64,000 bases of DNA, taken from contig NZ_FXBM01000004.1 of assembly GCF_900177245.1 (NCBI RefSeq), forward strand, positions 62,001 through 126,000. Reading direction: 5' to 3'. Shown one piece after another: positions 1 through 64,000 of this stretch. Made by a program: the position numbers and the translations under genes. The stretch comes from Rathayibacter oskolensis (lineage in GTDB: Bacteria; Actinomycetota; Actinomycetes; Actinomycetales; Microbacteriaceae). The notes below the pieces were generated by a model. That model made no database searches. It was not told where the DNA came from and worked only from the letters and a program-made list of their open reading frames with translations. The first letter of the stretch is position 1; each line of letters opens with the position of its first letter.

Positions 1-671
1 ACCTGGTCCTCCGGATCCAGACCGGCGCGGCGGAGGGCGTCGTGGAACCCGCGGCGCCGCTCTCCCACCGAGCGCAGGCGCGTCGGCCCGCTCACCATGG
101 CGATCCGCTCGTGTCCCATCGAGGCGAGATGGGCGACGGCCTGGTAGGCGCCCGCGTAATCGTCCACGAGCACGGTGTCCACCGGGGGCCCGTCGAGCAG
201 GGCCTCGTCGATGACCACCACGGGCAGTCCGCTCGTGATGAGGCTCGACAGCGAGGAGTTCGAGGTGTGGTTGCCCGCATAGATCAGCGCGTCGACCGAT
301 CGCTCCGCGAGCATCGCGACGTACTCGTTCTCCTTGCGGGCGTGACTGTGGGTCGAGGCGGTCAGCACCGCGAGACCGTGCGACTCCGCCGCGGTCACGA
401 TGCTCTCGGCGATCCGACCGAAGTAGGCGTTCCCAACGGAGGGGACGACGAGACCGATGGCCCCGGTGCGGGTCGCTCGGGTGCGCGAGGCGGGGCGGGG
501 CGGCGCGGAGTAGCCGAGGCGCTCCATCGCGGCGAGCACGCGCGACTCCGTGTCGGGCTTGAGGGTGAGCTGGCCGTTCACGTACCGGGACACGGTCGAG
601 ACGCTGACCCCCGACTCCTTCGCGATGTCGTGAAGGCTCGGCTGTCGTTGCGACGTCTCCAGCGCACTCAT
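1..671 (-). CDS. LacI-family transcriptional regulator (partial, 3' end outside window)
   Basis: The minus strand is open from an ATG at 671 to the left edge, giving about 223 residues. The N-terminus carries a LacI helix-turn-helix: LHDIAKESGVSVSTVSRYVNG followed by a hinge region ending near residue 60. A periplasmic-binding-type sensor domain then begins (TGAIGLVVPSVGNAYFGRIAE). The C-terminal third lies outside the window. LacI proteins are homodimeric repressors whose sensor domain binds a sugar or related ligand. The gene diverges from the MFS gene at 858, and a near-palindrome at 819-836 lies between them, so it probably represses its own gene and/or the exporter. Ligand unknown. Confidence 0.93.
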   Translation of the reverse strand, partial: MSALETSQRQPSLHDIAKESGVSVSTVSRYVNGQLTLKPDTESRVLAAMERLGYSAPPRPASRTRATRTGAIGLVVPSVGNAYFGRIAESIVTAAESHGLAVLTASTHSHARKENEYVAMLAERSVDALIYAGNHTSNSSLSSLITSGLPVVVIDEALLDGPPVDTVLVDDYAGAYQAVAHLASMGHERIAMVSGPTRLRSVGERRRGFHDALRRAGLDPEDQ

Positions 672-818
672 GATCCGCCTCTCCGCGTCCTGGTCGTGAT
701 CGGGGCCAGGCTACCGCACTGTTGCGCGCCGAGGAGACGTCTCACGCAACCGCTCGCGGAACCCACCCTTGTTCGAGGCGTGATCCCGCGATTCTTCGGC
801 CCGACGAACTTTGATACG

Positions 819-836
819 TTGTGCAACGTTGCGCAT
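819..836. promoter_or_regulatory. LacI-type operator candidate
   Basis: The sequence TTGTGCAACGTTGCGCAT is an imperfect palindrome centred on AACGTT; seven of nine positions in each half match. The core GCAACGTTGC (823-832) is perfect. CG-centred palindromes of this kind are usual LacI-family operators. It lies between the divergent lacI and MFS genes, 21 bases before the MFS start. Confidence 0.55.
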
Positions 837-857
837 TGCCGCTCGGATTGGAGCAAC

Positions 858-2072
858 GTGTCACTCACTTCCGTCGGAGACAGCGGGTGGAGCCGACGAG
901 CGCTCGGTGTCGTCATCGGGCACTCGCTCCTGCTGCAGGCTCTCACGTTCTGCCTGCGCCCGTCCCTCTCCTACGCGGCACTCGACGCGGGGCTCGACGT
1001 GGCCTGGCTGGGCGTCCTCTCGACCGCGTTCGCCCTGCCGGGGCTCGCGCTCGCCCTGCCCGCCGGCACCTGGACCGACCGCTTCGGCGAACGGGCCGTC
1101 GGAGTGACCGGAGCGGTGGCGATGGTCTCCGCGGCGGCCCTCGCCGTGCTGCTCCGCGACTCGGTCGTCGTCCTCGTCCTCGCGACGGCGCTGTTCGGCA
1201 CGGGACACCTGCTGTCGGTCGTCGCCGATCAGGCGCTGCTCGCGAACCGGACGTCGGCCCTGCGCCGCGACTCCGTCTTCGGCACCTACGCCTTCAGCAT
1301 CTCGCTGGGCCAGGCGCTCGGCGCCGGGCTGCTCTCGATCAACGCCGGGTCCATGGCGTCTCCCGACCTGTCGCTGCAGTTCACGCTGTGCCTCGGCATC
1401 GGCGCGGCCGGTCTGGTGCTCGCCGCCCTGATGCGCCGTTCGGCACCGCAGGCGGCGCCGGGGCCGGACGCTCCCGTCGGCGTGATCGGGCTGCTCCGCC
1501 GCCCGAACGTCCTGCGGGCGATCGTGGCCAGCAGCCTGGTCGTCTCCTCCATCGAGATCTCGCTCGTCTACTTCCCCGCGCTCGGCTACGAGCGGGGATT
1601 CCCCGTCGTCGTCGTCAGCGCGATGCTGGTCGCCCGCTCCGTCGCCTCGATGCTCTCCCGCATCGGCTTGAGCTGGTGGATCGGAGTCCTGGGAAGGAGG
1701 AGGCTGATGGTCGGGAGCGTCACCCTCTCTGCGCTCTCGCTCGCCGCGCTCGCCCTTCCTCTCGACGGAGTCTGGACGATCGTGCTCTGCTGCGTCTTCG
1801 GATTCGTGACCGGCGCCAGTCAACCGCTCACCCTCTCCTGGCTCAGCGAGATCGCACCGCCCGGTCGGCGGGGCATGGTGATGTCACTGCGGATCGGGAC
1901 CGTGCGGATCGCTCAGGCCGCCCTCCCCGTCGCTGTCGGCACCCTCAGCGGTGTCGCGGGAGCCGGCGGAGTGCTGCTCGCGACCGCCGGGGTGGTCGGA
2001 GTGGCGGCGTGGTTGAGTCGGGCGATCGGCTCGTCCCCACCGCCGGGCCCTGCCGGGGCGGGCGCCCCGTGA
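858..2072 (+). CDS. MFS transporter
   Basis: Predicted 404-residue polytopic membrane protein with about 12 hydrophobic segments. The major-facilitator loop motif between helices 2 and 3 is visible (GTWTDRFGER). The start chosen is GTG at 858, preceded by GGAG at 850-853; the frame is open further upstream, but that part lacks membrane-protein character. Short MFS proteins of this kind usually export small molecules by proton antiport, but the substrate cannot be read from sequence. The stop overlaps the GTG of the HAD gene, so the two are probably cotranscribed. The divergent LacI gene and intervening operator suggest local control. Confidence 0.85.
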   Translation: MSLTSVGDSGWSRRALGVVIGHSLLLQALTFCLRPSLSYAALDAGLDVAWLGVLSTAFALPGLALALPAGTWTDRFGERAVGVTGAVAMVSAAALAVLLRDSVVVLVLATALFGTGHLLSVVADQALLANRTSALRRDSVFGTYAFSISLGQALGAGLLSINAGSMASPDLSLQFTLCLGIGAAGLVLAALMRRSAPQAAPGPDAPVGVIGLLRRPNVLRAIVASSLVVSSIEISLVYFPALGYERGFPVVVVSAMLVARSVASMLSRIGLSWWIGVLGRRRLMVGSVTLSALSLAALALPLDGVWTIVLCCVFGFVTGASQPLTLSWLSEIAPPGRRGMVMSLRIGTVRIAQAALPVAVGTLSGVAGAGGVLLATAGVVGVAAWLSRAIGSSPPPGPAGAGAP

Positions 2073-2932
2073 GCCCGGTGCTCCCGCCCGGTCTCAGACC
2101 CGGCGGCCGCTTCGGGGAGTGGGAGGCGCGACCGACGGCGTTCGTCGCGTGCGATCTCGACGGCACGTTCCTGGGGCCCGACGAACGCCCGCGCCCCGAG
2201 GCGCTCGCGGCGGCTCGCCGGGCGATGCTGGCGGGCGTCCGCTTCTCGTTCGCCACCGGCAGGCTCCCGTCGGGCATCCCGCTCGCGCTCGTCGAGGGAA
2301 CGGGTGCCGACGGTCCGCACATCGCGCACAACGGCGCGCAGGTGCTCGCCGGGAGCGTGCCCGGCCTCGATGCGCTCTGGCCCCTCGACGACGGCCAGGT
2401 CGGAGCGCTGGCCGTGCTCTGCGCCGACCTCGGCCTCTACGGCGAGTTCTACCAGGGCTCGCAGCTGCTGGTGACGCACCTCGACCGCCGCGCCGAGCCG
2501 TCCTGGCGCGCCGTCACAGGACCGCCGGACACTCTCCTGAGCGATCGCTCGAGCGGAGCAGCCATCGCGAAGGCGACGCTCATCGCCTTCGACCCGATCG
2601 ACTCCGACGCCGCCCTTCACGCGGCGCGCGCGCTCGGAGTCACCGCCGAGGTCTCGACCGCGCCGATCTTCCCCGGCGCGCTGATCATCAACGTCACTGC
2701 GCCGGGAGTCAGCAAGGGCAGCGCGCTAAGTCATGTCCTGCGCATGCTCGACGTGCCGGCGAGCTCGGCCGTGGCGATCGGCGACGGGCTCAACGACCTG
2801 ACGATGTTCGACCTGGTCGGCACCGCGGTCGCCATGTCGGAGGCGCCCGACGTCGTCCACCGGCACGCGCACCTGGTCGCGCCGACCGGCGACGGCGTCG
2901 CAGTCGCGCTGCGAGCACTGCTGGGGGAGTAG
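2069..2932 (+). CDS. HAD-superfamily hydrolase, Cof/type IIB-like phosphatase
   Basis: Predicted 287 residues starting at GTG 2069, which overlaps the MFS stop (GTGA). HAD motif I is DLDGT at residues 29-33, with nucleophile D29 and acid/base D31. The lysine motif lies in the segment SKGSALSHVL. Motif IV is GDGLND at 238-243, binding Mg2+. Size and the C2-type cap match the Cof family of sugar-phosphate phosphatases. The substrate is unknown. Overlap with the transporter suggests translational coupling and possibly a shared pathway; this is inference. Confidence 0.88.
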   Translation: MSPVLPPGLRPGGRFGEWEARPTAFVACDLDGTFLGPDERPRPEALAAARRAMLAGVRFSFATGRLPSGIPLALVEGTGADGPHIAHNGAQVLAGSVPGLDALWPLDDGQVGALAVLCADLGLYGEFYQGSQLLVTHLDRRAEPSWRAVTGPPDTLLSDRSSGAAIAKATLIAFDPIDSDAALHAARALGVTAEVSTAPIFPGALIINVTAPGVSKGSALSHVLRMLDVPASSAVAIGDGLNDLTMFDLVGTAVAMSEAPDVVHRHAHLVAPTGDGVAVALRALLGE

Positions 2933-3123
2933 CTCGTCATTGGGGGAAGAGCGAGGACGGGCCGACGTCGGCTCCGTGTCTCGCTCGCTCGGTCGAGTGG
3001 GTCGGCCATGATTGGCAGCTCGTCAAGCCGTCGTATTCACCACGGGGCGGCTCGATAGCCTGAGCCGACAGTCGACTCGTTCGCTCATGAACGCCGTACC
3101 GACCGCGTGATCTGGAGAGTCCC

Positions 3124-4935
3124 TTGTCTGATGAACCGATTCTGCTCTTCCTCCACGGGATCGGAGCCGGCGATCAGGACGACGACTGGAAGACCGCCCT
3201 CGAGACGTCGCTCGCAGGGCTCGGCTATCCGGGCCTCGACAGCGTGCGAGTGATCGCTCCGAAGTATCCACACGCTCTTCGAGGGTGGAACACCAGAGAA
3301 GCGGTTCCGGGTCTGACCATCAAGCAGCCCGCTCGAGACGCCGCGAAGAAGAATCGCCGTGAATTCGAGCGGCGCACGGGTGCCGTCGAGTTCCGCCTCG
3401 GACGTCACGATCGCGGGACCAGCTGGATCGGCACGGATGCGGCCGTCACAGCCGCCGTCCTCCTCCCGCTTCTTCAGCAGGCCCGCAACTACCTGTCGAA
3501 CCCCGCGATCCGTGCGGGGGTTCTCAACCGGATCCTCGCTGAACTCCCTGCTTCCGGGAAGCTCGTCATCGTGGGCCACAGCTTGGGTTCCGTCATCGCG
3601 GCGGACCTGATCCGTCGGCTTCCCGTTGGTCTCGAGGTTGCCGGGATGGTGACGATCGGAAGTCCGCTCGCGCACGGTCGTTTCGATGTCGACAAGCTGC
3701 GCGAGAACCTCAAGGAGCCGCCGGCGAACCTCGCCTGGTGGGTGAACGTCTGGAACGCGCCCGATCCGGTGGCCGCGCATCGAGGGGTGTCCTCGGTGTT
3801 CCCCTGGCTGATCGACTTCCAGATCGCGACCAGGAACGCACCCGTCGACGTCCGCGCCCACTTCGCGGTGGAGTACCTCGCCAACGACGTCGTGGCCGCC
3901 GCTGTCGGCTTCGCCCTGTTCGGGTCGGCCTCCAAGGAGCTCATCCCTGTCGACCGAGGCGTCGACATCCCCCTCGACGGTGCTGAGCTCTACGCCCTTC
4001 TGGCCCTGCGCTACGCGCATCTCGCGAGGGCCCGGCTGGAGGGCGACGTGAGGGACCGTTTCGCCGGAGCGCTGCGGCATGTCCAGGCGGCCTCGGTCGA
4101 TGCCATCGGGGACCGCAATGTCCGCGAGAACAGGCCGATGCCGTTCGCTCTCGCCCGTCTCGCGTTCGATCTGTCCGACCCTCGTGCTGACGTGCCGGAG
4201 CCCGGCCCGAGCGGATACCTCGAGAAGGAGGACGCGGTCGCCCTGATGACCGTCCTCGCGGCCGAGAACGTCATCCGACCTTTCGAGATAACCATCCCGA
4301 AAGAGATCTGGCCCGCCGCCATGTCCGATCTCACGGCAGAGATGGGTCTCAAGAGCACCTTCGGCGTCGACGTCTTCGCCTCTGCGAAGGAGGCCCAGGA
4401 CGCCCTGGGAGGCGCTCGCGGCGTGAACTGGATCAAGTGGGGAGCGCTCGGAGTCGGAGCGGCCGCGATGATCGTGGCCACCGGCGGTCTGGCGCTCGCA
4501 GCCGGGGGCGGCCTGGCGGGAGCGGCCGTGATCACCAGCGCGTTGGCCAGTTTCGGGCCGGGCGGGATGATCGGCGGCCTTCTGACAGCGGGAGCTCTCG
4601 TCACCGCCGGCGGGGGCGGGATCGCGTTCGGTCTGGCGAGTCCCGGGACGTCTGCTGAAGCCCTCGAGGGATTCGTTCAGGGCCGGTTGGCGGCGGCGAT
4701 CCTCCGGAGGCGCCAGGATCTCGACCCCGACCCCCAGGTGTGGCGGATCCTCGCGGAGACCGAGATCGAGGTGCGTCGTCAGTACGAGCGACTCGACGAG
4801 TTCTCGGACGAGTCCGCACCGGCACTCAAGGAGCTGAAGCGGAAGATCGACACGATCGATCGCGCGCTGACCTATCTGAGCGTCAACGGGTTCGAGCCGG
4901 ACGAGGAGTTCTCGAACGCTGATAGGAGCGACTGA
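3124..4935 (+). CDS. alpha/beta hydrolase with C-terminal hydrophobic region
   Basis: Predicted 603 residues from a TTG start at 3124, supported by GGAG at 3114-3117. The N-terminal third is an alpha/beta-hydrolase: oxyanion-type FLHGIGAG at 9-16 and nucleophile elbow GHSLGS with S153. Residues roughly 438-506 form two or three Gly/Ala-rich hydrophobic stretches that could insert in a membrane. A charged, possibly coiled-coil tail follows. No signal peptide is present, so the catalytic domain should be cytosolic. The protein is much longer than a simple esterase. The neighbour at 5048 is a PD-(D/E)XK nuclease-like gene on the same strand 112 bases downstream. Substrate unknown; lipase-like effector is one possibility. 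Confidence 0.8.
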   Translation: MSDEPILLFLHGIGAGDQDDDWKTALETSLAGLGYPGLDSVRVIAPKYPHALRGWNTREAVPGLTIKQPARDAAKKNRREFERRTGAVEFRLGRHDRGTSWIGTDAAVTAAVLLPLLQQARNYLSNPAIRAGVLNRILAELPASGKLVIVGHSLGSVIAADLIRRLPVGLEVAGMVTIGSPLAHGRFDVDKLRENLKEPPANLAWWVNVWNAPDPVAAHRGVSSVFPWLIDFQIATRNAPVDVRAHFAVEYLANDVVAAAVGFALFGSASKELIPVDRGVDIPLDGAELYALLALRYAHLARARLEGDVRDRFAGALRHVQAASVDAIGDRNVRENRPMPFALARLAFDLSDPRADVPEPGPSGYLEKEDAVALMTVLAAENVIRPFEITIPKEIWPAAMSDLTAEMGLKSTFGVDVFASAKEAQDALGGARGVNWIKWGALGVGAAAMIVATGGLALAAGGGLAGAAVITSALASFGPGGMIGGLLTAGALVTAGGGGIAFGLASPGTSAEALEGFVQGRLAAAILRRRQDLDPDPQVWRILAETEIEVRRQYERLDEFSDESAPALKELKRKIDTIDRALTYLSVNGFEPDEEFSNADRSD

Positions 4936-5047
4936 CCGGTGGGGGTGACGATCCGTCGCCCGAAGGCGTGGTCGCAGGTGCCGGCGCGACCCCGATTGCG
5001 AGCTGCGGTCGAGCACTCCTTCGGGTGTCAGCAGCGATCATGACGAC

Positions 5048-6157
5048 ATGAACTTCGCCGAAGTAGCGGGCCGCATCGACGGCAACGTGCTCGGTCGACT
5101 GATGTACGGGCAGCGCGAGCTCTTCCACAGCAATCTCCTCGCATGGTTCTTCGACGCGTTGCCCGATTCGGCGGATGAGGTGTTCAGGCCCTTCAGCGCC
5201 GCGGGGGTGGGTTCGGCTCGCTCCGCCGAGCGCGAGCGTCAGAACATGGATCTCGTCCTGAGGTGGCCGGATCGCGCGCCGCTGGTCATCGAGAACAAGG
5301 TGTTCTCCCTGCCCGACCTCGCTCAACTGGACGAGTACGCGCGTCTCGCAGGCAGTTGGCGCGGCTCGCCACCCGCCTTCTGCCTCCTCGCGATGTCGGC
5401 ACCGGATCTGCGCGTCGCCGAAGACGGGACGGAGGCGACGGAGAACGGTTGGAGGTACCTCGGTTACGCGGAGCTCGCCCGGCGGATCGAGAAGGCCCTT
5501 CCGGCGGATCAGTCGTACGAGGTCGAGACGATGCGCCGCTATGCGGCCCTCGTCGAGGATCTGCAGCACTTGGTCTCTTCTACCGACGTCGTGTCGGAGC
5601 AGGAGAGGGTCTGGCTCTCCGATGCAGAGCTGAGCGCGGTGAGCAGTTCGCAGACCCGCGCTGCACTGCAGAAGGCACGTGCTCAGCGCATCGCTCGGCT
5701 CATCAGCCGCGAGGTCCCCGGCCGTCATCGTGACGTCGAGCATGGAATGACTCGTTCCGTCGCGCTGGTCAGCTGCTTCGAGCACATCCGGATCCGAGGG
5801 GTCGACGCCTGGGCCGGCTGGCAGCTGCAGGGAGCGCAGTTCCGCCGGGCCGTCATCTTCGACGACCCTGCAGTGCGAGGAAGAGGTGCTGCGTTCTCGG
5901 AGCGGCGAGCCGCGCTGGCCCGTTCGCTCCCGGAACTCTTCGTGATGCCGACCGTCCTCGAGCTCGAGAGGGCGGGCCGCAACGAGTTCAACCACTACGC
6001 ACCGGACTTCGTCTATCAGTACGGCAGAGTGCCGTCCCTCTCCGTTCGCCGACTACTCGACGCAGCGGCCGAGATCCATGCAGATCTCGCACGATTCGAG
6101 AGTGTCGACGATGGCGACCTGGTTGGCCGACACTCTTCCTCCGCCCGCGAAGACTGA
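5048..6157 (+). CDS. PD-(D/E)XK nuclease superfamily protein
   Basis: Predicted 369 residues from ATG 5048. The N-terminal part shows the architecture of PD-(D/E)XK proteins annotated as PDDEXK_4-type: QRELFHSNLLAWF around 22-34, then D68 in NMDLVL, and E82-x-K84 in PLVIENKVFS. These supply the metal-binding acidic residues and catalytic lysine. The rest is helical and unrecognised. Members are found in many bacterial genomes as orphan proteins, often near mobile or defence genes. It follows the hydrolase gene on the same strand. Its 3' part overlaps no functional frame of the downstream epimerase, which starts 19 bases later. DNA cleavage is inferred, not shown. Confidence 0.8.
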   Translation: MNFAEVAGRIDGNVLGRLMYGQRELFHSNLLAWFFDALPDSADEVFRPFSAAGVGSARSAERERQNMDLVLRWPDRAPLVIENKVFSLPDLAQLDEYARLAGSWRGSPPAFCLLAMSAPDLRVAEDGTEATENGWRYLGYAELARRIEKALPADQSYEVETMRRYAALVEDLQHLVSSTDVVSEQERVWLSDAELSAVSSSQTRAALQKARAQRIARLISREVPGRHRDVEHGMTRSVALVSCFEHIRIRGVDAWAGWQLQGAQFRRAVIFDDPAVRGRGAAFSERRAALARSLPELFVMPTVLELERAGRNEFNHYAPDFVYQYGRVPSLSVRRLLDAAAEIHADLARFESVDDGDLVGRHSSSARED

Positions 6158-6176
6158 CCCGTGGCAGCATGCCCGC

Positions 6177-7184
6177 ATGAGACTTCTGATCCTCGGCGGC
6201 ACCGCCTGGCTCGGCCGGCAGCTCGCGACGGAGGCGCTCCACCGCGGTCACGACGTCACGTGCGTCGCCCGCGGCACCGATGTCCCACCGGGCGCCCGCC
6301 TCATCCGAGCCGACCGCGACCACGACGACGCGCTCACCTCCGTCGCCACCGAGTACTGGGACGCCGTCGTCGACGTCGCCCGGCAGCCCGGCCACGTGCG
6401 CCGCGCCGTCCGCGACCTGGCTCCGGTCGCCGACCGCTGCCTGTTCGTGTCGACCGGCAACGTCTACGCCTCCCAGGCCGAGATCGGAGTCGACGAGGAC
6501 GCGCCGCTGCTGGCGCCCTTGGACTCCGACTCCTACACCGACCCCGACAGCTACGGCCCCGCCAAGGTCGCCTGCGAGCAGGCGATCCTTGCGGCGTTCG
6601 GGCCTTCACGGTCGCTCATCGCCCGGGCGGGCCTCCTCGGCGGACCCGGCGATCCGACCGGGCGCACCAGCTACTGGCCGTGGCGCTTCGCGCACCCCGC
6701 GGCGGAGGGCGCGGTGCTCGTGCCCGACGCTCCCGAGCTGCCCACCGCGGTGCTCGACGTCCGGGATCTCGCGGCATGGCTGGTGCATTGCGCGGAGGCG
6801 GGCACGGGTGGGGTCTTCAACGTCGCGGGGTCGCCGCTGCCGTTTCCCGAGCACCTCGCGGCCGCACGGGCAGCCGCAGGCTCCTCCGCGGAGCCCGTCC
6901 TCGCTCCCGAGCCGTGGCTGCTCGCTCACGGCGTGAACGAGTGGGCCGGGCCGCGCTCGCTGCCGCTCTGGCTGGCCGATCGCTCCTGGTACGCGATGAA
7001 CGCGCGGTCGACGGCGCGGGCCGAGGCGGCGGGGCTGGTGCGGCGGGGGCTGGAGGAGACGCTGCGGGACGGGCTCGTTGCGCGAGTCGCGGCGGGTGCG
7101 GGGCTGGTCGACGCGGAGGAGCTTGAGCTGCTCGCAGTGCTTCGAGGCCAGGTGCCGACGCGGTCGGCGCAGAGGGAAGGGTGA
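6177..7184 (+). CDS. NAD(P)-dependent epimerase/dehydratase family protein
   Basis: Predicted 335 residues, ATG at 6177. The N-terminal Rossmann glycine motif is LILGGTAWLG at 4-13, close to GxxGxxG. The extended-SDR catalytic pair is YGPAK, with Y126 and K130, preceded by VSTGNVYAS at 91-99. Length and motifs match NAD-dependent nucleotide-sugar epimerase/dehydratase or reductase proteins common in actinobacteria. The exact substrate is not evident. It begins 19 bases after the nuclease gene, so cotranscription is possible, but the function seems unrelated. Confidence 0.88.
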   Translation: MRLLILGGTAWLGRQLATEALHRGHDVTCVARGTDVPPGARLIRADRDHDDALTSVATEYWDAVVDVARQPGHVRRAVRDLAPVADRCLFVSTGNVYASQAEIGVDEDAPLLAPLDSDSYTDPDSYGPAKVACEQAILAAFGPSRSLIARAGLLGGPGDPTGRTSYWPWRFAHPAAEGAVLVPDAPELPTAVLDVRDLAAWLVHCAEAGTGGVFNVAGSPLPFPEHLAAARAAAGSSAEPVLAPEPWLLAHGVNEWAGPRSLPLWLADRSWYAMNARSTARAEAAGLVRRGLEETLRDGLVARVAAGAGLVDAEELELLAVLRGQVPTRSAQREG

Positions 7185-7556
7185 TGGGCTGCGATGGTCG
7201 GACGGGGATGTCGGATTCACGCCGGATCGGGATCCCTCGCCCTACGAGACATCGATCGAGACTAGGTTCGAGCCCGAGCGGCAAAGACCGCTCTCCATGG
7301 AACGCAGCACTGCTGTCCCCAAGTCCCACCTCCAGACAAGCATCCCGCCGACTGACGTGAGCGTTCACCCTGCTTCAGGGCAGGCAACGGGAGTGCGGCG
7401 GCTTGATCCTCGCCTCTTTGTCACCTTTTCAGTGATTGCGAAGTGGCTCCGGCTGTGGCGACAATGAGCGGCTTCTCAACCGGGCGGAGTGGGCTGCTAC
7501 TCTTCCGTCCTCCCGAGCGATGACGCGGTCGTAATCACATCCTCGATTGGTTCCCG
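7185..7556. other. intergenic region, no gene seen
   Basis: This 372-base stretch separates the epimerase from the large Ig-repeat protein. Base composition is less G/C-rich than the flanks near 7410-7450 (TTTGTCACCTTTTCAGTG), so it probably contains the promoter of the downstream gene. I could not assign a convincing -10/-35 pair, and no protein-like frame stands out. Confidence 0.5.
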
Positions 7557-10500
7557 GTGCTGCTCAAGCTCTCCTCCCGTGCCCGCATAGCCATGCTCCT
7601 GTTACTGGCGCTCGTTCTGACCGGGTTACCCTCAGCCCCTGCTGCGGCGGCGACGGCGTTCGCCGCTGCGCCGATACCGACGATCACCGGGACGACGACG
7701 GTCGGGGCGACCTTGACGGCGAACAAGGGGACGTGGAGCCCGGTCCCGACGTTCACCTATCAGTGGAAGCGCGGGACGGCGCTGATCAGTGGGGCGACCG
7801 CGTCCACCTATAAGCCCGTCGCCGCTGACGTCGGCGCGACTCTGACCGTCACGGTGACCGGGACCAAGACCGGATACACGACCACGTCGAAGACCTCTGC
7901 TGCGACCGCGACGATCAAGGCTGCTGCGGCGACGGCGTTCACGGCTGCGCCGATACCGACGATCACCGGGACGACGACAGTGGGGGCGACCTTGACGGCG
8001 ACCACGGGAACGTGGAATCCCGTGCCGTCGTTCACGTATCAGTGGAAGCGCGGGACGGCGCTGATCAGTGGGGCGACCGCGTTCACCTATAAGCCCGTCA
8101 CCGCGGATGTCGGCGCGACCCTCACTGTCACGGTGACGGGAACCAAGACCGGATTCACCACGACGTCGAAGACGAGTGCTGCGACCGCAGCGATCAAGGC
8201 GCCGGCGGCGTTCACCGCTGCCCCGACTCCGACGATCACGGGGACGACGACGGTCGGGTCCACCCTGACTGCGAATGCCGGGACGTGGAGCCCGGTCCCG
8301 ACGTTCACGTATCAGTGGAAGCGCGGGACGACGGTGATCAGTGGGGCGACTGCGTCCACTTACAAGCCGGTCACCGCCGATGTCGGCGCGACCGTGACCG
8401 TCACGGTGACCGGGACCAGGACCGGATACACCACCACCTCGAAGACCTCCGCCCCGACTGCGACGATCAAGGCTGTTGCGGCGACGGCGTTCACGGTTGC
8501 GCCGATTCCGACGATCACCGGGGCCGCGACCGTGGGGTCCACGCTGACTGCGAGTACCGGGACGTGGAGCCCGGTCCCGACGTTCACGTATCAGTGGAAG
8601 CGCGGGACGACGGTGATCAGTGGGGCGACCGCGTCCACTTACAAGCCGGTCACCGCCGATGTCGGCGCGACCCTGACCGTCACCGTGACCGGGACCAGGA
8701 CCGGATACACCACCACCTCGAAGACCTCCGTCGCGACCGCGACGATCAAGGCTGCTGCGGCCACGGCGTTCACGGTTGCGCCGATTCCGACGATCACCGG
8801 GGCCGCGACCGTGGGGTCCACGCTGACTGCGAATGCCGGGACGTGGAGCCCGGTCCCGACGTTCACGTATCAGTGGAAGCGCGGGACGACGGTGATCAGT
8901 GGGGCGACCGCGTCCACCTATAAGCCCGTCACCGCTGACGTCGGCGCGACCCTGACCGTCACCGTGACCGGGACCAGGACCGGATACACCACCACCTCGA
9001 AGACCTCCGTCGCGACCGCGACGATCAAGGCTGCTGCGGCCACGGCGTTCACGGTTGCGCCGATTCCGACGATCACCGGGACCGCGACCGTGGGGTCCAC
9101 GCTGACTGCGAATGCCGGGACGTGGAGCCCGGTCCCGACGTTCACGTATCAGTGGAAGCGCGGGACGACGGTGATCAGTGGGGCGACCGCGTCCACCTAT
9201 AAGCCCGTCACCGCTGACGTCGGCGCGACCCTGACCGTCACGGTGACCGGGACCAGGACCGGATACACCACCACCTCGAAGACCTCCGTCGCGACCGCGA
9301 CGATCAAGGCTGCTGCGGCCACGGCGTTCACGGTTGCGCCGATTCCGACGATCACCGGGACCATGACCGTGGGGTCCACGCTGACTGCGAATGCCGGGAC
9401 GTGGAGCCCGGTCCCGACGTTCACGTATCAGTGGAAGCGCGGGACGACGGTGATCAGTGGGGCGACCGCGTCCACCTATAAGCCCGTCACCGCTGACGTC
9501 GGCGCGACCCTGACCGTCACGGTGACCGGGACCAAGACCGGATACACCACCACCACGAAAACCTCCGCACCAACGCCGTCTGTTCAGAGCGCGCAGCTCG
9601 AGTTCACAACGACCCCGACACCGCGAATCGCCGGGCTGGGTCGCATCGGCTCTACTCTCGAGGCGCGAGACGCCACCTCATGGTCTCCCATGCCGACCAT
9701 TTCGTACCAGTGGGAGCGCGATGGAATAGCAATCCCAGGCGCTTCAGCCCCGAGCTATCAGATAGTACTGGCGGACGCAGGTGCCTCGATCACCGTCGCA
9801 GTAACGGGGACATTGCCCGGCTATCGAACGACTACTAAGTCCAGCGAAGGTCTTCGCGCATGGGACTCGACGGAGACCGGAACGTGCGGTCCAGCGAAAG
9901 ACGACGGAAAGCGGGTAATCCGCGTCTCGGAGGATGTCACGCAGAACACGACGTGGTCGACATCCGCAGTCGATGTCGTGCGCTTCTGCCAAACACCAGC
10001 GGGCTACGGTCCGGCCATCTCTGCAGGCACGACGGTGAAGTTCGAGGCCGGCGTAACTGTTGAACTCTATGCCACGTTGGCTGTCATGGGCACGGCCAAC
10101 TTCGCCGGCACGCCGACGTCGCATATCAACCTCAAAACCTCTCCGTACGCAGGGGGCTCTATAAACACGACCCTGCGCGGAGGTACCTTGCTTGCTGATT
10201 ACGTTGATTCCAATAACGTCAGCATCGCTGCCCCGTGTGGGAGTGTAATGGTGAACAATTCCTCCTTCGGCTCGATCAGTGCAAAGGCGGACGGGCTTGT
10301 TCTGTCTAAGGAGCAGGGCTCAGTCTGCGAAGCGTCGCAAAAAGAACTGACGGTCCGTGACTCGCGAATCAACAGTGTAGACATCACCAGTTGGGTCAGC
10401 TCAATCGTTCTCGAGAACAACGACATCGCCAACAACGTCGACATCCTCCACAACAGAGGGGTCGATGCCTGGGCCGCGCAGTCCTCTGGACGCGCCGTTG

Positions 10501-11801
10501 TGACTGACAATGAGATTCACGGCCGAAACGGCTTCAGCTACATGGATGACTGTAAGGTCATGTGCGCGAGTATGCCGCTTTCCCTAGTCGGCAACGAGTT
10601 GACCGAACAGAATGCCAAGTTCCAGGTTCTCTGGGCCAACCTGTCCAATGGGTCGCTCGCCAACAATTCCGGCCCGAATCCTGAGCTCTACGAATTCTGG
10701 GACATAACAGTCTTGGGATCTTTGAATTGGCCGATCGGAAGCATTGACGAGTCGCCGGAACTGATGCGGGTGGCGCCGGAAGCGACTCTGGTTGTGAGAG
10801 CTGGGTACGACTTCGTGGCGCAGAACCTATCAGTGGCGGGTGCGTTCCGGTTCGAGGGCGGTGCGGCGAATAAGGGAGTCTATCGAGGTGAGAACCGGGA
10901 GGGTGCGGCAACCTACGGCTCGATCTCGGTGGGCCCGAGCGCCAAGGTCGACTTCACCAACGTGGAATTCCGAGCCCTCAGGGATATCAGAGTGGAAGGC
11001 GAACTCTCGATCTTGGACTCAACGTTCGTCGAGCCGACTGGAGTTCCGAACGATTACAAATCGTCGATGTACTTCAAGAACGACCCGGCCGTTATTCATC
11101 AGGTCGGTGGAAGTATCTACCTCGACGCAGATTACGTAAGGACCCCGCGCCTACTCACACAATACGAGGGCACCGCTATCATTCGCGGCCACTTCATTGA
11201 GCCGCGGGCCGATATCAACCTCATTCAGACATGTGAATGGGAGGTAGACCAGTGTTTCGTGGATGCGCGCGACGTCGACTGGTCCGACTCTGATGGACCG
11301 TTCCCTGCCGCAGCGAACGCTGATCCTCTTGCGGAACCTCCGACTGCTCGCTTTTGCGGTGCAGGTGTGGTCTGGCCTTGGATCGGCTCGGACGAGAGTG
11401 ACAGCGGTCAATGGATCGGTGGATGCGACGGAGTGGACTACAGCCCCTACGTAGCGATCGAAGAAGCGCGGGATCGGTACGATGCGTCACTTGCCGGTTT
11501 CCGTGCGATGTGTGCAGAAGACGCGACCTATTTCGCCGAAGCATGTACGGTCGTTGAGGACTCGCAACGCTGTTACAACGCTGCAATGGAACTCGCACAA
11601 GAGAGTTCGACGTTTCCCCTCGAGCCCGATGTCGAGGATGTCGCGACAGAGACGGCCGCTGGCGCGGTCAAGGCGCTCGAAACGCTTGATCGCCCGTCGC
11701 TCAGACTGCCGGTCGCCGGGGTGGGCCTCGCGCTGACAGCCCATCAGATCACGTCAACAGTGCTCAACGTCCGCGACGCTTACAGCCAATGCACTCCATA
11801 G
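7557..11801 (+). CDS. large secreted Ig-like repeat protein
   Basis: Predicted 1414 residues, starting at GTG 7557; an internal ATG at 7593 is an alternative start. An N-terminal signal peptide (ARIAMLLLLALVLTGLPSAP, then AAAA) directs export. Seven tandem Ig-like modules follow, each about 93 residues with the consensus PTITGT.TVGSTLTA, YQWKRGT, GATASTYKP, LTVTVTGT; a degenerate eighth ends near 9855. The remaining 640 residues are different: beta-rich, with several cysteines and solenoid-like segments, ending in a short hydrophobic stretch. Base composition drops from about 9590 on, and codons such as ATA and AAT become common, so the gene looks mosaic. No LPxTG motif or cell-wall-binding repeat was recognised. 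Role likely adhesion or surface display; enzymatic function not recognised. Confidence 0.85.
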   Translation: MLLKLSSRARIAMLLLLALVLTGLPSAPAAAATAFAAAPIPTITGTTTVGATLTANKGTWSPVPTFTYQWKRGTALISGATASTYKPVAADVGATLTVTVTGTKTGYTTTSKTSAATATIKAAAATAFTAAPIPTITGTTTVGATLTATTGTWNPVPSFTYQWKRGTALISGATAFTYKPVTADVGATLTVTVTGTKTGFTTTSKTSAATAAIKAPAAFTAAPTPTITGTTTVGSTLTANAGTWSPVPTFTYQWKRGTTVISGATASTYKPVTADVGATVTVTVTGTRTGYTTTSKTSAPTATIKAVAATAFTVAPIPTITGAATVGSTLTASTGTWSPVPTFTYQWKRGTTVISGATASTYKPVTADVGATLTVTVTGTRTGYTTTSKTSVATATIKAAAATAFTVAPIPTITGAATVGSTLTANAGTWSPVPTFTYQWKRGTTVISGATASTYKPVTADVGATLTVTVTGTRTGYTTTSKTSVATATIKAAAATAFTVAPIPTITGTATVGSTLTANAGTWSPVPTFTYQWKRGTTVISGATASTYKPVTADVGATLTVTVTGTRTGYTTTSKTSVATATIKAAAATAFTVAPIPTITGTMTVGSTLTANAGTWSPVPTFTYQWKRGTTVISGATASTYKPVTADVGATLTVTVTGTKTGYTTTTKTSAPTPSVQSAQLEFTTTPTPRIAGLGRIGSTLEARDATSWSPMPTISYQWERDGIAIPGASAPSYQIVLADAGASITVAVTGTLPGYRTTTKSSEGLRAWDSTETGTCGPAKDDGKRVIRVSEDVTQNTTWSTSAVDVVRFCQTPAGYGPAISAGTTVKFEAGVTVELYATLAVMGTANFAGTPTSHINLKTSPYAGGSINTTLRGGTLLADYVDSNNVSIAAPCGSVMVNNSSFGSISAKADGLVLSKEQGSVCEASQKELTVRDSRINSVDITSWVSSIVLENNDIANNVDILHNRGVDAWAAQSSGRAVVTDNEIHGRNGFSYMDDCKVMCASMPLSLVGNELTEQNAKFQVLWANLSNGSLANNSGPNPELYEFWDITVLGSLNWPIGSIDESPELMRVAPEATLVVRAGYDFVAQNLSVAGAFRFEGGAANKGVYRGENREGAATYGSISVGPSAKVDFTNVEFRALRDIRVEGELSILDSTFVEPTGVPNDYKSSMYFKNDPAVIHQVGGSIYLDADYVRTPRLLTQYEGTAIIRGHFIEPRADINLIQTCEWEVDQCFVDARDVDWSDSDGPFPAAANADPLAEPPTARFCGAGVVWPWIGSDESDSGQWIGGCDGVDYSPYVAIEEARDRYDASLAGFRAMCAEDATYFAEACTVVEDSQRCYNAAMELAQESSTFPLEPDVEDVATETAAGAVKALETLDRPSLRLPVAGVGLALTAHQITSTVLNVRDAYSQCTP
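7648..9587 (+). repeat. tandem 279-bp Ig-module repeats
   Basis: Seven in-frame units. Those beginning at about 8472, 8751, 9030 and 9309 are exactly 279 bp apart and almost identical at DNA level. The units starting at about 7648, 7924 and 8200 are more divergent, and the third is shorter. Near-identity of the later units points to recent duplication or gene conversion. Confidence 0.92.
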
Positions 11802-11982
11802 CACTGAACAGCGCTTGGTAAGGCATGCATGCGCGCGACCTTTGAGTAAGGGCGACGAATTCTCCCGATGCGAGGTCTCCTACAAGGGCGTCGATCCAGT
11901 CGAATACGGCGACTGACGCAGTTGCTTCGCTCCTCACGATGATCGTCTTCTCTGGCGCGAGCCTGGAGACCTCCGACGACCA

Positions 11983-12187
11983 CCGACCCGGTCGGATGTC
12001 TATCGGTTTCCCCGCCTCCCGTTAGAGCGGCGCTCGTCGCTTCCCGGCTCGGACCTCGCCGCACGCGACGCCGCGCCTCACAGCGGACTGCTGGCGCAGA
12101 CTCGGCCGCGTCCGGCTTCTCGTCGCTGGCCGTCGTCGTCTCCGCCGGGTCTTCTCATCTGCGTCAGCGGCTCGGTTGCCGCGAACG
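11983..12187 (+). pseudogene. decayed copy of FtsX-like permease 5' region
   Basis: About 205 bases align with 14504-14712, which is the upstream region and first 55 or so codons of the intact permease gene at 14548. Shared landmarks are CCGACCCG at the left end, CCCGCCTCCC just before the start, and GGACCTCGCCGCACGC soon after it. In this copy the GTG start has become GCG, and small length differences disrupt the frame. Alignment fades after the first transmembrane segment. It is in the same orientation as the intact copy, 2.5 kb away, with the cell-wall-binding gene between them. Confidence 0.78.
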
Positions 12188-12214
12188 CGCCGTCGCCGGC
12201 GGCAGCGAGCTCGA

Positions 12215-12346
12215 CGGAGCCATGTGGCGTCGTCGATGGAGCGGCCGACGACGGAGCGCGCGCTCGCTGCGCAGGTGGGGCGGTTCACCTCGCTGACGCT
12301 GCCGGAGGGTGCCGGCGCGCTGCACGTGACTGAGGCGTCCGCCTGA
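12215..12346 (+). pseudogene. possible 3' fragment of an unidentified gene
   Basis: In one frame this stretch reads as a plausible protein C-terminus (TERALAAQVGRFTSLTLPEG, then a stop at 12344-12346) with high third-position G/C. The tail weakly resembles the ends of methyl-accepting chemotaxis proteins, but this is a guess. It directly follows the permease remnant and has no start of its own. Confidence 0.3.
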
Positions 12347-12659
12347 CGGCGCTCGGGCCCGTCTCTCGAGATATTCGCCTCCGGAGGGACCGAGCGGCGT
12401 GGAGTGCGGGCGCCGGTGCGGTGAGGTGCCCGGCAGCGCGGGATGCGGAGGACGGTTGGGGCGTTGTTGGCATCTCCGCGATGTGCGGCCGGAGCGGAGT
12501 GCCGCAGGAGTGCAGGCTGCTCGAGCAGGCCTGCCTCCGCGCAGTGCACGCCGACGAGCGAAGGGCCGGGGGCGCCGCGACCTGCGGAACGGGACGTCTG
12601 ACAACGTCCGTCCGCCGATCACGGCGACCCCGGCCCTCCGCGCGGGTGACCCTAGAGGG

Positions 12660-14063
12660 TCAGCTGCACGCCGTCAGCGACGCGACCCCCTCCGACAGCG
12701 TGCCCGTGCCGCCGAGCAGCACGACCTTCGTGGCGCCGAGGGTCTCGATGTCGTCGAGGACGGGCTGGGGCACGCAGTCGGGCTTCACGGTGTAGAGCGG
12801 GTTCTTGGTGAAGCCGGCGGCGGCCGCTCCGGAGAGGGCGTCGGGGAAGTTCTCGCCGGTGGCGAGGTAGACCGTCGACGCGGCGGTGAAGGCGGCGCGG
12901 TTGAGCTGGACCGACGTGTCGTAGCGGTCGACGCCTCCGATGCGGGTGGGCTCGAGGCGGAACGAGGTCTCGATGCCGGTGCTGACCGAGAGGGGGTCAC
13001 CGGCGATCGTCAGCTTCTTGACGCCGAGACCCGACACGAGGCTCTTCGTGGTCGCGTCGGCAGCGCTGAGTCCGCCGTTGATCAGGAGGACGGGCGCTCG
13101 GACCGAGCCGGCCGCGGCTGCGGCCGCGAGGGCGTCGGGGAACTTCTCGCCGGTGGCGAGCCAGGCCTGCGAGGAGCCCTTCGGGAAGGCGGCCTCGACG
13201 AGCTTCGCGGCGGTCTCGTAGCGATCGACGCCTCCGATGCGCTGGACCTCACCGGTCTTCGCGTAGGCGGCGAGCTCGGTCGCGAGGCGCTCGCTGACGC
13301 TCAGGTCGGAGCCGACGACGACGATCTTGCTCGGCTTGAGGCGGCGCAGCTCGTCGCGGACCGGCTGCGACATGGAGTCGCGGTCGACCAGCAGCAGCGG
13401 TCCGTTCTGCTTCGCGGCGGCGGGCCCGGCGGCGAGAGCGTCGGGGAAGTTGCCGCCGGTGGCGATGAAGACGACGGGCACGTTGGCCGCGAACGTCGCG
13501 GCCGAGACCTTCGCGGCGGTGTCCTGGCGGTCGACTCCGGCGATGCGGGTGACGGTCACGGGTCCCCCGGGGGTCGGGGTGCTGGTCGGAGTGGGTGTCG
13601 CGGTGGGAGTGGCGGTCGCCGTGGGCGTCGCGGTCGGAGTTGCCGTCGGCGTCGACGTCGCGGTCGGAGTCGGCGTGGGGGTCGATCCGCCACCGCACGA
13701 CTGCGGGGTGACGCGGTAGCGGTACTGCACGTTCGCCGAGCTGTCGGCCCAGACCACGAGGGTGTCGCCCAACTCGACGTCCACCGAGTCGAAGGCGAAC
13801 ACGCCGCCCGAAGCGGGGACGGTCTGCTCCTCGACGGTGGCGTTGTTGACGGCGAGACCGACGACCACGGTCTCGGCCGAGGGGGTCGATGACCCGGTGG
13901 TGCCGGAGACGATCGCGCTGACCGGGCCGTCGTCGTCGCAGGTGACCGCGGTCGAGGCGGTCGGAGCGGCGGCGGCGGCGCTGAGCGCGGGGGTCAGACC
14001 CACGGAGGCGGCGATCAGCGCGGCGGCGACCAGGGCGAGCCGTGAGCGGCGCGGGGCCTTCAC
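12660..14063 (-). CDS. secreted cell-wall-binding repeat 2 family protein
   Basis: Predicted 467 residues, ATG at 14063. A signal peptide ends near ALSAAAAA (residue 33). A beta-sandwich-like N-terminal domain (about 40-130) ends in QSCGGGS. A Pro/Thr-rich linker of about 40 residues follows. Three cell-wall-binding type-2 repeats come next, each with a RIGGVDRY-type opening and ATGENFPDAL-type core (first: RIAGVDRQDTAAK; second: RIGGVDRYETAAK; third: RIGGVDRYDTSVQ). Three such repeats are the usual complement for non-covalent attachment to cell-wall polymer. The protein is likely surface-displayed through the C-terminal repeats, with the N-terminal domain exposed. The gene diverges from the ABC operon. 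Confidence 0.9.
   Translation of the reverse strand: MKAPRRSRLALVAAALIAASVGLTPALSAAAAAPTASTAVTCDDDGPVSAIVSGTTGSSTPSAETVVVGLAVNNATVEEQTVPASGGVFAFDSVDVELGDTLVVWADSSANVQYRYRVTPQSCGGGSTPTPTPTATSTPTATPTATPTATATPTATPTPTSTPTPGGPVTVTRIAGVDRQDTAAKVSAATFAANVPVVFIATGGNFPDALAAGPAAAKQNGPLLLVDRDSMSQPVRDELRRLKPSKIVVVGSDLSVSERLATELAAYAKTGEVQRIGGVDRYETAAKLVEAAFPKGSSQAWLATGEKFPDALAAAAAAGSVRAPVLLINGGLSAADATTKSLVSGLGVKKLTIAGDPLSVSTGIETSFRLEPTRIGGVDRYDTSVQLNRAAFTAASTVYLATGENFPDALSGAAAAGFTKNPLYTVKPDCVPQPVLDDIETLGATKVVLLGGTGTLSEGVASLTACS
13562..13686 (-). repeat. Pro-Thr linker hexanucleotide repeat
   Basis: Degenerate tandem repeats encode a TPTATPTP-type linker in the cell-wall-binding protein. The tract is likely prone to length change by slippage while staying in frame. 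Confidence 0.8.
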
Positions 14064-14547
14064 GGGGCCACCACCGAAGAGGGGAGCAGGCAGGAGAGGT
14101 GGAGCGATGACGACATCGTGTCGCTTTCTCGAGAGGGCGGATCGGTCCGTCCACGTCCACCATCGGCGAGACCGCCTCCGCGCGACGACGCGACGGTGCG
14201 TGCGCGATGCCGGGCACCCCAGGGGCGCGGATCGGTGCTCGAAAGCTACCGATGCGCTCGTGTCCCGGGCAATGGGAAACGACTCCGTGACCCCGAAGGG
14301 GGGTGCGTGGAGGGGCGGCCGGGAGGCACCGTGCCCGCCTTCCGATGCAGAGACCGTCGCCCGGGTTCCTCCTCGAGGTCGACTCGGAGGAGCTCGAATG
14401 CGCGGCCGTCAGCGAGCCCTGCCAGGACGCGGTCGACGTCCTCGGCGACGGGCACCGGGGCCGGGAGGCGGGTGCTCACGCGCACTGACGCCGGACGCTC
14501 CCGCCGACCCGATAGCACGTCTATTCGTCCCCCCGCCTCCCATTAGA
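14064..14547. other. divergent intergenic region
   Basis: This 484-base region separates the cell-wall-binding gene (minus) from the ABC operon (plus). It should hold promoters for both. The segment 14504-14547 is the part duplicated at 11983. One weak minus-strand frame (14246-14479) is listed separately; otherwise I see no feature. Confidence 0.5.
14246..14479 (-). CDS. possible small protein, uncertain
   Basis: A 77-residue frame from GTG 14479. Its first half has protein-like composition and good third-position G/C (VAEDVDRVLAGLADGRAFEL), while the second half is basic and irregular. No clear ribosome binding site precedes it. It may be a real small protein, a decayed gene, or chance in high-GC DNA. 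Confidence 0.25.
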   Translation of the reverse strand: MSTRLPAPVPVAEDVDRVLAGLADGRAFELLRVDLEEEPGRRSLHRKAGTVPPGRPSTHPPSGSRSRFPLPGTRAHR

Positions 14548-17427
14548 GTGGCGCTCATCGCTTCCCGGCCCGGACCTCGCCGCACGCCCCGCCGTGCCTC
14601 GCCGTGGGCTGCGCGCGCAGGCTCGGCCGCGTCGAGCCTCGCCTCGCTGGCCGCCGTCGTCGCCGTGGCGTCGGGCCTTGTCATCGGGGTCACCGGATCG
14701 GTCGCCGCGACCACTGACGCGGCGGCCCGCGAGGCCGTCGACGGCGCCATCGGGCTCGACGGGGCCGTCGTGATCACGGCCGACACCGCCTCCGACGCCG
14801 CGCAGCAGGACGCGGCGGTGCGCGAGCTGCTCGCCGACCGCTTCACCTCGGCCGACATCACCCGCTCCGAGACCGCCGGACCGATCGCGGTCGACGGCGT
14901 CGCCTCCGGAGTCGAGTTCGTCGCCGACCCGGGCCTGCCCGACGCGGCGACGCTCGTCGACGGCGCCTGGCCCGCCGCCGGGCAGACCGCGGTGCAGGCC
15001 TCGGCCGCGCAGGCGCTCGGCCTGGCCGTCGGCGACACCGTCACGGCAGAGGGCGCCGACCTCGAGGTCAGCGGCACGTGGCAGCCGACCGACCCCCTCG
15101 CGCCGCGCTGGGCGGCGGTCCCCGCCTCCACCTCCGGCCGCGACGGCGACACCGCCGGCCCCCTCCTCGTCACCGCGGACGAGCTCGCCGGCCCGTCGAC
15201 CTCGCGATGGGTCGTCGTCCCCGGCGACCAGAGCCTCGCCGACGTCGCGCGGGCGGCCGACCGGGCTGCGCTCACCGACGCCTTCGCGGTGTCGGGGGCG
15301 GCGGGCGCGGTCACCGTCTCGGGCGGGCTGGCCGAGACGGCGGCGCGGGCGGTGCGCACGTCGGACGCGGCGGCAGGGCTCACGGCGGCGGCACTCCTCC
15401 TTCTTCTCGTCGTCGTGATCGTGGGCAGCAGCCGGCTGATCGTGCTGGGCGCCCGGCGCCGCGCGAGCGCCGACGAGCTGCTGCGGGCGCGGGGGGCGTC
15501 GCGCGGGCAGCTGATCCGCTGGTCGATGGGCGAGGTCGTCGCGGTCGCGGCACCCGCGGCGGTGATCGGCGCGGTCGTCGGCCACCTCGTCTCCACCGTC
15601 GTCACGCCCCAGGCGGGCTGGTCTCTCGAGGGCGTGCTCGGAGTCGTCGCCCTCGTCGCCGCCCTGATCGTCACGGCCGCCGTGCAGCCCGTGCCGCTGA
15701 CCCGTCCCCGGAGGCGGTCGGCCGGCGCACTTCGCGGGGTCGGCATCGCGCTCCTCCTCGCGGCGGCGGCCGTCGCGGTCTGGCAGCTCGACTCCGCCAC
15801 GGGCGAGCTCGGGGTCGCGGGGATCGCCGCGGTGCCGCTGCTCGTGCTGGCGCTCGCGCTCGCGGCGACGGCCGGCGCCTCGGCCTGGGTGCTGCGGCGC
15901 ACCCGGCTCGGGCGCACCACCCGCGCCCCGTGGCTGTTCGTGGCGCTGCGCTCGCTGCGGGCGCGTGCCACCTCGTTCTCGGCCACGGCGCTGGTGGTCG
16001 TGCTCGCCTCCGCCCTCTGCGTCGCGGCCGCGGTGCTGCCGGCGGCGGTCACGACTGCCGAGCGGTCGGTCGCGGTCGACGAGAACGGGGCCGAACTCAG
16101 GGCGGGCTTCGCGCTCGGGCCGATCGTGACGGTCGGCGACGAGCCCGCCCCGGTCGCGGTGATCGCGGAGGCGCCCGAGGTCGCGGCCGCTGCGGCGGTG
16201 CTCACGACCGACGTCGAGGTGGGTGACGACCAGCTCACCGCGGTGGTGCTGCCCGCGGCCCGGGCGGAGGCGCTCACCGGCATCGCCTTCGCTCCCCGGT
16301 CGCAGCGGCCGAGCGGAATCGGCGGGACCGCCGTCGGGATCGGCATCGGGATCACCTCGAGGGGCTTCGGCGGGACGCTCTCGGGCACGGCCTGGCTCGC
16401 ATCGGCTGACGGCGCGCTCGCGGCGATCGACCTCGGCGCAGCTCCCGTCGGCGCCGAGGCCGTGCTCACCGGGGCTCTGCCCGCGGGCTTCGCCGACGCG
16501 GAGCTGCTCACGATCGACCTCCGACTCGAGGGCGCCGACTCGGCGACCGTCACGCTCGACGAGGTCTCGGGGCTCGATGCCCAGGGCGCGGCGACGGCCG
16601 AGATCGCCGCCGACCGGCTCTCGCGCGACGCCTTCTCGCTCTCGTCGGGGCAGCAGCGGGCCACGATCGTGGTCGACGGCACCGACGCGCCGCTCCCCGT
16701 CGCGCTGAGCGCCTCCGCGGCCGCGCTGCTCGGACTCGCCGTCGGCGACGAGCTCGACGTGAGCCGCACCTCGGGTCGCGACCTGCCGGCGACGGTCGCG
16801 GCGATCGTGCCGGTCGTGCCCGGGGCCGAGGGCGCGCGCTCGCTCGCGATCGACACCGCCGACTTCGCGCGGGCGAGCCTCGACTCGTCGAGCTCGCTGC
16901 CGACTCCGTCCGATGTCTGGGTGGCGACCGACGATCCGAAGGCGGTCGCGAGGGTCGTGGCGGCGAACGCCGACTCGTCGTGGACGGTGCGCGGGGGCGG
17001 ATCGCCGTTCGTCTCGGCGGGCGTCGCCGTCTGGGGTGTCGCGGCGGCGGTCGCGGTGCTGATGGCGCTCGTCGCCCTCGCCGCGAACGGCGCGCTGCTG
17101 CGACGCCTCCGCGCGGGCGACGAGGCCGCGCTCGCCGCGCTCGGACTCACCGCGCGCGAGCGCCGCGCCCGCCGACTCGTCGAGAACGGGATCGTCGCGG
17201 GTGCCTCGGTGATCGCGGGCGCCCTGGTGGGCGCTGCCGCCTCGGCGCTCTGCCTGCCCGCGGCGTCGGCACTCGCCGTCGGAGGCGCGACCCGGCCCGC
17301 CCCGCTCTCGGCCGTCGACGGGCCGCTGCTGCTCGGGCTGCTCGGCGCGCTGCTGGTCGCGGTGGTCGGCGGAGTCGTCGCCGCCTCCCACGAGCGCCGG
17401 GACACGACCACGGGAGCACGCCGGTGA
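14548..17427 (+). CDS. FtsX-like ABC transporter permease (first of two)
   Basis: Predicted 959 residues, GTG at 14548. An N-terminal transmembrane segment (residues about 31-54) is followed by a large extracytoplasmic domain of roughly 220 residues. A core of hydrophobic segments comes next, including GLTAAALLLLLVVVIVGSSR and the FtsX-type stretch ARGASRGQLIRW. A second extracytoplasmic domain precedes three C-terminal membrane segments (GLTARERRARRLVENG in the loop). This is the two-unit layout of large MacB/FtsX-type permeases, which move lipids, peptides or signals rather than importing nutrients. It overlaps the next permease gene by GTGA. A decayed copy of its 5' end lies at 11983. Confidence 0.88.
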   Translation: MALIASRPGPRRTPRRASPWAARAGSAASSLASLAAVVAVASGLVIGVTGSVAATTDAAAREAVDGAIGLDGAVVITADTASDAAQQDAAVRELLADRFTSADITRSETAGPIAVDGVASGVEFVADPGLPDAATLVDGAWPAAGQTAVQASAAQALGLAVGDTVTAEGADLEVSGTWQPTDPLAPRWAAVPASTSGRDGDTAGPLLVTADELAGPSTSRWVVVPGDQSLADVARAADRAALTDAFAVSGAAGAVTVSGGLAETAARAVRTSDAAAGLTAAALLLLLVVVIVGSSRLIVLGARRRASADELLRARGASRGQLIRWSMGEVVAVAAPAAVIGAVVGHLVSTVVTPQAGWSLEGVLGVVALVAALIVTAAVQPVPLTRPRRRSAGALRGVGIALLLAAAAVAVWQLDSATGELGVAGIAAVPLLVLALALAATAGASAWVLRRTRLGRTTRAPWLFVALRSLRARATSFSATALVVVLASALCVAAAVLPAAVTTAERSVAVDENGAELRAGFALGPIVTVGDEPAPVAVIAEAPEVAAAAAVLTTDVEVGDDQLTAVVLPAARAEALTGIAFAPRSQRPSGIGGTAVGIGIGITSRGFGGTLSGTAWLASADGALAAIDLGAAPVGAEAVLTGALPAGFADAELLTIDLRLEGADSATVTLDEVSGLDAQGAATAEIAADRLSRDAFSLSSGQQRATIVVDGTDAPLPVALSASAAALLGLAVGDELDVSRTSGRDLPATVAAIVPVVPGAEGARSLAIDTADFARASLDSSSSLPTPSDVWVATDDPKAVARVVAANADSSWTVRGGGSPFVSAGVAVWGVAAAVAVLMALVALAANGALLRRLRAGDEAALAALGLTARERRARRLVENGIVAGASVIAGALVGAAASALCLPAASALAVGGATRPAPLSAVDGPLLLGLLGALLVAVVGGVVAASHERRDTTTGARR

Positions 17428-20009
17428 GCGCGCACACGCCGCGCGCGGCCGCAGCGGCCCCGGCGATGACCGTCGCGCTCGCGGTGCTCAGCCTGATCGT
17501 CGCCGCCGCGCTCGTGCTCCTCCCGGCCCTGGGCGCCCGCTCGGCGACCGCGGCCCTGCGCGACGACCTCGGGCAGGCGGGGCCCGCGCGGCTCGACGTC
17601 ACCGCCGAGGGAACCCTCGGCATCCTGCCGGGAGCGGGCGACGGCACTCTGCCCGACGGGGTCGACGAGGTCTGGGGCGCGCTCGACTCCTCCCTCCGGG
17701 ATCTCGGCGCGGCGCAACCGCTGCCGCTCGCCTCGGCCCTCGGCGAGCCGGGCGCGGCGACCGTGCTCGACGCGGTCCCCGTCTCGGCGGAGCCGGGCGG
17801 GCCTCCGGTGCGCGCATCGCAGCTCGCGCTCGCGGCCGAGCCCGGGCTCGCCGCCGATGTCGAGGTGACGGAGGGGTCGCTGCCCGGCCCGGCAGCGTCG
17901 GGCGGCACGATCCCGATCGCCCTCGGTGCCGCGGTGGCCACCGAGATGGTGTGGGCGGTCGGCGAGCGGCGGCTGCTCTCGCTGCCACCGGGAGGCACTG
18001 TGACGGTCGAGCTGACCGGCACGTTCGAGGGGCGCGACGACCGGGCGCCGGTCTGGCGCCACGTCGCCGACGCGCTGCGACCCGCCCTGATCTCGGCCGG
18101 CGCCGACGGCACCATCGCCCGCGGGACGGCGCTGATCGATCCGGCCTCGGCCTCGATCCTCGACGTGCTGCCGATCCCCGCCCGCACAATCGCCTGGTAC
18201 CCGGTGTCGATCGACGAGATCGAGGGCCCGGAGGCGGAGCTGCTCGCCCAGCAGGCGCGCACCTTCACGGGCCGGCAGCAGGAGCTCGCCGGGGGAGCCG
18301 ACCCGGGCTACAGCTTCACCACCTCGCTGCCCTCGCTGCTCGACGACGCGATCGCGGCGCAGCGCGAGAGCGACGGCTTCGTCTGGACGGCGGTCAGCGG
18401 GCCGGCGGTGGGCGGCGGCGTGGTGCTCGCGCTGATCGTGCTGCTGCTCGTGCGGGCGCGCGAGCCGGGGCTCGCGGTGCTCGAGGCCCGCGGCGCGTCG
18501 GCGGCTCGGCGGAGGCTCGCGCTGGCCGGCGAGGCGGCGGTCGCCTCGGCCGCGGGTGCCGCCGTCGGGGCGAGCGCCGGGGTGGCGGTCTCGCTGCAGC
18601 TGACCGGCGGAGTCGTGATCGAGGGCTGGGCGGTCGCGGCGGTGTGCGCGCTGATCGTGGTCGCCGCGGGTGGCGCCGCACTCGGTCACCGGTCGGCGCT
18701 CGTGGTGCGCGGCGACCGCCACCCTCTGCTGCGCCCCGGCGCCGAGGCGCTGCTCGTGCTGGCGACCCTCGCGGCGGTGCTGGCGCTCGTGCAGCGGGCG
18801 CCGCTGCCGTTCGCGGGCGTGCTCGCCCCGGCCCTGCTCGCGGTGACGGGGGCGGTCGGTGCGGCGCGCCTCCTGCCCGCGGTGCTCGGCGTCGTGCGTC
18901 GGCGGGGGCGGGCCGGCACCGGGTCGCTGGCGCTGCTCGCCTCCTCCCGGGCCGACGGCGCGCTCGTGGTCGTCGGGGTCGCCGGTGCGCTCGCGGTCGC
19001 CCTGTTCTCGGGGGCGCTGCTGACGACGGTGCGCGCGGCGGTCGTCGAGCAGGCGTCGGCCGATGTCGGCGCCGATCTCGCGGTGCGCGGGCCGGGGCTG
19101 ACGGCCGCGGGCGTCGCCGAGCTGGCCGCCGTGCCCGGAGTCGCGGACGTGGCCGCGGTGGTCGCCGACGACCCCGCGACGGTGACCGTCGGGGCGTCGC
19201 GGTCGCCGATGCGGATCGTCGTGGTCGACTCCGCAGCGCTCGTGCGGGTGCAGGCGGGCCTCGCCGATCGGCTGCGGGTGCCCGACGGGTTCGCGGCGAC
19301 GGAGGCGGACGGCACGGTCCCGGTGATCGCCTCGCGGTCGGCGGCGGCCGAGATCGGCGACGCCGAGCTGTCGCTCAGGGGCCACGACCTGGCGGTGGTC
19401 GCGACGGCCGACGACGCGTCGCCGCTGACGAGCGCGTCGACGTGGCTGCTGGTCGACACCGCGACGGCGCTCGAGCTGCGGATCCAGCCCGGCGCCGCCG
19501 ACGTGGTGCTGGTGGGGCTCGACGACCCGGCGGCGGCCGACGCGGTGCGCGCGGCGCTCGGGCCCGACGCCGACGTGCGGACCGCGGAGGGAGTCGCGGC
19601 GCAGCGGCTCGGCAACGCGCGGGTCGTCGCCGAGCAGATCGCGCTGGTCGGAGGCGTCGCCGGCGGAGTCGTCGCGGCGTCGGCCGTGCTGCTGCTCGCG
19701 GCCCTCGCCTCCGCGGGCGCCCGGCGACGCAGAGCGGCGGTGCTCACGGCACTCGGGATGCCCCGCTCGCGGATCGCGGCGCTCGCCGTGGCGAGTGCGA
19801 CTCCGCCCGCCGCGATCGGAGCCCTCGCGGGAGTGCTCGTGGGGCTCGTGCTGCCCTTCGCGCTCGTACCGCTGCTCGCCCTCCCGTCGCTCGACGAGGC
19901 GGCGGTGCTCGTCGATCCGGTGACGGCGCTCGTCACTGTCGCCGCCTTCCTCCTCGCGGCGGGCATCACCGTCGCCGCCACCACCACTCCGAGAGGCCCC
20001 CGCCGATGA
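17424..20009 (+). CDS. FtsX-like ABC transporter permease (second of two)
   Basis: Predicted 861 residues, GTG at 17424 overlapping the previous stop. It has an N-terminal membrane anchor (TVALAVLSLIVAAALVLLPA), an extracytoplasmic domain to about residue 320, a central membrane block, a second extracytoplasmic domain (about 530-730) and three C-terminal membrane helices. The layout parallels the first permease, so the two probably form a heterodimer. Its stop overlaps the ATG of the ATPase gene. Composition is extremely Ala/Val/Leu-rich. Substrate unknown. Confidence 0.87.
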   Translation: MSAHTPRAAAAAPAMTVALAVLSLIVAAALVLLPALGARSATAALRDDLGQAGPARLDVTAEGTLGILPGAGDGTLPDGVDEVWGALDSSLRDLGAAQPLPLASALGEPGAATVLDAVPVSAEPGGPPVRASQLALAAEPGLAADVEVTEGSLPGPAASGGTIPIALGAAVATEMVWAVGERRLLSLPPGGTVTVELTGTFEGRDDRAPVWRHVADALRPALISAGADGTIARGTALIDPASASILDVLPIPARTIAWYPVSIDEIEGPEAELLAQQARTFTGRQQELAGGADPGYSFTTSLPSLLDDAIAAQRESDGFVWTAVSGPAVGGGVVLALIVLLLVRAREPGLAVLEARGASAARRRLALAGEAAVASAAGAAVGASAGVAVSLQLTGGVVIEGWAVAAVCALIVVAAGGAALGHRSALVVRGDRHPLLRPGAEALLVLATLAAVLALVQRAPLPFAGVLAPALLAVTGAVGAARLLPAVLGVVRRRGRAGTGSLALLASSRADGALVVVGVAGALAVALFSGALLTTVRAAVVEQASADVGADLAVRGPGLTAAGVAELAAVPGVADVAAVVADDPATVTVGASRSPMRIVVVDSAALVRVQAGLADRLRVPDGFAATEADGTVPVIASRSAAAEIGDAELSLRGHDLAVVATADDASPLTSASTWLLVDTATALELRIQPGAADVVLVGLDDPAAADAVRAALGPDADVRTAEGVAAQRLGNARVVAEQIALVGGVAGGVVAASAVLLLAALASAGARRRRAAVLTALGMPRSRIAALAVASATPPAAIGALAGVLVGLVLPFALVPLLALPSLDEAAVLVDPVTALVTVAAFLLAAGITVAATTTPRGPRR

Positions 20010-20952
20010 CTCCACCCGCCGTGCTGTGCTCGGGGCTCGTGCGCATCTTCACCACCGCCGGGGTCGAGGTGCAGGCGCTCCAGGGGCTCGATCTGCTCGT
20101 CGAGCGGGGGGAGCTGCTGGCGATCGTCGGCGCCTCCGGTTCGGGCAAGTCGACGCTGCTGGGGATCCTCTCGGGGCTCGACACCCCGACGGCCGGCCGG
20201 GTCGAGGTGGCCGGGCGCGACGTGCTCACGCTGACCGAGCGGCAGCGCGTCGACTTCCGGCGCCGCACGGTCGGCTTCGTCTGGCAGCAGACGGCGCGCA
20301 ACCTGCTGCCGTACTTGAGCGTGGAGGAGAACATCCGGGTGGTCGCGGCGGTCGCCCGCGGGCCGCGCCGCCTCCGTGCGCAGCGGGTCGACGAGATGGT
20401 GGGGCTGCTGGGGCTCGGCGCGGTGCGCGACCGGCGTCCGGTCGCGCTGTCGGGCGGGCAGCAGCAGCGCGCGGCGATCGCGGTCGCGCTGGTCAACGAG
20501 CCCGACGTGCTGCTCACCGACGAGCCGACCGGCGAGCTCGACGAGGCGGCGACGGTCGACGTGCTCGAGGCGCTGCGCAGCATCAACCGCGAGAACGGGG
20601 TGACGACGGTGATCGTGACGCACGACTCCGGAGTGTCGGACCACGTCAGCCGGACGGTGCGGATCCGCGACGGGCGCACCTCGACCGAGACGCTGCGGCG
20701 GCTCTCGGGCGGCGAGCAGGCGGCCGAGGAGTTCGCGGTGCTCGACCGGTTCGGACGGCTGCAGCTGCCGGAGGAGTTCACCGGCGCTCTCGGGCTGCGC
20801 GACCGGGTGCGGCTGGGGCTCGAGGCGGACCACATCCGGGTGGAATCGGGGAGGGAGGCGGGGGAGCCGGAGCCGGAGGCGGCGCCCGACGCCGTCGTGC
20901 CCGACCCGCCGCGCCGTCGCGGCCGCCACTCCCTCCCGGAAGGAGACGCCTC

Positions 20953-20956
<4 letters not shown>
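20006..20956 (+). CDS. ABC transporter ATP-binding protein (MacB/LolD type, C-terminal extension)
   Basis: Predicted 316 residues, ATG at 20006 overlapping the permease stop. Walker A is GASGSGKST at 42-50, the signature is LSGGQQQR, Walker B is VLLTDEP, and an H-loop histidine lies in VTHDSG. Beyond the usual 220-residue domain there is an extension of about 80 residues with a charged, Pro/Arg-rich end. It energises the adjoining FtsX-type permeases. A second ATPase follows with a GTGA overlap, so an ATPase heterodimer is likely. Confidence 0.93.
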
Positions 20957-21621
<665 letters not shown>

Positions 21622-21790
21622 CGACATCGGAGGCGTCGGACCGGCGGGCTACGGCCTCGGCGTGGGCGAGGAGGCGGGTCGCCACTCCGCGGCGCTGGTG
21701 TCGGGGTGAGACGAACATCATGTCGATGGAGCCCGACGGGGCGACGTCCGAGAAGCCGGCGCTCATCCTCGCAGCGTGCACCCGACCAGG
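21622..21790 (-). pseudogene. GNAT acetyltransferase fragment
   Basis: One minus-strand frame reads AGFSDVAPSGSIDMMFVSP, then RHQRRGVATRLLAHAEAVA. This is the strand-4/motif-A region of a GNAT acetyltransferase, with the acetyl-CoA pyrophosphate loop QRRGVA. Sequence on either side is not GNAT-like, and the frame runs into the end of the ABC ATPase gene. An intact protein needs about 150 residues, so this is a relic. Confidence 0.5.
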
Positions 21791-21982
21791 CGTCGGGCCC
21801 TCGATCACCGACTCGCCCGGGCGGCCCCGGAGACCGGGCGGGCTCGGCGTCCTGACGATCGAGCCGGAGTGACGACCAGGAGGGGGCTCTCGAGCAGGAG
21901 CGCGACGTAGGCTCGATGGATCGCATTCCGGTCCCCGGTGCCCTGAACGACGTTCGGGGGGCCACGACCGAAGGACGATCTC

Positions 21983-22345
21983 ATGATGACCCTCTCCCAC
22001 ACCGGCGGTTCCCTCCTGCTCGAAGATGCGACCGCCTCGGCCGTCGTGCGGTACTCGATGGCTCTCGCTCGGCATCGCGAGATGGGCACCGTCACCCTCG
22101 ACGACGCCTCGACCCCCGCACCGCGCTCCCAGGTGATGCTCGTGGTGGGGCTGGGCGTGCCCCTCGCGGTCCGCACCGCCCGCCGCAACGCCGCGGCGTC
22201 GGATCGGAGCGAGTGCGGCCGGGACCTCGACGATCGCACGCAGGCGCTGAACGCGCCCCGCAACGTCGTCGCGACGACGCCGGAGGAGACGCGGGAGGAC
22301 GCGGTCGCCGTCGGCGACTTCAGCTCGTACTTCGACCTGCTCTGA
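21983..22345 (+). CDS. small hypothetical protein
   Basis: Predicted 120 residues from ATG 21983 (ATG 21986 also possible), with AAGGA at 21971-21975. The opening pattern, LSHTGGSLLLEDATASAVVRY, and an acidic C-terminus ending FSSYFDLL look like small proteins seen repeatedly in Microbacteriaceae. No signal peptide, membrane segment or catalytic motif is seen. Probably cytosolic; function unknown. Confidence 0.6.
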   Translation: MMTLSHTGGSLLLEDATASAVVRYSMALARHREMGTVTLDDASTPAPRSQVMLVVGLGVPLAVRTARRNAAASDRSECGRDLDDRTQALNAPRNVVATTPEETREDAVAVGDFSSYFDLL

Positions 22346-22366
22346 CTCCACCACGACCGGAGGCGC

Positions 22367-22666
22367 TCAGAGGTGCGCGAAGGGCGAGGCGTCCGGTGCG
22401 GCGTCGATGTCGCTGAAGGCGGCCAGCGGTGAGCCTCCGGCGGGCACCCGTCTGTGTGCCGTCGGCCGGAGGCTCCGAGAGGCGTCCTCGCTGACCCGCC
22501 GGGCGAGCGCGGGATGGATGCCCTCCGGGACCGCGAGTGCGGAGACGAGCGCCTCGAGGGTGAGAGTCGAGCGGATGCGGGCCATGACGGCGTCTCCGAC
22601 GGAAGGGACCCGGTCGGGAAGGGACGCGGGCTGGTTGGTCGCCCGACCGGTCGAGTCGAGGCGCAC
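22367..22666 (-). CDS. small hypothetical protein
   Basis: Predicted 99 residues from GTG 22666, with AGGA just upstream. ATG 22585 (72 residues) and ATG 22771 (134 residues) are alternative starts. The core, RSTLTLEALVSALAVPEGIH, followed by HPALARRVSEDA, looks like a genuine helical protein. No domain recognised. It occupies an otherwise empty 548-base gap between two plus-strand genes. Confidence 0.45.
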   Translation of the reverse strand: MRLDSTGRATNQPASLPDRVPSVGDAVMARIRSTLTLEALVSALAVPEGIHPALARRVSEDASRSLRPTAHRRVPAGGSPLAAFSDIDAAPDASPFAHL

Positions 22667-22893
22667 GGGTCCTGATGCGCGACGGTTCGAGGCTGGGGCG
22701 AGCGTACGCGCCGAAGGCGTCTCGTGGGGGCGCTCGGCGGCCGGATCTCGAACCGATCCGATCCGCGGCATCGACTTTCGCCCCGTCCCGTTTTCGCGGC
22801 CTGATCAGGGGTAGCCTGCGTCCCGACCCATCCGGACCTCTTCGTGTGAGCACCGGCACTCTCCCCGAGTGCGCCCGACGGCAGGACCCCACC

Positions 22894-23247
22894 ATGGGCA
22901 GGCTCGTGTACGACTCCGATCTCGAAGCCGACTTCGAGGACCGCCTGCTGGCGCACCTGCAGGTGGTCATCGGCGCCAAGCTCGGAAAGAGCGAGTCCTT
23001 CTACTTCTCGTGGAGGGACTCCGACGACGTCGGGGGAGGGCGGACCTCGCTGTGGCTGCATCCGGCGATCGCGCTCCGGTTCACCTACCGCGCGGGCGCC
23101 CCGGCGACGATCAACCCCGAGTGGGTGCGGCGCCTGATCGCCGACTCGCACACGCCCGGCGGACTCCGCATCTCGCCGGAGCCGGCGCCTCGGGAGCCTG
23201 CGCCGCGGGAGGCCGCGCCGCTGAGGCGGGCGCCGGCGATGCGGTGA
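22894..23247 (+). CDS. DUF7882-type small protein
   Basis: Predicted 117 residues from ATG 22894. The pattern MGRLVYDSDLEADFEDRLLA, LQVVIGAKLGKSESF, GGGRTSLWLHP and INPEWVRRL matches a family very common in Microbacteriaceae. Members are often mislabelled 'ATP-dependent DNA ligase' in older annotations; current naming is DUF7882. The usual domain is about 95 residues; here a low-complexity APREPAPREA tail follows. No ligase motif (KxDG) is present. Function unknown. Confidence 0.8.
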   Translation: MGRLVYDSDLEADFEDRLLAHLQVVIGAKLGKSESFYFSWRDSDDVGGGRTSLWLHPAIALRFTYRAGAPATINPEWVRRLIADSHTPGGLRISPEPAPREPAPREAAPLRRAPAMR

Positions 23248-23354
23248 CGGCGCGCCGTCGCCCGCCCGGCGCTGACGCGTGCAGCGTTCGAGAGTGTCCG
23301 GACGCCTCCTCGCAACCCCCTGTCGCCGCGGGCCGCTCCGCGGTGGGCTGGAGC

Positions 23355-24236
23355 ATGCGCGAACTCAAGCTCGTCAGACTCGTCACTCGCCTCGAGGATG
23401 CGGCCGCCCTCGACCCGCTCGTCGGCCGGGTGCGGAAGGCGGTCAACGCGGTCATCCGTCCACAGCCCGTGCGGGACGTGCTGCACGGAGTCCCGGTCGG
23501 TCACCCGGTGCACCCGCTGCTCGTCCTCATCCCCACCGGGGCGTGGGTGTCGGCCGCGGTGCTCGATCTGCTGCCCGGCAACGAGAAGGCGGCGTGCACC
23601 CTCATCGGCGTGGGAGTGGCCAGCGTCCTGCCGACCGCCGCCACCGGCTACACCGACTGGTCGGAGCTGCACGAGCAGCAGATGCGCGTCGGGCTCGTCC
23701 ACGCCTCCGCGAACGTGCTCGCGACAGCTCTCTACGCGGCGTCCTTCATCCAGCGGGTACGGGGCCGCGGCACGAGCGGGAAGGTGCTGAGCACGCTCGG
23801 GCTCGCCGTCGTCTCCGGCGGCGGCTACCTCGGCGGGCACCTGAGCTATCGGCAGGCGGCAGGGGCGAACCACACCGAGGACGTCCCGCACCGCTTCCCC
23901 ACCGGCTGGCAGCAGCTCGGCCCTCTGGAGGAGCTGCCGCAGAACGCGCTCGTCAAGAGGATCGTCGCCGAGACGCCCCTGCTCGCCTACCGCCGAGGAG
24001 ACAGGGTCGACGTCCTGTCGAACGTCTGCAGCCACCTGTCGGGACCTCTCGACGAGGGCGAGATCGTCGACGTCGGCGGCCCCGGCGAGGCCTGCGTCGC
24101 CTGCCCCTGGCACTCGAGCGTCTTCTCGCTCGAGACGGGCCAGGTGCTCCGCGGGCCCGCCACCTCCCCGCAGCCGCGCTTCGAGACGCGCGTCGTCGAC
24201 GGCCGGGTGGAGGTGCTGCTGCCGAACGCGGGCTGA
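23355..24236 (+). CDS. DUF2231 membrane domain fused to Rieske [2Fe-2S] domain
   Basis: Predicted 293 residues from ATG 23355; GTG 23343 is an alternative. Residues about 35-180 hold the DUF2231 pattern (HPVHPLLVLIPTGAWV) with four hydrophobic segments. The C-terminal part is a Rieske domain: C225-x-H227 in NVCSHLSG and C250-xx-H253 in CPWHSSVF, the four cluster ligands. The fusion would place a Rieske cluster on a small membrane protein, consistent with electron transfer at the membrane; its partner is unknown. No adjacent oxygenase or cytochrome gene is seen. Confidence 0.88.
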   Translation: MRELKLVRLVTRLEDAAALDPLVGRVRKAVNAVIRPQPVRDVLHGVPVGHPVHPLLVLIPTGAWVSAAVLDLLPGNEKAACTLIGVGVASVLPTAATGYTDWSELHEQQMRVGLVHASANVLATALYAASFIQRVRGRGTSGKVLSTLGLAVVSGGGYLGGHLSYRQAAGANHTEDVPHRFPTGWQQLGPLEELPQNALVKRIVAETPLLAYRRGDRVDVLSNVCSHLSGPLDEGEIVDVGGPGEACVACPWHSSVFSLETGQVLRGPATSPQPRFETRVVDGRVEVLLPNAG

Positions 24237-24372
24237 CCGCGATTCCCCGGGTCCGGCACGCTCGCTGGACCGAAGCCCCTCCACGGTGATGTCGATCGGA
24301 TCCGAGAACGGCGAGTTCCTCGACAACCGCTCCCTACCGCCCAGAAGGAGCGACGTCGGAGCGGCACAGCCG

Positions 24373-25410
24373 TCATCCCGGGACGGACACGAGGGCCAGC
24401 GCGGGCTGCAGGGCCGCCCGCCGCACGACGAGCGAGGTGTGCAGGGCCGCGATGGTCGACTCCGCACCCCTGTTCTCGTTGCGGCCGTGACGCTCGAGGC
24501 CGTCGTAGCCGGCTCCGGTGCCCGGGTCGATCATGAGGGTGTCGGAGTCGTTGACGCCGTGGAACCACGCCCAGCACGAGGCCAGACCGTCGCGCCAGAG
24601 CGGATCGTCGTCGAGGGTCAGCGCCCGCGCGCAGGCGGCCGCGATCGCCGCCACCTCGATGGCCTGCTGGTCGAAGAGCACGCCGCGCTCGTGGGGACCG
24701 CGACCCGCCGCCCCGGTCACCGACAGCCGGTCCTCGCGCGTCTCGAGCTCGAGCAGGAACGCCAGCGCCGCGAACCCGCGCGCGAGGAGCGGGGGATCGT
24801 GCAGCGCCTCGCCGGCGACGAGGAGCGCCTCGGGGATGCAGCCGTTCGCGTAGCGCAGGCGCGCCTCGGGCCACGGCCACGCCGGGTCGGTGCCCACGAG
24901 CAGCATCGGCACGGCGTCGCGGAGGAGCCGCGCGGCGGCCGCCGAGAGAGTGCCCATCTCGGCCACCTCGGCCGCGCCGAGCACCGCGAACGTCATCGAG
25001 CGGAGGTCGGGCGAGCGCTGCTCGGCCACGTGGAGGAAGAGCCTCCTCGCGCGGAGCCGGGTCAGCGGCAGCTCTGCGCTCGCCGCGGTGACGCCGGCGG
25101 CCCAGACGGTGCGGCCCCACCAGTCGCCGACCGATGACTCGTCGGCCCACTCGCCCTCGGGCGACATCCGGTTGTGGACGGTGCCGTCCGCCTCCGTCGC
25201 CGCCTCGAGGAACCGCAGGTACTGCTCGGTCAGGCGGCGGGTGCTCGCCGACTGCTCCGGCTCCTGGACGACGACGACCAGCGCTCGGGCGACGTCGTCG
25301 ACGCAGTAGCCGTGCTCGGGCCGGGGCTCGTCGAGCAGCGCGTGCTCGAAGAGGCCCTGCGCGTCGGTGAGCGTGTCGAGATGGAAGTAGGGGAGCGGCG
25401 GGCCGGTCAC
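24373..25410 (-). CDS. six-hairpin glycosidase-like protein, partner of glycosyltransferase
   Basis: Predicted 345 residues, GTG at 25410 overlapping the stop of the upstream glycosyltransferase gene. It has an all-helical alpha/alpha-barrel look: repeats such as YCVDDVARALVVV near residue 35 and EYLRFLEAA-like helices, with Asp/Glu/Trp-rich loops (WGRTVWAAG, WPWPEARLRYANG, WAWFHGVND). No signal peptide, so cytosolic. Proteins like this commonly follow GT4 glycosyltransferases and may process or sense the glycan being made. Catalytic residues cannot be assigned with certainty. Confidence 0.65.
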   Translation of the reverse strand: MTGPPLPYFHLDTLTDAQGLFEHALLDEPRPEHGYCVDDVARALVVVVQEPEQSASTRRLTEQYLRFLEAATEADGTVHNRMSPEGEWADESSVGDWWGRTVWAAGVTAASAELPLTRLRARRLFLHVAEQRSPDLRSMTFAVLGAAEVAEMGTLSAAAARLLRDAVPMLLVGTDPAWPWPEARLRYANGCIPEALLVAGEALHDPPLLARGFAALAFLLELETREDRLSVTGAAGRGPHERGVLFDQQAIEVAAIAAACARALTLDDDPLWRDGLASCWAWFHGVNDSDTLMIDPGTGAGYDGLERHGRNENRGAESTIAALHTSLVVRRAALQPALALVSVPG

Positions 25411-26561
25411 GCCGCACGCTCGTGTCGGAGGCGCTCGGCCAGCGCGAGGAAGCGGCCGGCGGCCTCGGGCCACGACACGGCGGCCGGGGCGGAGAGCGCG
25501 ACCGCGGAGCCGAGGAGCACGTCGCGGAGGGCGGCGGCCATCGCGGCGGGATCCTGGTGGGCGACGGCGCGGCCCTCGTCGAGCAGCTCGAGCGCGTGCG
25601 GGAACGCCGTCGCCACGACGGGCTTGCCGGCGGCGAGCGCCTCGACGAGCACGCCCGAGGTGACCTGGTTGCGCGAGTCGTACGGCAGCAGGACGGCGTC
25701 GGCGACGGCGACCGCCGCGGCGAGCTCCGCCGGGTCGAGGTAGCGGCCGTCGAGCACGACGTCGCCCTCGAGCCCGAGCTCGGTGACGAGCGCCGCGAGC
25801 GACTCGCGGTAGGCCTCGCCCTGCGACGCGACGACCTTCGGGTGCGTCTGCCCGTGCACGGTGTACTGCGCCCGCACTCCGGAGTCGCGCAGCTCGGCCA
25901 TCGCGCGGATCGCCCACTCGATGCCCTTGCCCGGCCCGATGAGGCCCCAGGTGATGATCTGCGGGAGCTCGCTCGGGGCGCGGTCGGCGTCGCGGGTCCA
26001 GACGGGCACTCCGTGCTCGATCACTCCGACCTTGCGGGCGTCGACGCAGTAGCGGCGGCCGAGGATCTCGCCTGCGACGGCGGTCATGACCACGACGGCG
26101 TCGGCGAGGGCGGCGACCCGCTCGAGCACGAGGCGCTGGTTGTCGCTCGGCGTCTCGAGGACCGTGTGGAGCACGACGATGACCGGAACGATCAGCTCCT
26201 CCATCACGGCGATCACATCGGCGCCGTCGGGGCCGCCGAAGATGCCGTACTCGTGCTGGATCACGGCCACGTCGGCGCGGTTCAGCGCGGCCGCGGCTCC
26301 CGTGATGCCGGCGGGGTCGTCGGCGACGAGCTCGGCGACGACCTGCCTGCCGGGCTTCGGTGCGGCAGACCCCGGCACGGCCAGCTCGTCCATCACGCGG
26401 ACCGTGCTGATCGATGCTCCGTGCTCGGTGACGAGGGCCTCGGCGAGCGCCTCGGAGAAGGTGGCGAGCCCGCAGCGGGTGGGCGGGTAGGTCGACAGGA
26501 GGCCGACGGAGGTTCCGCTCGAGGGGATGCCCCGTGATGCGCGAGGGTGAGGGTGCTCCAT
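25407..26561 (-). CDS. GT4-family glycosyltransferase
   Basis: Predicted 384 residues from ATG 26561, with GGAG five bases upstream; GTG 26576 is an alternative. The N-terminal GT-B domain shows LLSTYPPTRCGLATFSEAL. The second domain has WGLIGPGKGIEWAI and a nucleotide-sugar-binding region LPYDSRNQVTSGVLVEALAA, in which the usual E-x7-E acidic motif is replaced by D/Q residues and one Glu. It likely transfers a hexose to an unknown acceptor in the cytosol. The overlap with the next gene suggests stoichiometric production of the pair. Confidence 0.85.
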   Translation of the reverse strand: MEHPHPRASRGIPSSGTSVGLLSTYPPTRCGLATFSEALAEALVTEHGASISTVRVMDELAVPGSAAPKPGRQVVAELVADDPAGITGAAAALNRADVAVIQHEYGIFGGPDGADVIAVMEELIVPVIVVLHTVLETPSDNQRLVLERVAALADAVVVMTAVAGEILGRRYCVDARKVGVIEHGVPVWTRDADRAPSELPQIITWGLIGPGKGIEWAIRAMAELRDSGVRAQYTVHGQTHPKVVASQGEAYRESLAALVTELGLEGDVVLDGRYLDPAELAAAVAVADAVLLPYDSRNQVTSGVLVEALAAGKPVVATAFPHALELLDEGRAVAHQDPAAMAAALRDVLLGSAVALSAPAAVSWPEAAGRFLALAERLRHERAA

Positions 26562-26784
26562 GCTGACTCCAGCCACAGTGGTGCGGGCCGCTCCCCGCCG
26601 GTGGGCGAGGGTGTCCGCGAGCGGTCGAGACGTCTGCCGGTCGGCACCTCCCGAGGGATCGCTGCTCGCGGATCCGGTCCACGCCGGACGTGCCGGTCGT
26701 GAGTAACGGCACCCTAGTGGGGGTGGGTGAACGGGCGGGGGTGGCCTTCGCTTTCCGGATACCGGCTCCGGGGCCGGTGTCGTG

Positions 26785-27960
26785 TCAGGCGCGCACCCGA
26801 CCCGCCGCGACCACCACGGCCACGAGCCCCGCGCAGACCAGCGCCAGCCCCACCAGCACGCCGCCCACGCCGAGCGGCTCGGCGAGCAGCACCGTCGCGA
26901 GCGCGAGCGCGACGGCCGGCAGCACGAGGCGCGCCGGCATCGGGTGCTCCGACCCGAGCGGGGAGTGCACCGCCCACAGCAGCAGGAGGTAGGCGGCGAC
27001 CGGGACCGCGACGGTCGCGCCGATCACGCTGTTCGACGCCTCCAGGTGGCCCGAGGTCGCCGCCACCGAGGCCTCCAGCCCCGAGCCGAGGGCGGCGAGC
27101 GCCGCGAAGACGCCGAAGTGCACGTACCCCCAGAGATACGAGAGGTTCCGCCTCCGCTCGAGGAGCTCGCCGGAGGGGTGCACGTAGTAGATCCACCACA
27201 GCGCGAAGACGATCACCAGCGCGCACGCCGAGACGAGGACGAGCGACGGGCTGACTCCGGCCTCGCTGACGGCGCTCTGCACCCCGGTCACCGCGGCGAG
27301 CACGCTCTCGCCGAGCAGGATGATCGTGAACAGCCCGTAGCGCTCGGCGATGTGGTGCGGATGCCAGCTCGGCTCGCCCGCCCGCGCCGCCCACAGTGGC
27401 ACGCTGATCTCGAGCGCGGCCAGCACGAGGAAGCTCGAGATCGCGAACTCCTCGGGCAGCAGGAGGCGCAGCAGCCAGGCCACCTGGACGACCGAGAACC
27501 CGACCGCGCTGCGCAGGGCCGAGAGGCGGTGCTCCGGAGTCGACACCGCGACCCTGAGCCACTGGACGACGAGCGAGAAGCGCATGATCGCGTAGCCGAT
27601 CGTGATCGCGGCGAAGTCCCCCTCTTCGAAGGCGGCGGGGACGCCCGCGGCGAGCACGAGCACGCCGCCCATCTGCGCGAGGGTCAGCAGCCGGTAGGGC
27701 ACGTCGTCGGTGTCGTAGCCGGAGGCGAACCAGGTGAAGTTCATCCACGCCCACCAGATCGCGAAGAAGACCATCGCGAACGGGAGGACGGTCTCGGCGA
27801 GATGCCCCTCCTCGATCGCATGGGCGAGCTGGACGACGATCTGCGCGACGGCCACCACGAAGGTGAGGTCGACGAGCAGCTCGAGCGGGCTCGAGACGCG
27901 GTTCGCCTCGTCGATCGGCCGCGGCTGCATCCTCACGCGGAGGGGGCGCAGGGCGGTCAT
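26785..27960 (-). CDS. low temperature requirement protein A (LtrA) family membrane protein
   Basis: Predicted 391 residues from ATG 27960; ATG 27930 is an alternative. The family signature ELLVDLTFVVAVAQ sits near the N-terminus, with IWWAWMNFTWFASGYDTDD and AERYGLFTIILLGES further in. About ten to twelve hydrophobic segments follow. Named after a Listeria gene needed for growth in the cold; biochemical role unknown. The gene diverges from the ICMT-like gene, with a strong palindrome between them. Confidence 0.9.
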   Translation of the reverse strand: MTALRPLRVRMQPRPIDEANRVSSPLELLVDLTFVVAVAQIVVQLAHAIEEGHLAETVLPFAMVFFAIWWAWMNFTWFASGYDTDDVPYRLLTLAQMGGVLVLAAGVPAAFEEGDFAAITIGYAIMRFSLVVQWLRVAVSTPEHRLSALRSAVGFSVVQVAWLLRLLLPEEFAISSFLVLAALEISVPLWAARAGEPSWHPHHIAERYGLFTIILLGESVLAAVTGVQSAVSEAGVSPSLVLVSACALVIVFALWWIYYVHPSGELLERRRNLSYLWGYVHFGVFAALAALGSGLEASVAATSGHLEASNSVIGATVAVPVAAYLLLLWAVHSPLGSEHPMPARLVLPAVALALATVLLAEPLGVGGVLVGLALVCAGLVAVVVAAGRVRA

Positions 27961-28048
27961 GCGGCGAGAGGGCGGGTCGTCTGCATGCGCCCATCCTGCA
28001 CCGCGGGCTCGAGCCTCCGGAAGTCGTCGTCCTCGAGGGTCGAGCCTC

Positions 28049-28089
28049 CAGGAGTTGTCGTACTCGAGGGTCGAGTACGACGACTCCTG
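28049..28089. repeat. intergenic palindromic element
   Basis: Arms of 19 bases, CAGGAGTTGTCGTACTCGA and its near-perfect complement, flank a GGG centre (one G-T type mismatch). A related half-copy lies just upstream at about 28013-28044 (CTCGAGGGTCGAG shared). The element sits between two divergent genes. It could be a REP-like repeat or a regulatory stem-loop. Confidence 0.7.
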
Positions 28090-28129
28090 CGCACTCGTGC
28101 GCGCGGGCCGGCCGTGTACCGTCGCAGCC

Positions 28130-29032
28130 ATGCCCTGGGGACGCGCGTACTTCGCCGCGCAGGCCCTCGGGGGTGCCGCGTGGTGGATCGCGGTCGCGCT
28201 GTCGCCGTTCGTCCGCACCGCGACACTCGGCTCGCTCGAGCCGCTGCCGATCGCCGCCCTCGACCTGCCGCTGTTCGTCGGCGCCTCCGCCCTGGCCGCT
28301 CTCGGCGTGCGCTGGGCGGCACGGCTCGCGACCGGGTGGACCCTCCTCGTCGCGATCGCGCTCGCCGGCTACGCCACCGTGACGACGGAGGCGGGCTGGG
28401 GCGTCCTCGTGATGCTCGCGGCGGCAGGCGGCTCGCTCGCCGCACTCTGCCTCGTGACGCTCGGTCGCATCCCGACCCGCTGGATCGCCTCCGGCCCGTT
28501 CGCGTTCCGGCTCGCCTCCTCCGGGCGCTCGCCGCTGGCGCACCTGGCCGCGACCCTCGCGCAGATCGTCGTGTTCTGGGGAGGCGCTCTCGCCGTGATC
28601 CCGATCGCGATCGCGGCCCTGGAGGCGCGCTGGGTCGTCGCGCTCCCGTTCCCGTCGCTCGCTTGGCCGTTCGGCGCGGTGCTGCTCGTGCTGGCGAGCT
28701 CGCTGGGCATCTGGTCGGCGCTGTCGATGTCGCTGCTGGGCGACGGGACTCCGCTGCCGAGCGCCATGCCGAACCGGCTGGTGATCGCGGGTCCCTACCG
28801 GTGGGTGCGCAACCCGATGGCGGTCGCGGGGATCACCCAGGGCGTCGCGGTCGGTCTGCTGCTGTCGTCGTGGCTGGTCGTCGCCTACGCGCTGCTCGGG
28901 TCGGTGCTCTGGAACTACGCCGTCCGCCCGCTCGAAGAGGCCGATCTCGAGGCGCGCTTCGGGGAGTCGTTCCGGCGGTACCGCGACCGGGTGCGCTGCT
29001 GGGTGCCGCGGGTGCCCGCTCCGCGCGAGTAG
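28130..29032 (+). CDS. isoprenylcysteine carboxyl methyltransferase (ICMT)-like membrane protein
   Basis: Predicted 300 residues from ATG 28130. Several hydrophobic segments precede the C-terminal family motif GPYRWVRNPMAVAGITQG, then an EEADLEARFGESFRRYRDRV amphipathic region. These are features of ICMT-like methyltransferases (PEMT/NnrU-related), which methylate hydrophobic substrates at the membrane using S-adenosylmethionine. The bacterial substrate is unknown. Confidence 0.85.
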   Translation: MPWGRAYFAAQALGGAAWWIAVALSPFVRTATLGSLEPLPIAALDLPLFVGASALAALGVRWAARLATGWTLLVAIALAGYATVTTEAGWGVLVMLAAAGGSLAALCLVTLGRIPTRWIASGPFAFRLASSGRSPLAHLAATLAQIVVFWGGALAVIPIAIAALEARWVVALPFPSLAWPFGAVLLVLASSLGIWSALSMSLLGDGTPLPSAMPNRLVIAGPYRWVRNPMAVAGITQGVAVGLLLSSWLVVAYALLGSVLWNYAVRPLEEADLEARFGESFRRYRDRVRCWVPRVPAPRE

Positions 29033-29099
29033 TCGCGCTCGAGGGCGCATCGCGCTCGCGGTCTGCCCGCAGCATGGAGAGCACCGACGCATTGATCCT

Positions 29100-29115
29100 G
29101 TGATAGTGCGCTAAC
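29100..29115. promoter_or_regulatory. operator-like direct repeat, copy 1
   Basis: GTGATAGTGCGCTAAC contains the near-palindrome TAGTGCGCTA, similar to LacI-family operators. An identical copy lies 164 bases downstream, ahead of the catabolic operon. Confidence 0.55.
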
Positions 29116-29166
29116 TCGTCACTGGAAACGAGGCGGCGCAAGAAGCGACTGTCGTGTGCGCTCCGG

Positions 29167-29191
29167 AAAAATCCTGATCGGAGGCATTTTT
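29167..29191. other. A/T-flanked hairpin
   Basis: AAAAATCCT and AGG-C-ATTTTT can pair around a six-base loop. It sits between the two operator-like repeats in an unusually A/T-rich patch. It could end transcription from the ICMT-like gene, or be part of the operon control region. Confidence 0.35.
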
Positions 29192-29263
29192 GTAGCTCAC
29201 GATGTCGAGTGCGATCCGGCTCGACGTCGGCGAATGCGAGATCGAGCGCCCCTAGTGCTCGCG

Positions 29264-29279
29264 GTGATAGTGCGCTAAC
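29264..29279. promoter_or_regulatory. operator-like direct repeat, copy 2
   Basis: Identical to the copy at 29100 (GTGATAGTGCGCTAAC), with a GATAGT that could be a -10 hexamer. It lies 36 bases before the start of the carbon-nitrogen hydrolase gene. The likely ligand-responsive binders are the two LacI proteins encoded in this locus. Confidence 0.6.
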
Positions 29280-29314
29280 ATCGCCGTCATCCACCTCACA
29301 ACAAAGGAGTTGAC

Positions 29315-30463
29315 GTGACTGAGCCATACACCGTCGTTGCCCTCTCGCCCCTGCAGATCCCGATCGTCGAGCCGGAGGACGCGGTCCGCAACACGAAGCG
29401 CATCATCGGCTTCATGCGCACCGCCGTCGGCATGGCCTCGACCGAGGGCTACCCCGTCAAGCTCGTGGTGATCCCCGAGATGGCGATCCAGGGCATGCAC
29501 ATGGCCTTCAAGGCCGGCGACCGCGACGCCGAGAAGAAGTTCGCGCGCACCATCCCCGGCCCCGAGACCGACGAGCTCGCGAAGGCGGCCCGCGAGCTGA
29601 ACACCTACATCGCCGGCGAGCTCTACCTCGTCGCCGACGACGACTTTCCCGGCCGCTACTTCAACGTCGCGTTCATGATCGACCCCTCGGGCGAGGTCGT
29701 GTACCGCCGTGCGAAGGCCACGAGCGACGGATTCGAGGGCGGCACCCTGGGAACCACCAACCCGCACGACCTCTGGGACGAGTGGGTCGAGAAGAAGGGC
29801 GGCGGAGACGCGCTCGAGGCGATCTACCCCGTCGCCAAGACGCCCGACATCGGCAACATCGGCTACGTGATCTGCCACGAGGGCGCGTACCCCGAGATCG
29901 CCCGCGGCCTGGCCATGAACGGCGCCGAGGTCATCATCCGCGCCACGCTCATCGAGCCGCAGACGATGAACGGGATGTGGGAGGTGCAGAACCGCGCCCA
30001 CGCGATGTTCAACAACGCCATCGTGGTCGCGCCGAACCTCGGCCCCGAGCTCGGCCCCGACGGCGTGCTCAACGACCTCTTCGGCGGCCAGTCGATGATC
30101 GTCGACCACAAGGGCAAGATCATCGTCAAGCAGGACGGTCTGACCCCGGGCGACAGCTTCGTCAGCACGGTGATCGACATCGACGCCCTGCGCCGCGCCC
30201 GCCAGTCGAACGGCGTCTTCAACGGGTTCAAGGACCTGCGCACCGAGCAGTACGCGGCGATCTACGCGAAGCCGATCTACCCGAAGAACCAGTACCTCGA
30301 CGCCCCGCCGGAGGCCGGCTGGCTCGACCGCGAGCGCGCCACCCGCCAGCGCAACATCGATCTGCTCATCGAGCGCGGTGTGTTCACGGCGATCGACGTG
30401 CCTGCTGCGAACGAGCTGCAGGCCGACGAGGAGACGCTGCAGCTCCAGGACTCGAACGTCTAG
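29315..30463 (+). CDS. carbon-nitrogen hydrolase (nitrilase superfamily, amidase-like)
   Basis: Predicted 382 residues from GTG 29315, behind a strong AAAGGAG. The nitrilase catalytic triad is visible: E55 in IPEMAIQG, K134 in RRAKATS and C187 in YVICHEGAYPE. This last motif resembles aliphatic amidases and formamidases (ICDDGNYPE in AmiE). It should hydrolyse a C-N bond in an amide. It is the first gene of the locus and the only one acting on nitrogen. The binding protein gene starts 129 bases later. Confidence 0.88.
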   Translation: MTEPYTVVALSPLQIPIVEPEDAVRNTKRIIGFMRTAVGMASTEGYPVKLVVIPEMAIQGMHMAFKAGDRDAEKKFARTIPGPETDELAKAARELNTYIAGELYLVADDDFPGRYFNVAFMIDPSGEVVYRRAKATSDGFEGGTLGTTNPHDLWDEWVEKKGGGDALEAIYPVAKTPDIGNIGYVICHEGAYPEIARGLAMNGAEVIIRATLIEPQTMNGMWEVQNRAHAMFNNAIVVAPNLGPELGPDGVLNDLFGGQSMIVDHKGKIIVKQDGLTPGDSFVSTVIDIDALRRARQSNGVFNGFKDLRTEQYAAIYAKPIYPKNQYLDAPPEAGWLDRERATRQRNIDLLIERGVFTAIDVPAANELQADEETLQLQDSNV

Positions 30464-30592
30464 CTGCCCGACCGCGGCCGCTGGATGACCGCGCAGCCGC
30501 GCACGTACGCCCGGGCCGCCGCTCCCCACGGCGGCCCGGGTACCACCCACTGCACTCCCGATCACCCTCACAACGAAGTGGAAGGCACGATC

Positions 30593-31663
30593 ATGCCCAG
30601 AAACACCCGTCCCCGACGCCTGCTCGTCGGCACCACGCTCCTCCTCACCGCCGCCTTCGCGCTCACCGGCTGCCGCGCCGACACCGCCGCCTCCTCCGAG
30701 GACAAGGCGAGCGGCGAGGGCCTCGTCATCGGCTGGAGTCAGCGCGGCATCAGCGGCAGCGACTGGTGGAAGACCCTGGTCGAGGGCGGCCAGGCCGAGG
30801 CCGACAAGCTGGGCGCCACCATCCAGCTCCTCGACGCGAACGGCGACACGGTCCGTCAGAACTCCGACGTGCAGACCCTCGAGACGAAGAACGTCGACGT
30901 CGTCATCATGAACCCCAACGACCCGATCGGGGTCGGCCCCTCCGTCGCCTCCCTCGCCGACGCCGGGATCCCGCTGGTGACCGTCAACTCGAGCCTCGAC
31001 GCCTCCCTCGTGCCCGACATGTTCTGCTACGTCGCCGAGGACCAGGGGTACACCGGGTCGCTCGCCGGGACCGAGGCGGCGAACCAGGCGCTCGAGCGCT
31101 TCGACGGGAAGCCCGTGAAGATCGTCGGCATCGGCGGATTCCCGGGCGACGTGCTCAGCGACCTCCGCTTCAATGGCTTCAAGGAGGGCTTCGACGCCGT
31201 CATGGCCGAGCACCCCGACATCGAGGTCACCTACCTCGACACGAAGTACGGCGAGTGGAAGCCCGACAAGGCGCTCGACCCGATCCGCGACGCGGCCACC
31301 GCGAACCCCGACCTCAACATCGTCTACAGCATGAGCGACGTCATGAACGGCGGCGTCGTCCAGGGCCTCCAGCAGGCCGGCCTCTGGGGCCCCGACGTCC
31401 TCCTCGCCAGCTACGACGGAGGAATGGTCTCGGTCAAGCAGATGGTCGACGACCCGACCGGACCGCTGATCGCGACGGCCTCCAACCAGCCGTGGGACCA
31501 GGGTGCCGAGGCGGTGCGCATGGCCGTCGCCGCGTACAACGGCGACACCGCGGCCTGCCCCGACAAGACGCTCTACATCGACACGACGGTCGTGACACCG
31601 GCGAACGCGGCGGACTACTACATCGCCGAGGACACCTACGTGCGCGCCAAGGACGACGAATGA
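30593..31663 (+). CDS. sugar-type ABC transporter substrate-binding lipoprotein
   Basis: Predicted 356 residues from ATG 30593. A lipoprotein signal peptide ends in lipobox LTGC, with lipidated C27. The mature part has the RbsB/periplasmic-binding type-1 fold pattern: GLVIGWSQRGISGSDWWKTL, VDVVIMNPNDP, and GLWGPDVLLASYDGG. It captures a sugar or sugar derivative outside the membrane for the importer encoded next. Its stop overlaps the ATPase ATG. Confidence 0.93.
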   Translation: MPRNTRPRRLLVGTTLLLTAAFALTGCRADTAASSEDKASGEGLVIGWSQRGISGSDWWKTLVEGGQAEADKLGATIQLLDANGDTVRQNSDVQTLETKNVDVVIMNPNDPIGVGPSVASLADAGIPLVTVNSSLDASLVPDMFCYVAEDQGYTGSLAGTEAANQALERFDGKPVKIVGIGGFPGDVLSDLRFNGFKEGFDAVMAEHPDIEVTYLDTKYGEWKPDKALDPIRDAATANPDLNIVYSMSDVMNGGVVQGLQQAGLWGPDVLLASYDGGMVSVKQMVDDPTGPLIATASNQPWDQGAEAVRMAVAAYNGDTAACPDKTLYIDTTVVTPANAADYYIAEDTYVRAKDDE

Positions 31664-33222
31664 GCACCGCGCCGACCGCGGACGGCGAAGGCGCCCGGGC
31701 CCTCGACGACCGCCCGGTCGAGCTCCTCCTCCAGGGGATCACCAAGAGCTACCCCGGGGTCCAGGCCCTCAAGGGCGTCAGCTTCGCCGTCCGGCGCGGG
31801 AGCATCCACGCCCTGGCGGGTCAGAACGGGGCCGGCAAGTCGACGCTCGTCAAGATGATCTCGGGTGCCGAGACCCCGGATGCGGGAGTCATCACACTCG
31901 ACGGAGTCGCCCAGCGGTTCCGCGATCCCGCCGACGCGCAGGCCGCGGGCATCCACACGATCTACCAGGAGCTCAGCCTCGTGCCGTCGCTGACGGTCGC
32001 CGAGAACATCTTCCTCGGGCAGCTGCCGCTCACGGCCGGCCGCGTCGACTGGGCGCGGATGAACGCCGAGGCCCGCACCGCCCTCGCGCGAGTGGGCTTC
32101 GATCTCGACGTGCGGCTGCCGGTCTCGAGCTTCTCGGTCGCCGAGCAGCAGGCGGTCGAGCTGGCGAAGGCCCTCCGCAAGAACGCGCGGGTGCTGCTGC
32201 TCGACGAGCCGACCTCGACCCTCCCGCGACCCGACGTGCTGAAGCTCTTCACGGTGCTGCGCAAGCTGGCCGCCGAGGGCGTGACGCTGATCTTCATCTC
32301 GCACCGGATGGACGAGGTCTACTCGCTCTGCGACTCCGTCACCGTGCTGCGCGACGGGGTCGCCGCCGCGAGCATGACCACGGCCGACAGCTCGCCCTCC
32401 GACGTCGTGACGGCGATGATCGGCAAGAGCCTCGAGGGCTCGATCGCCGACGCCGCCCTCCGCGGGGAGCGCAGCCCCCGGCTGGGCTCCGGCGGGGGCG
32501 ACGAGGTCCTCCTCTCGGTCTCGGGTCTCGGTGAGGAGGGCCGCGTCGAGGACGTCTCGTTCGAGCTCCGCCGCGGCGAGGTGCTCGGCATCGCAGGCCT
32601 CATCGGCAGCGGGCAGTCCGAGCTGGCGGGTCTGCTCGCCGGCGCCCGGAGGAAGACCTCGGGGCGGATGAAGGTGGCCGGTGAGAAGGTCAGCTTCTCG
32701 TCGCCCCGGGACGCCATCCGGCACGGGATCGGACTGCTCCCTCAGGACCGCAAGGCGCAGGGCTTCGTGCCCGACCTCGGTGTGGCGGCGAACATCACGC
32801 TCGCCAGCATGCCGATGTTCAGCCGCTTCTCGGTGATCGACACCCGGCGCGAGCGCCGAGTGGCCCTCGACATGATCGAGCGCCTCGGGATGAAGGTCTC
32901 GAGCGTCAACCAGTCGATGAAGACCCTGAGCGGCGGCACGCAGCAGAAGGGCATCCTCGCCCGCTGGCTCGTGCGCTCCTCCTCGCTGCTCGTCTGCGAC
33001 GAGCCGACCCGCGGCGTCGACGTCGGCGCGAAGGAGGACATGTACGAGCTCCTGCGTGCCTTCGCGTCCTCCGGCGGCACCGTGATCATCGCCAGCTCCG
33101 AGATCTCGGAGGCCATGATGTGCGACCGCGTCCTCGTCATGGCGGGCGGCCGCGTCGTCGCCGAGTTCGAGCACGACGACATCGATCCGCGCGGCACCGC
33201 GCTCCTCGAACGCCTCGCCTGA
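31660..33222 (+). CDS. sugar ABC transporter ATP-binding protein (RbsA/XylG type)
   Basis: Predicted 520 residues from ATG 31660, overlapping the binding-protein stop. Two ATPase domains are present. The first has Walker A GQNGAGKST, signature SVAEQQ and Walker B VLLLDEP. The second has the degenerate Walker A GLIGSGQSE (no Lys), as usual for this family, with LSGGTQQKGILARWL and CDEPTRGVDVG. It powers uptake through the permease at 33281. Confidence 0.94.
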   Translation: MSTAPTADGEGARALDDRPVELLLQGITKSYPGVQALKGVSFAVRRGSIHALAGQNGAGKSTLVKMISGAETPDAGVITLDGVAQRFRDPADAQAAGIHTIYQELSLVPSLTVAENIFLGQLPLTAGRVDWARMNAEARTALARVGFDLDVRLPVSSFSVAEQQAVELAKALRKNARVLLLDEPTSTLPRPDVLKLFTVLRKLAAEGVTLIFISHRMDEVYSLCDSVTVLRDGVAAASMTTADSSPSDVVTAMIGKSLEGSIADAALRGERSPRLGSGGGDEVLLSVSGLGEEGRVEDVSFELRRGEVLGIAGLIGSGQSELAGLLAGARRKTSGRMKVAGEKVSFSSPRDAIRHGIGLLPQDRKAQGFVPDLGVAANITLASMPMFSRFSVIDTRRERRVALDMIERLGMKVSSVNQSMKTLSGGTQQKGILARWLVRSSSLLVCDEPTRGVDVGAKEDMYELLRAFASSGGTVIIASSEISEAMMCDRVLVMAGGRVVAEFEHDDIDPRGTALLERLA

Positions 33223-33280
33223 CCGGCGACCCCACCTCCGGCGCTGCCGGGCCCCTCACGACCTCAAGGATGAGACGACC

Positions 33281-34366
33281 ATGCCCAAGAACACCCTCGA
33301 ACGGCCGCCCGCTTCGCGGCGACCCGACACCTCCTCCTTCGCGGCGGTGACCGAGCGACCGGCCTCCGCGGCCGGGTCGCTCGCCCGCCGCATCCTCCCC
33401 AAGAGCTACCTCGTGCTCGTGCTGGTCGCGATCATCGTCGTGGGCTACTACGTGTCGGCCGACTTCCTGACGCTGCGCAACGCCGAGAACGTCATCGCGG
33501 CGGCCTCGATCGTCGCGGTCCTCGCGGTGGGCCAGTTCTTCGTGGTCCTCACCGGAGGCATCGACCTGTCGGTCGGGTCGACGCTCGCCCTGTCGACGGT
33601 GGTCGTCGCCCTCACGCTACAGTCGGGGCTCTCGGCCGAGCTGTCGGCGGCCCTCACGCTGCTCTGCTGCGCGGCGGCCGGGTTGATCAACGGCCTCCTG
33701 ATCGTGTGGCTGCGCATCCCGCCGTTCATCGCGACCCTCGCGATGATGAGCGCGATCAAGGGCTTCAGCTACATCATCCAGTCGACGAGCCTGATCCAGA
33801 TCCTCGACGAGCGCTTCATCGACGAGTTCTCCCGCGCCGAAGTGCTGGGGGTCCGCAGCCCGGTGCTCATCTTCATCGTCGTCGCGGTGCTGGCCGGACT
33901 GGTCGCGCGGTTCACGACGTTCGGCCGGTCGCTCTACGCGATCGGCGGCAACCCCGAGGCGGCCCGCCTGTCGGGTCTGCCGGTCGCGCGCAACCTCATC
34001 ATCACCTACACGATGTCGGGACTGCTCGCCGGCCTCGCCGGCCTGATCGCCGCCGCGCAGCTGCGGCAGGGCTCGTCGCTGATCGGAGTCGGCTACGAGC
34101 TGGACGCGATCGCCGCGGTGGTCGTCGGCGGAGCATCGCTGATGGGAGGCAAGGGCGACCCGATCAGCGCTGTGATCGGGGTCTTCGTCCTCGCGACGAT
34201 CATCAACATCATGAACCTCGTCGGCATCTCGTCGGAGCCGCAGCTGGTGATCAAGGGCGGGGTGATCATCATCGCGGTGTTCCTCTCGAGCGCCGGAGGA
34301 GTCGCGCGCATCGGTGCCTTCTTCGCCAAGCACGGTCCCCGTCGCCGCGTCGCCCGGGCGAGCTGA
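33281..34366 (+). CDS. sugar ABC transporter permease (RbsC type)
   Basis: Predicted 361 residues from ATG 33281. Eight to ten hydrophobic segments carry the family stretches VLTGGIDLSVGSTLAL, LWGRFTTFGRSLYAIGGNPE-type (here VARFTTFGRSLYAIGGNPEA) and VVVGGASLMGGKGDP. It forms the membrane channel with the ATPase and lipoprotein just upstream. The lacI gene follows after 4 bases. Confidence 0.94.
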   Translation: MPKNTLERPPASRRPDTSSFAAVTERPASAAGSLARRILPKSYLVLVLVAIIVVGYYVSADFLTLRNAENVIAAASIVAVLAVGQFFVVLTGGIDLSVGSTLALSTVVVALTLQSGLSAELSAALTLLCCAAAGLINGLLIVWLRIPPFIATLAMMSAIKGFSYIIQSTSLIQILDERFIDEFSRAEVLGVRSPVLIFIVVAVLAGLVARFTTFGRSLYAIGGNPEAARLSGLPVARNLIITYTMSGLLAGLAGLIAAAQLRQGSSLIGVGYELDAIAAVVVGGASLMGGKGDPISAVIGVFVLATIINIMNLVGISSEPQLVIKGGVIIIAVFLSSAGGVARIGAFFAKHGPRRRVARAS

Positions 34367-34370
34367 GCCG

Positions 34371-35435
34371 ATGTCCAGGCCCGCGGAGGCACCGGGGGGC
34401 GGCCGCGGGGCCCGGATGGTCGACGTCGCACGGCTGGCCGGGGTCTCGCAGCAGACGGTGTCCCGCGTCGTCAACGGCTCGCACAACGTGACCCCCGAGA
34501 TCCGGGAGCGCGTCGAGCGCGCGATCGGCCAGCTGCGCTACCGCCGCAATCCCGCGGCCCGGGCGCTCGCCGGCCGGAGGTCGATGAACATCGGGATCGT
34601 CAGCTTCGGGCTCGCCCAGTACGGGCCGTCCGTCGCCCTCACCGGCATCGCCGACGAGGCACGGCGGTCGGGCTATGCGACCAACCTCGTCACCCTCGGG
34701 GCGGTCGACCGGTCGAGCATCCGAGCGGCCCTCGATCACCTCGTCGCCGACCTCGTCGACGGGATCGTGGTCCTGGCGCCGCTGACCTCGGCCGTCCACG
34801 CGATCGACGGGTTCGAGGCGGCGGTACCGCTCGTCGCCTTCGAGCCGGGGGGAACCCCCTCCGGAGCGACCGTCGTGACGGACGAGGTGGCGGGGGCGAG
34901 GCTCGCGACCGAGCACCTCCTCGGACTCGGCCACCGGACGGTGCACCACCTCGCCGGTCCCAGCGGCTGGCTCGCCACGGACGCGCGGATCAGGGGCTGG
35001 TCGACGGCGCTCAGCGCGGCCGGCCGCCCCCACAGCCCCACCGTCGTCGGCGACTGGTCCACCTGCTCGGGCTACCGCGCCGGCACCGAGCTCGCGGCCG
35101 ACCCGGAGCTCACGGCGGTCTTCGCCGCCAACGACCAGATGGCGCTCGGCCTGCTCGCGGCGCTGGCCGACGCCGGACTCCGGGTCCCCGCCGACGTCAG
35201 CGTCGTCGGCTTCGACGACATCCCCGAGGCGCGCTACTTCCGCCCCGGCCTGACGACCGTGCGCTTCGACTTCGAGGCGGTCGGCCGGCTGGCCGTCGAC
35301 CGGATCCTCGCCCTCATGGGCTCCGACGACGCGGACCACGTCGTGATCCCGCCCGTCGGCGCCACCCTCGTGACCCGGCACAGCGCCACCCCTCATCAGC
35401 CTCACCACACTCGACGAAGAGAGAGACGACCATGA
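34371..35435 (+). CDS. LacI-family transcriptional regulator (locus copy 1)
   Basis: Predicted 354 residues from ATG 34371. The helix-turn-helix reads MVDVARLAGVSQQTVSRVVNG, followed by the sensor domain with GIVSFGLAQYGPSVAL and VFAANDQMALGLLAAL. It lies inside the operon between permease and aldo/keto reductase genes and overlaps the latter (ATGA). It is strongly similar to the LacI at 38909 along its length (for example GPSVAL, VDRSSIR and RGWST are shared), so the two are paralogues. The likely operators are the repeats at 29100 and 29264. Confidence 0.94.
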   Translation: MSRPAEAPGGGRGARMVDVARLAGVSQQTVSRVVNGSHNVTPEIRERVERAIGQLRYRRNPAARALAGRRSMNIGIVSFGLAQYGPSVALTGIADEARRSGYATNLVTLGAVDRSSIRAALDHLVADLVDGIVVLAPLTSAVHAIDGFEAAVPLVAFEPGGTPSGATVVTDEVAGARLATEHLLGLGHRTVHHLAGPSGWLATDARIRGWSTALSAAGRPHSPTVVGDWSTCSGYRAGTELAADPELTAVFAANDQMALGLLAALADAGLRVPADVSVVGFDDIPEARYFRPGLTTVRFDFEAVGRLAVDRILALMGSDDADHVVIPPVGATLVTRHSATPHQPHHTRRRERRP

Positions 35436-36394
35436 CCATCGACAGCACCGCAGCGAGCCTGCGCCCCTTCGGCCGCACCGACCTCACCGTCTCGAGCATC
35501 TGCGTCGGGACGAGCGCCCTCGGCAGCTTCCCGGCCCAGTACGGCTACGAGGTCAGCGAGGAGGTCGCCGTGGCGACCATCCGCCGGGTCTTCGACGGCC
35601 CGTTCACCTTCATCGACACCTCCAACGAGTACGGCGGAGGCGACAGCGAGCGCCGGATCGGAGCCGCGATCCGCGAGAACGCGGGCGTCCCCGACGGCGT
35701 CGTGATCGCGACGAAGGTCGACCCGCTCCCCGGCTCGAGCGACTTCTCGGGAGACCGGGTGCGCCGCTCCGTCGAGGAGAGCCGCGAGCGCCTGGGCCTG
35801 GACACCCTTCCGCTCGTCTACCTGCACGACCCCGAGAAGATCAGCTTCGACGAGGGCACGGCTCCCGGCGGGCCGCTCGACGCGCTGATCCGCCTCCGCG
35901 ACGAGGGCGTCATCCGCTACCTCGGAGTGGCGGGCGGCCCGATCGACCTCGAGCTGCAGTACCTGGCCACCGACGCGTTCGACGCCGTCATCAGCCACAA
36001 CCGCTACACGCTGGTCGAGCAGACCGCGGCTCCGCTCCTCGACGACGCCCGCGAGCGCGGTGTCGCCTTCGTGAACGCCGCCCCGTTCGGCGGAGGCATG
36101 CTCGTGAAGGGCCCCCGCGCCGTTCCGCGCTACTGCTACGCCCCCGTGGGCGAGCGCACGATCGCGCGCGTCCTCGAGATGGAGCGGCTCTGCGCCGACT
36201 TCGGCGTCCCCCTGGCCGCCGCGGCGCTCCAGTTCTCGACGCGCGACCCTCGGGTCGCCTCGACGATCGTCGGCATGTCCGAGCCCGCCCGCATCGACCA
36301 GACCCTCGCCCTCGCCGAGACCGCGATCCCCGACGAGCTCTGGGACGCGCTGCTCCCGCTCGCCGCGGTCGGCCGCGACGGCATCGAGAAGTGA
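35432..36394 (+). CDS. aldo/keto reductase
   Basis: Predicted 320 residues from ATG 35432, overlapping the lacI stop. Family motifs are FIDTSNEYGGGDSERRIG (catalytic Asp and Tyr), VIATKVDP (Lys) and VYLHDPEK (His). It resembles the D-threo-aldose 1-dehydrogenase/pyridoxal 4-dehydrogenase branch, which oxidises or reduces sugar aldehydes with NAD(P). Its place in the operon suggests action on the imported sugar or an oxidised product. Confidence 0.9.
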   Translation: MTIDSTAASLRPFGRTDLTVSSICVGTSALGSFPAQYGYEVSEEVAVATIRRVFDGPFTFIDTSNEYGGGDSERRIGAAIRENAGVPDGVVIATKVDPLPGSSDFSGDRVRRSVEESRERLGLDTLPLVYLHDPEKISFDEGTAPGGPLDALIRLRDEGVIRYLGVAGGPIDLELQYLATDAFDAVISHNRYTLVEQTAAPLLDDARERGVAFVNAAPFGGGMLVKGPRAVPRYCYAPVGERTIARVLEMERLCADFGVPLAAAALQFSTRDPRVASTIVGMSEPARIDQTLALAETAIPDELWDALLPLAAVGRDGIEK

Positions 36395-36422
36395 CCCGCA
36401 GGGTCCAGGAAGGAACACCGTG

Positions 36423-38078
36423 ATGAGCACCATCAAGAACCCCGAGCCGGTCGACGTCGTCATCGTCGGGGCCGGAGCGGGCGGCGCGACCGCCGCCAAG
36501 GTCCTGACCGAGGCGGGACTGCGGGTCGTCGGCCTCGAGCGCGGCCCGTGGCTGAAGCCCGAGCACGCCTCGGGTGACGAGCTGAAGTACCTCAACCGCA
36601 ACTTCATCTGGCAGGACCCCAAGCTCAAGCCGCGCACGTACCGGCAGAACGAGAGCGAGGAGGCGGTGGTCACGAACTTCTCGGCCACCCCGCAGGTGGT
36701 CGGCGGCGGCACCACGCACTGGGGAGGGATGGTCCCCCGCATGACCGAGTCGGACTTCAGGCTCCGCTCGCTGCACGGCGATGTCGAGGGCGCGAGCCTC
36801 GTCGATTGGCCGATCACCTACGACGAGCTCGAGCCGTACTACACGCGCGTGGAGTGGGAGTTCGGCACGTCCGGCCTCGCCGGCGCGAACCGCTGGGAGG
36901 GCCGCCGTTCGAAGGGCTACCCCACCAAGCCCTCGCCGCTCAGCCAGATCGGCCGCACCTTCGCGACCGCCATGGACACGCTCGGGCACTCGACGTTCCC
37001 GATGCCGCAGGGCATGGTCACCGAGCCGTACCGCGGCCGTCAGCCGTTCAGCGAGAACGGGTTCTGGCAGCAGTACCCCGACCCGGGCACCGGCAAGTCG
37101 TCGACGCTGATCAACTTCATCCCCGACGCGGTCGCGACCGGGCTCTACGACCTGCGCCCCGACTGCTACGTCAGCGAGATCCTGGTCGGCCCCGACGGCA
37201 GGGCGACGGGCGTGCGGTACCAGGACGAGGGCGGCAACGAGTTCGTGCAGAAGGCGAACGCCGTGATCGTCGCGGGCGGCGGCATCGAGACGCCCCGCCT
37301 CCTGCTGATGTCGAAGTCCGCGCAGTTCCCCGACGGGCTGGCCAACGGCAGCGGCCAGGTCGGGAAGAACGCCACGTTCCACCAGTACTCGTTCTCGGTC
37401 GGGCTCTTCGACCGTGAGGTGAGCGACCCGCTGTACGGCTGGGCCGGCCACTACATGAGCCTGTGCTCGTTCGACTTCTACGAGACCGACGCCAGCAGGG
37501 GTCACATCCTCGGCTCGCTGATCTTCCCCTCGATGATCGGGCACCCGGTGAACTGGAGCTTCCCGGGGCGCCCGAGCTGGGGCCAGGCGTCGAAGGACGC
37601 CGATCGCGAGCTCTTCAACCACTCGATGAAGATCGGCATCCTGCTGCACGACCTGCCGCGCGAGAGCAACCGCGTCGACCTCGACCCGACGGTGAAGGAC
37701 GCCTGGGGGCTCCCGGTCGCGCGCATCACTCACACCCCGCACCCCAACGACTTCGCCCAGGAGAAGTGGCAGGTCGCCAAGAACGGCGAGATCCTCGAGG
37801 CCGCGGGCGCGAAGAAGGTGGTGCCGGTGAACATGGAGCGCATCACGGGCAACACCTCGCACGAGCTGGGCACGGTGCGGATGGGGAACGACCCCGCCAC
37901 CTCCGTCGTCGACAAGTGGTGCCGCTCGCACGAGGTGCCGAACCTCTACGTCTTCGACGCGAGCTTCTTCCCCACCGCGACGGGCATCAACCCGGCGCTC
38001 ACGATCATGGCCAACGCCTGGCGCTGCAGCGACCGCATCATCGCGGTCGACTCCCGCGGCTGGACGTCGGACGACTGA
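36423..38078 (+). CDS. GMC-family FAD oxidoreductase
   Basis: Predicted 551 residues from ATG 36423 (GTG 36420 possible), behind AGGAAGGA. The FAD-binding Rossmann motif VVIVGAGAGGATAAKVL lies at the N-terminus, with VVGGGTTHWGGMVPR after it. The C-terminus has SHELGTVRMG and GINPALTIMANAW, the regions holding the catalytic His and Asn/His pair. It resembles membrane-associated sugar/polyol dehydrogenases that pair with the small subunit encoded next. There is no signal peptide on this chain. Confidence 0.92.
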   Translation: MSTIKNPEPVDVVIVGAGAGGATAAKVLTEAGLRVVGLERGPWLKPEHASGDELKYLNRNFIWQDPKLKPRTYRQNESEEAVVTNFSATPQVVGGGTTHWGGMVPRMTESDFRLRSLHGDVEGASLVDWPITYDELEPYYTRVEWEFGTSGLAGANRWEGRRSKGYPTKPSPLSQIGRTFATAMDTLGHSTFPMPQGMVTEPYRGRQPFSENGFWQQYPDPGTGKSSTLINFIPDAVATGLYDLRPDCYVSEILVGPDGRATGVRYQDEGGNEFVQKANAVIVAGGGIETPRLLLMSKSAQFPDGLANGSGQVGKNATFHQYSFSVGLFDREVSDPLYGWAGHYMSLCSFDFYETDASRGHILGSLIFPSMIGHPVNWSFPGRPSWGQASKDADRELFNHSMKIGILLHDLPRESNRVDLDPTVKDAWGLPVARITHTPHPNDFAQEKWQVAKNGEILEAAGAKKVVPVNMERITGNTSHELGTVRMGNDPATSVVDKWCRSHEVPNLYVFDASFFPTATGINPALTIMANAWRCSDRIIAVDSRGWTSDD

Positions 38079-38105
38079 GGACGAGAGACGAAGGAGAGGA
38101 CGATC

Positions 38106-38822
38106 ATGGGACAGGCAGAGTGGGTCACAGTACCGATCTCGACGCGCGACGTCGACGGACCGCTGTTCTTCGACCAGCACGAGTGGGACACGATCGAGGC
38201 CGCCACAGCGCGGATCATCCCGACGGACCACCACCCCGGCGCCCGAGAGGCGAAGGTGGTGCGCTTCATCGATCGCATGCTCTCGGGAACGGCGTTCGTG
38301 TTCCCCGCCGCGGACGGCATCGGCTGGCTCCGGATGGAGGGGCTCGAGGAGAAGGCGTGGCAGGAGCGGATCGACAGCCGGCGGGTCTTCTACCGTGAGG
38401 GGGTGCTCGAGCTCGACCGTCTGGCCGGTGAGACGTTCGGAGGGAGCTTCGTCGATCTCGACGACGAGCAGCAGGACGCGGTCCTCGTCGCGCTCTCGAG
38501 GGAGGAGAAGCCCGTGCGGTTCCTCTTCGCCGAGTCCGACGGGCAGGGCAGCGGAGGAGCGCCGGCGGGCAACCAGCCGGTCAACGAGGACTTCCTCGAG
38601 TTCTTCCCGCTGCTGGTGCTCAACACCCGGCAGGGCTTCTACGGCGACCCGGTGTACGGAGGCAATGAGAACCGGGTGGGCTGGGGGGTCATCGGCTTCG
38701 ACGGGCCTCCGTCGCTGAAGTCGACCATGGACGGCAGCTACACCACGACGAAGTACATGGTGCCCGAGGCCGAGTGGCCCTACGAGCGGCACCCCGAGGT
38801 GCTCCGCTACCGACGCCCCTGA
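38106..38822 (+). CDS. gluconate 2-dehydrogenase subunit 3 family protein
   Basis: Predicted 238 residues from ATG 38106, with AGGAGAGG upstream. The segment FDQHEWDTIEAATARIIPTD matches the gluconate 2-dehydrogenase subunit-3 family. Such subunits accompany a GMC-type FAD subunit and often carry a Tat signal; none is obvious here. It starts 27 bases after the GMC gene, so the two likely form one complex. No cytochrome c subunit is encoded in the window. Confidence 0.88.
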   Translation: MGQAEWVTVPISTRDVDGPLFFDQHEWDTIEAATARIIPTDHHPGAREAKVVRFIDRMLSGTAFVFPAADGIGWLRMEGLEEKAWQERIDSRRVFYREGVLELDRLAGETFGGSFVDLDDEQQDAVLVALSREEKPVRFLFAESDGQGSGGAPAGNQPVNEDFLEFFPLLVLNTRQGFYGDPVYGGNENRVGWGVIGFDGPPSLKSTMDGSYTTTKYMVPEAEWPYERHPEVLRYRRP

Positions 38823-38827
38823 CGCGG

Positions 38828-38880
38828 TCGGCGGTTCGGCGCGAGGCATAATCGACCCATGGCCTCGACCGAACCGCCGA
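38828..38880. promoter_or_regulatory. stem-loop with leaderless-type promoter
   Basis: Perfect 12-base arms TCGGCGGTTCGG (38828-38839) and CCGAACCGCCGA (38869-38880) enclose an inner GAGGC/GCCTC pair. Inside lies CATAAT at 38847-38852, a good -10 hexamer, six bases before ATG 38859. This is the spacing expected for a leaderless transcript starting at that ATG. The arms could be an operator or an mRNA structure. Confidence 0.55.
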
Positions 38881-38912
38881 TCGCCCTCCGCCTGTGCGGG
38901 ATCGCGACGTGA
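38859..38912 (+). CDS. possible leaderless upstream ORF before lacI
   Basis: The ATG at 38859 opens a 17-residue reading frame (MASTEPPIALRLCGIAT). Its TGA (38910-38912) overlaps the GTG of the LacI gene at 38909. It has no Shine-Dalgarno, and a -10-like CATAAT lies six bases upstream. It is out of frame with LacI. It might couple translation to the repressor gene; the peptide itself need not have a function. Confidence 0.4.
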   Translation: MASTEPPIALRLCGIAT

Positions 38913-39928
38913 GCCGGGCCTCGTCCCGTTCGCACGGAGCTCGGATGGTCGATGTCGCGGCCCTCGCGGGGGTGTCGCAGCAGACGGTCTCCCGCGTGAT
39001 CAACGGCGCGCCGAACGTGTCCCCCGAGATCCGCGCGCGGACCGAGCAGGCGATCGCTCAGCTGCGCTACCGCCGCAACACGGCGGCGTCGGCTCTGGCG
39101 AGCAGCAAGACCCGGAACATCGGAGTCGTGAGCTACTCGCTCTCGGTGCACGGGCCGTCGGTCGCGCTCTACGGCATCTCGGAGCAGACGCGGCGCAACG
39201 GGTACTCGACGCGGCTGATCACCCTCGGCGACGTCGACCGCTCGAGCATCCGCCACGCGCTCGACGAGCTCACCGCCGACGAGGTCGACGGCATCATCGT
39301 CCTGGTCCCGCTCGTGAGCGCGGTCGAGACGCTCCGCGGGATGGACACCTCCGTCCCCGTCGTCACCTTCGAGCAGGGATCCGCCCCGGGGTCCTCCAGT
39401 GTGTCGATCGACGAGGTGGAGGGTGCGCGGCTCGCCGTCAGGCACCTGCTCGACCTCGGGCACCGCACCGTCGCCCACGTGCGCGGGCCCGACGGGTGGA
39501 TGGCCTCCGATGCGCGCGAGCGCGGCTGGTCGACCGAGCTCGCGGCCGCGCGGCGCGTCGTGCGCCCCGTCGTCCGCACGGCGGACTGGAGTGTCGCCGA
39601 GGGGTACCGGGCCGGAGTGGAGCTCGCGGCCGATCCGGACGTCACGGCGGTCTTCGCCGCCAACGACCCCTTCGCGCTCGGCGTGGTCAAGGCGTTCGAC
39701 GACCACGGCATCAGCGTCCCCGGCGACAGGAGCGTCATCGGCTTCGACGACGTGCCCGAGGCGGGCTTCTACCGGCCCAGCCTGTCGACGGTGCACCTGG
39801 ACTTCGCTCAGGTGGGCCAGCTCGCCGTCGACCGGGTCTTCGCGCTCCTGCGCGGGGACGAGGTGGACGCGCTGCCGCTGATCGAGCCGAGGCTCGTCGT
39901 CCGCGGGAGCACCGCGCCTCCCGCGTGA
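38909..39928 (+). CDS. LacI-family transcriptional regulator (locus copy 2)
   Basis: Predicted 339 residues from GTG 38909; GTG 38894 and ATG 38945 are alternatives. The DNA-binding region is MVDVAALAGVSQQTVSRVIN, nearly the same as that of the LacI at 34371. The sensor domains also match closely, with substitutions at ligand-facing positions. It is the last gene of the locus and ends 13 bases from the convergent VOC gene. Similar DNA-recognition helices suggest that both repressors bind the same operator. Confidence 0.92.
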   Translation: MSRASSRSHGARMVDVAALAGVSQQTVSRVINGAPNVSPEIRARTEQAIAQLRYRRNTAASALASSKTRNIGVVSYSLSVHGPSVALYGISEQTRRNGYSTRLITLGDVDRSSIRHALDELTADEVDGIIVLVPLVSAVETLRGMDTSVPVVTFEQGSAPGSSSVSIDEVEGARLAVRHLLDLGHRTVAHVRGPDGWMASDARERGWSTELAAARRVVRPVVRTADWSVAEGYRAGVELAADPDVTAVFAANDPFALGVVKAFDDHGISVPGDRSVIGFDDVPEAGFYRPSLSTVHLDFAQVGQLAVDRVFALLRGDEVDALPLIEPRLVVRGSTAPPA

Positions 39929-39941
39929 GGCCCGATCGCCG

Positions 39942-40331
39942 TCAGACCTCGTGGATCTCGATCGGCAGGCCGTCGGGGTCGCGCACGAAGAACATCGCCC
40001 GGCCCGTGTGCGGATCGACCCGCATCGGCTCGCACTCCACCCCCGCCGCGACGAAGCCGGCTCGCACCGACTCCGGGTGCGCCGCCGCGAGCGCGAGGTG
40101 CCGGAGGCCGAGCGCCTCAGGATCGGAGAGGCGGTCGGGCGCCTCCGGGAAGGTGAACAGCTCGAGGAGGTACGACCCGTTCAGGCTGAGGTTCGCCATC
40201 CACGACTCCCGATCGGCCCGGTACACCTCGGAGTCGAGCCGGAAGCCGAGCAGGTCGAGGTAGAAGCGCTTCGAGCGCTCGTAGTCGCTGACGATGATCG
40301 CGACGTGGTGCAGGCCGAGCACGGCGCTCAT
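39942..40331 (-). CDS. VOC/glyoxalase-family protein
   Basis: Predicted 129 residues from ATG 40331. The first beta-alpha-beta-beta-beta unit starts LHHVAIIVSDYERSKRFYLD, and the second has GLRHLALAA and FVRDPDGLPIEIHEV. The metal ligands expected in this fold are His in LHHVA, Glu in LLELF, His in LRHLA and Glu in IEIHEV. It is close to the YaeR/SMU1112c-like group. Function in the cell is unknown. Confidence 0.88.
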   Translation of the reverse strand: MSAVLGLHHVAIIVSDYERSKRFYLDLLGFRLDSEVYRADRESWMANLSLNGSYLLELFTFPEAPDRLSDPEALGLRHLALAAAHPESVRAGFVAAGVECEPMRVDPHTGRAMFFVRDPDGLPIEIHEV

Positions 40332-40452
40332 CGGCGGAGTTCCATCGGTGCTGCTCCCACCATCGTCGTCGGGCTCGAGGAGGACCGCGGCAGCGGCCAG
40401 CGGTCGTGACGAGGCTATCGTCGCGGAGCCCTCGCGCCGCGGCCCCGACCGC

Positions 40453-41433
40453 CTACACCCGCGCCGCCTGCGCGTCCTTGAACCGCAGCGCCGGCCGCTC
40501 GATCAGCCACCACGACCCGAGCGCGACGACGAGCGTGATCGCCAGCACGAGCGCGAGGTTCGGCAGCACCGGCAGTCGCCCCGCCCGGTCGATCACGAGC
40601 TGCTGCACCGGGTACGCCCAGAGGTACAGCCCGTAGGAGAGGTCTCCCCAGCGCGCCGCCCGCCGCAGCAGCGGAGTCGACCCGGTGCCGACGGCGACGA
40701 CGACGACGGGCAGCGCGACCCACAGGGCCACCGGTTGCAGCGGAGTGCCGGCCGCGGCGAGCAGGACGACCGCGGCGGCCGTTCCCGACGGCCACCGGAG
40801 CCACTGCGCAGGGACCAGCAGGCGCAGGGCCGCGGCGGCCGCGAAGAAGGCGCACAGCTCGGCCGCCGCGCCGATCGCGCCGCCGACTAACGTCAGCGCG
40901 ACGGTCCCGACGAGGCCGGCCACCGCTAGCGCGCCGCGCCGGTGGGCGGGCGCGAACCGGATCGACAGCACCGCGAGGTAGCAGCAGAACTCGACGCCGA
41001 GCGTCCACAGCGACCCGTTCACCGCCGGCCGCGCGTGGGCGGACGAGTCGAAGACCCCCGGCAGCTCGTACTGCGCCAGCAGCAGCAGGTTGAGCCCGTA
41101 GGCCCAGGTCTCGCCGGAGGCGAGGTAGGCGCCGAGCGGCAGCGACGACGCCAGCGGCCCGATCACGAGCATCGTCACCACGACGACCACCGCGAGCGCC
41201 GGGACGATGCGCAGCACCCGGTGCCGGAGGAACCGGCCGACGCTGGGGGCCCGCTCAGCGCTTCCCGCGACGAGGTAGCCGCTGACGCAGAAGAACACCG
41301 AGACGCCCAGCGAGTGCAGCGGGAGCCCGAGCAGCCGGGGCGCCGGCTCGCCCAGCAGCACGAAGCCGTGTCCGACGATCACGGCGAGGGCGGCGGCGAG
41401 CCGGACGGCGTCGAAGTCGTTGCAGCGCCCCAC
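40453..41433 (-). CDS. acyltransferase 3 family membrane protein
   Basis: Predicted 326 residues from GTG 41433. About ten hydrophobic segments. The first helix contains the essential His in VIVGHGFVLLGEP, followed by GVSVFFCVSGYLVAGS and FLRHRVLRIVPAL, typical of acyltransferase-3 proteins that acylate surface glycans. The C-terminus reads GSWWLIERPALRFK, a common ending. No SGNH domain is fused. Confidence 0.9.
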   Translation of the reverse strand: MGRCNDFDAVRLAAALAVIVGHGFVLLGEPAPRLLGLPLHSLGVSVFFCVSGYLVAGSAERAPSVGRFLRHRVLRIVPALAVVVVVTMLVIGPLASSLPLGAYLASGETWAYGLNLLLLAQYELPGVFDSSAHARPAVNGSLWTLGVEFCCYLAVLSIRFAPAHRRGALAVAGLVGTVALTLVGGAIGAAAELCAFFAAAAALRLLVPAQWLRWPSGTAAAVVLLAAAGTPLQPVALWVALPVVVVAVGTGSTPLLRRAARWGDLSYGLYLWAYPVQQLVIDRAGRLPVLPNLALVLAITLVVALGSWWLIERPALRFKDAQAARV

Positions 41434-41480
41434 CCTCTCACCGTAGGGGGCACCTCCGGCTCGTGGAAACGCCGCGAGAC

Positions 41481-42740
41481 CTACGAGGTGACGCGGCTCG
41501 CCCGCGGGGCCTCGTCCGGCACCGCGCCGGCCGTCCGCGCCTCGAGGACCAGGCTCACGACGAGCCCGACGACGACGATCCCGATCGCGACCCACGGCAG
41601 CACCTGGAGGCCGCTCGTGTCGATCGCGATGCCGCCGACGATCGCGCCGCCTCCGATGCCGATGTTGAACGCGGTCGTCTGCAGGGCAGCGGCCAGGCTG
41701 CGCAGCTGGAACGACGAGGTGCGCAGCATCCGGGTCTGCAGCATCGCCGGGATGCCGCCGAAGGCGATGTTCCAGACGACCGCCGCGACCACGACCGCGG
41801 CCGTCGCGCCCGCGCCCGCCGCGAGGGCGAGGCCGGCGAGGGCGAGGATCACGGCGATCGCCGCGATGAGGAACCCCCGCCGCGGGAAGCGGTCGGTCGC
41901 GAAGCCGGCCAGGACGAGACCGACCGCCCCCGCGCCTCCGAACGCGAACAGCACCAGCGGGATGCTGTCGGGCGAGAACGAGGCGTCCTCGAGCCACGGC
42001 GTGATGTAGGTCGAGAGCGTGTTCTGGCCGATCAGCACCAGGAGGATCACGACGCAGACGCCGATGATCCGCGGCAGGGTGCGGTCCTTGCGTGCCGGGA
42101 GGCGGATCTCGCCCGTCTTCACCGGGATGCGGTGGTCGACGGCCGGCAGGAACTTGACGACCACCAGGGCCAGGACGAGCACGATCCCGCCGAGGATCGC
42201 GAAGGTCGGCCGCCAGCCGAAGGCGTGTCCGAGAGCGGTGCCGACGGGGACGCCCAGGACGAACGCGGCGGAGCCTCCGCCCGCCGTGATCGCGGTCGCG
42301 CGGCCGAGCTGCTCGGGTGCGACGAGGTGGGCGGAGTAGGCGGCGACGACCGCCCAGAAGAGGCCGTGGGCCAGCCCGCCGAGGATCCGCGCGCCGACGA
42401 GCAGCTCGAAGGTCGGAGCCAGCGCGGCGAGCACGTTGGCCACAGCGATGGTGCAGAGCGCGACGAGAACGAGGCTCTTCCGCGAGAAGCGCTGGGTGAC
42501 GAGCGTCAGCGGTGTCGTCGCGACCACCACGGTCGCCGCGAAGATCGTGACCAGCTGGCCGGTCAGCGAGATGCTCACGCCGAGATCGCGCGACATGTCG
42601 GGGATCAGGCCGGTCGGCAGGAACTCGCTCGTGACCGAGACGAAGATGGCGCCGGCGAGGGTGAGCAGACCGATCCAGGGGAAGCGGGGGTTCTGAGGCG
42701 TGTTCACGGTGTCCTGAGTGAAGGGGCGGGAGGCGACCAT
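41481..42740 (-). CDS. MFS transporter, DHA1-type exporter
   Basis: Predicted 419 residues from ATG 42740; GTG 42707 with AGGA upstream is an alternative. Twelve hydrophobic segments. The first helix FVSVTSEFLPTGLIPDMSRD has the signature of the AraJ/YdhP-like branch (FxxGTxEFxxxGLLP), and the loop after helix 2 reads VTQRFSRKSL. Members export sugars, nucleosides or drugs. It overlaps no other gene; a palindromic element lies just upstream. Confidence 0.9.
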   Translation of the reverse strand: MVASRPFTQDTVNTPQNPRFPWIGLLTLAGAIFVSVTSEFLPTGLIPDMSRDLGVSISLTGQLVTIFAATVVVATTPLTLVTQRFSRKSLVLVALCTIAVANVLAALAPTFELLVGARILGGLAHGLFWAVVAAYSAHLVAPEQLGRATAITAGGGSAAFVLGVPVGTALGHAFGWRPTFAILGGIVLVLALVVVKFLPAVDHRIPVKTGEIRLPARKDRTLPRIIGVCVVILLVLIGQNTLSTYITPWLEDASFSPDSIPLVLFAFGGAGAVGLVLAGFATDRFPRRGFLIAAIAVILALAGLALAAGAGATAAVVVAAVVWNIAFGGIPAMLQTRMLRTSSFQLRSLAAALQTTAFNIGIGGGAIVGGIAIDTSGLQVLPWVAIGIVVVGLVVSLVLEARTAGAVPDEAPRASRVTS

Positions 42741-42786
42741 CAAGCCTCGCACGCCCGCGCGGCGAACGGGTGAACTCCCGTTGCGT

Positions 42787-42853
42787 CGAGGGAACCCGTT
42801 CGCGCCGAGGTGCCGCCGCGCACGCGGTGTCTCGGCGAGAACGGGTTCCCTCG
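42787..42853. repeat. palindromic element, copy 1
   Basis: Arms CGAGGGAACCCGTTC (42787-42801) and its complement (42839-42853) with inner GCCGAG/CTCGGC pairing. The same core recurs at 43913-43997. It lies between the divergent MFS and SDR genes. Confidence 0.8.
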
Positions 42854-42973
42854 GGGGAGGGCCGTGCGCGGATAGCACCTTCGGCCGCCCAGGGGAACGG
42901 AGTGACGGCGAGGCGCATCCGGCGTTCGCTGGACGGAGCGGCACAACGGATCGACGCCGCAGATGGAGGAGCC

Positions 42974-43900
42974 ATGCCCGACGAGACCGCGCCCGATCAG
43001 CCCGCGCCCGACCAGTACACGTTCACGAACCCCGCGACGCAGTACCCGAACGTGACCCCGCCCGTGCAGCAGCAGCCGGAGCCCGGCCTGCAGTCGCGGA
43101 TGACCCCGGTGCCCGACCTCGGCGAGCACAGCTACCGCGGCACCGGACGCCTGACCGGCCGTCGCGCTCTGATCACGGGAGCCGACTCCGGCATCGGCGC
43201 CGCCGTCGCGATCGCCTTCGCGCGGGAGGGCGCCGACATCGCCCTCTCCTACCTCCCCGACGAGGAGGAGGACGCGCAGCACGTCGTCGAGCTGATCCGC
43301 GCGGCCGGCCGCACCGCGATCCCGATCCCGGGCGACCTGACCGACGCGCAGTACTGCTCCGACCTCGTCGCCCGCGCGGTCGAGGGCCTCGGCGGACTCG
43401 ACACCGTCGTGAACATCGCCGGCAAGCAGGTCTGGCAGGAGGACATGCTCGAGCTCACCGACGAGCAGTTCGAGACCACGTTCACGGTCAACGTCTTCGC
43501 GCCGTTCCGCATCATCCGCGCCGCCCTGCCGCACCTCCCGGCGGGCTCGACGATCATCAACACGGCGTCGGCGGAGGCGCACAAGCCCGCCCCCGACCGC
43601 CTCGACTACGCCATGACCAAGGGTGCGATCAACAACCTCTCCAAGGGCATGGCGCAGCAGCTGGCCGCGAAGGGCATCCGCGTGAACGTCGTCGCGCCCG
43701 GCCCGACCTGGACCGTGCTGCAGGTCACCGGCGGAGTCGACCCCGAGAGCCTCCCCGAGTTCGGCTCGAGCGAGGCCCCGATGGGCCGCGCCGCGCAGCC
43801 GGCGGAGCAGGCGCCCGCCTACGTGTTCCTCGCCTCCGCCGAGTCGAGCTACGTGATCGGCGAGACCCTCAACGTGAACGGAGGCATGGTCTCCCCCTAG
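42974..43900 (+). CDS. short-chain dehydrogenase/reductase (YhdF/YdaD type)
   Basis: Predicted 308 residues from ATG 42974, behind GGAGGAG. A Gln/Pro-rich N-terminal extension of about 50 residues precedes the Rossmann fold. The NAD(P) motif is TGADSGIG, the NAG-type strand is VNIAGKQ, and the catalytic Ser and YxxxK lie in NTASAEAH and DYAMTKGA. This extended form is typical of general-stress oxidoreductases. It is flanked by two copies of one palindromic element. Substrate unknown. Confidence 0.92.
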   Translation: MPDETAPDQPAPDQYTFTNPATQYPNVTPPVQQQPEPGLQSRMTPVPDLGEHSYRGTGRLTGRRALITGADSGIGAAVAIAFAREGADIALSYLPDEEEDAQHVVELIRAAGRTAIPIPGDLTDAQYCSDLVARAVEGLGGLDTVVNIAGKQVWQEDMLELTDEQFETTFTVNVFAPFRIIRAALPHLPAGSTIINTASAEAHKPAPDRLDYAMTKGAINNLSKGMAQQLAAKGIRVNVVAPGPTWTVLQVTGGVDPESLPEFGSSEAPMGRAAQPAEQAPAYVFLASAESSYVIGETLNVNGGMVSP

Positions 43901-43912
43901 CTCGCGCGCGTG

Positions 43913-43997
43913 CCCCTCCGCCGAGGGAACCCGTTCTCGCCCGGACACCGCGGCGGGTGCGGCACCTCGAGCAGAACGGGTTCCCTCGGCGGAGGGG
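43913..43997. terminator. palindromic element, copy 2; likely bidirectional terminator
   Basis: Perfect 25-base arms (43913-43937 and 43973-43997) with a 35-base spacer. The inner part repeats the core of the element at 42787. It lies exactly between the stop codons of the convergent SDR and protease genes. There is no U-tract, so terminator function is inferred from position. Confidence 0.7.
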
Positions 43998-44001
43998 TCG
44001 G

Positions 44002-47000
44002 TCAGCGCGCGACGGTCTTGCCCGCGCTCGTCTTCGCCAGCGTCGTGTAGCCCGCCTTCGTGCCGGTCACGGTCACCGTGACGACCTTGCCCGCGTCGGC
44101 GGCCACCGGCTTGTAGGTCGCCGAGGTCGCTCCCGAGATGGCGACGCCGGCGCGCTTCCACTGGTAGTTGAGCGTCACCGGTGACGGCGCCCAGGTGCCG
44201 GGCGTCGCGGTCAGCGTCTGCCCGACCTTGGCCGTGCCGGTGATCGTGGGAGTCGCGCCGGTCAGGGTGCCGCCGGTGACCATGGCGGTGGTGGCGCTGG
44301 TCTTGGTGGCGGGGGAGTAGCCGGGCTTGGTGGAGGTGACGCTCACGGTGAGGGTGGCTCCGGCGTCGGCGGCCTTGAGGACGTAGGTCTTCGAGGTGGC
44401 GCCGGTGATGTAGATCCCGTTGTTCTTCTTCCACTGGTAGGTCAGCGTCGTCCCGGCGTCCCAGGTGCCCGGAGCGGCGGTGAGCGTCGAGCCGACCTTC
44501 GTGGTGCCGGTGATCGTCGGAGTCGGCATCAGCGTCTGCAGGGCGGCCTTCACGGTGACCGCGGCGCTGGTCTTGGCGACGGCGGCGTAGCCGGATTTCG
44601 TACCGGTGACCGTGACGCTGATCGCGGCTCCCGCGTCGGCGGCGACGAGCGTGTAGGTGGAGGCGGTGGCTCCGCTGATCGCGGTGCTGTTGCGCTTCCA
44701 CTGGTAGGCGAGGGTCACCGGAGCAGGAGCCCAGGTGCCGGGGACCGCGGTCAGCTTCTGGCCGACGGTCGCGGTGCCGGTGATCGTGGGCGTGGGGCCG
44801 GTGATGACGGCGCCGTTGGTGACGACCGCGGTCGTGGCGCTGGTCTTGCTGGCGGAGGAGTAGCCGGGCTTGGTGCCGGTGACGGTGACGGTGAGGGTCG
44901 CTCCGGCGTCGGACGCCTTGAGGACGTAGGTCTTCGCGGTGGCGCCGGAGATGTAGATGCCGTTGTTCTTCTTCCACTGGTAGGCGAGGGTCGTGCCCGC
45001 GTCCCACGTGCCGGGGTTCGCGGTGAGCGTCGAGCCGACGGTGGTCGAGCCCGAGATGGTCGGGGTCGGCATCAGGGTCTGCAGACCCGGCGCGACCGAC
45101 ACTCCGGCGCTTGTCCTGGCGAGCGTGGTGTACCCCGACTTCGTGCCGGTGACGGTCACGGTAAGAGTCGTTCCGGAGTCGGCCGCGACCGGCGTGTAGG
45201 TCGCCGCGGTCGCCCCCGAGACGACCGAGCCGTCGCGCTTCCACTGGTAGGCGAACGCCACCGGCTGCGGCGCCCAGGTTCCGGCGTTCGCGGTGAGGGT
45301 CCTGCCGACCTGGGCGGTGCCCGAGATCGTCGGTGTCGAGCCGGTGAGGGTGGTTCCTCCGGTCACGGACGTGGTCGGCGCACTCGTGCGGGTCGTGGTC
45401 GTGTATCCAGGCCGTGTGGCCGTGACGGAGACCGTGAGGGTCGAGCCCGCGTCCGCCTCCTTCACGGCGTAGGTCTTGCCTGTCGCACCTGCGATGGCGG
45501 TCGAGCCGTTCCTCTTCCACTCGTAGCTCAGCGTGGTGCCCGCATCCCACGTCCCCGGAGTCGCCGTCAGCGTGGCCCCGACCGACGCCGTTCCCGAGAC
45601 GACAGGCGTCGGAGTGAGGGTCATGACGCCGGGTCGGACGAGAGCCGGCGCGCTCGTTCTCGTCAGGGGCGAGAGCCCGGGCCGTGATCCGGTGACAGAG
45701 ACGGTCAGATCGGCCCCGAGATCCGCCGCGACGACGGTGTAGGCCGCTCCGGTCGCATTCGGGATCGCCTGCCCGCCCCTCTTCCACTGGTAGGCGAGGT
45801 CGATCGGCTGCGGCGACCAAGCTCCGGGCTCGGCGGTCACGGTGGAGCCGACCTGGGCGACGCCGGTGATGACGGGATCCGAGCCGACGACCGGGCCGTC
45901 CGGTGCCACGACGCGGCCGCTCGTGGTCATCGTCAGCGGAGTCAGTCCCAGGCGCCCGGCCGTGTCGGTGACCGAGATCCGCTTGCCGGCGTCGGCGGCG
46001 GTGAGGGTGTACGAGCTGTTCGTCGCGCCGCTGATCGCGACGCCGTCTCGGGTCCACTGGAAGGCGTGGGACGTCGGAGCCGGAACCCAGCCGGATCCCG
46101 GTTGAGCCGTCAGTCCTCCTCCGACCACGAAGTCCCCCGCGATCGTGGCGGCGACACCCCGCTCGAAGGTCACGGGGATGGTCGTTCCCGAGCTCGTCAC
46201 GACGGCGTCGGGTGAGCCGGACCTCTTCCCCGTCACGGTCACGGTGATCACGTGGCCGACGTCGTCGAGGCTCACCGCGTAGGCGAACTGCTGGGGCGCG
46301 TCGGCGATCGGCACCCCGTCGCGCTTCCAGACGTAGGAGTAGCTGATCCGATCCGGTGACCACGCGGGATCCGCCGACAGGATGTCGTCGACGTACGCCT
46401 TGGCGGGGAGGGTGATCGGCGTCGACGTGATCGGGCCCGCGTCGGGGGGGCTCGCGAAAGCGAGCAGATTCGGAGAACCGTTCGGATCTCCGACCACTCC
46501 CGGCGTCGCGGCACTCACGACTGCGGCGGCGACCGAGGCGGCGTCGGCCGAGGGGTGACTCTCCTGGTAGCGGGCGACGATGCCCGCGACATGCGGAGCG
46601 GCCATCGAGGTCCCGCTCTTGACGTCGAACGACGAAGAGGTCGTCATCGTCGAGGACATGATTCCGGCGCCGGGGGCGAACAGGTCGACGCAGCTCCCGA
46701 AGTTCGAGAAGTTCGCGCGCGCACCCTCGTCGTTCGTGGCAGCAACGGTGAGAGCGGAGGGCTCACGCGCGGGAGACTTCGTGCACGCGTCGGCGTTGTT
46801 GTTCGACGCGGCCACGACGACCGGGATCCCCGCTGCCACCGTGTTGGCGATCGCGGTATCGAAGGTCGGGTCCGGCCGGCCGCTCAGACTGAGGTTGGCC
46901 ACTGCCGGGCCCTGGGGCTTGTTGGCCACGGCCCACTCGAGACCGGCGATGATGTTGCTCGTCGCCCCCATGCCGGCGCAGTCCAGAACCCGGATCGAGA

Positions 47001-47580
47001 CCAGCCGGACGTCCTTCGCCACCCCTGAGACCTCGCCACCGACGGTGCCGGCGACGTGCGTTCCGTGGCCTTGGCAGTCCGACGCATCTGCGTCCCTGCT
47101 GACGAAGTCCCAGCCGCTCACGGCACGACCGCTGAAGTCGACGTGATCGAAGCGCATGCCGGTGTCGATGATGAAGGCCGTCACCCCGACCCCGGTGGTG
47201 TCGTAGCCGTACATCTCATCGACCGGTCCGGTCCGCTGATCGATCCGGTCGAGACCCCACGGGGGGACGTCCTGCACCTCCGTCGCGCTCACGACACCGT
47301 CGGGCGTGACAGCGGTGACGAAAGGGAGAGCGGCGAGTGCGTCCCGCTGTCGGTCGGTGAGGCTCGCAGCGAAGCCGTTGAGCACCCGTTCGAAGTAGTT
47401 CGACACCGCCTGCGCCGGGACACCTGCTCTCTCGACGGCCACACGGGCGGCCGCAGCGGCGTTCGTCTGCACGATGTACCGGCTCGTCGGAGCGGGCGCC
47501 GCCGATGCGACGGGCGCGAGCGCTCCGACGGCGACGGCGACGGTGGTCAGGGTGGCGAGGACGCCACGGTTCATGCGCAC
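44002..47580 (-). CDS. secreted subtilisin-like serine protease with nine Ig-like repeats
   Basis: Predicted 1192 residues. GTG 47580 has GGAG at suitable spacing; ATG 47574 is the alternative. A signal peptide ends near ASAAPA (residue 30). An inhibitor-like propeptide runs to about residue 105. The S8 domain follows with D139 (IIDTGMRFDH), H172 (GHGTHVAGT), oxyanion Asn about 260 (AASNNN) and S325 (SGTSMAAPH). From about residue 380 there are nine Ig-like modules of about 90 residues, the first two divergent, with YQWKR and GATxxTY motifs. It should be an active secreted protease with a long stalk. No LPxTG is seen. A tract is shared with the next gene. Confidence 0.93.
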   Translation of the reverse strand: MRMNRGVLATLTTVAVAVGALAPVASAAPAPTSRYIVQTNAAAAARVAVERAGVPAQAVSNYFERVLNGFAASLTDRQRDALAALPFVTAVTPDGVVSATEVQDVPPWGLDRIDQRTGPVDEMYGYDTTGVGVTAFIIDTGMRFDHVDFSGRAVSGWDFVSRDADASDCQGHGTHVAGTVGGEVSGVAKDVRLVSIRVLDCAGMGATSNIIAGLEWAVANKPQGPAVANLSLSGRPDPTFDTAIANTVAAGIPVVVAASNNNADACTKSPAREPSALTVAATNDEGARANFSNFGSCVDLFAPGAGIMSSTMTTSSSFDVKSGTSMAAPHVAGIVARYQESHPSADAASVAAAVVSAATPGVVGDPNGSPNLLAFASPPDAGPITSTPITLPAKAYVDDILSADPAWSPDRISYSYVWKRDGVPIADAPQQFAYAVSLDDVGHVITVTVTGKRSGSPDAVVTSSGTTIPVTFERGVAATIAGDFVVGGGLTAQPGSGWVPAPTSHAFQWTRDGVAISGATNSSYTLTAADAGKRISVTDTAGRLGLTPLTMTTSGRVVAPDGPVVGSDPVITGVAQVGSTVTAEPGAWSPQPIDLAYQWKRGGQAIPNATGAAYTVVAADLGADLTVSVTGSRPGLSPLTRTSAPALVRPGVMTLTPTPVVSGTASVGATLTATPGTWDAGTTLSYEWKRNGSTAIAGATGKTYAVKEADAGSTLTVSVTATRPGYTTTTRTSAPTTSVTGGTTLTGSTPTISGTAQVGRTLTANAGTWAPQPVAFAYQWKRDGSVVSGATAATYTPVAADSGTTLTVTVTGTKSGYTTLARTSAGVSVAPGLQTLMPTPTISGSTTVGSTLTANPGTWDAGTTLAYQWKKNNGIYISGATAKTYVLKASDAGATLTVTVTGTKPGYSSASKTSATTAVVTNGAVITGPTPTITGTATVGQKLTAVPGTWAPAPVTLAYQWKRNSTAISGATASTYTLVAADAGAAISVTVTGTKSGYAAVAKTSAAVTVKAALQTLMPTPTITGTTKVGSTLTAAPGTWDAGTTLTYQWKKNNGIYITGATSKTYVLKAADAGATLTVSVTSTKPGYSPATKTSATTAMVTGGTLTGATPTITGTAKVGQTLTATPGTWAPSPVTLNYQWKRAGVAISGATSATYKPVAADAGKVVTVTVTGTKAGYTTLAKTSAGKTVAR

Positions 47581-47641
47581 GGAGGACTCCCGGGTCAGGG
47601 TCGGATTCCCGGTGGGCGGGGCCGCGACCGGAGGGGGAGGT

Positions 47642-47669
47642 GGTGGGCGCGGCCGAGACCGCGCCCACC
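47642..47669 (-). terminator. rho-independent-type hairpin
   Basis: Perfect 11-base arms GGTGGGCGCGG and CCGCGCCCACC with a six-base loop lie just beyond the stop codon of the minus-strand gene ending at 47675. No T-tract follows, as is common in high-GC actinobacteria. Confidence 0.7.
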
Positions 47670-47674
47670 GAGGG

Positions 47675-50353
47675 TCAGCTCGGCTTGACGGCGGCGCTGG
47701 CCTTGGTCAGCGTCGTGTAGCCGGTCTTCGTGCCGGTGACCTTCACCGTGATGGAGGCGGCCTTGTCGGCGGTGGCGAGCTTGTAGGTGGATGCGGTCGC
47801 GCCGGAGATGGCGGTGGTGCCGCGGTACCACTGGTAGCTCAGGGTCACGGGCGAGGGGGTCCAGGTGCCGGGCTTGGCGGTCAGCGTGGAGCCGACCTTG
47901 GCCGTGCCGAAGATCGTGGGGGTCGCTCCGGTGAGAGTGCCCTTCGCGATCGCGGTCGTGGTGGCGCTGGTCTTCGTGGCGGGGGAGTAGCCGGGCTTGG
48001 TCGAGGTGACCGACACGGTCAGGGTCGCTCCCGCGTCGGCACCGGTGAGGACGTAGGTCTTCGAGGTGGCGCCGGAGATGTACGTGCCGTTGTTCCTCTT
48101 CCACTGGTAGCTCAGCGTGGTGCCGGAGTCCCAGGTGCCGGGGTTCGCCGTCAGAGTCGAGCCGACCTTCAGCGTCCCGCTGATCGTGGGAGTCGGCATG
48201 AGCGTCTGCAATGCCGCCTTCACGGTCGTCGCCGCGCTCGTCTTCGTGACGGCCGTGTAGCCGGTCTTCGAGCCGGTGACGGAGACGGTGATCGCGGCTC
48301 CGGCGTCGGCGGTGACGAGCGTGTAGGTGGAGGCGGTGGCTCCGCTGATCGCCGTCCCGTTGCGCTTCCACTGGTAGGCGAGGGTCACCGGAGCAGGAGC
48401 CCAGGTGCCGGGGACCGCGGTGAGCTTCTGACCGACCGTCGCGGTGCCGGTGATCGTGGGCGTGGGGCCGGTGATGACGGCGCCGTTGGTGACGACCGCG
48501 GTCGTGGCGCTGGTCTTGCTGGCGGAGGAGTAGCCGGGCTTGGTGCCGGTGACGGTGACGGTGAGGGTCGCTCCGGCGTCGGACGCCTTGAGGACGTAGG
48601 TCTTCGCGGTGGCGCCGGAGATGTAGACGCCGCCGTTCTTCTTCCACTGGTAGCTGAGGGTGACGCCGGAGTCCCAGGTGCCGGGGTTCGCGGTGAGCGT
48701 CGAGCCGACGGTGGTCGAGCCCGAGATCGTCGGGGTCGGCATCAGGGTCTGCAGGGGGAGGCCGATGGTGGTGGCGGTGCTGGTGCGGGAGGCGGTCTTG
48801 TAGCCGTACGTCGATCCGGTCACCGTGACGGTGAGGGCGGCGCCGGAGTCGGCCGAAGCGACGGTGTACCTGTTCGAGGTGGCTCCCGGGATCGCGACGC
48901 CTCCTCGCTTCCACTGATAGGCGAGGTCGACACCGGAGGGTCCCCAGTTGCCGGGGTCAGCGGTCAGGGTCTGACCGACGAAGGGAGAGCCGGTGATCGT
49001 CGGCACCGAGGAGGTGAGCGATCCCTCCGTGGCGGTGATGGTGGCGCTGGTGCGGGTCGCCCTGGCGTAGCCGGTCTTCGTTCCGATGACTTGGACGCTG
49101 ATGGCGTTGCCCAGCTCGTACTTGCCGACGACGTACTGCGGCTCGGTCGCTCCGTATATCGGGTATCCGTCGCTCAGCCACTGGTAGCTCAGGGTGACGG
49201 GCTGCGGGCCCCACGTGCCCGGTACCGCAGTGAGGGTGTCGCCGACCGCGCCCGAACCCGAGACCGTCGGGGTTGCGCCGGTCAGATTGCCGACCTTCGC
49301 GAGCTCGAGCGTGAAGGGGCCCGCGCCGAATCCGTAGCTGGACACCTGGAGGAAGTACGTCTTCCCCGCCTGCGCAGCGAACTCCACGTTCGCTCGCGCC
49401 GCGGAGTAGTCACCGTCGATGTCGTAGGACTGCTCACCGCACCCCAGCATCGCCCCGGGGGTCGTTCCGTCGGAGCCGTAGACCGCCAGGTTCGCCTGAA
49501 TCGCGCTCTTGCCCACATCGGCACGGAAGGACGACGTCGTGGTCGGTGTGAACTTGTACCAGAGCGACCCCATGAAGGCGTTGATCCCGCAGCCGGAGTA
49601 GGGGTTGTACCAGTTGAAGTCGACCTCGGCGTTCGACCCGGTCACGGTCGAGGGGAGCGACGAGATCGCGGTCGCGCTCGAGTAGGTCGTGTTCGGGACG
49701 GCAGCGCTCGAGGTCACGGAGAGGCTCGCGGTGGACAGCTCCGGCTCGTTCTCGGAGTAGGCGAGCGCGCTGATCTGGAAGTAGTACGTCTGCCCGGACT
49801 CGGCCTGGAAGTGATTGGTCGACCGGTAGCTGGTCTCGCCGCAGGCGATGCGAGTGGCCTCGGTGACGACGCCGTCCCGGTAGACGCTGGTGAGCGCGTA
49901 CTGACCCGTCAGAGTCCCGCTGAAGCTCAGCGTCTGGCGCTTCGTCGACGTGTACGCGAACCAGATCGAGCTCCTGCCCTCGTTCGGGTACTCGGAGACG
50001 TCCGGGTCGGTGGTGCGGCACCCGGCGAACTCTCCCGGCTCGAGGGTCGCGGCGTCGTAGGGCGCGCTGGTCGTCGAGTAGGGGAGCGACGGGATGACCG
50101 TCGCGTTCGCCCTGAGGTCGTTCGCGGGCGCGACGGCAGCAGCCGACGCTTGACGCGCCGACGTGCTGGGCGCCTCAAGAGTGGCCGGAGCGCCGGTGTG
50201 CGGCGTCCCCGCCTGGACGACCTCGGAGCCGGGGTCGGCTGCGAGGGCGGAGTCGGCCGCGAAGGCGGGGGCGGCGGGCAGGAGGCCGAAGCCGACCGCC
50301 AGGACAAGGACGAGGGCGAGTGCACGCAGATGGGCGCGGCGGTACAGGGGCAT
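47675..50353 (-). CDS. secreted protein with six Ig-like repeats
   Basis: Predicted 892 residues from ATG 50353, with GGAG eight bases upstream. The signal peptide is ALALVLVLAVGFGLLPAAPA ending AFA. The following 300 or so residues form two related beta-rich modules (ANDLRANATVIPSLPYST and TYSSATAISSLPSTVTGS), resembling pre-peptidase C-terminal-type domains. Six Ig-like modules follow with alternating LQTLMPTPTISG and ITGPTPTITG openings. No catalytic domain is visible. It is likely a surface or matrix protein. It shares a 190-bp identical stretch with the neighbouring protease gene. Confidence 0.88.
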   Translation of the reverse strand: MPLYRRAHLRALALVLVLAVGFGLLPAAPAFAADSALAADPGSEVVQAGTPHTGAPATLEAPSTSARQASAAAVAPANDLRANATVIPSLPYSTTSAPYDAATLEPGEFAGCRTTDPDVSEYPNEGRSSIWFAYTSTKRQTLSFSGTLTGQYALTSVYRDGVVTEATRIACGETSYRSTNHFQAESGQTYYFQISALAYSENEPELSTASLSVTSSAAVPNTTYSSATAISSLPSTVTGSNAEVDFNWYNPYSGCGINAFMGSLWYKFTPTTTSSFRADVGKSAIQANLAVYGSDGTTPGAMLGCGEQSYDIDGDYSAARANVEFAAQAGKTYFLQVSSYGFGAGPFTLELAKVGNLTGATPTVSGSGAVGDTLTAVPGTWGPQPVTLSYQWLSDGYPIYGATEPQYVVGKYELGNAISVQVIGTKTGYARATRTSATITATEGSLTSSVPTITGSPFVGQTLTADPGNWGPSGVDLAYQWKRGGVAIPGATSNRYTVASADSGAALTVTVTGSTYGYKTASRTSTATTIGLPLQTLMPTPTISGSTTVGSTLTANPGTWDSGVTLSYQWKKNGGVYISGATAKTYVLKASDAGATLTVTVTGTKPGYSSASKTSATTAVVTNGAVITGPTPTITGTATVGQKLTAVPGTWAPAPVTLAYQWKRNGTAISGATASTYTLVTADAGAAITVSVTGSKTGYTAVTKTSAATTVKAALQTLMPTPTISGTLKVGSTLTANPGTWDSGTTLSYQWKRNNGTYISGATSKTYVLTGADAGATLTVSVTSTKPGYSPATKTSATTTAIAKGTLTGATPTIFGTAKVGSTLTAKPGTWTPSPVTLSYQWYRGTTAISGATASTYKLATADKAASITVKVTGTKTGYTTLTKASAAVKPS

Positions 50354-50650
50354 GACGGGACTCCAGGGTGCGGGCGACGGGTCGGGTGGTGGTGCTGCGC
50401 CTGCAGAGTCCGAGCGCGAGCGGGTCCGCGCTGATCGGGGAAGGCAGCTGATAGTCGCGAGATTCCCAGCAGCCCCATAGGTCCCGTTCGGGGGGTGCGC
50501 GCAGTCGCCGGTCGGTCGAGGAGGCCGCCTCCCGCGCTGTTCCGCGCGATCCAGGGGTGCGGAGGCGTGAATCCGTCGGGGCCGTTCCCGTCGTCGCGGA
50601 GTAGAACTACTAGTCGACACCGGGCCGAGGAGTCCCGCCGCGCGTGTGCC

Positions 50651-51262
50651 TCATCCCAGCAGGGCCTTCAGCGCGAGGCTCAGGCCGACTCCCTTGGCGT
50701 GCCGGATCGGTCGCGCGCCGGGGTCCCTGTCGCCCCACGAGTGCGATCCCGACCACTCGCTGTCGTGATGGCGCCTCTCGAAGTCGAAGTCCGTCGCGTG
50801 CGCTGTGAGGGGCTCCATCGAGTGCGTCGACTCCTCGGGAACGACGAGGCGGGAGCCGGACGACCCGTGGTTCCAGGTCTCCGTCCTCGACAGCCAGGCC
50901 CACTTCAGCTCCCCGGTGGTGAGGAGCGCCGACACGTAGGCCGTGTCGATCCGCTCCTCCACGGTCACGCCGCCGCCGCGGAACGTGCTCCGGTAGTGCC
51001 ACTCCCGCCGGTCCAGCACCCAGTGCCGGGGGAGGACGACCTGCGTGGCCCGGGTGACCGTCTCGGTGTAGGCGGCCGGCCTCGCTCCCAGTCCGAGGAA
51101 GCCGGTCGACGCCTCCCTCGTCTTCACCCTCTCTCGCACCGTGGCCTCGTACGTCCAGGCCGGAGTCGGCGGAACACGGGTCTCGGTCGCGACGCGACGG
51201 GCGAACGCTGCGAGGCGCGGCCAGTCGAGCGACGTGCGGTGGTACTCGGCAGCATCTGCCAT
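50651..51262 (-). CDS. hypothetical protein
   Basis: Predicted 203 residues from ATG 51262. No signal peptide or membrane segment. Rich in Trp, His and Arg (for example WHYRSTFRGGGVTVEERIDT and KWAWLSRTETWNHG). I do not recognise the family. Third-position G/C and a sensible length support a real gene. It diverges from the PPK2 gene. Confidence 0.7.
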   Translation of the reverse strand: MADAAEYHRTSLDWPRLAAFARRVATETRVPPTPAWTYEATVRERVKTREASTGFLGLGARPAAYTETVTRATQVVLPRHWVLDRREWHYRSTFRGGGVTVEERIDTAYVSALLTTGELKWAWLSRTETWNHGSSGSRLVVPEESTHSMEPLTAHATDFDFERRHHDSEWSGSHSWGDRDPGARPIRHAKGVGLSLALKALLG

Positions 51263-51434
51263 GGCGAGCCTCCCGGGCGAGCAGGTCGGTGGTCAGCATA
51301 GGGGCGGGCCGGCACGGTCGCCCGGCCGTCTGCACCAGCCCCCTGACAAGAGCGCTGGGGAGGCGTACCGTCCTCTCCCATCGCCACAGTGGCGCTCATC
51401 GGAGTCCCCGCCGGGACAGGTCGGAAGTCACGCC

Positions 51435-52259
51435 ATGTCGAAGACGAAGTCGAGCACGCCCTCGCCCGTGCACCGGATCCGCAAGTCGCTGTACGAGGCG
51501 GAGCTGGAGCGCCTGCAGATCGAGCTCGTGACGATGCAGCGGTGGGTCATCGAGACCGGCACCCGGGTCGTCGTCGTCTTCGAGGGCCGCGACGCCGCCG
51601 GGAAGGGCGGCGCGATCAAGCGGATCATGCAGTACCTCAACCCGCGGTCTGCCCGCGTCGTGGCGCTGCCGACGCCCAGCGAGCGCGAGAAGGGCCAGTG
51701 GTACTTCCAGCGCTACCTCGAGCGGCTGCCGACGGCGGGCGAGATCGTGCTGATGGACCGCTCCTGGTACAACCGCGCCGGAGTGGAGCGCGTGATGGGG
51801 TACTGCACCCCTGAGCAGTACCGCCTGTTCCTGCGGCAGGCCCCCGCCGTCGAGCGGATGCTCGTCGAGGACGGCATCATCCTCCTCAAGTACTGGTTCT
51901 CGGTGTCCGACGACGTGCAGGAGGAGCGCTTCCGCTCGCGCCTGGAGGATCCGATGCGGCGCTGGAAGCTCTCGCCCACCGACCTGCAGTCGATCACCCG
52001 CTGGGAGGACTACTCGCGGGCGAAGGACGAGATGTTCGAGGCGACCGACCACGCCGACGCGCCCTGGTGGACGATCGCGAGCGACGACAAGCGCTCGTCG
52101 CGGCTCAACGCGATCAGCCACCTCCTCTCGCAGATCCCCTACGAGCACCGCGATCCGGAGCCGATCGACATCCCGCCCCGGCCGACCTCCGACACCTACG
52201 AGAGGCCGGCCCGCGACCGGTTCCGGTCGGTGCCCGACCACGCGAAGACGCTGCAGTAG
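51435..52259 (+). CDS. ppk2: polyphosphate kinase 2
   Basis: Predicted 274 residues from ATG 51435. Walker A is GRDAAGKGG at 51-59, Walker B is VLMDRSWYNR, and the lid region has KYWFSVSDDVQEERFRSRL and WTIASDDKRSSRLN. These match the class I PPK2 family, which uses polyphosphate to phosphorylate ADP or GDP. Cytosolic. Length is typical. Its stop faces the convergent LPxTG-type gene, 33 bases away. Confidence 0.94.
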   Translation: MSKTKSSTPSPVHRIRKSLYEAELERLQIELVTMQRWVIETGTRVVVVFEGRDAAGKGGAIKRIMQYLNPRSARVVALPTPSEREKGQWYFQRYLERLPTAGEIVLMDRSWYNRAGVERVMGYCTPEQYRLFLRQAPAVERMLVEDGIILLKYWFSVSDDVQEERFRSRLEDPMRRWKLSPTDLQSITRWEDYSRAKDEMFEATDHADAPWWTIASDDKRSSRLNAISHLLSQIPYEHRDPEPIDIPPRPTSDTYERPARDRFRSVPDHAKTLQ

Positions 52260-52292
52260 CGGCACGCGCGTCCGGCCGGTGCCGGTCCGACC

Positions 52293-53798
52293 TCACCGGG
52301 TGTAGGCGTAGCTGAGCGTCGTCCCGCCCGGGTCGTAGGACGTCCGGACCGTGCCCGCTGTCGCGCACGTCACGTGCGGGATTCCGGGGGTGGTGGCGGT
52401 GTTGTAGGGGCCGTAGCAGCCTGACGTCTCGACCGTGAGCGAGGCGAAGCCGTCGGAGCGGCTCACGTTCACCAGGTACTCATCGACCATGACGTCGCCG
52501 ACGTAGAAGGCGAACGAGTAGTGCAGCCGGGCGGTCTCGAAGTTGCAGGAGAAGCTCGAGACCGGCTCCCAGGCGACGCTGCCCGTGATGACCGTGGACG
52601 CTCCGTCGCCCAGGGGGCGCCAGGACCGCTTGTCGTCGACGGGGCTGGTCGCCTCGATGCAGTTGTTGTAGGAGTCCCAGATCCGTCGGGTGACCAGCGC
52701 CGATCCCGGGGGCGCGTTGGTCACGACGAAGCGCGTCTTGGCGACGTCACCCGAGCCGACTCCGCCGGCCGGGATCGTGGGCAGGCTCGTCGGGACGGCG
52801 GTGGGCAGGCTCGGCGGCACGACGACCGGCGACCGGGGCCCGTCGAAGAACACGAACGACTGGCGGGCGTCGTCGTCGAGCCAGGTGCGGACCTGCCCCG
52901 CGTACTCGCACGCCACGTGCGGGAGGTCGGGGTCGGTCGTGGAGTTGTAGGGCCCCGAGCACACCGACACTGTGGAGTTCAGTCCGACGGCCGAGGTGGC
53001 GGTGTCCCCCACGGTCACCTCGTACTCGTCGACCTTCACGCCGCCGACCAGGAACTCGAACAGGAAGTGCAGTCGAGCGGCTTCGAAGAAGCAGGAGCCG
53101 GAGTTGATCTTCTCGAACGTCAGGCTGCCCTCGATGGTCGAGAAGTCCTCGGCCGAGCGGGGGAACCACTTGCGCGGCTCGCTGACGGGGTCGGTCGCCT
53201 GCACGCAGTTGTTGTAGCCGTCCCAGATCCGGGAGGTGACGACCCTCGCTCCGGGAGGTGCGTCGCGCACGACGAAGGGCACCCGCGACACCGAGGTGCC
53301 GGGGCCGGTCGTCGGAACGTCCGTGGGGAGAGCAGTGGGAACCGTCGTCGGGATGTCGGTCGGGACGGCTGTGGGGACACCCGTCGGGGTGTCCGTCGGG
53401 ACGGCTGTGGGGACAGTCGTGGGGACGGTCGTCGGAGCCGAGGTGGGGCTGGGCTGACCCGTCGGGACAGCCGAGGGAGCGGTGGTCGGGGTCGGCTCTG
53501 CAGTCGCCGGCGCGGTCGCCGTGGCCGTCGGAGTCGACGTGTGCGGGCTCATGGGGGGAGCGGCCCCGTCGCTCGGGGAGCAGCTGTCCGATGCTCGGGC
53601 GGGAGTCGGTGCACCGCCCAGACCAGCGACGAGTCCCGACGCGAGAAGGACAGCGAGGAGAGCCGCGGCGGTGGCGCCGCGGTGTCCGCGCCGTCGGAGC
53701 ACGACCACGATCGCGACTCCGATCACGAGCAGCGCGAAGCCGCCGAGGGCGAGCGGGAGGGCGTCGCTTCCCGTGGAGGGGAGACAGTCGGTGAACAC
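52293..53798 (-). CDS. secreted two-domain protein with N-terminal LPxTG-TM-Arg segment
   Basis: Predicted 501 residues from GTG 53798, with GGAGG seven bases upstream, so this start is well supported. Residues 6-10 are LPSTG, followed by a hydrophobic helix (14-34) and RRRGHR: the exact order of a sortase sorting signal, but at the N-terminus. A second hydrophobic stretch (44-62) ends in a signal-peptidase-like site ARA-S at 69-70. A Pro/Thr/Val-rich linker (about 83-165) precedes two related domains of about 140 residues, each with SRIWDGYNNC or RRIWDSYNNC, CxxE/F, and SGPYN/YGPYN motifs and four or so cysteines. Function unknown. The C-terminus has no anchor. Confidence 0.85.
   Translation of the reverse strand: MFTDCLPSTGSDALPLALGGFALLVIGVAIVVVLRRRGHRGATAAALLAVLLASGLVAGLGGAPTPARASDSCSPSDGAAPPMSPHTSTPTATATAPATAEPTPTTAPSAVPTGQPSPTSAPTTVPTTVPTAVPTDTPTGVPTAVPTDIPTTVPTALPTDVPTTGPGTSVSRVPFVVRDAPPGARVVTSRIWDGYNNCVQATDPVSEPRKWFPRSAEDFSTIEGSLTFEKINSGSCFFEAARLHFLFEFLVGGVKVDEYEVTVGDTATSAVGLNSTVSVCSGPYNSTTDPDLPHVACEYAGQVRTWLDDDARQSFVFFDGPRSPVVVPPSLPTAVPTSLPTIPAGGVGSGDVAKTRFVVTNAPPGSALVTRRIWDSYNNCIEATSPVDDKRSWRPLGDGASTVITGSVAWEPVSSFSCNFETARLHYSFAFYVGDVMVDEYLVNVSRSDGFASLTVETSGCYGPYNTATTPGIPHVTCATAGTVRTSYDPGGTTLSYAYTR
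53303..53548 (-). repeat. Val-Pro-Thr linker repeat
   Basis: Degenerate tandem repeats of a 12-base unit encode VPTD/VPTA/VPTT in the LPxTG-type protein. Likely variable in length between strains. Confidence 0.75.
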
Positions 53799-54027
53799 GG
53801 CAGAGCCTCCGGGGGGACGAGGGGAAGGGCTCCCTCACTATGGAGCTCACGGCTCATGCACAGGGAGAAGTGCTGGCCCCCGTTCTGGCCGCTCGTCGGG
53901 CGGCAGCGGCACCCGACCCTGACCGCCGAGCCCCACCGCTCTCGGACGACGACGAGGTGCCTCGTCCAGACTGAGGGGGAGACAGGCGGGCCCTGTGCCG
54001 CACAGCTCGACCGACGAAGGAGAGACC

Positions 54028-55428
54028 ATGACGGATCAGGCCGGAATCCCCGAGGCGACCTCGCTCGAGGGCATGCAGCGGACGATCGCGATCCTCGGGG
54101 CCGGCGGCGACCTCACCGAGAGACTGCTCATCCCGGGACTCGGCCGGGTGGCGGAGCTCGCCCGCGACTCCGAGCTCACTCTGATCGGAGCCGCTCGGAC
54201 ACCGCAGAGCGACGACGAATGGCAGGCGCTCGTCCGCCGCAGCCTCGAGAGCGCCGGCATCTCCGCGCACACCGTCGAGTCCCTGGCCTCGCGCGCCCGC
54301 TTCCTGGCGACGGACGCCTCCGACCCCGAGCAGCTGAAGGCGCTGCTCGACGCGTGCCCCTCCGCGCCGGTGCTGTACGTGGCGCTCCCTCCGGCGATGG
54401 GGCACGCGATCGCCGACTCGCTCGCGACGATCGACCTGCCGGACGATCTCGTCGTCGCCATCGAGAAGCCCTTCGGAGAGGGTCTCGACGACGCCGTCGC
54501 CCTGAACGCCGAGCTCGCGGCGGTCATCCCCGAGAGCCGTCTCTGGCGCGTCGACCACTTCCTCGGCAACGCCACCGTGATGGGGATGCTCGGGCTGCGG
54601 TTCGGGAACCGGCTGATCGAGACGAGCTGGAACGCCGAGCACATCGAGAAGGTCGAGATCGTCTACGACGAGTCACTCGGGATCGAGGGGAGGGCCGCCT
54701 TCTACGACTCGACCGGCGCGCTCCGCGACATGCTGCAGAGCCACCTGCTGATGGTGCTGGCGCTGACCACGATGGAGCGCCCCGACGAGATCTCCCCGCA
54801 GGACGTCCACAGGAGCATGGCCGAGGTGCTCGGAGCCGTCCGCCTCTGGCGGGACGACCCCGGCACCGCCCGCCGCGCCCGCTACACGGAGGGGCGCGTC
54901 GACGGCCGCCTCTTCCCCTCCTACGTCGACGAGCCCGACGTCGACCCCGCCGCGGGCACCGAGACGCTCGCCCAGGTGCTGCTGCAGATCGACTCGCCGC
55001 GCTGGGCCGGGGTCCCCTTCGTCCTGCGCTCCGGGAAGGGCATCGGCGACCCCCGCACCGAGGTCGCCGTGCACTTCCGGCCGTCCTCGCCTCCCCGGGG
55101 CCTGCGCAGGGCCGCGGACGAGGCGGGGACAGTCCTCCGCATGTCGCTCAAGGGCGGGGACGTTCACCTCGACCTGTTCGTCAACTCCGCCGACGACCTG
55201 GGCGACCTCGACCGGGTGGCCCTCGAGGCGCAGCCGGGTACGGCGACGCTCGACCCCTACTCGCAGGTGCTCGCGGGGATCCTCCAGGGCGACACCCTCC
55301 TCTCGGTACCGGGCGACGTCGCCGAGCAGTGCTGGCGCGTCCTCAGCCCCGTCCTGTCGCGCTGGGCGAGCGGAGACACGCCGCTCGAGGAGTACGCGGC
55401 GGGGAGCGCCGGGCCCGAGGGCTGGTGA
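54028..55428 (+). CDS. glucose-6-phosphate dehydrogenase family protein (atypical)
   Basis: Predicted 466 residues from ATG 54028, behind AAGGAGAG. It has the dehydrogenase layout: coenzyme motif ILGAGGDLTERLL (usual GASGDL), conserved EKPFGEGL, and the active-site segment RVDHFLGNATV. The last is RIDHYLGKE in canonical enzymes: His is kept, Tyr is Phe, and the phosphate-binding Lys is Asn. It may use a different substrate or be a low-activity paralogue. There is no opcA gene after it, unlike actinobacterial housekeeping zwf. The next gene is a regulator 90 bases downstream. Confidence 0.82.
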   Translation: MTDQAGIPEATSLEGMQRTIAILGAGGDLTERLLIPGLGRVAELARDSELTLIGAARTPQSDDEWQALVRRSLESAGISAHTVESLASRARFLATDASDPEQLKALLDACPSAPVLYVALPPAMGHAIADSLATIDLPDDLVVAIEKPFGEGLDDAVALNAELAAVIPESRLWRVDHFLGNATVMGMLGLRFGNRLIETSWNAEHIEKVEIVYDESLGIEGRAAFYDSTGALRDMLQSHLLMVLALTTMERPDEISPQDVHRSMAEVLGAVRLWRDDPGTARRARYTEGRVDGRLFPSYVDEPDVDPAAGTETLAQVLLQIDSPRWAGVPFVLRSGKGIGDPRTEVAVHFRPSSPPRGLRRAADEAGTVLRMSLKGGDVHLDLFVNSADDLGDLDRVALEAQPGTATLDPYSQVLAGILQGDTLLSVPGDVAEQCWRVLSPVLSRWASGDTPLEEYAAGSAGPEGW

Positions 55429-55518
55429 GGGCTGCCCCGCGCCTCCGGCGTGGCGGCGGCCCGCTGCTCCCCTGACGGGGCACTCTCGGTCGGAGTCACT
55501 CACCCCGACGGGAGCCGA

Positions 55519-56457
55519 ATGGACGACGAGTACCTGCTCGCGGCGCTGCACCGCGGCCGTCCGGCGACGACCCAGGAGGCGGCCGAGCTGACGCATCTGG
55601 AGCCGGCGGCACTCCGCGAGGCCGTCGCCCGCCTCCGCCGCAGAGGTCTTCTGAGCAGTGAGGACGATGTGCTCGCCTACGTCCCACCCGCCGAGTGGGC
55701 GGCCGAGGCCATCGCGCGGCACACGGAGTCGGCCCGCCTCGCCACGCAGGAGTCGATGGACGGCATCGAGGGCATCGCCGCCGACCTGCCGGCGCTGCTC
55801 GGCGCGTGGGCGGTCGGCGAGACCGCGACCGATCTCGTCCCCACCCTGCTGCGACACGGCACCCACGCCTCCGAGGACCTCTGGTTCGACCTCGTCCGCC
55901 GCGACTCCGGATCGCTCGTCGCCGTCCTCCCCGACGTCGAGCGGTTCCTCGACCCGCCGGACGAGCGCGCCCTGCGCTTCGGGCGCGCTCTGGCGGCGAA
56001 GGACCGCGTCCGGGTCGTCATCCCTGCCGAGGGAGTCGGTGATCCCCGCGTCCTCGCGCGGATCGAGGCCTACCAGAAGGCCGGAGTGGAGTACCGGCTG
56101 CTCGAGAAGCCGCCCAGCTGGTTCTGGGTCGACGGGGAGCATCTCGCCGTGCCGTTCGAGTGGGGCGAGACGCGGCCCACGAGCGTGCTCGGCGTGCGTC
56201 ATGCGGCGCTCGCGAGCCTGGTCGGCGCCTACTTCGAGGAGCTCTGGCGGCAGGCGAGCCCGATCGGCGGCGTCGAGCGGCCGTGGATCCCGCTCCTCCG
56301 GCTGATGCGCCAGGGCATCACCCTCGAGACCGCGTCGCACCGCCTCGGGATCAACCCCCGCACCGGCCGACGCCGGGTCGCCGCCGCCATGGAGCACCAC
56401 GGCGTCTCCACCCTCTTCGCGCTCGGCGCGGCGTGGGCGGCCGACGGCGGGGAGTAG
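55519..56457 (+). CDS. TrmB/LuxR-like transcriptional regulator
   Basis: Predicted 312 residues from ATG 55519, with GGAG close upstream. An N-terminal winged-helix region (TTQEAAELTHLEPAALREAV) is followed by a middle sensor-like domain (VAVLPDVERFLDPPDERAL, VRVVIPAEGV) and a C-terminal LuxR-type helix-turn-helix (GITLETASHRLGINPRTGRR). This layout resembles TrmB-related regulators. It could control the upstream dehydrogenase gene; this is inference. Confidence 0.75.
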   Translation: MDDEYLLAALHRGRPATTQEAAELTHLEPAALREAVARLRRRGLLSSEDDVLAYVPPAEWAAEAIARHTESARLATQESMDGIEGIAADLPALLGAWAVGETATDLVPTLLRHGTHASEDLWFDLVRRDSGSLVAVLPDVERFLDPPDERALRFGRALAAKDRVRVVIPAEGVGDPRVLARIEAYQKAGVEYRLLEKPPSWFWVDGEHLAVPFEWGETRPTSVLGVRHAALASLVGAYFEELWRQASPIGGVERPWIPLLRLMRQGITLETASHRLGINPRTGRRRVAAAMEHHGVSTLFALGAAWAADGGE

Positions 56458-56480
56458 GCAGCGGGAGGCGGGTGGGGCGC

Positions 56481-56529
56481 CGTGCCGATCACTCAGGGAG
56501 TGTTCGGGTCACCCTGAGTGATCGGCACG
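56481..56529. terminator. perfect 18-bp inverted repeat, likely bidirectional terminator
   Basis: CGTGCCGATCACTCAGGG (56481-56498) is exactly complementary to 56512-56529, with a 13-base loop. It lies between the convergent stops at 56457 and 56629. A second, imperfect pairing (TCTTCAG near 56554 with CTGAAGA near 56599) follows. Confidence 0.7.
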
Positions 56530-56628
56530 CACCGACCGGGCGTCTTCAGTGTCCTGACCAGGACTCGGCGGCCACAAGGGCCGCATCCGGACACGTCCTG
56601 AAGAGGGCGGTTCGCGGCGCGGGCGGGC

Positions 56629-56934
56629 TCAGAGGAGGACGGCGTCGATGACGCGGAAGAACCGATTGCCGCCCTCGGTGATCATGCCGCCGATCATGCC
56701 TGCGTCGATCAGGCGCTCGGCCTGGCGCATGATGTTCGCCCTGACCTCGGGTGCACTGCTGTCCACTCCGGTGGCGAATCGAGCGAACACGAGGGTGCAC
56801 GACGATCCCGACGCATCGAGGTTCGCGTCCAGGAAGCGGGCGACAGCACTCCTCACCGAGACATCGAATGCTCCACCCTCGATCGAGATGCGGACGCGGG
56901 ACCCCGGTCGGAGCTGATCGAAGGTGACTGCCAT
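56629..56934 (-). CDS. small hypothetical protein
   Basis: Predicted 101 residues from ATG 56934, with GGAG upstream. Starts with TFDQLRPGSRVRISIEGGAF (beta-rich) and ends helical (NIMRQAERLIDAGMIGGMIT). No family recognised. The gene at 57368 precedes it on the same strand with 74 bases between, so they may share an operon. Confidence 0.7.
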   Translation of the reverse strand: MAVTFDQLRPGSRVRISIEGGAFDVSVRSAVARFLDANLDASGSSCTLVFARFATGVDSSAPEVRANIMRQAERLIDAGMIGGMITEGGNRFFRVIDAVLL

Positions 56935-57008
56935 GGTCGGTTCTCCTGGGTTCTCAAAAGGTGTCGATCACTGCACTCCGGAGAGGGCATGGGGAGGCGT
57001 GAGCCCTC

Positions 57009-57368
57009 TTATCGCAGTGCGGCCGCGATCTCGTCGCGCTTCTTCACGCTGGCCTGCAGGGAGATGGAGTTGCGATAGCCGTCCATCACCCGCGCCATGC
57101 CGCTGTCGCCGAGGGCGACGAGCTCGACGTTCCGCTTCTGTCCCGTGTCGCGCACGAAGACCTGCACCGCCCACGAGCCGCCGACGAGGCCTCGGCCCTG
57201 CGCGACGACCTCGATGTCGGCTTTGTCGTCGAACTGCGAGAGGGCTCCCGAGCCGCTCTGGATCGGACCGATGGAGGCCGCTCTCGCCCGGGCGAGCGCG
57301 TCCTGCAGAGTCCTCCCCAGTGTCTGGACGGACTTCTCTGTATCGAAGCTCGAACTCTCTGATTTCAT
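57009..57368 (-). CDS. small hypothetical protein
   Basis: Predicted 119 residues from ATG 57368, with GGAG upstream. The N-terminal half is helical (VQTLGRTLQDALARARAAS); the second half is beta-rich (GGSWAVQVFVRDTGQKRNVE). Not recognised. It may be cotranscribed with the gene ending at 56629. A palindrome lies about 140 bases upstream. Confidence 0.7.
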   Translation of the reverse strand: MKSESSSFDTEKSVQTLGRTLQDALARARAASIGPIQSGSGALSQFDDKADIEVVAQGRGLVGGSWAVQVFVRDTGQKRNVELVALGDSGMARVMDGYRNSISLQASVKKRDEIAAALR

Positions 57369-57508
57369 CGCCCTATCGTCTCCAGTGCTCGTCGACGCTC
57401 TCTCGGATCGAATCGGGGCATGCCGATATGTCGGAGTGATGCGATCGGTGTTCGGAGCCGCGACTCTAACAGCGGATCCGCGGGGTGCGCTATGGAGTAG
57501 TTCCTACT

Positions 57509-57522
57509 GGTAAGTACTTACC
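57509..57522. promoter_or_regulatory. operator-like palindrome
   Basis: GGTAAGTACTTACC is a perfect 14-base palindrome, extendable to 20 bases with one mismatch, in an A/T-rich patch upstream of the gene at 57368. The shape fits a MarR/HxlR-type operator, but the regulator is unknown. Confidence 0.5.
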
Positions 57523-57577
57523 GGTGACAGAGCACTTTTAGATCCACTGCTCATTCGCTATCCATCGCTGCCGGATA

Positions 57578-58939
57578 TCAGCGACGCGCGAACTCCGCCG
57601 CTGAGGTCGCGACGTCAGCGACGACCGCAGGATCCTCCGCCAGCGCCGGGTCGACCAGTCGGAGGAGCGCCCTCACCCCGCGGTCGCCCGCCTCGGCGGC
57701 CGCGCGGGTCAACTCGGTGCCGGCGTGGTCGGTGGGCAGGGTCCCGTTCCGAGCGCCGGCCACCCAGGCACCGAAGGCGGTGATCGCACTCGGCGCGTCC
57801 CGTCCTGCCCGCCGCTCGGCCAGCAGCACCGGAGCGAGGCGCACCCGCAGCTTCGCCACGCCCTCCTGACCGATCTGATCGAGCGAGTGCCGGATGCGGC
57901 CGTTGTCGAACCGGTCGAGGAGGGCCGCCCGGTACGCGGACAGATCGAGCCCGTCCGCGGGCAGGTGCGCAGACGCCTCCGCCCACCACTGCTCCACGAG
58001 TGCGCGCGCGGTCGGATCGCCGATCGCCTCCGCGACGGTCCGGTGCCCCCGCAGCGGTCCGACGTAGGCCAGCAGCGAGTGGGCGCCGTTCAGCAGCCAC
58101 AGCTTGCGGCGCTCGAACGGCTCGATGTCGTCGACGAAGCGTGCCCCGACGCTCTCCCACGCCGGCCGCCCGGCGGGGAACTCCCCCGACAGCACCCAGT
58201 CGTGGAAGGGCTCCGTGACCACCGGCACGCGGTCGTGCCTCCCGGTCGTCCGGGCGAGGGCCGCGACGTCCTCCGGCGTGGTCCTCGGGGTGATCCGGTC
58301 GACCGAGGTGGAGACGAAGGCGACGGACTCGTCGAGGTAGGCGACCGTCGCCGGCGACACCCGCTCGGCGAGGGAGCGCAGTCCCCTCCTCACGAACGAC
58401 CCGTTGTCGGGCAGGTTGTCGCAGGGCACCACGGCGACCGGACCCGCGTCGGCGCGGCGCCGGTGCTCGAGGGCGGTGAGGAGGCGGCCCAGGGGGGTCA
58501 GCGCGGCATCCGCGGGATCGGGTCGCCCCGCTCGCAGGGAGCCCGGCAGCCGGGCGAGGTCGGAGCGCATGGCCTCGACCGACTCGTCGGGCCGCCCCTC
58601 CGCGTCGAGCGCGTAGCCGGCCTCGGTGACGGTGAGGGTGACGAGGGCGGTCTCGGGAGCCGAGAGGACCTCGGCGAGCCGGTCGACGCGAGCCCCCTCC
58701 TCGGCGCGGACGATGCTGTCGACGACGGAGACGTCGTCGCGCTCGGCCGAGCGCACGATGAGCGAGTAGAGCCCGTCCTGCGCCGCGAGCTCCTGCGCGG
58801 CGAGCGGACTCCTTCCGGTGAAGGCGGCGATGCCCCAGCCGTCCCCCGCCTCGGCGGTGTACCAGGCCTGGTGCGCCCGGTGGAAGGCGCCCAGGCCGAG
58901 ATGGGCGAGGCGGACCGGCGGCCGCTCCCGGCCGCTCAC
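57578..58939 (-). CDS. uxuB: mannitol dehydrogenase-family protein, likely fructuronate reductase
   Basis: Predicted 453 residues from GTG 58939, overlapping the uxaC stop. The NAD-binding start is RLAHLGLGAFHRAHQAWYT, and the active-site helix has RRKLWLLNGAHSLLAYVG, matching the family's K-N-x-H pattern. Polyol dehydrogenases of this length act on mannitol, arabinitol or fructuronate. Being in an operon with uxaC and manD, it most likely reduces D-fructuronate to D-mannonate. Confidence 0.88.
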   Translation of the reverse strand: MSGRERPPVRLAHLGLGAFHRAHQAWYTAEAGDGWGIAAFTGRSPLAAQELAAQDGLYSLIVRSAERDDVSVVDSIVRAEEGARVDRLAEVLSAPETALVTLTVTEAGYALDAEGRPDESVEAMRSDLARLPGSLRAGRPDPADAALTPLGRLLTALEHRRRADAGPVAVVPCDNLPDNGSFVRRGLRSLAERVSPATVAYLDESVAFVSTSVDRITPRTTPEDVAALARTTGRHDRVPVVTEPFHDWVLSGEFPAGRPAWESVGARFVDDIEPFERRKLWLLNGAHSLLAYVGPLRGHRTVAEAIGDPTARALVEQWWAEASAHLPADGLDLSAYRAALLDRFDNGRIRHSLDQIGQEGVAKLRVRLAPVLLAERRAGRDAPSAITAFGAWVAGARNGTLPTDHAGTELTRAAAEAGDRGVRALLRLVDPALAEDPAVVADVATSAAEFARR

Positions 58940-60348
58940 AGCTTGAACACCTTCCTCGGCTGGGTGTCGACGAGGTCGACGGCCCGACGCTCGGCCTGAC
59001 GCCGGGTCAGGCGGCCCTCGGCGACCAGGCGTGCGAGGAACACCGAGTCGAGGCGGCGCGACATGTCGTGTCGGGCGGGGATGGAGAGGAACGCGCGGGT
59101 GTCGTCGATGAACCCCGAGCCGCGGGAGAAGCCGGCGGTCTCGGTGACCGCCGACCGGAATCGGAGCACGGAGTCGGGCGCGTCGAGGAACCACCACGGC
59201 GCTCCGATGAAGACGCTCGGATAGAAGCCGGCGAGCGGTGCGATCTCGCGGGAGTAGGCGGACTCGTCCACCGTGAAGAGGACGAGGTGCAGGTTCCGCT
59301 CGAGCCCGTACCTCTCGAGCAGGGGCCGCAGATCCTGCGTGAACGTCGTCGTCATCGGGATGTCGTGCCCCGAATCCGGCCCGAACGCGCGGAGCGTCGC
59401 GCTGGAGTGGTTGCGGACGACTCCCGCGTGCACGGTCATCACCAGCCCGTCCCGTGCGCTCATCCCCGCCATCCGCAGCAGCATCGCGCCGCGGAACTCC
59501 CGCGCACCCGCGGCGTCCAGGCGGCCGGCCACGGCGAGGCGGAAGAGCGCCGCGGTCTCGTCGTCCGAGAGGTCGGCGGTGTAGCAGTCCGGCACGCCGT
59601 GGTCGGCCGAGACGGCACCGTGGTCGATGAAGTGCGCTCGGCGCGCCTCCAGAGCATCGAGGTAGCCCGCGAAGTCGTCCGGAGCCGTCCCGTGCCCGTC
59701 GGCGAGCCGGAGCACCCGCTCGCCGAAGTCCGCCGCCGCGGGATCCAGGTACGCGTCCGGGCGGAAGGTCGGCAGGACGCGTCCGGTGATGGCCGGGTCC
59801 GCGGCGAGAGCGGCGTGCGCCGCGAGGTCGTCGAGCGGGTCGTCGGTCGTCGCCAGCACGTCGATCCTGAACCGCTCGAACAGCGCGCGGGGCCTGAACT
59901 CCGGTCGCGCGAGACGGGAGGCGATGAGGTCGTAGACCGCGTCGGCGGTCTCGCCCGACGGGGCGACCGTGACGCCGAACAGCTCCGACAGCTCGTGCAT
60001 CAGCCAGTACCCCGATGCCGTTCCCTCGAAGAGGTGCCAGCGGCTCGCGAAGAGGCGCCAGATCTCGCGGGGGTCCGCCGCGGCCCCTCCGACGCCGAGA
60101 TCGGCCAGGTCGACGCCGTCGGCGTGCAGCAGGCGGGTCACGTAGTGGTCGAAGCGGATCAGCAGGTCGGCGGGATCGGCGAACGCCTCGTCGTCGAGCA
60201 GCAGCGACGGAGCGACGTGCCCGTGCGGCGAGACGATCGGGAGATCGGCGATGCCCGCGTAGACGTCGCGCGCGATGCCGCGCGTGACGGGGTCGCTGGG
60301 GAAGAGCCGGTCGGGATCGAGGGTCAGCGGTTCCACGCTGGTCGACAT
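58936..60348 (-). CDS. uxaC: glucuronate isomerase
   Basis: Predicted 470 residues from ATG 60348, behind GGAG. The metal-binding HxH motif is SPHGHVAPS near residue 42. Length and segments such as LLIRFDHYVTRLLHADGVD and LPTFRPDAYLDP match UxaC. It converts D-glucuronate to D-fructuronate (or D-galacturonate to tagaturonate). Overlaps the reductase gene downstream. Confidence 0.95.
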   Translation of the reverse strand: MSTSVEPLTLDPDRLFPSDPVTRGIARDVYAGIADLPIVSPHGHVAPSLLLDDEAFADPADLLIRFDHYVTRLLHADGVDLADLGVGGAAADPREIWRLFASRWHLFEGTASGYWLMHELSELFGVTVAPSGETADAVYDLIASRLARPEFRPRALFERFRIDVLATTDDPLDDLAAHAALAADPAITGRVLPTFRPDAYLDPAAADFGERVLRLADGHGTAPDDFAGYLDALEARRAHFIDHGAVSADHGVPDCYTADLSDDETAALFRLAVAGRLDAAGAREFRGAMLLRMAGMSARDGLVMTVHAGVVRNHSSATLRAFGPDSGHDIPMTTTFTQDLRPLLERYGLERNLHLVLFTVDESAYSREIAPLAGFYPSVFIGAPWWFLDAPDSVLRFRSAVTETAGFSRGSGFIDDTRAFLSIPARHDMSRRLDSVFLARLVAEGRLTRRQAERRAVDLVDTQPRKVFKL

Positions 60349-60388
60349 GGGGTGCTCCGTTCTGTCGAGTGCGTGCGGGGGCGCTCGG

Positions 60389-61627
60389 TCACCAGTCGTG
60401 GACCGTGCCGTCGGCGAGCCGGTTGTACGGCAGGTACGCCTGCTCGTACGGGTAGCGGCCCGCCTCGTCCACGTCGAGCTCGACGCCGAGCCCCGGCTGG
60501 TCGCCCGGGTGCAGCATCCCGTCGCGCCACGTGAACGACTGGCGGAACACCGAGTCGGTCTTCGCGCCGTGCTTCATGTACTCCTGGATGCCGAAGTTGT
60601 GGATCGCGAGCCCGAGGTGCATGGCGGCCGCCATCCCGACCGGCGAGATGTCCGTCGGCCCGTGCATCCCCGACTTGATCTGGTACTGCGAGGCGTAGTC
60701 GAGGACCTTCTTGAGGTGCGTGATGCCGCCCGTGTGGGTGACCGCGCTGCGCACGTAGTCGATCAACTGCTCGCGGATGATCTGCTGGTAGTCCCAGACG
60801 GAGTTGAAGATCTCGCCGATCGCGAGCGGCGTGGTCGTGTGCTGGCGGACCAGCCGGAGCGCCTCCTGGTTCTCGGCGGGGGTGCAGTCCTCGAGCCAGA
60901 AGAGGTCGTACGGCTCGAGCGACTTGCCCAGCTGCGCGGCCTGGATCGGGGTCATGCGGTGGTGCGCGTCGTGCAGGAGGGGCAGCTCGGGCCCGAACTC
61001 GTGGCGGACGGCCTCGAAGACGGTGGGGACGTGGCGGAGGTAGCTGCGCGTGTCCCAGTCCTCCTCGTTCGGCAGAGCGCCGCGCTGCGCCGGCTCGTGG
61101 TCGTAGCGGACTCCGCTGTTGGCCTCGAAGGTGGCGTTGGAGGCGATGCCGTAGATCGACTTCAGGCCGGGCACTCCGGTCTGGATGCGGATCGCGCGGT
61201 AGCCGGCCTCCTGGTGCTCGCGGACCGAGTCGAACAGCTCCTCGGTCGACTTGCCCGATGCGTGCCCGTAGGCGAGCAGGCCGTTCCGCGACGCTCCTCC
61301 GAGGAGCTGGTAGACGGGCATGCCCGCGGCCTTGCCCTTGATGTCCCAGAGCGCCATGTCGACCGCGGCGATGGCCGCCATGGTGACGGGCCCGCGCCGC
61401 CAGTAGGCGCTGCGGTAGAGGAACTGCCAGGTGTCCTCGATCCGCGAGGCGTCGCGCCCGATGAGGAGCTGCGCGACGTGCTCGCGCAGGTAGGCGACGA
61501 CCGCCATCTCGCGCCCGTTCAGCGTCGCGTCGCCCAGGCCGGTGAGGCCGTCGTCGGTGGTGAGCTTCAGTGTCACGAAGTTCCGGTCGGGGCTCGTGAC
61601 GATCACTTCGGCCTTGTCGATGATCAT
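60389..61627 (-). CDS. manD: D-mannonate dehydratase (ManD, enolase superfamily)
   Basis: Predicted 412 residues from ATG 61627. It has the enolase-superfamily layout: [20 protein letters not shown], then metal ligands in [16 protein letters not shown] and AIGEIFNS, and [13 protein letters not shown] near the end. This is the ManD (RspA-like) type, distinct from the UxuA dehydratase. It removes water from D-mannonate to give 2-keto-3-deoxygluconate. Some ManD proteins are slow or act on gluconate, but the operon supports mannonate. Confidence 0.92.
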
Positions 61628-61724
61628 GGCTTCCTCACTGGCGCCCGTCGGGGGCGCCTCTGACTGGATCGAGCGCGGAGGGCTCGAGAGGGGATGGGAT
61701 CGCGGGAAGGGGTCGCGTGGCGGA

Positions 61725-63038
61725 TCACGGAGCGATGAGGCCGGCGACGGTCGGCAGCCAGAGCGAGAGCTGCGGGACGAACGTCACCACGAAGAGGCCG
61801 ATGCACAGCGCCCAGAAGAAGGGCCAGAGCCGGTTGATCACCGGCTCGATGCGGACGCCGGCGACACGGGCCGCGACGAAGAGGTTGTTGCCGATCGGCG
61901 GCGAGATGTTGCCGAGGCACATGTTGAACACCATCATCGCGCCGAAGTGGATCGGGCTGACCCCGAGCGCGGTGACGACCGGCAGGAAGATCGGCGTGAA
62001 GATGAGGATCGCCGGAGTCGGGTCCATGACGGTCCCCGCCAGCAGCAGGACCACCATGATCAGGATGAGGATCACGGTGACGTTGTCGGTCACGCCGAGC
62101 AGGCCCTCCGTGATCAGCTGGGGGATCCGCGCGTACGACAGCACCCACGCGAGGATGCTCGACACTCCGATCAGGAGCATGACGATCGCGGTCGTCTTCG
62201 ACGCGTCGAGCACGATCTTCGGCAGGGACTTCAGCGGCAGGGTGCGCTGCGCGAGGCCGAGGAGGAAGGAGTAGAGGACCGCGATGACCGCCGACTCCGT
62301 CGCCGTGAAGAAGCCGCTGAGGATGCCGCCGATCACGATGACGATCATGAGGAGCGCGGGCAAGGCCTTCAGGAGGATGACGAACCCCTGCCGCGCGGTC
62401 GGGCGGGCGGCGACGGGGAGGCCCTTGTTCTTCCGGGCGTAGAGGGCGACCATGACGGCGCAGATCGCGACCCAGAGCAGCCCGGGGCCGACGCCGGCGA
62501 GGAACAGTGCGGCGATCGAGGTGCTCGAGACGAGCGCGTAGACGATGAAGGTGTTGCTCGGCGGGATCAGCATGCCGGCGGGGGACGCGGCGGCGTTGAC
62601 CGCGGCGGAGAAGGCCGGGTCGTAGCCGTCCTTGCGCATGCGGGGCGAGAGCACGGTCCCGACCGCGGCAGCGGAGGCCACCGAGGCGCCGGAGACGGCT
62701 CCGAACATCGCGTTCGCGACGACGGTCGTCTGGGCGAGCGGGGCGGGCAGCCGCCCCGCGATCACGAGCGCCAGGTCGATCAGACGGGAGGCGATGCCGC
62801 CGGTGTTCATGAGTCCGCCGGCGAGGATGAAGAACGGGATCGAGAGCAGCGCGAACGAGTTGGTGCCCGCGAAGACCCGCTGCGCGGAGGTGAGCGCCGC
62901 CCCCTCCCACCCGAGCAGGACGACGATGGCGAGAGCCGAGGGCAGGCCCATGGCGACGGCCACGGGGAGCCCGAAGGTGATGCCGAGCGTGATGCCGCCG
63001 AGGAGGACGACGGTGGCGAGGACGGTGACGGAGTCCAT
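61725..63038 (-). CDS. dctM: TRAP transporter large permease
   Basis: Predicted 437 residues from ATG 63038. About twelve hydrophobic segments with family stretches [32 protein letters not shown], and [14 protein letters not shown]. It forms the Na+-driven channel with the small subunit encoded just upstream (5 bases away). Placed before manD, it likely imports hexuronates. Confidence 0.95.
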
Positions 63039-63043
63039 GGCCC

Positions 63044-63634
63044 TCAGACCGCCTCTGTCGTGTCGTCGAGTGTCGGAGTCGGGGCCTCTTCGCCGCTGAG
63101 GATGCGGGCGAGGTGGATGAGCGAGTAGACGGTGATGAGGACTCCGGCGACGGGAAGGGCCAGATAGACCTGGCCGACGGTGAGGGGGAGGGTGGAGATC
63201 GCCTGGCCCCAGGCGTTCTCCGCGATCCGCGAGCCGCCCGCCACGAAGGTGAACAGGGCGAAGAAGACGATGAGGAGCTGGACCAGGACGGCGACGATCT
63301 TCTGCGCCGGTCGCGGGAACTTGTCCACGAGGATCTCGACGGCGATGTGTCCGCGCTCCGAGAAGACGAGCGCCGCGCCCAGCAGCGCCAGGACGACGAA
63401 GGTGTACAGGGCGGCCTCCTGCGTCCACGGTGCCGAGTTCTGCAGCACCTGGCGCGTGAAGACCTGCCAGCTCACGATCGCCACGAGGGCGACGAAGAGC
63501 ACGATGCAGACCACGCCGAGGACGCGGTCGAGGACCCGGCGCAGCCGGTCGAGGAACGCGATCGAGCGCCTCGCCGGCGGGCGCGGAGCCGATCCGCCCT
63601 CGGGGGCGCGGTCGGGTGGGGAGGTGTCGGACAT
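63044..63634 (-). CDS. dctQ: TRAP transporter small permease
   Basis: Predicted 196 residues from ATG 63634, behind AAGGA. Four hydrophobic segments; the family motif WTQEAALYTFVVLALLGAAL, then SERGHIAVEIL, lies in the middle. The N- and C-terminal tails are charged. It partners the large permease and the binding protein. Confidence 0.92.
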   Translation of the reverse strand: MSDTSPPDRAPEGGSAPRPPARRSIAFLDRLRRVLDRVLGVVCIVLFVALVAIVSWQVFTRQVLQNSAPWTQEAALYTFVVLALLGAALVFSERGHIAVEILVDKFPRPAQKIVAVLVQLLIVFFALFTFVAGGSRIAENAWGQAISTLPLTVGQVYLALPVAGVLITVYSLIHLARILSGEEAPTPTLDDTTEAV

Positions 63635-63728
63635 GTCGTCGTCCTTCTCGGGGAGGTTCGTGCCGCGGTGGTGGCGGTGGGACAGGAGCGGGAGGAGGCG
63701 ACCGCGGCGAGGCGGTCGCCTCCCTCGG

Positions 63729-64000
63729 TCACTCGGCGGCGGCGCGAGCGGCGTCGAAGAGCTCGGTCTGCCGCTCGTCGGTGATGAACTCGTCCAGGAG
63801 CGGGGAGATGGCGTCGGCGAACGCCTCGCTGTCCACCTCGGTGAACGTCGCTCCCGCGGCCGTCGCGTCGGTGATCGCCGACTCGGTCGCCTCGTTCCAG
63901 AGCTCGGTGTGCTGCTGCCAGGTCTCGCCCCAGGCCTCCGTGAACGCGGCGGCGTCCTCCTCGGACATCTCGTCGAGGACGCCGGCGTTGCCGATGAGGT
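63729..64000 (-). CDS. dctP: TRAP transporter substrate-binding protein (C-terminal part)
   Basis: The last 90 residues are visible, ending in TELFDAARAAAE. The 5' part lies beyond the right edge. Helical, acidic composition and position directly before dctQ fit the DctP periplasmic binding protein that delivers a carboxylate sugar to the transporter. Confidence 0.82.
   Translation of the reverse strand, partial: LIGNAGVLDEMSEEDAAAFTEAWGETWQQHTELWNEATESAITDATAAGATFTEVDSEAFADAISPLLDEFITDERQTELFDAARAAAE

Follow-up and report, generated by a model that had tools for sequence, protein, structure and literature searches.

Sortase sorting signals are annotated through matches to models, and their position at the C-terminus of a protein is assumed. 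Whether comparable modules had been described at an N-terminus was a question that the initial annotation of the locus studied here could not check. They have been: the M26 metalloproteases of streptococci and Gemella (IgA1 protease, ZmpB, ZmpC and ZmpD) carry an LPXTG motif near the N-terminus, and the experimental paper behind the processing of this motif is reportedly that of Bender and Weiser from 2006. In the passages of the literature that bear on these enzymes, the motif lies within a domain containing transmembrane (TM) segments and is followed by a stalk or repeat region and the ectodomain (PMC2225412). The motif is recognized by sortase A, the enzyme being cleaved 56 residues downstream of it (PMC9637739), and sortase A attaches the mature enzymes covalently to the surface (PMC7695701). 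ZmpB has instead been counted among the C-terminal LPXTG proteins in the corresponding passage of another source (PMC7644249).

Among the matches listed in a search of open-licence PMC papers, we found no case of an N-terminal LPXTG module in actinobacteria or Microbacteriaceae. Some papers do use the wording ‘N-terminal LPXTG’, and these were set aside because the proteins concerned have ordinary anchors or the term is used loosely. A paper on actinobacterial signals was also set aside, its relevant passages being concerned with C-terminal or ordinary pilin signals.

A candidate sorting signal at the front of a protein

The locus lies in a 64,000-nucleotide stretch of Rathayibacter oskolensis DNA, referred to here as the window. 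The gene encodes a 501-aa protein from a GTG start; its coordinates in the initial annotation are correct, and we add that it lies on the minus strand, running from 53798 to 52293 (Table 1). GC content by codon position is 0.62/0.60/0.90. The N-terminus reads MFTDC-LPSTG-(SDALP)-TM1-RRRGHR-TM2-APTPARA/SDSC, where the slash marks a predicted cleavage site. This looks like the rare arrangement described above in a stripped-down variant, with a sorting signal at the front of the protein joined directly to an export signal.

Table 1. Features of the 501-aa gene and its product, in window coordinates.
Feature	Position	Strand	Basis
Whole gene, 501 aa, GTG start	52293..53798	-	Sequence; GC by codon position
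Shine-Dalgarno GGAGG, 7 nt before GTG	53806..53810	-	Duplex energy
Cys5, directly before LPSTG	53784..53786	-	Sequence
LPSTG motif, residues 6-10	53769..53783	-	TIGR01167, residues 6-37
TM1, residues 16-34, predicted N-out/C-in	53697..53753	-	Hydropathy, flanking charges
Alternative internal GTG, codon 31	53706..53708	-	-6.1 kcal/mol
RRRGHR basic stop, residues 35-40, putatively also n-region of next signal peptide	53679..53696	-	Sequence; double role inferred
TM2 / signal-peptide h-region, residues 42-60	53619..53675	-	Hydropathy
Signal-peptidase-like site A67-R68-A69/S70, 60 residues after T9/G10	53592..53600	-	Sequence; predicted cleavage
Cys73, near start of mature ectodomain	53580..53582	-	Sequence
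P/T-rich stalk, residues 86-167	53298..53543	-	Composition; weak PF04886
Repeat 1, residues 168-320, four Cys	52839..53297	-	Repeat alignment; low-confidence model
P-rich linker between repeats, residues 321-349	52752..52838	-	Composition
Repeat 2, residues 350-501, four Cys	52296..52751	-	45% identity to repeat 1

The elements that the initial annotation had picked out here, an LPSTG motif followed by a hydrophobic helix and an Arg-rich stop, and then a second hydrophobic segment with a signal-peptidase-like site, are all present at the residues given in Table 1. The first segment reaches a 19-residue Kyte-Doolittle maximum of 2.95, and the second reaches 2.18 on the same scale. The NCBI LPXTG-anchor model TIGR01167 matches residues 6-37 of the 501 at 17.8 bits with the whole protein as query and 22.0 bits with the N-terminal 78 aa, both above its curated cut-off of 15.9. 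The match thus combines the motif, the hydrophobic helix, the basic tail and a sufficient score; what it lacks is the position at the extreme C-terminus usual in the class. The Pfam model Gram_pos_anchor (PF00746) stays below threshold, at 15.5 bits against a gathering cut-off of 20, and is unlisted at E≤1 in the Pfam scan of the whole protein. Near the C-terminus of the protein there is no hydrophobic segment of sorting-signal grade.

In its motif, spacing, helix, Arg tail and membrane direction, the N-terminal module resembles an ordinary C-terminal LPXTG signal as modelled by TIGR01167 and PF00746, but it occupies residues 6-37 of 501 and is followed by a second hydrophobic segment for export. 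The resemblance to the M26 metalloproteases lies in the overall layout: an LPXTG near the N-terminus, hydrophobic segments after it, and then a stalk, repeats and an ectodomain. M26 cleavage is placed 56 residues after the motif; the putative ARA/S site here lies 60 residues after T9/G10. Unlike the M26 enzymes, the protein has no signal peptide ahead of LPSTG, just five residues preceding the motif, and it contains neither an M26 nor a G5 domain (Pfam, E≤1). Its repeat ectodomain belongs to no known protease family, and its host is a high-GC organism, an actinobacterium to judge by GC content and the types of gene present. At most, then, the protein works like an M26 N-terminal module; the missing upstream signal peptide and the missing M26 and G5 domains place it outside the family.

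Both hydrophobic segments (window 53571-53798, minus strand) also give sub-threshold matches to NF033207 (midcut-by-XrtH) and NF058595 (lipo-invert). Going by its name, midcut-by-XrtH would be another sorting signal situated away from the C-terminus, and from the same name we take it to be of the exosortase type. Its match spans both segments at 15.8 bits against a cut-off of 45, which leaves the protein outside that class.

Predicted topology and a putative sortase substrate

By the positive-inside rule, the basic flank of a TM helix faces the cytoplasm. Within the N-terminal tail (residues 1-13), two residues are acidic and none is basic, while four Arg and one His lie between the two helices. 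Since these charges follow the rule, TM1 is predicted to run out-to-in and TM2 in-to-out. The short acidic tail would be passed outward and the Arg cluster would stay cytoplasmic, with TM2 bringing the chain back outside. Because TM1 would run inward with the Arg cluster on the cytoplasmic side, LPSTG would be presented outside and its Arg tail inside, just where and how an ordinary C-terminal sorting signal presents them. The Arg tail could then double as the n-region of the signal peptide that ends in ARA/S, and the two cysteine-containing repeats would be held outside by TM2 and the P/T stalk, with their N-terminal side as the point of attachment. A sortase would be expected to recognize LPSTG and to cut at the predicted T9/G10 bond, presumably exposing Gly10, and signal peptidase may cut at A69/S70.

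Our main reading is that a complete sortase sorting signal is merged with a complete signal peptide or anchor, translated from the first GTG, making the protein a putative sortase substrate. We give this a probability of about 0.5. Both the N-out helix and a sortase-like module, as suggested in the initial annotation, are well supported at the level of sequence by the TIGR01167 score, the charges and translation from the first GTG; the outward orientation of the N-terminus and the display of the ectodomain follow as predictions from the same features. The M26 precedent of an N-terminal LPXTG recognized by sortase A counts for the main reading, and so does the position of the stalk, as wall-spanning stalks usually adjoin the sorting signal and the P/T stalk here adjoins the N-terminal module. 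The PF00746 score below cut-off counts against it. A further weak point is that a cut at T9/G10 would attach a peptide of just nine residues to the wall, and it is hard to see what this would serve unless the ectodomain stays bound to that peptide.

If the main reading is true, an N-terminal signal that lacks a signal peptide, outside the streptococcal M26 proteases, would show the module at work as a portable membrane unit, widening the range of sortase substrates and allowing proteins to be displayed with free C-termini.

No sortase was found in the window, either by tblastn with one class C sortase (best E 0.44) or when 16 other proteins of the window were scanned with Pfam, and this too counts against the main reading.

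Alternative readings of the N-terminal module

The same architecture could have arisen if a C-terminal sorting signal had been fused in frame to the signal peptide of a secreted protein and survived as a relic or recycled module. TM1 would then be half of a two-helix anchor, with LPSTG kept by chance or recency and sortase uninvolved. The Arg cluster shared by the two segments is what such a fusion would give, the nine-residue leaving peptide lacks an obvious function, and this protein is the sole member found. Against a relic, nothing in the motif, its spacing or the tail has been lost and the curated TIGR01167 cut-off is exceeded, and codons 2-30 have kept the kind of usage seen elsewhere among the window genes. 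We regard a relic as possible, if doubtful.

It is also conceivable that an LPxTG arose by chance before an ordinary N-out transmembrane hairpin. The motif appeared in 67/200000 random 13-residue draws at window composition, about 3 per 10000 such tails, and in 431/200000 shuffles of residues 2-14. It is thus rare per protein, yet such a tail could turn up occasionally in a proteome rich in membrane proteins. In this case, however, the distance from the motif to TM1, the TM1 length and the RRR directly after it also fit a sorting signal, and the strict pattern of LPxTG, TM and basic residues, with a single instance in the six window frames, occurred in 0 of 60 windows simulated with a first-order Markov model. 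We consider a chance origin of the motif improbable.

Translation start and gene boundaries

The GGAGG-supported GTG start named in the initial annotation is present, with the GTG at 53798-53796. The duplex energy of its ribosome site with the anti-Shine-Dalgarno sequence is -9.5 kcal/mol, a value equalled in 3.7% of 3000 random positions. Upstream, an in-frame stop lies 13 codons away with no start codon between. A downstream start, raised in the initial annotation as a way in which the arrangement could fail, does exist at codon 31 (GTG31), where a GGAG eight bases upstream gives -6.1 kcal/mol and 17.8% of random positions are as good. Were this the true start, the product would be an ordinary secreted protein with a textbook-like signal peptide (VVVLRRRGHRG, a hydrophobic stretch, then APTPARA/S), and the upstream LPSTG would be untranslated or confined to a second isoform.

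The better ribosome site belongs to the first GTG, and the codons ahead of GTG31 are more telling still. With the codon usage of eleven further genes of the window as reference, codons 2-30 have a log-likelihood of +17.4 bits in frame, versus -22.7 and -33.5 bits in the other forward frames and -1.8, -3.8 and -35.0 bits on the opposite strand; the 29 in-frame codons upstream of the first GTG, three stops included, score -56.4 bits. Codons 2-30 thus look coding in the frame of the first GTG alone. An untranslated stretch would also not be expected to score above the cut-off of an LPXTG model. With the better ribosome site and the coding-like codons on its side, the first GTG is most likely the translation start, and GTG31 as the sole true start has a slim chance; a second isoform from GTG31 beside the main product is conceivable.

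The idea that a sequencing error joined two frames, also raised in the initial annotation, is unlikely because the gap to a divergent glucose-6-phosphate dehydrogenase gene is only about 200 nt and the window holds no second stretch of LPXTG plus TM. The dehydrogenase gene and, on the other flank, a convergent PPK2-family gene were assigned by Pfam. Nothing resembling a promoter turned up when 52200-54100 was scanned for such sites.

Ectodomain and cysteine layout

Beyond the N-terminal module, residues 86-167 form a stalk in which P (24%) and T (33%) together make up 57% of the residues. Two repeats of about 150 residues follow (168-320 and 350-501), 45% identical to one another. A Pfam scan of the whole protein at E≤1 returned only a weak, sub-threshold PT repeat (PF04886). 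An AlphaFold model of the repeat, built from a two-sequence input, contains strands only, at low confidence (mean pLDDT 49.6), and a fold search of the PDB gave no match at E≤0.001. A profile match to 6xi3 (E 0.00048) was rejected as homology, being the sum of four weak stretches of which none is significant singly.

The protein has ten cysteines. Each repeat contains four, at equivalent places in both, and the only ones outside the repeats are C5 and C73. This layout is suggestive of a disulfide tether between C5 and C73, a speculative idea that we extend to a split, disulfide-latched wall anchor. C5 would lie outside just before LPSTG, and C73, also outside, would be the fourth residue of the ectodomain if the chain is cut before S70. 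Sortase would attach the N-terminal peptide, up to T9, to the wall; the ectodomain beginning at S70 would be released by signal peptidase, and the membrane hairpin G10-A69 would be discarded. The C5-C73 bond could then hold the ectodomain on the peptidoglycan by its N-terminal side, with the C-terminus free. Such a latch is one possible answer to the nine-residue problem, a relic membrane hairpin being another, and we consider the latch a long shot. It does make the retention of N-terminal LPXTG proteins on the cell testable, since the cysteine pair can be reduced or mutated.

Rarity of the N-terminal position

To place the arrangement in context, TIGR01167 matches were surveyed across about 20.4 Mb of actinobacterial plasmid sequence (20 records, most of them replicons of Streptomyces, Embleya or the Arthrobacter type), at E≤10 for 8 records and E≤1 for the other 12 (8 + 4). 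A Nonomuraea record that was too large and six sub-cut-off matches without a locus were left out. The survey listed 69 matches, of which the 63 with loci were examined. L[PA]x[TS]G stands near the match start in 35/63, and the 28/63 without the motif were not counted. Among the 35 motif-bearing matches, 33 lie within 20 residues of a stop codon, two are internal and none is clearly N-terminal. This counts against the main reading, which therefore gains no supporting actinobacterial case. Microbacteriaceae contributed three small records of 27, 164 and 567 kb, yielding 0, 0 and 1 matches, the single match lacking the motif, and no chromosome; the survey thus shows the rarity of the N-terminal position in general rather than its absence from this lineage.

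The two internal matches (L060 and L061) are near-identical 129-codon frames on two Streptomyces plasmids, in which LPKSG at codon 65 is followed by a hydrophobic segment but no Arg tail. The motif would be N-terminal if an ATG seven codons ahead were used, but the ribosome site is better at an ATG 36 codons ahead, and the sequence leading up to the motif appears to be coding. Their motif is most likely internal, with no clear sorting signal. Three Paenarthrobacter/Arthrobacter plasmids (L094, L095 and L096; one conjugative and two mobilizable by typing) encode a class C sortase together with SpaA-type pilins.

Homologue searches and neighbouring proteins

Across genome, plasmid and viral collections, we found no relative of the protein beyond low-complexity or insignificant matches, which weighs against the main reading. 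Searching the genome contigs with the whole protein returned four loci, all in Chloroflexota and essentially matches to the P/T stalk alone. The plasmids gave no match for the whole protein and four weak ones for repeat 1 (E 0.7-4); the N-terminal 78 aa found no match there either, a result for which the BLAST low-complexity filter may have blocked the query. Short DNA matches on plasmids were numerous (226 records at E≤10), and the one examined, on Curtobacterium pTCL, is not a sorting signal. In the viral contigs, neither the whole protein, the N-terminus nor the repeat alignment found anything.

A degenerate DNA pattern of Shine-Dalgarno, LPxTG and Arg recovered 25 viral stretches. In 24/25, no helix-grade hydrophobic segment follows the motif (17-residue mean ≤1.38 where measurable), and these were discarded. 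The remaining one, L085, was rejected as C-terminal despite being a real sorting signal: at 4012-4131 of this viral-collection contig, a protein ends in a standard C-terminal LPLTG signal.

Elsewhere in the window, three large proteins rich in Ig-like repeats are encoded at 7557-11801 (plus strand), 44002-47580 (minus) and 47675-50620 (minus), one of which also has subtilase (S8) and I9 inhibitor domains. None of the three combines an LPXTG with a hydrophobic helix and a basic tail. A further protein (12660-14063, minus strand) has three cell-wall-binding CWB2 stretches, a non-sortase mode of wall attachment within the same window.
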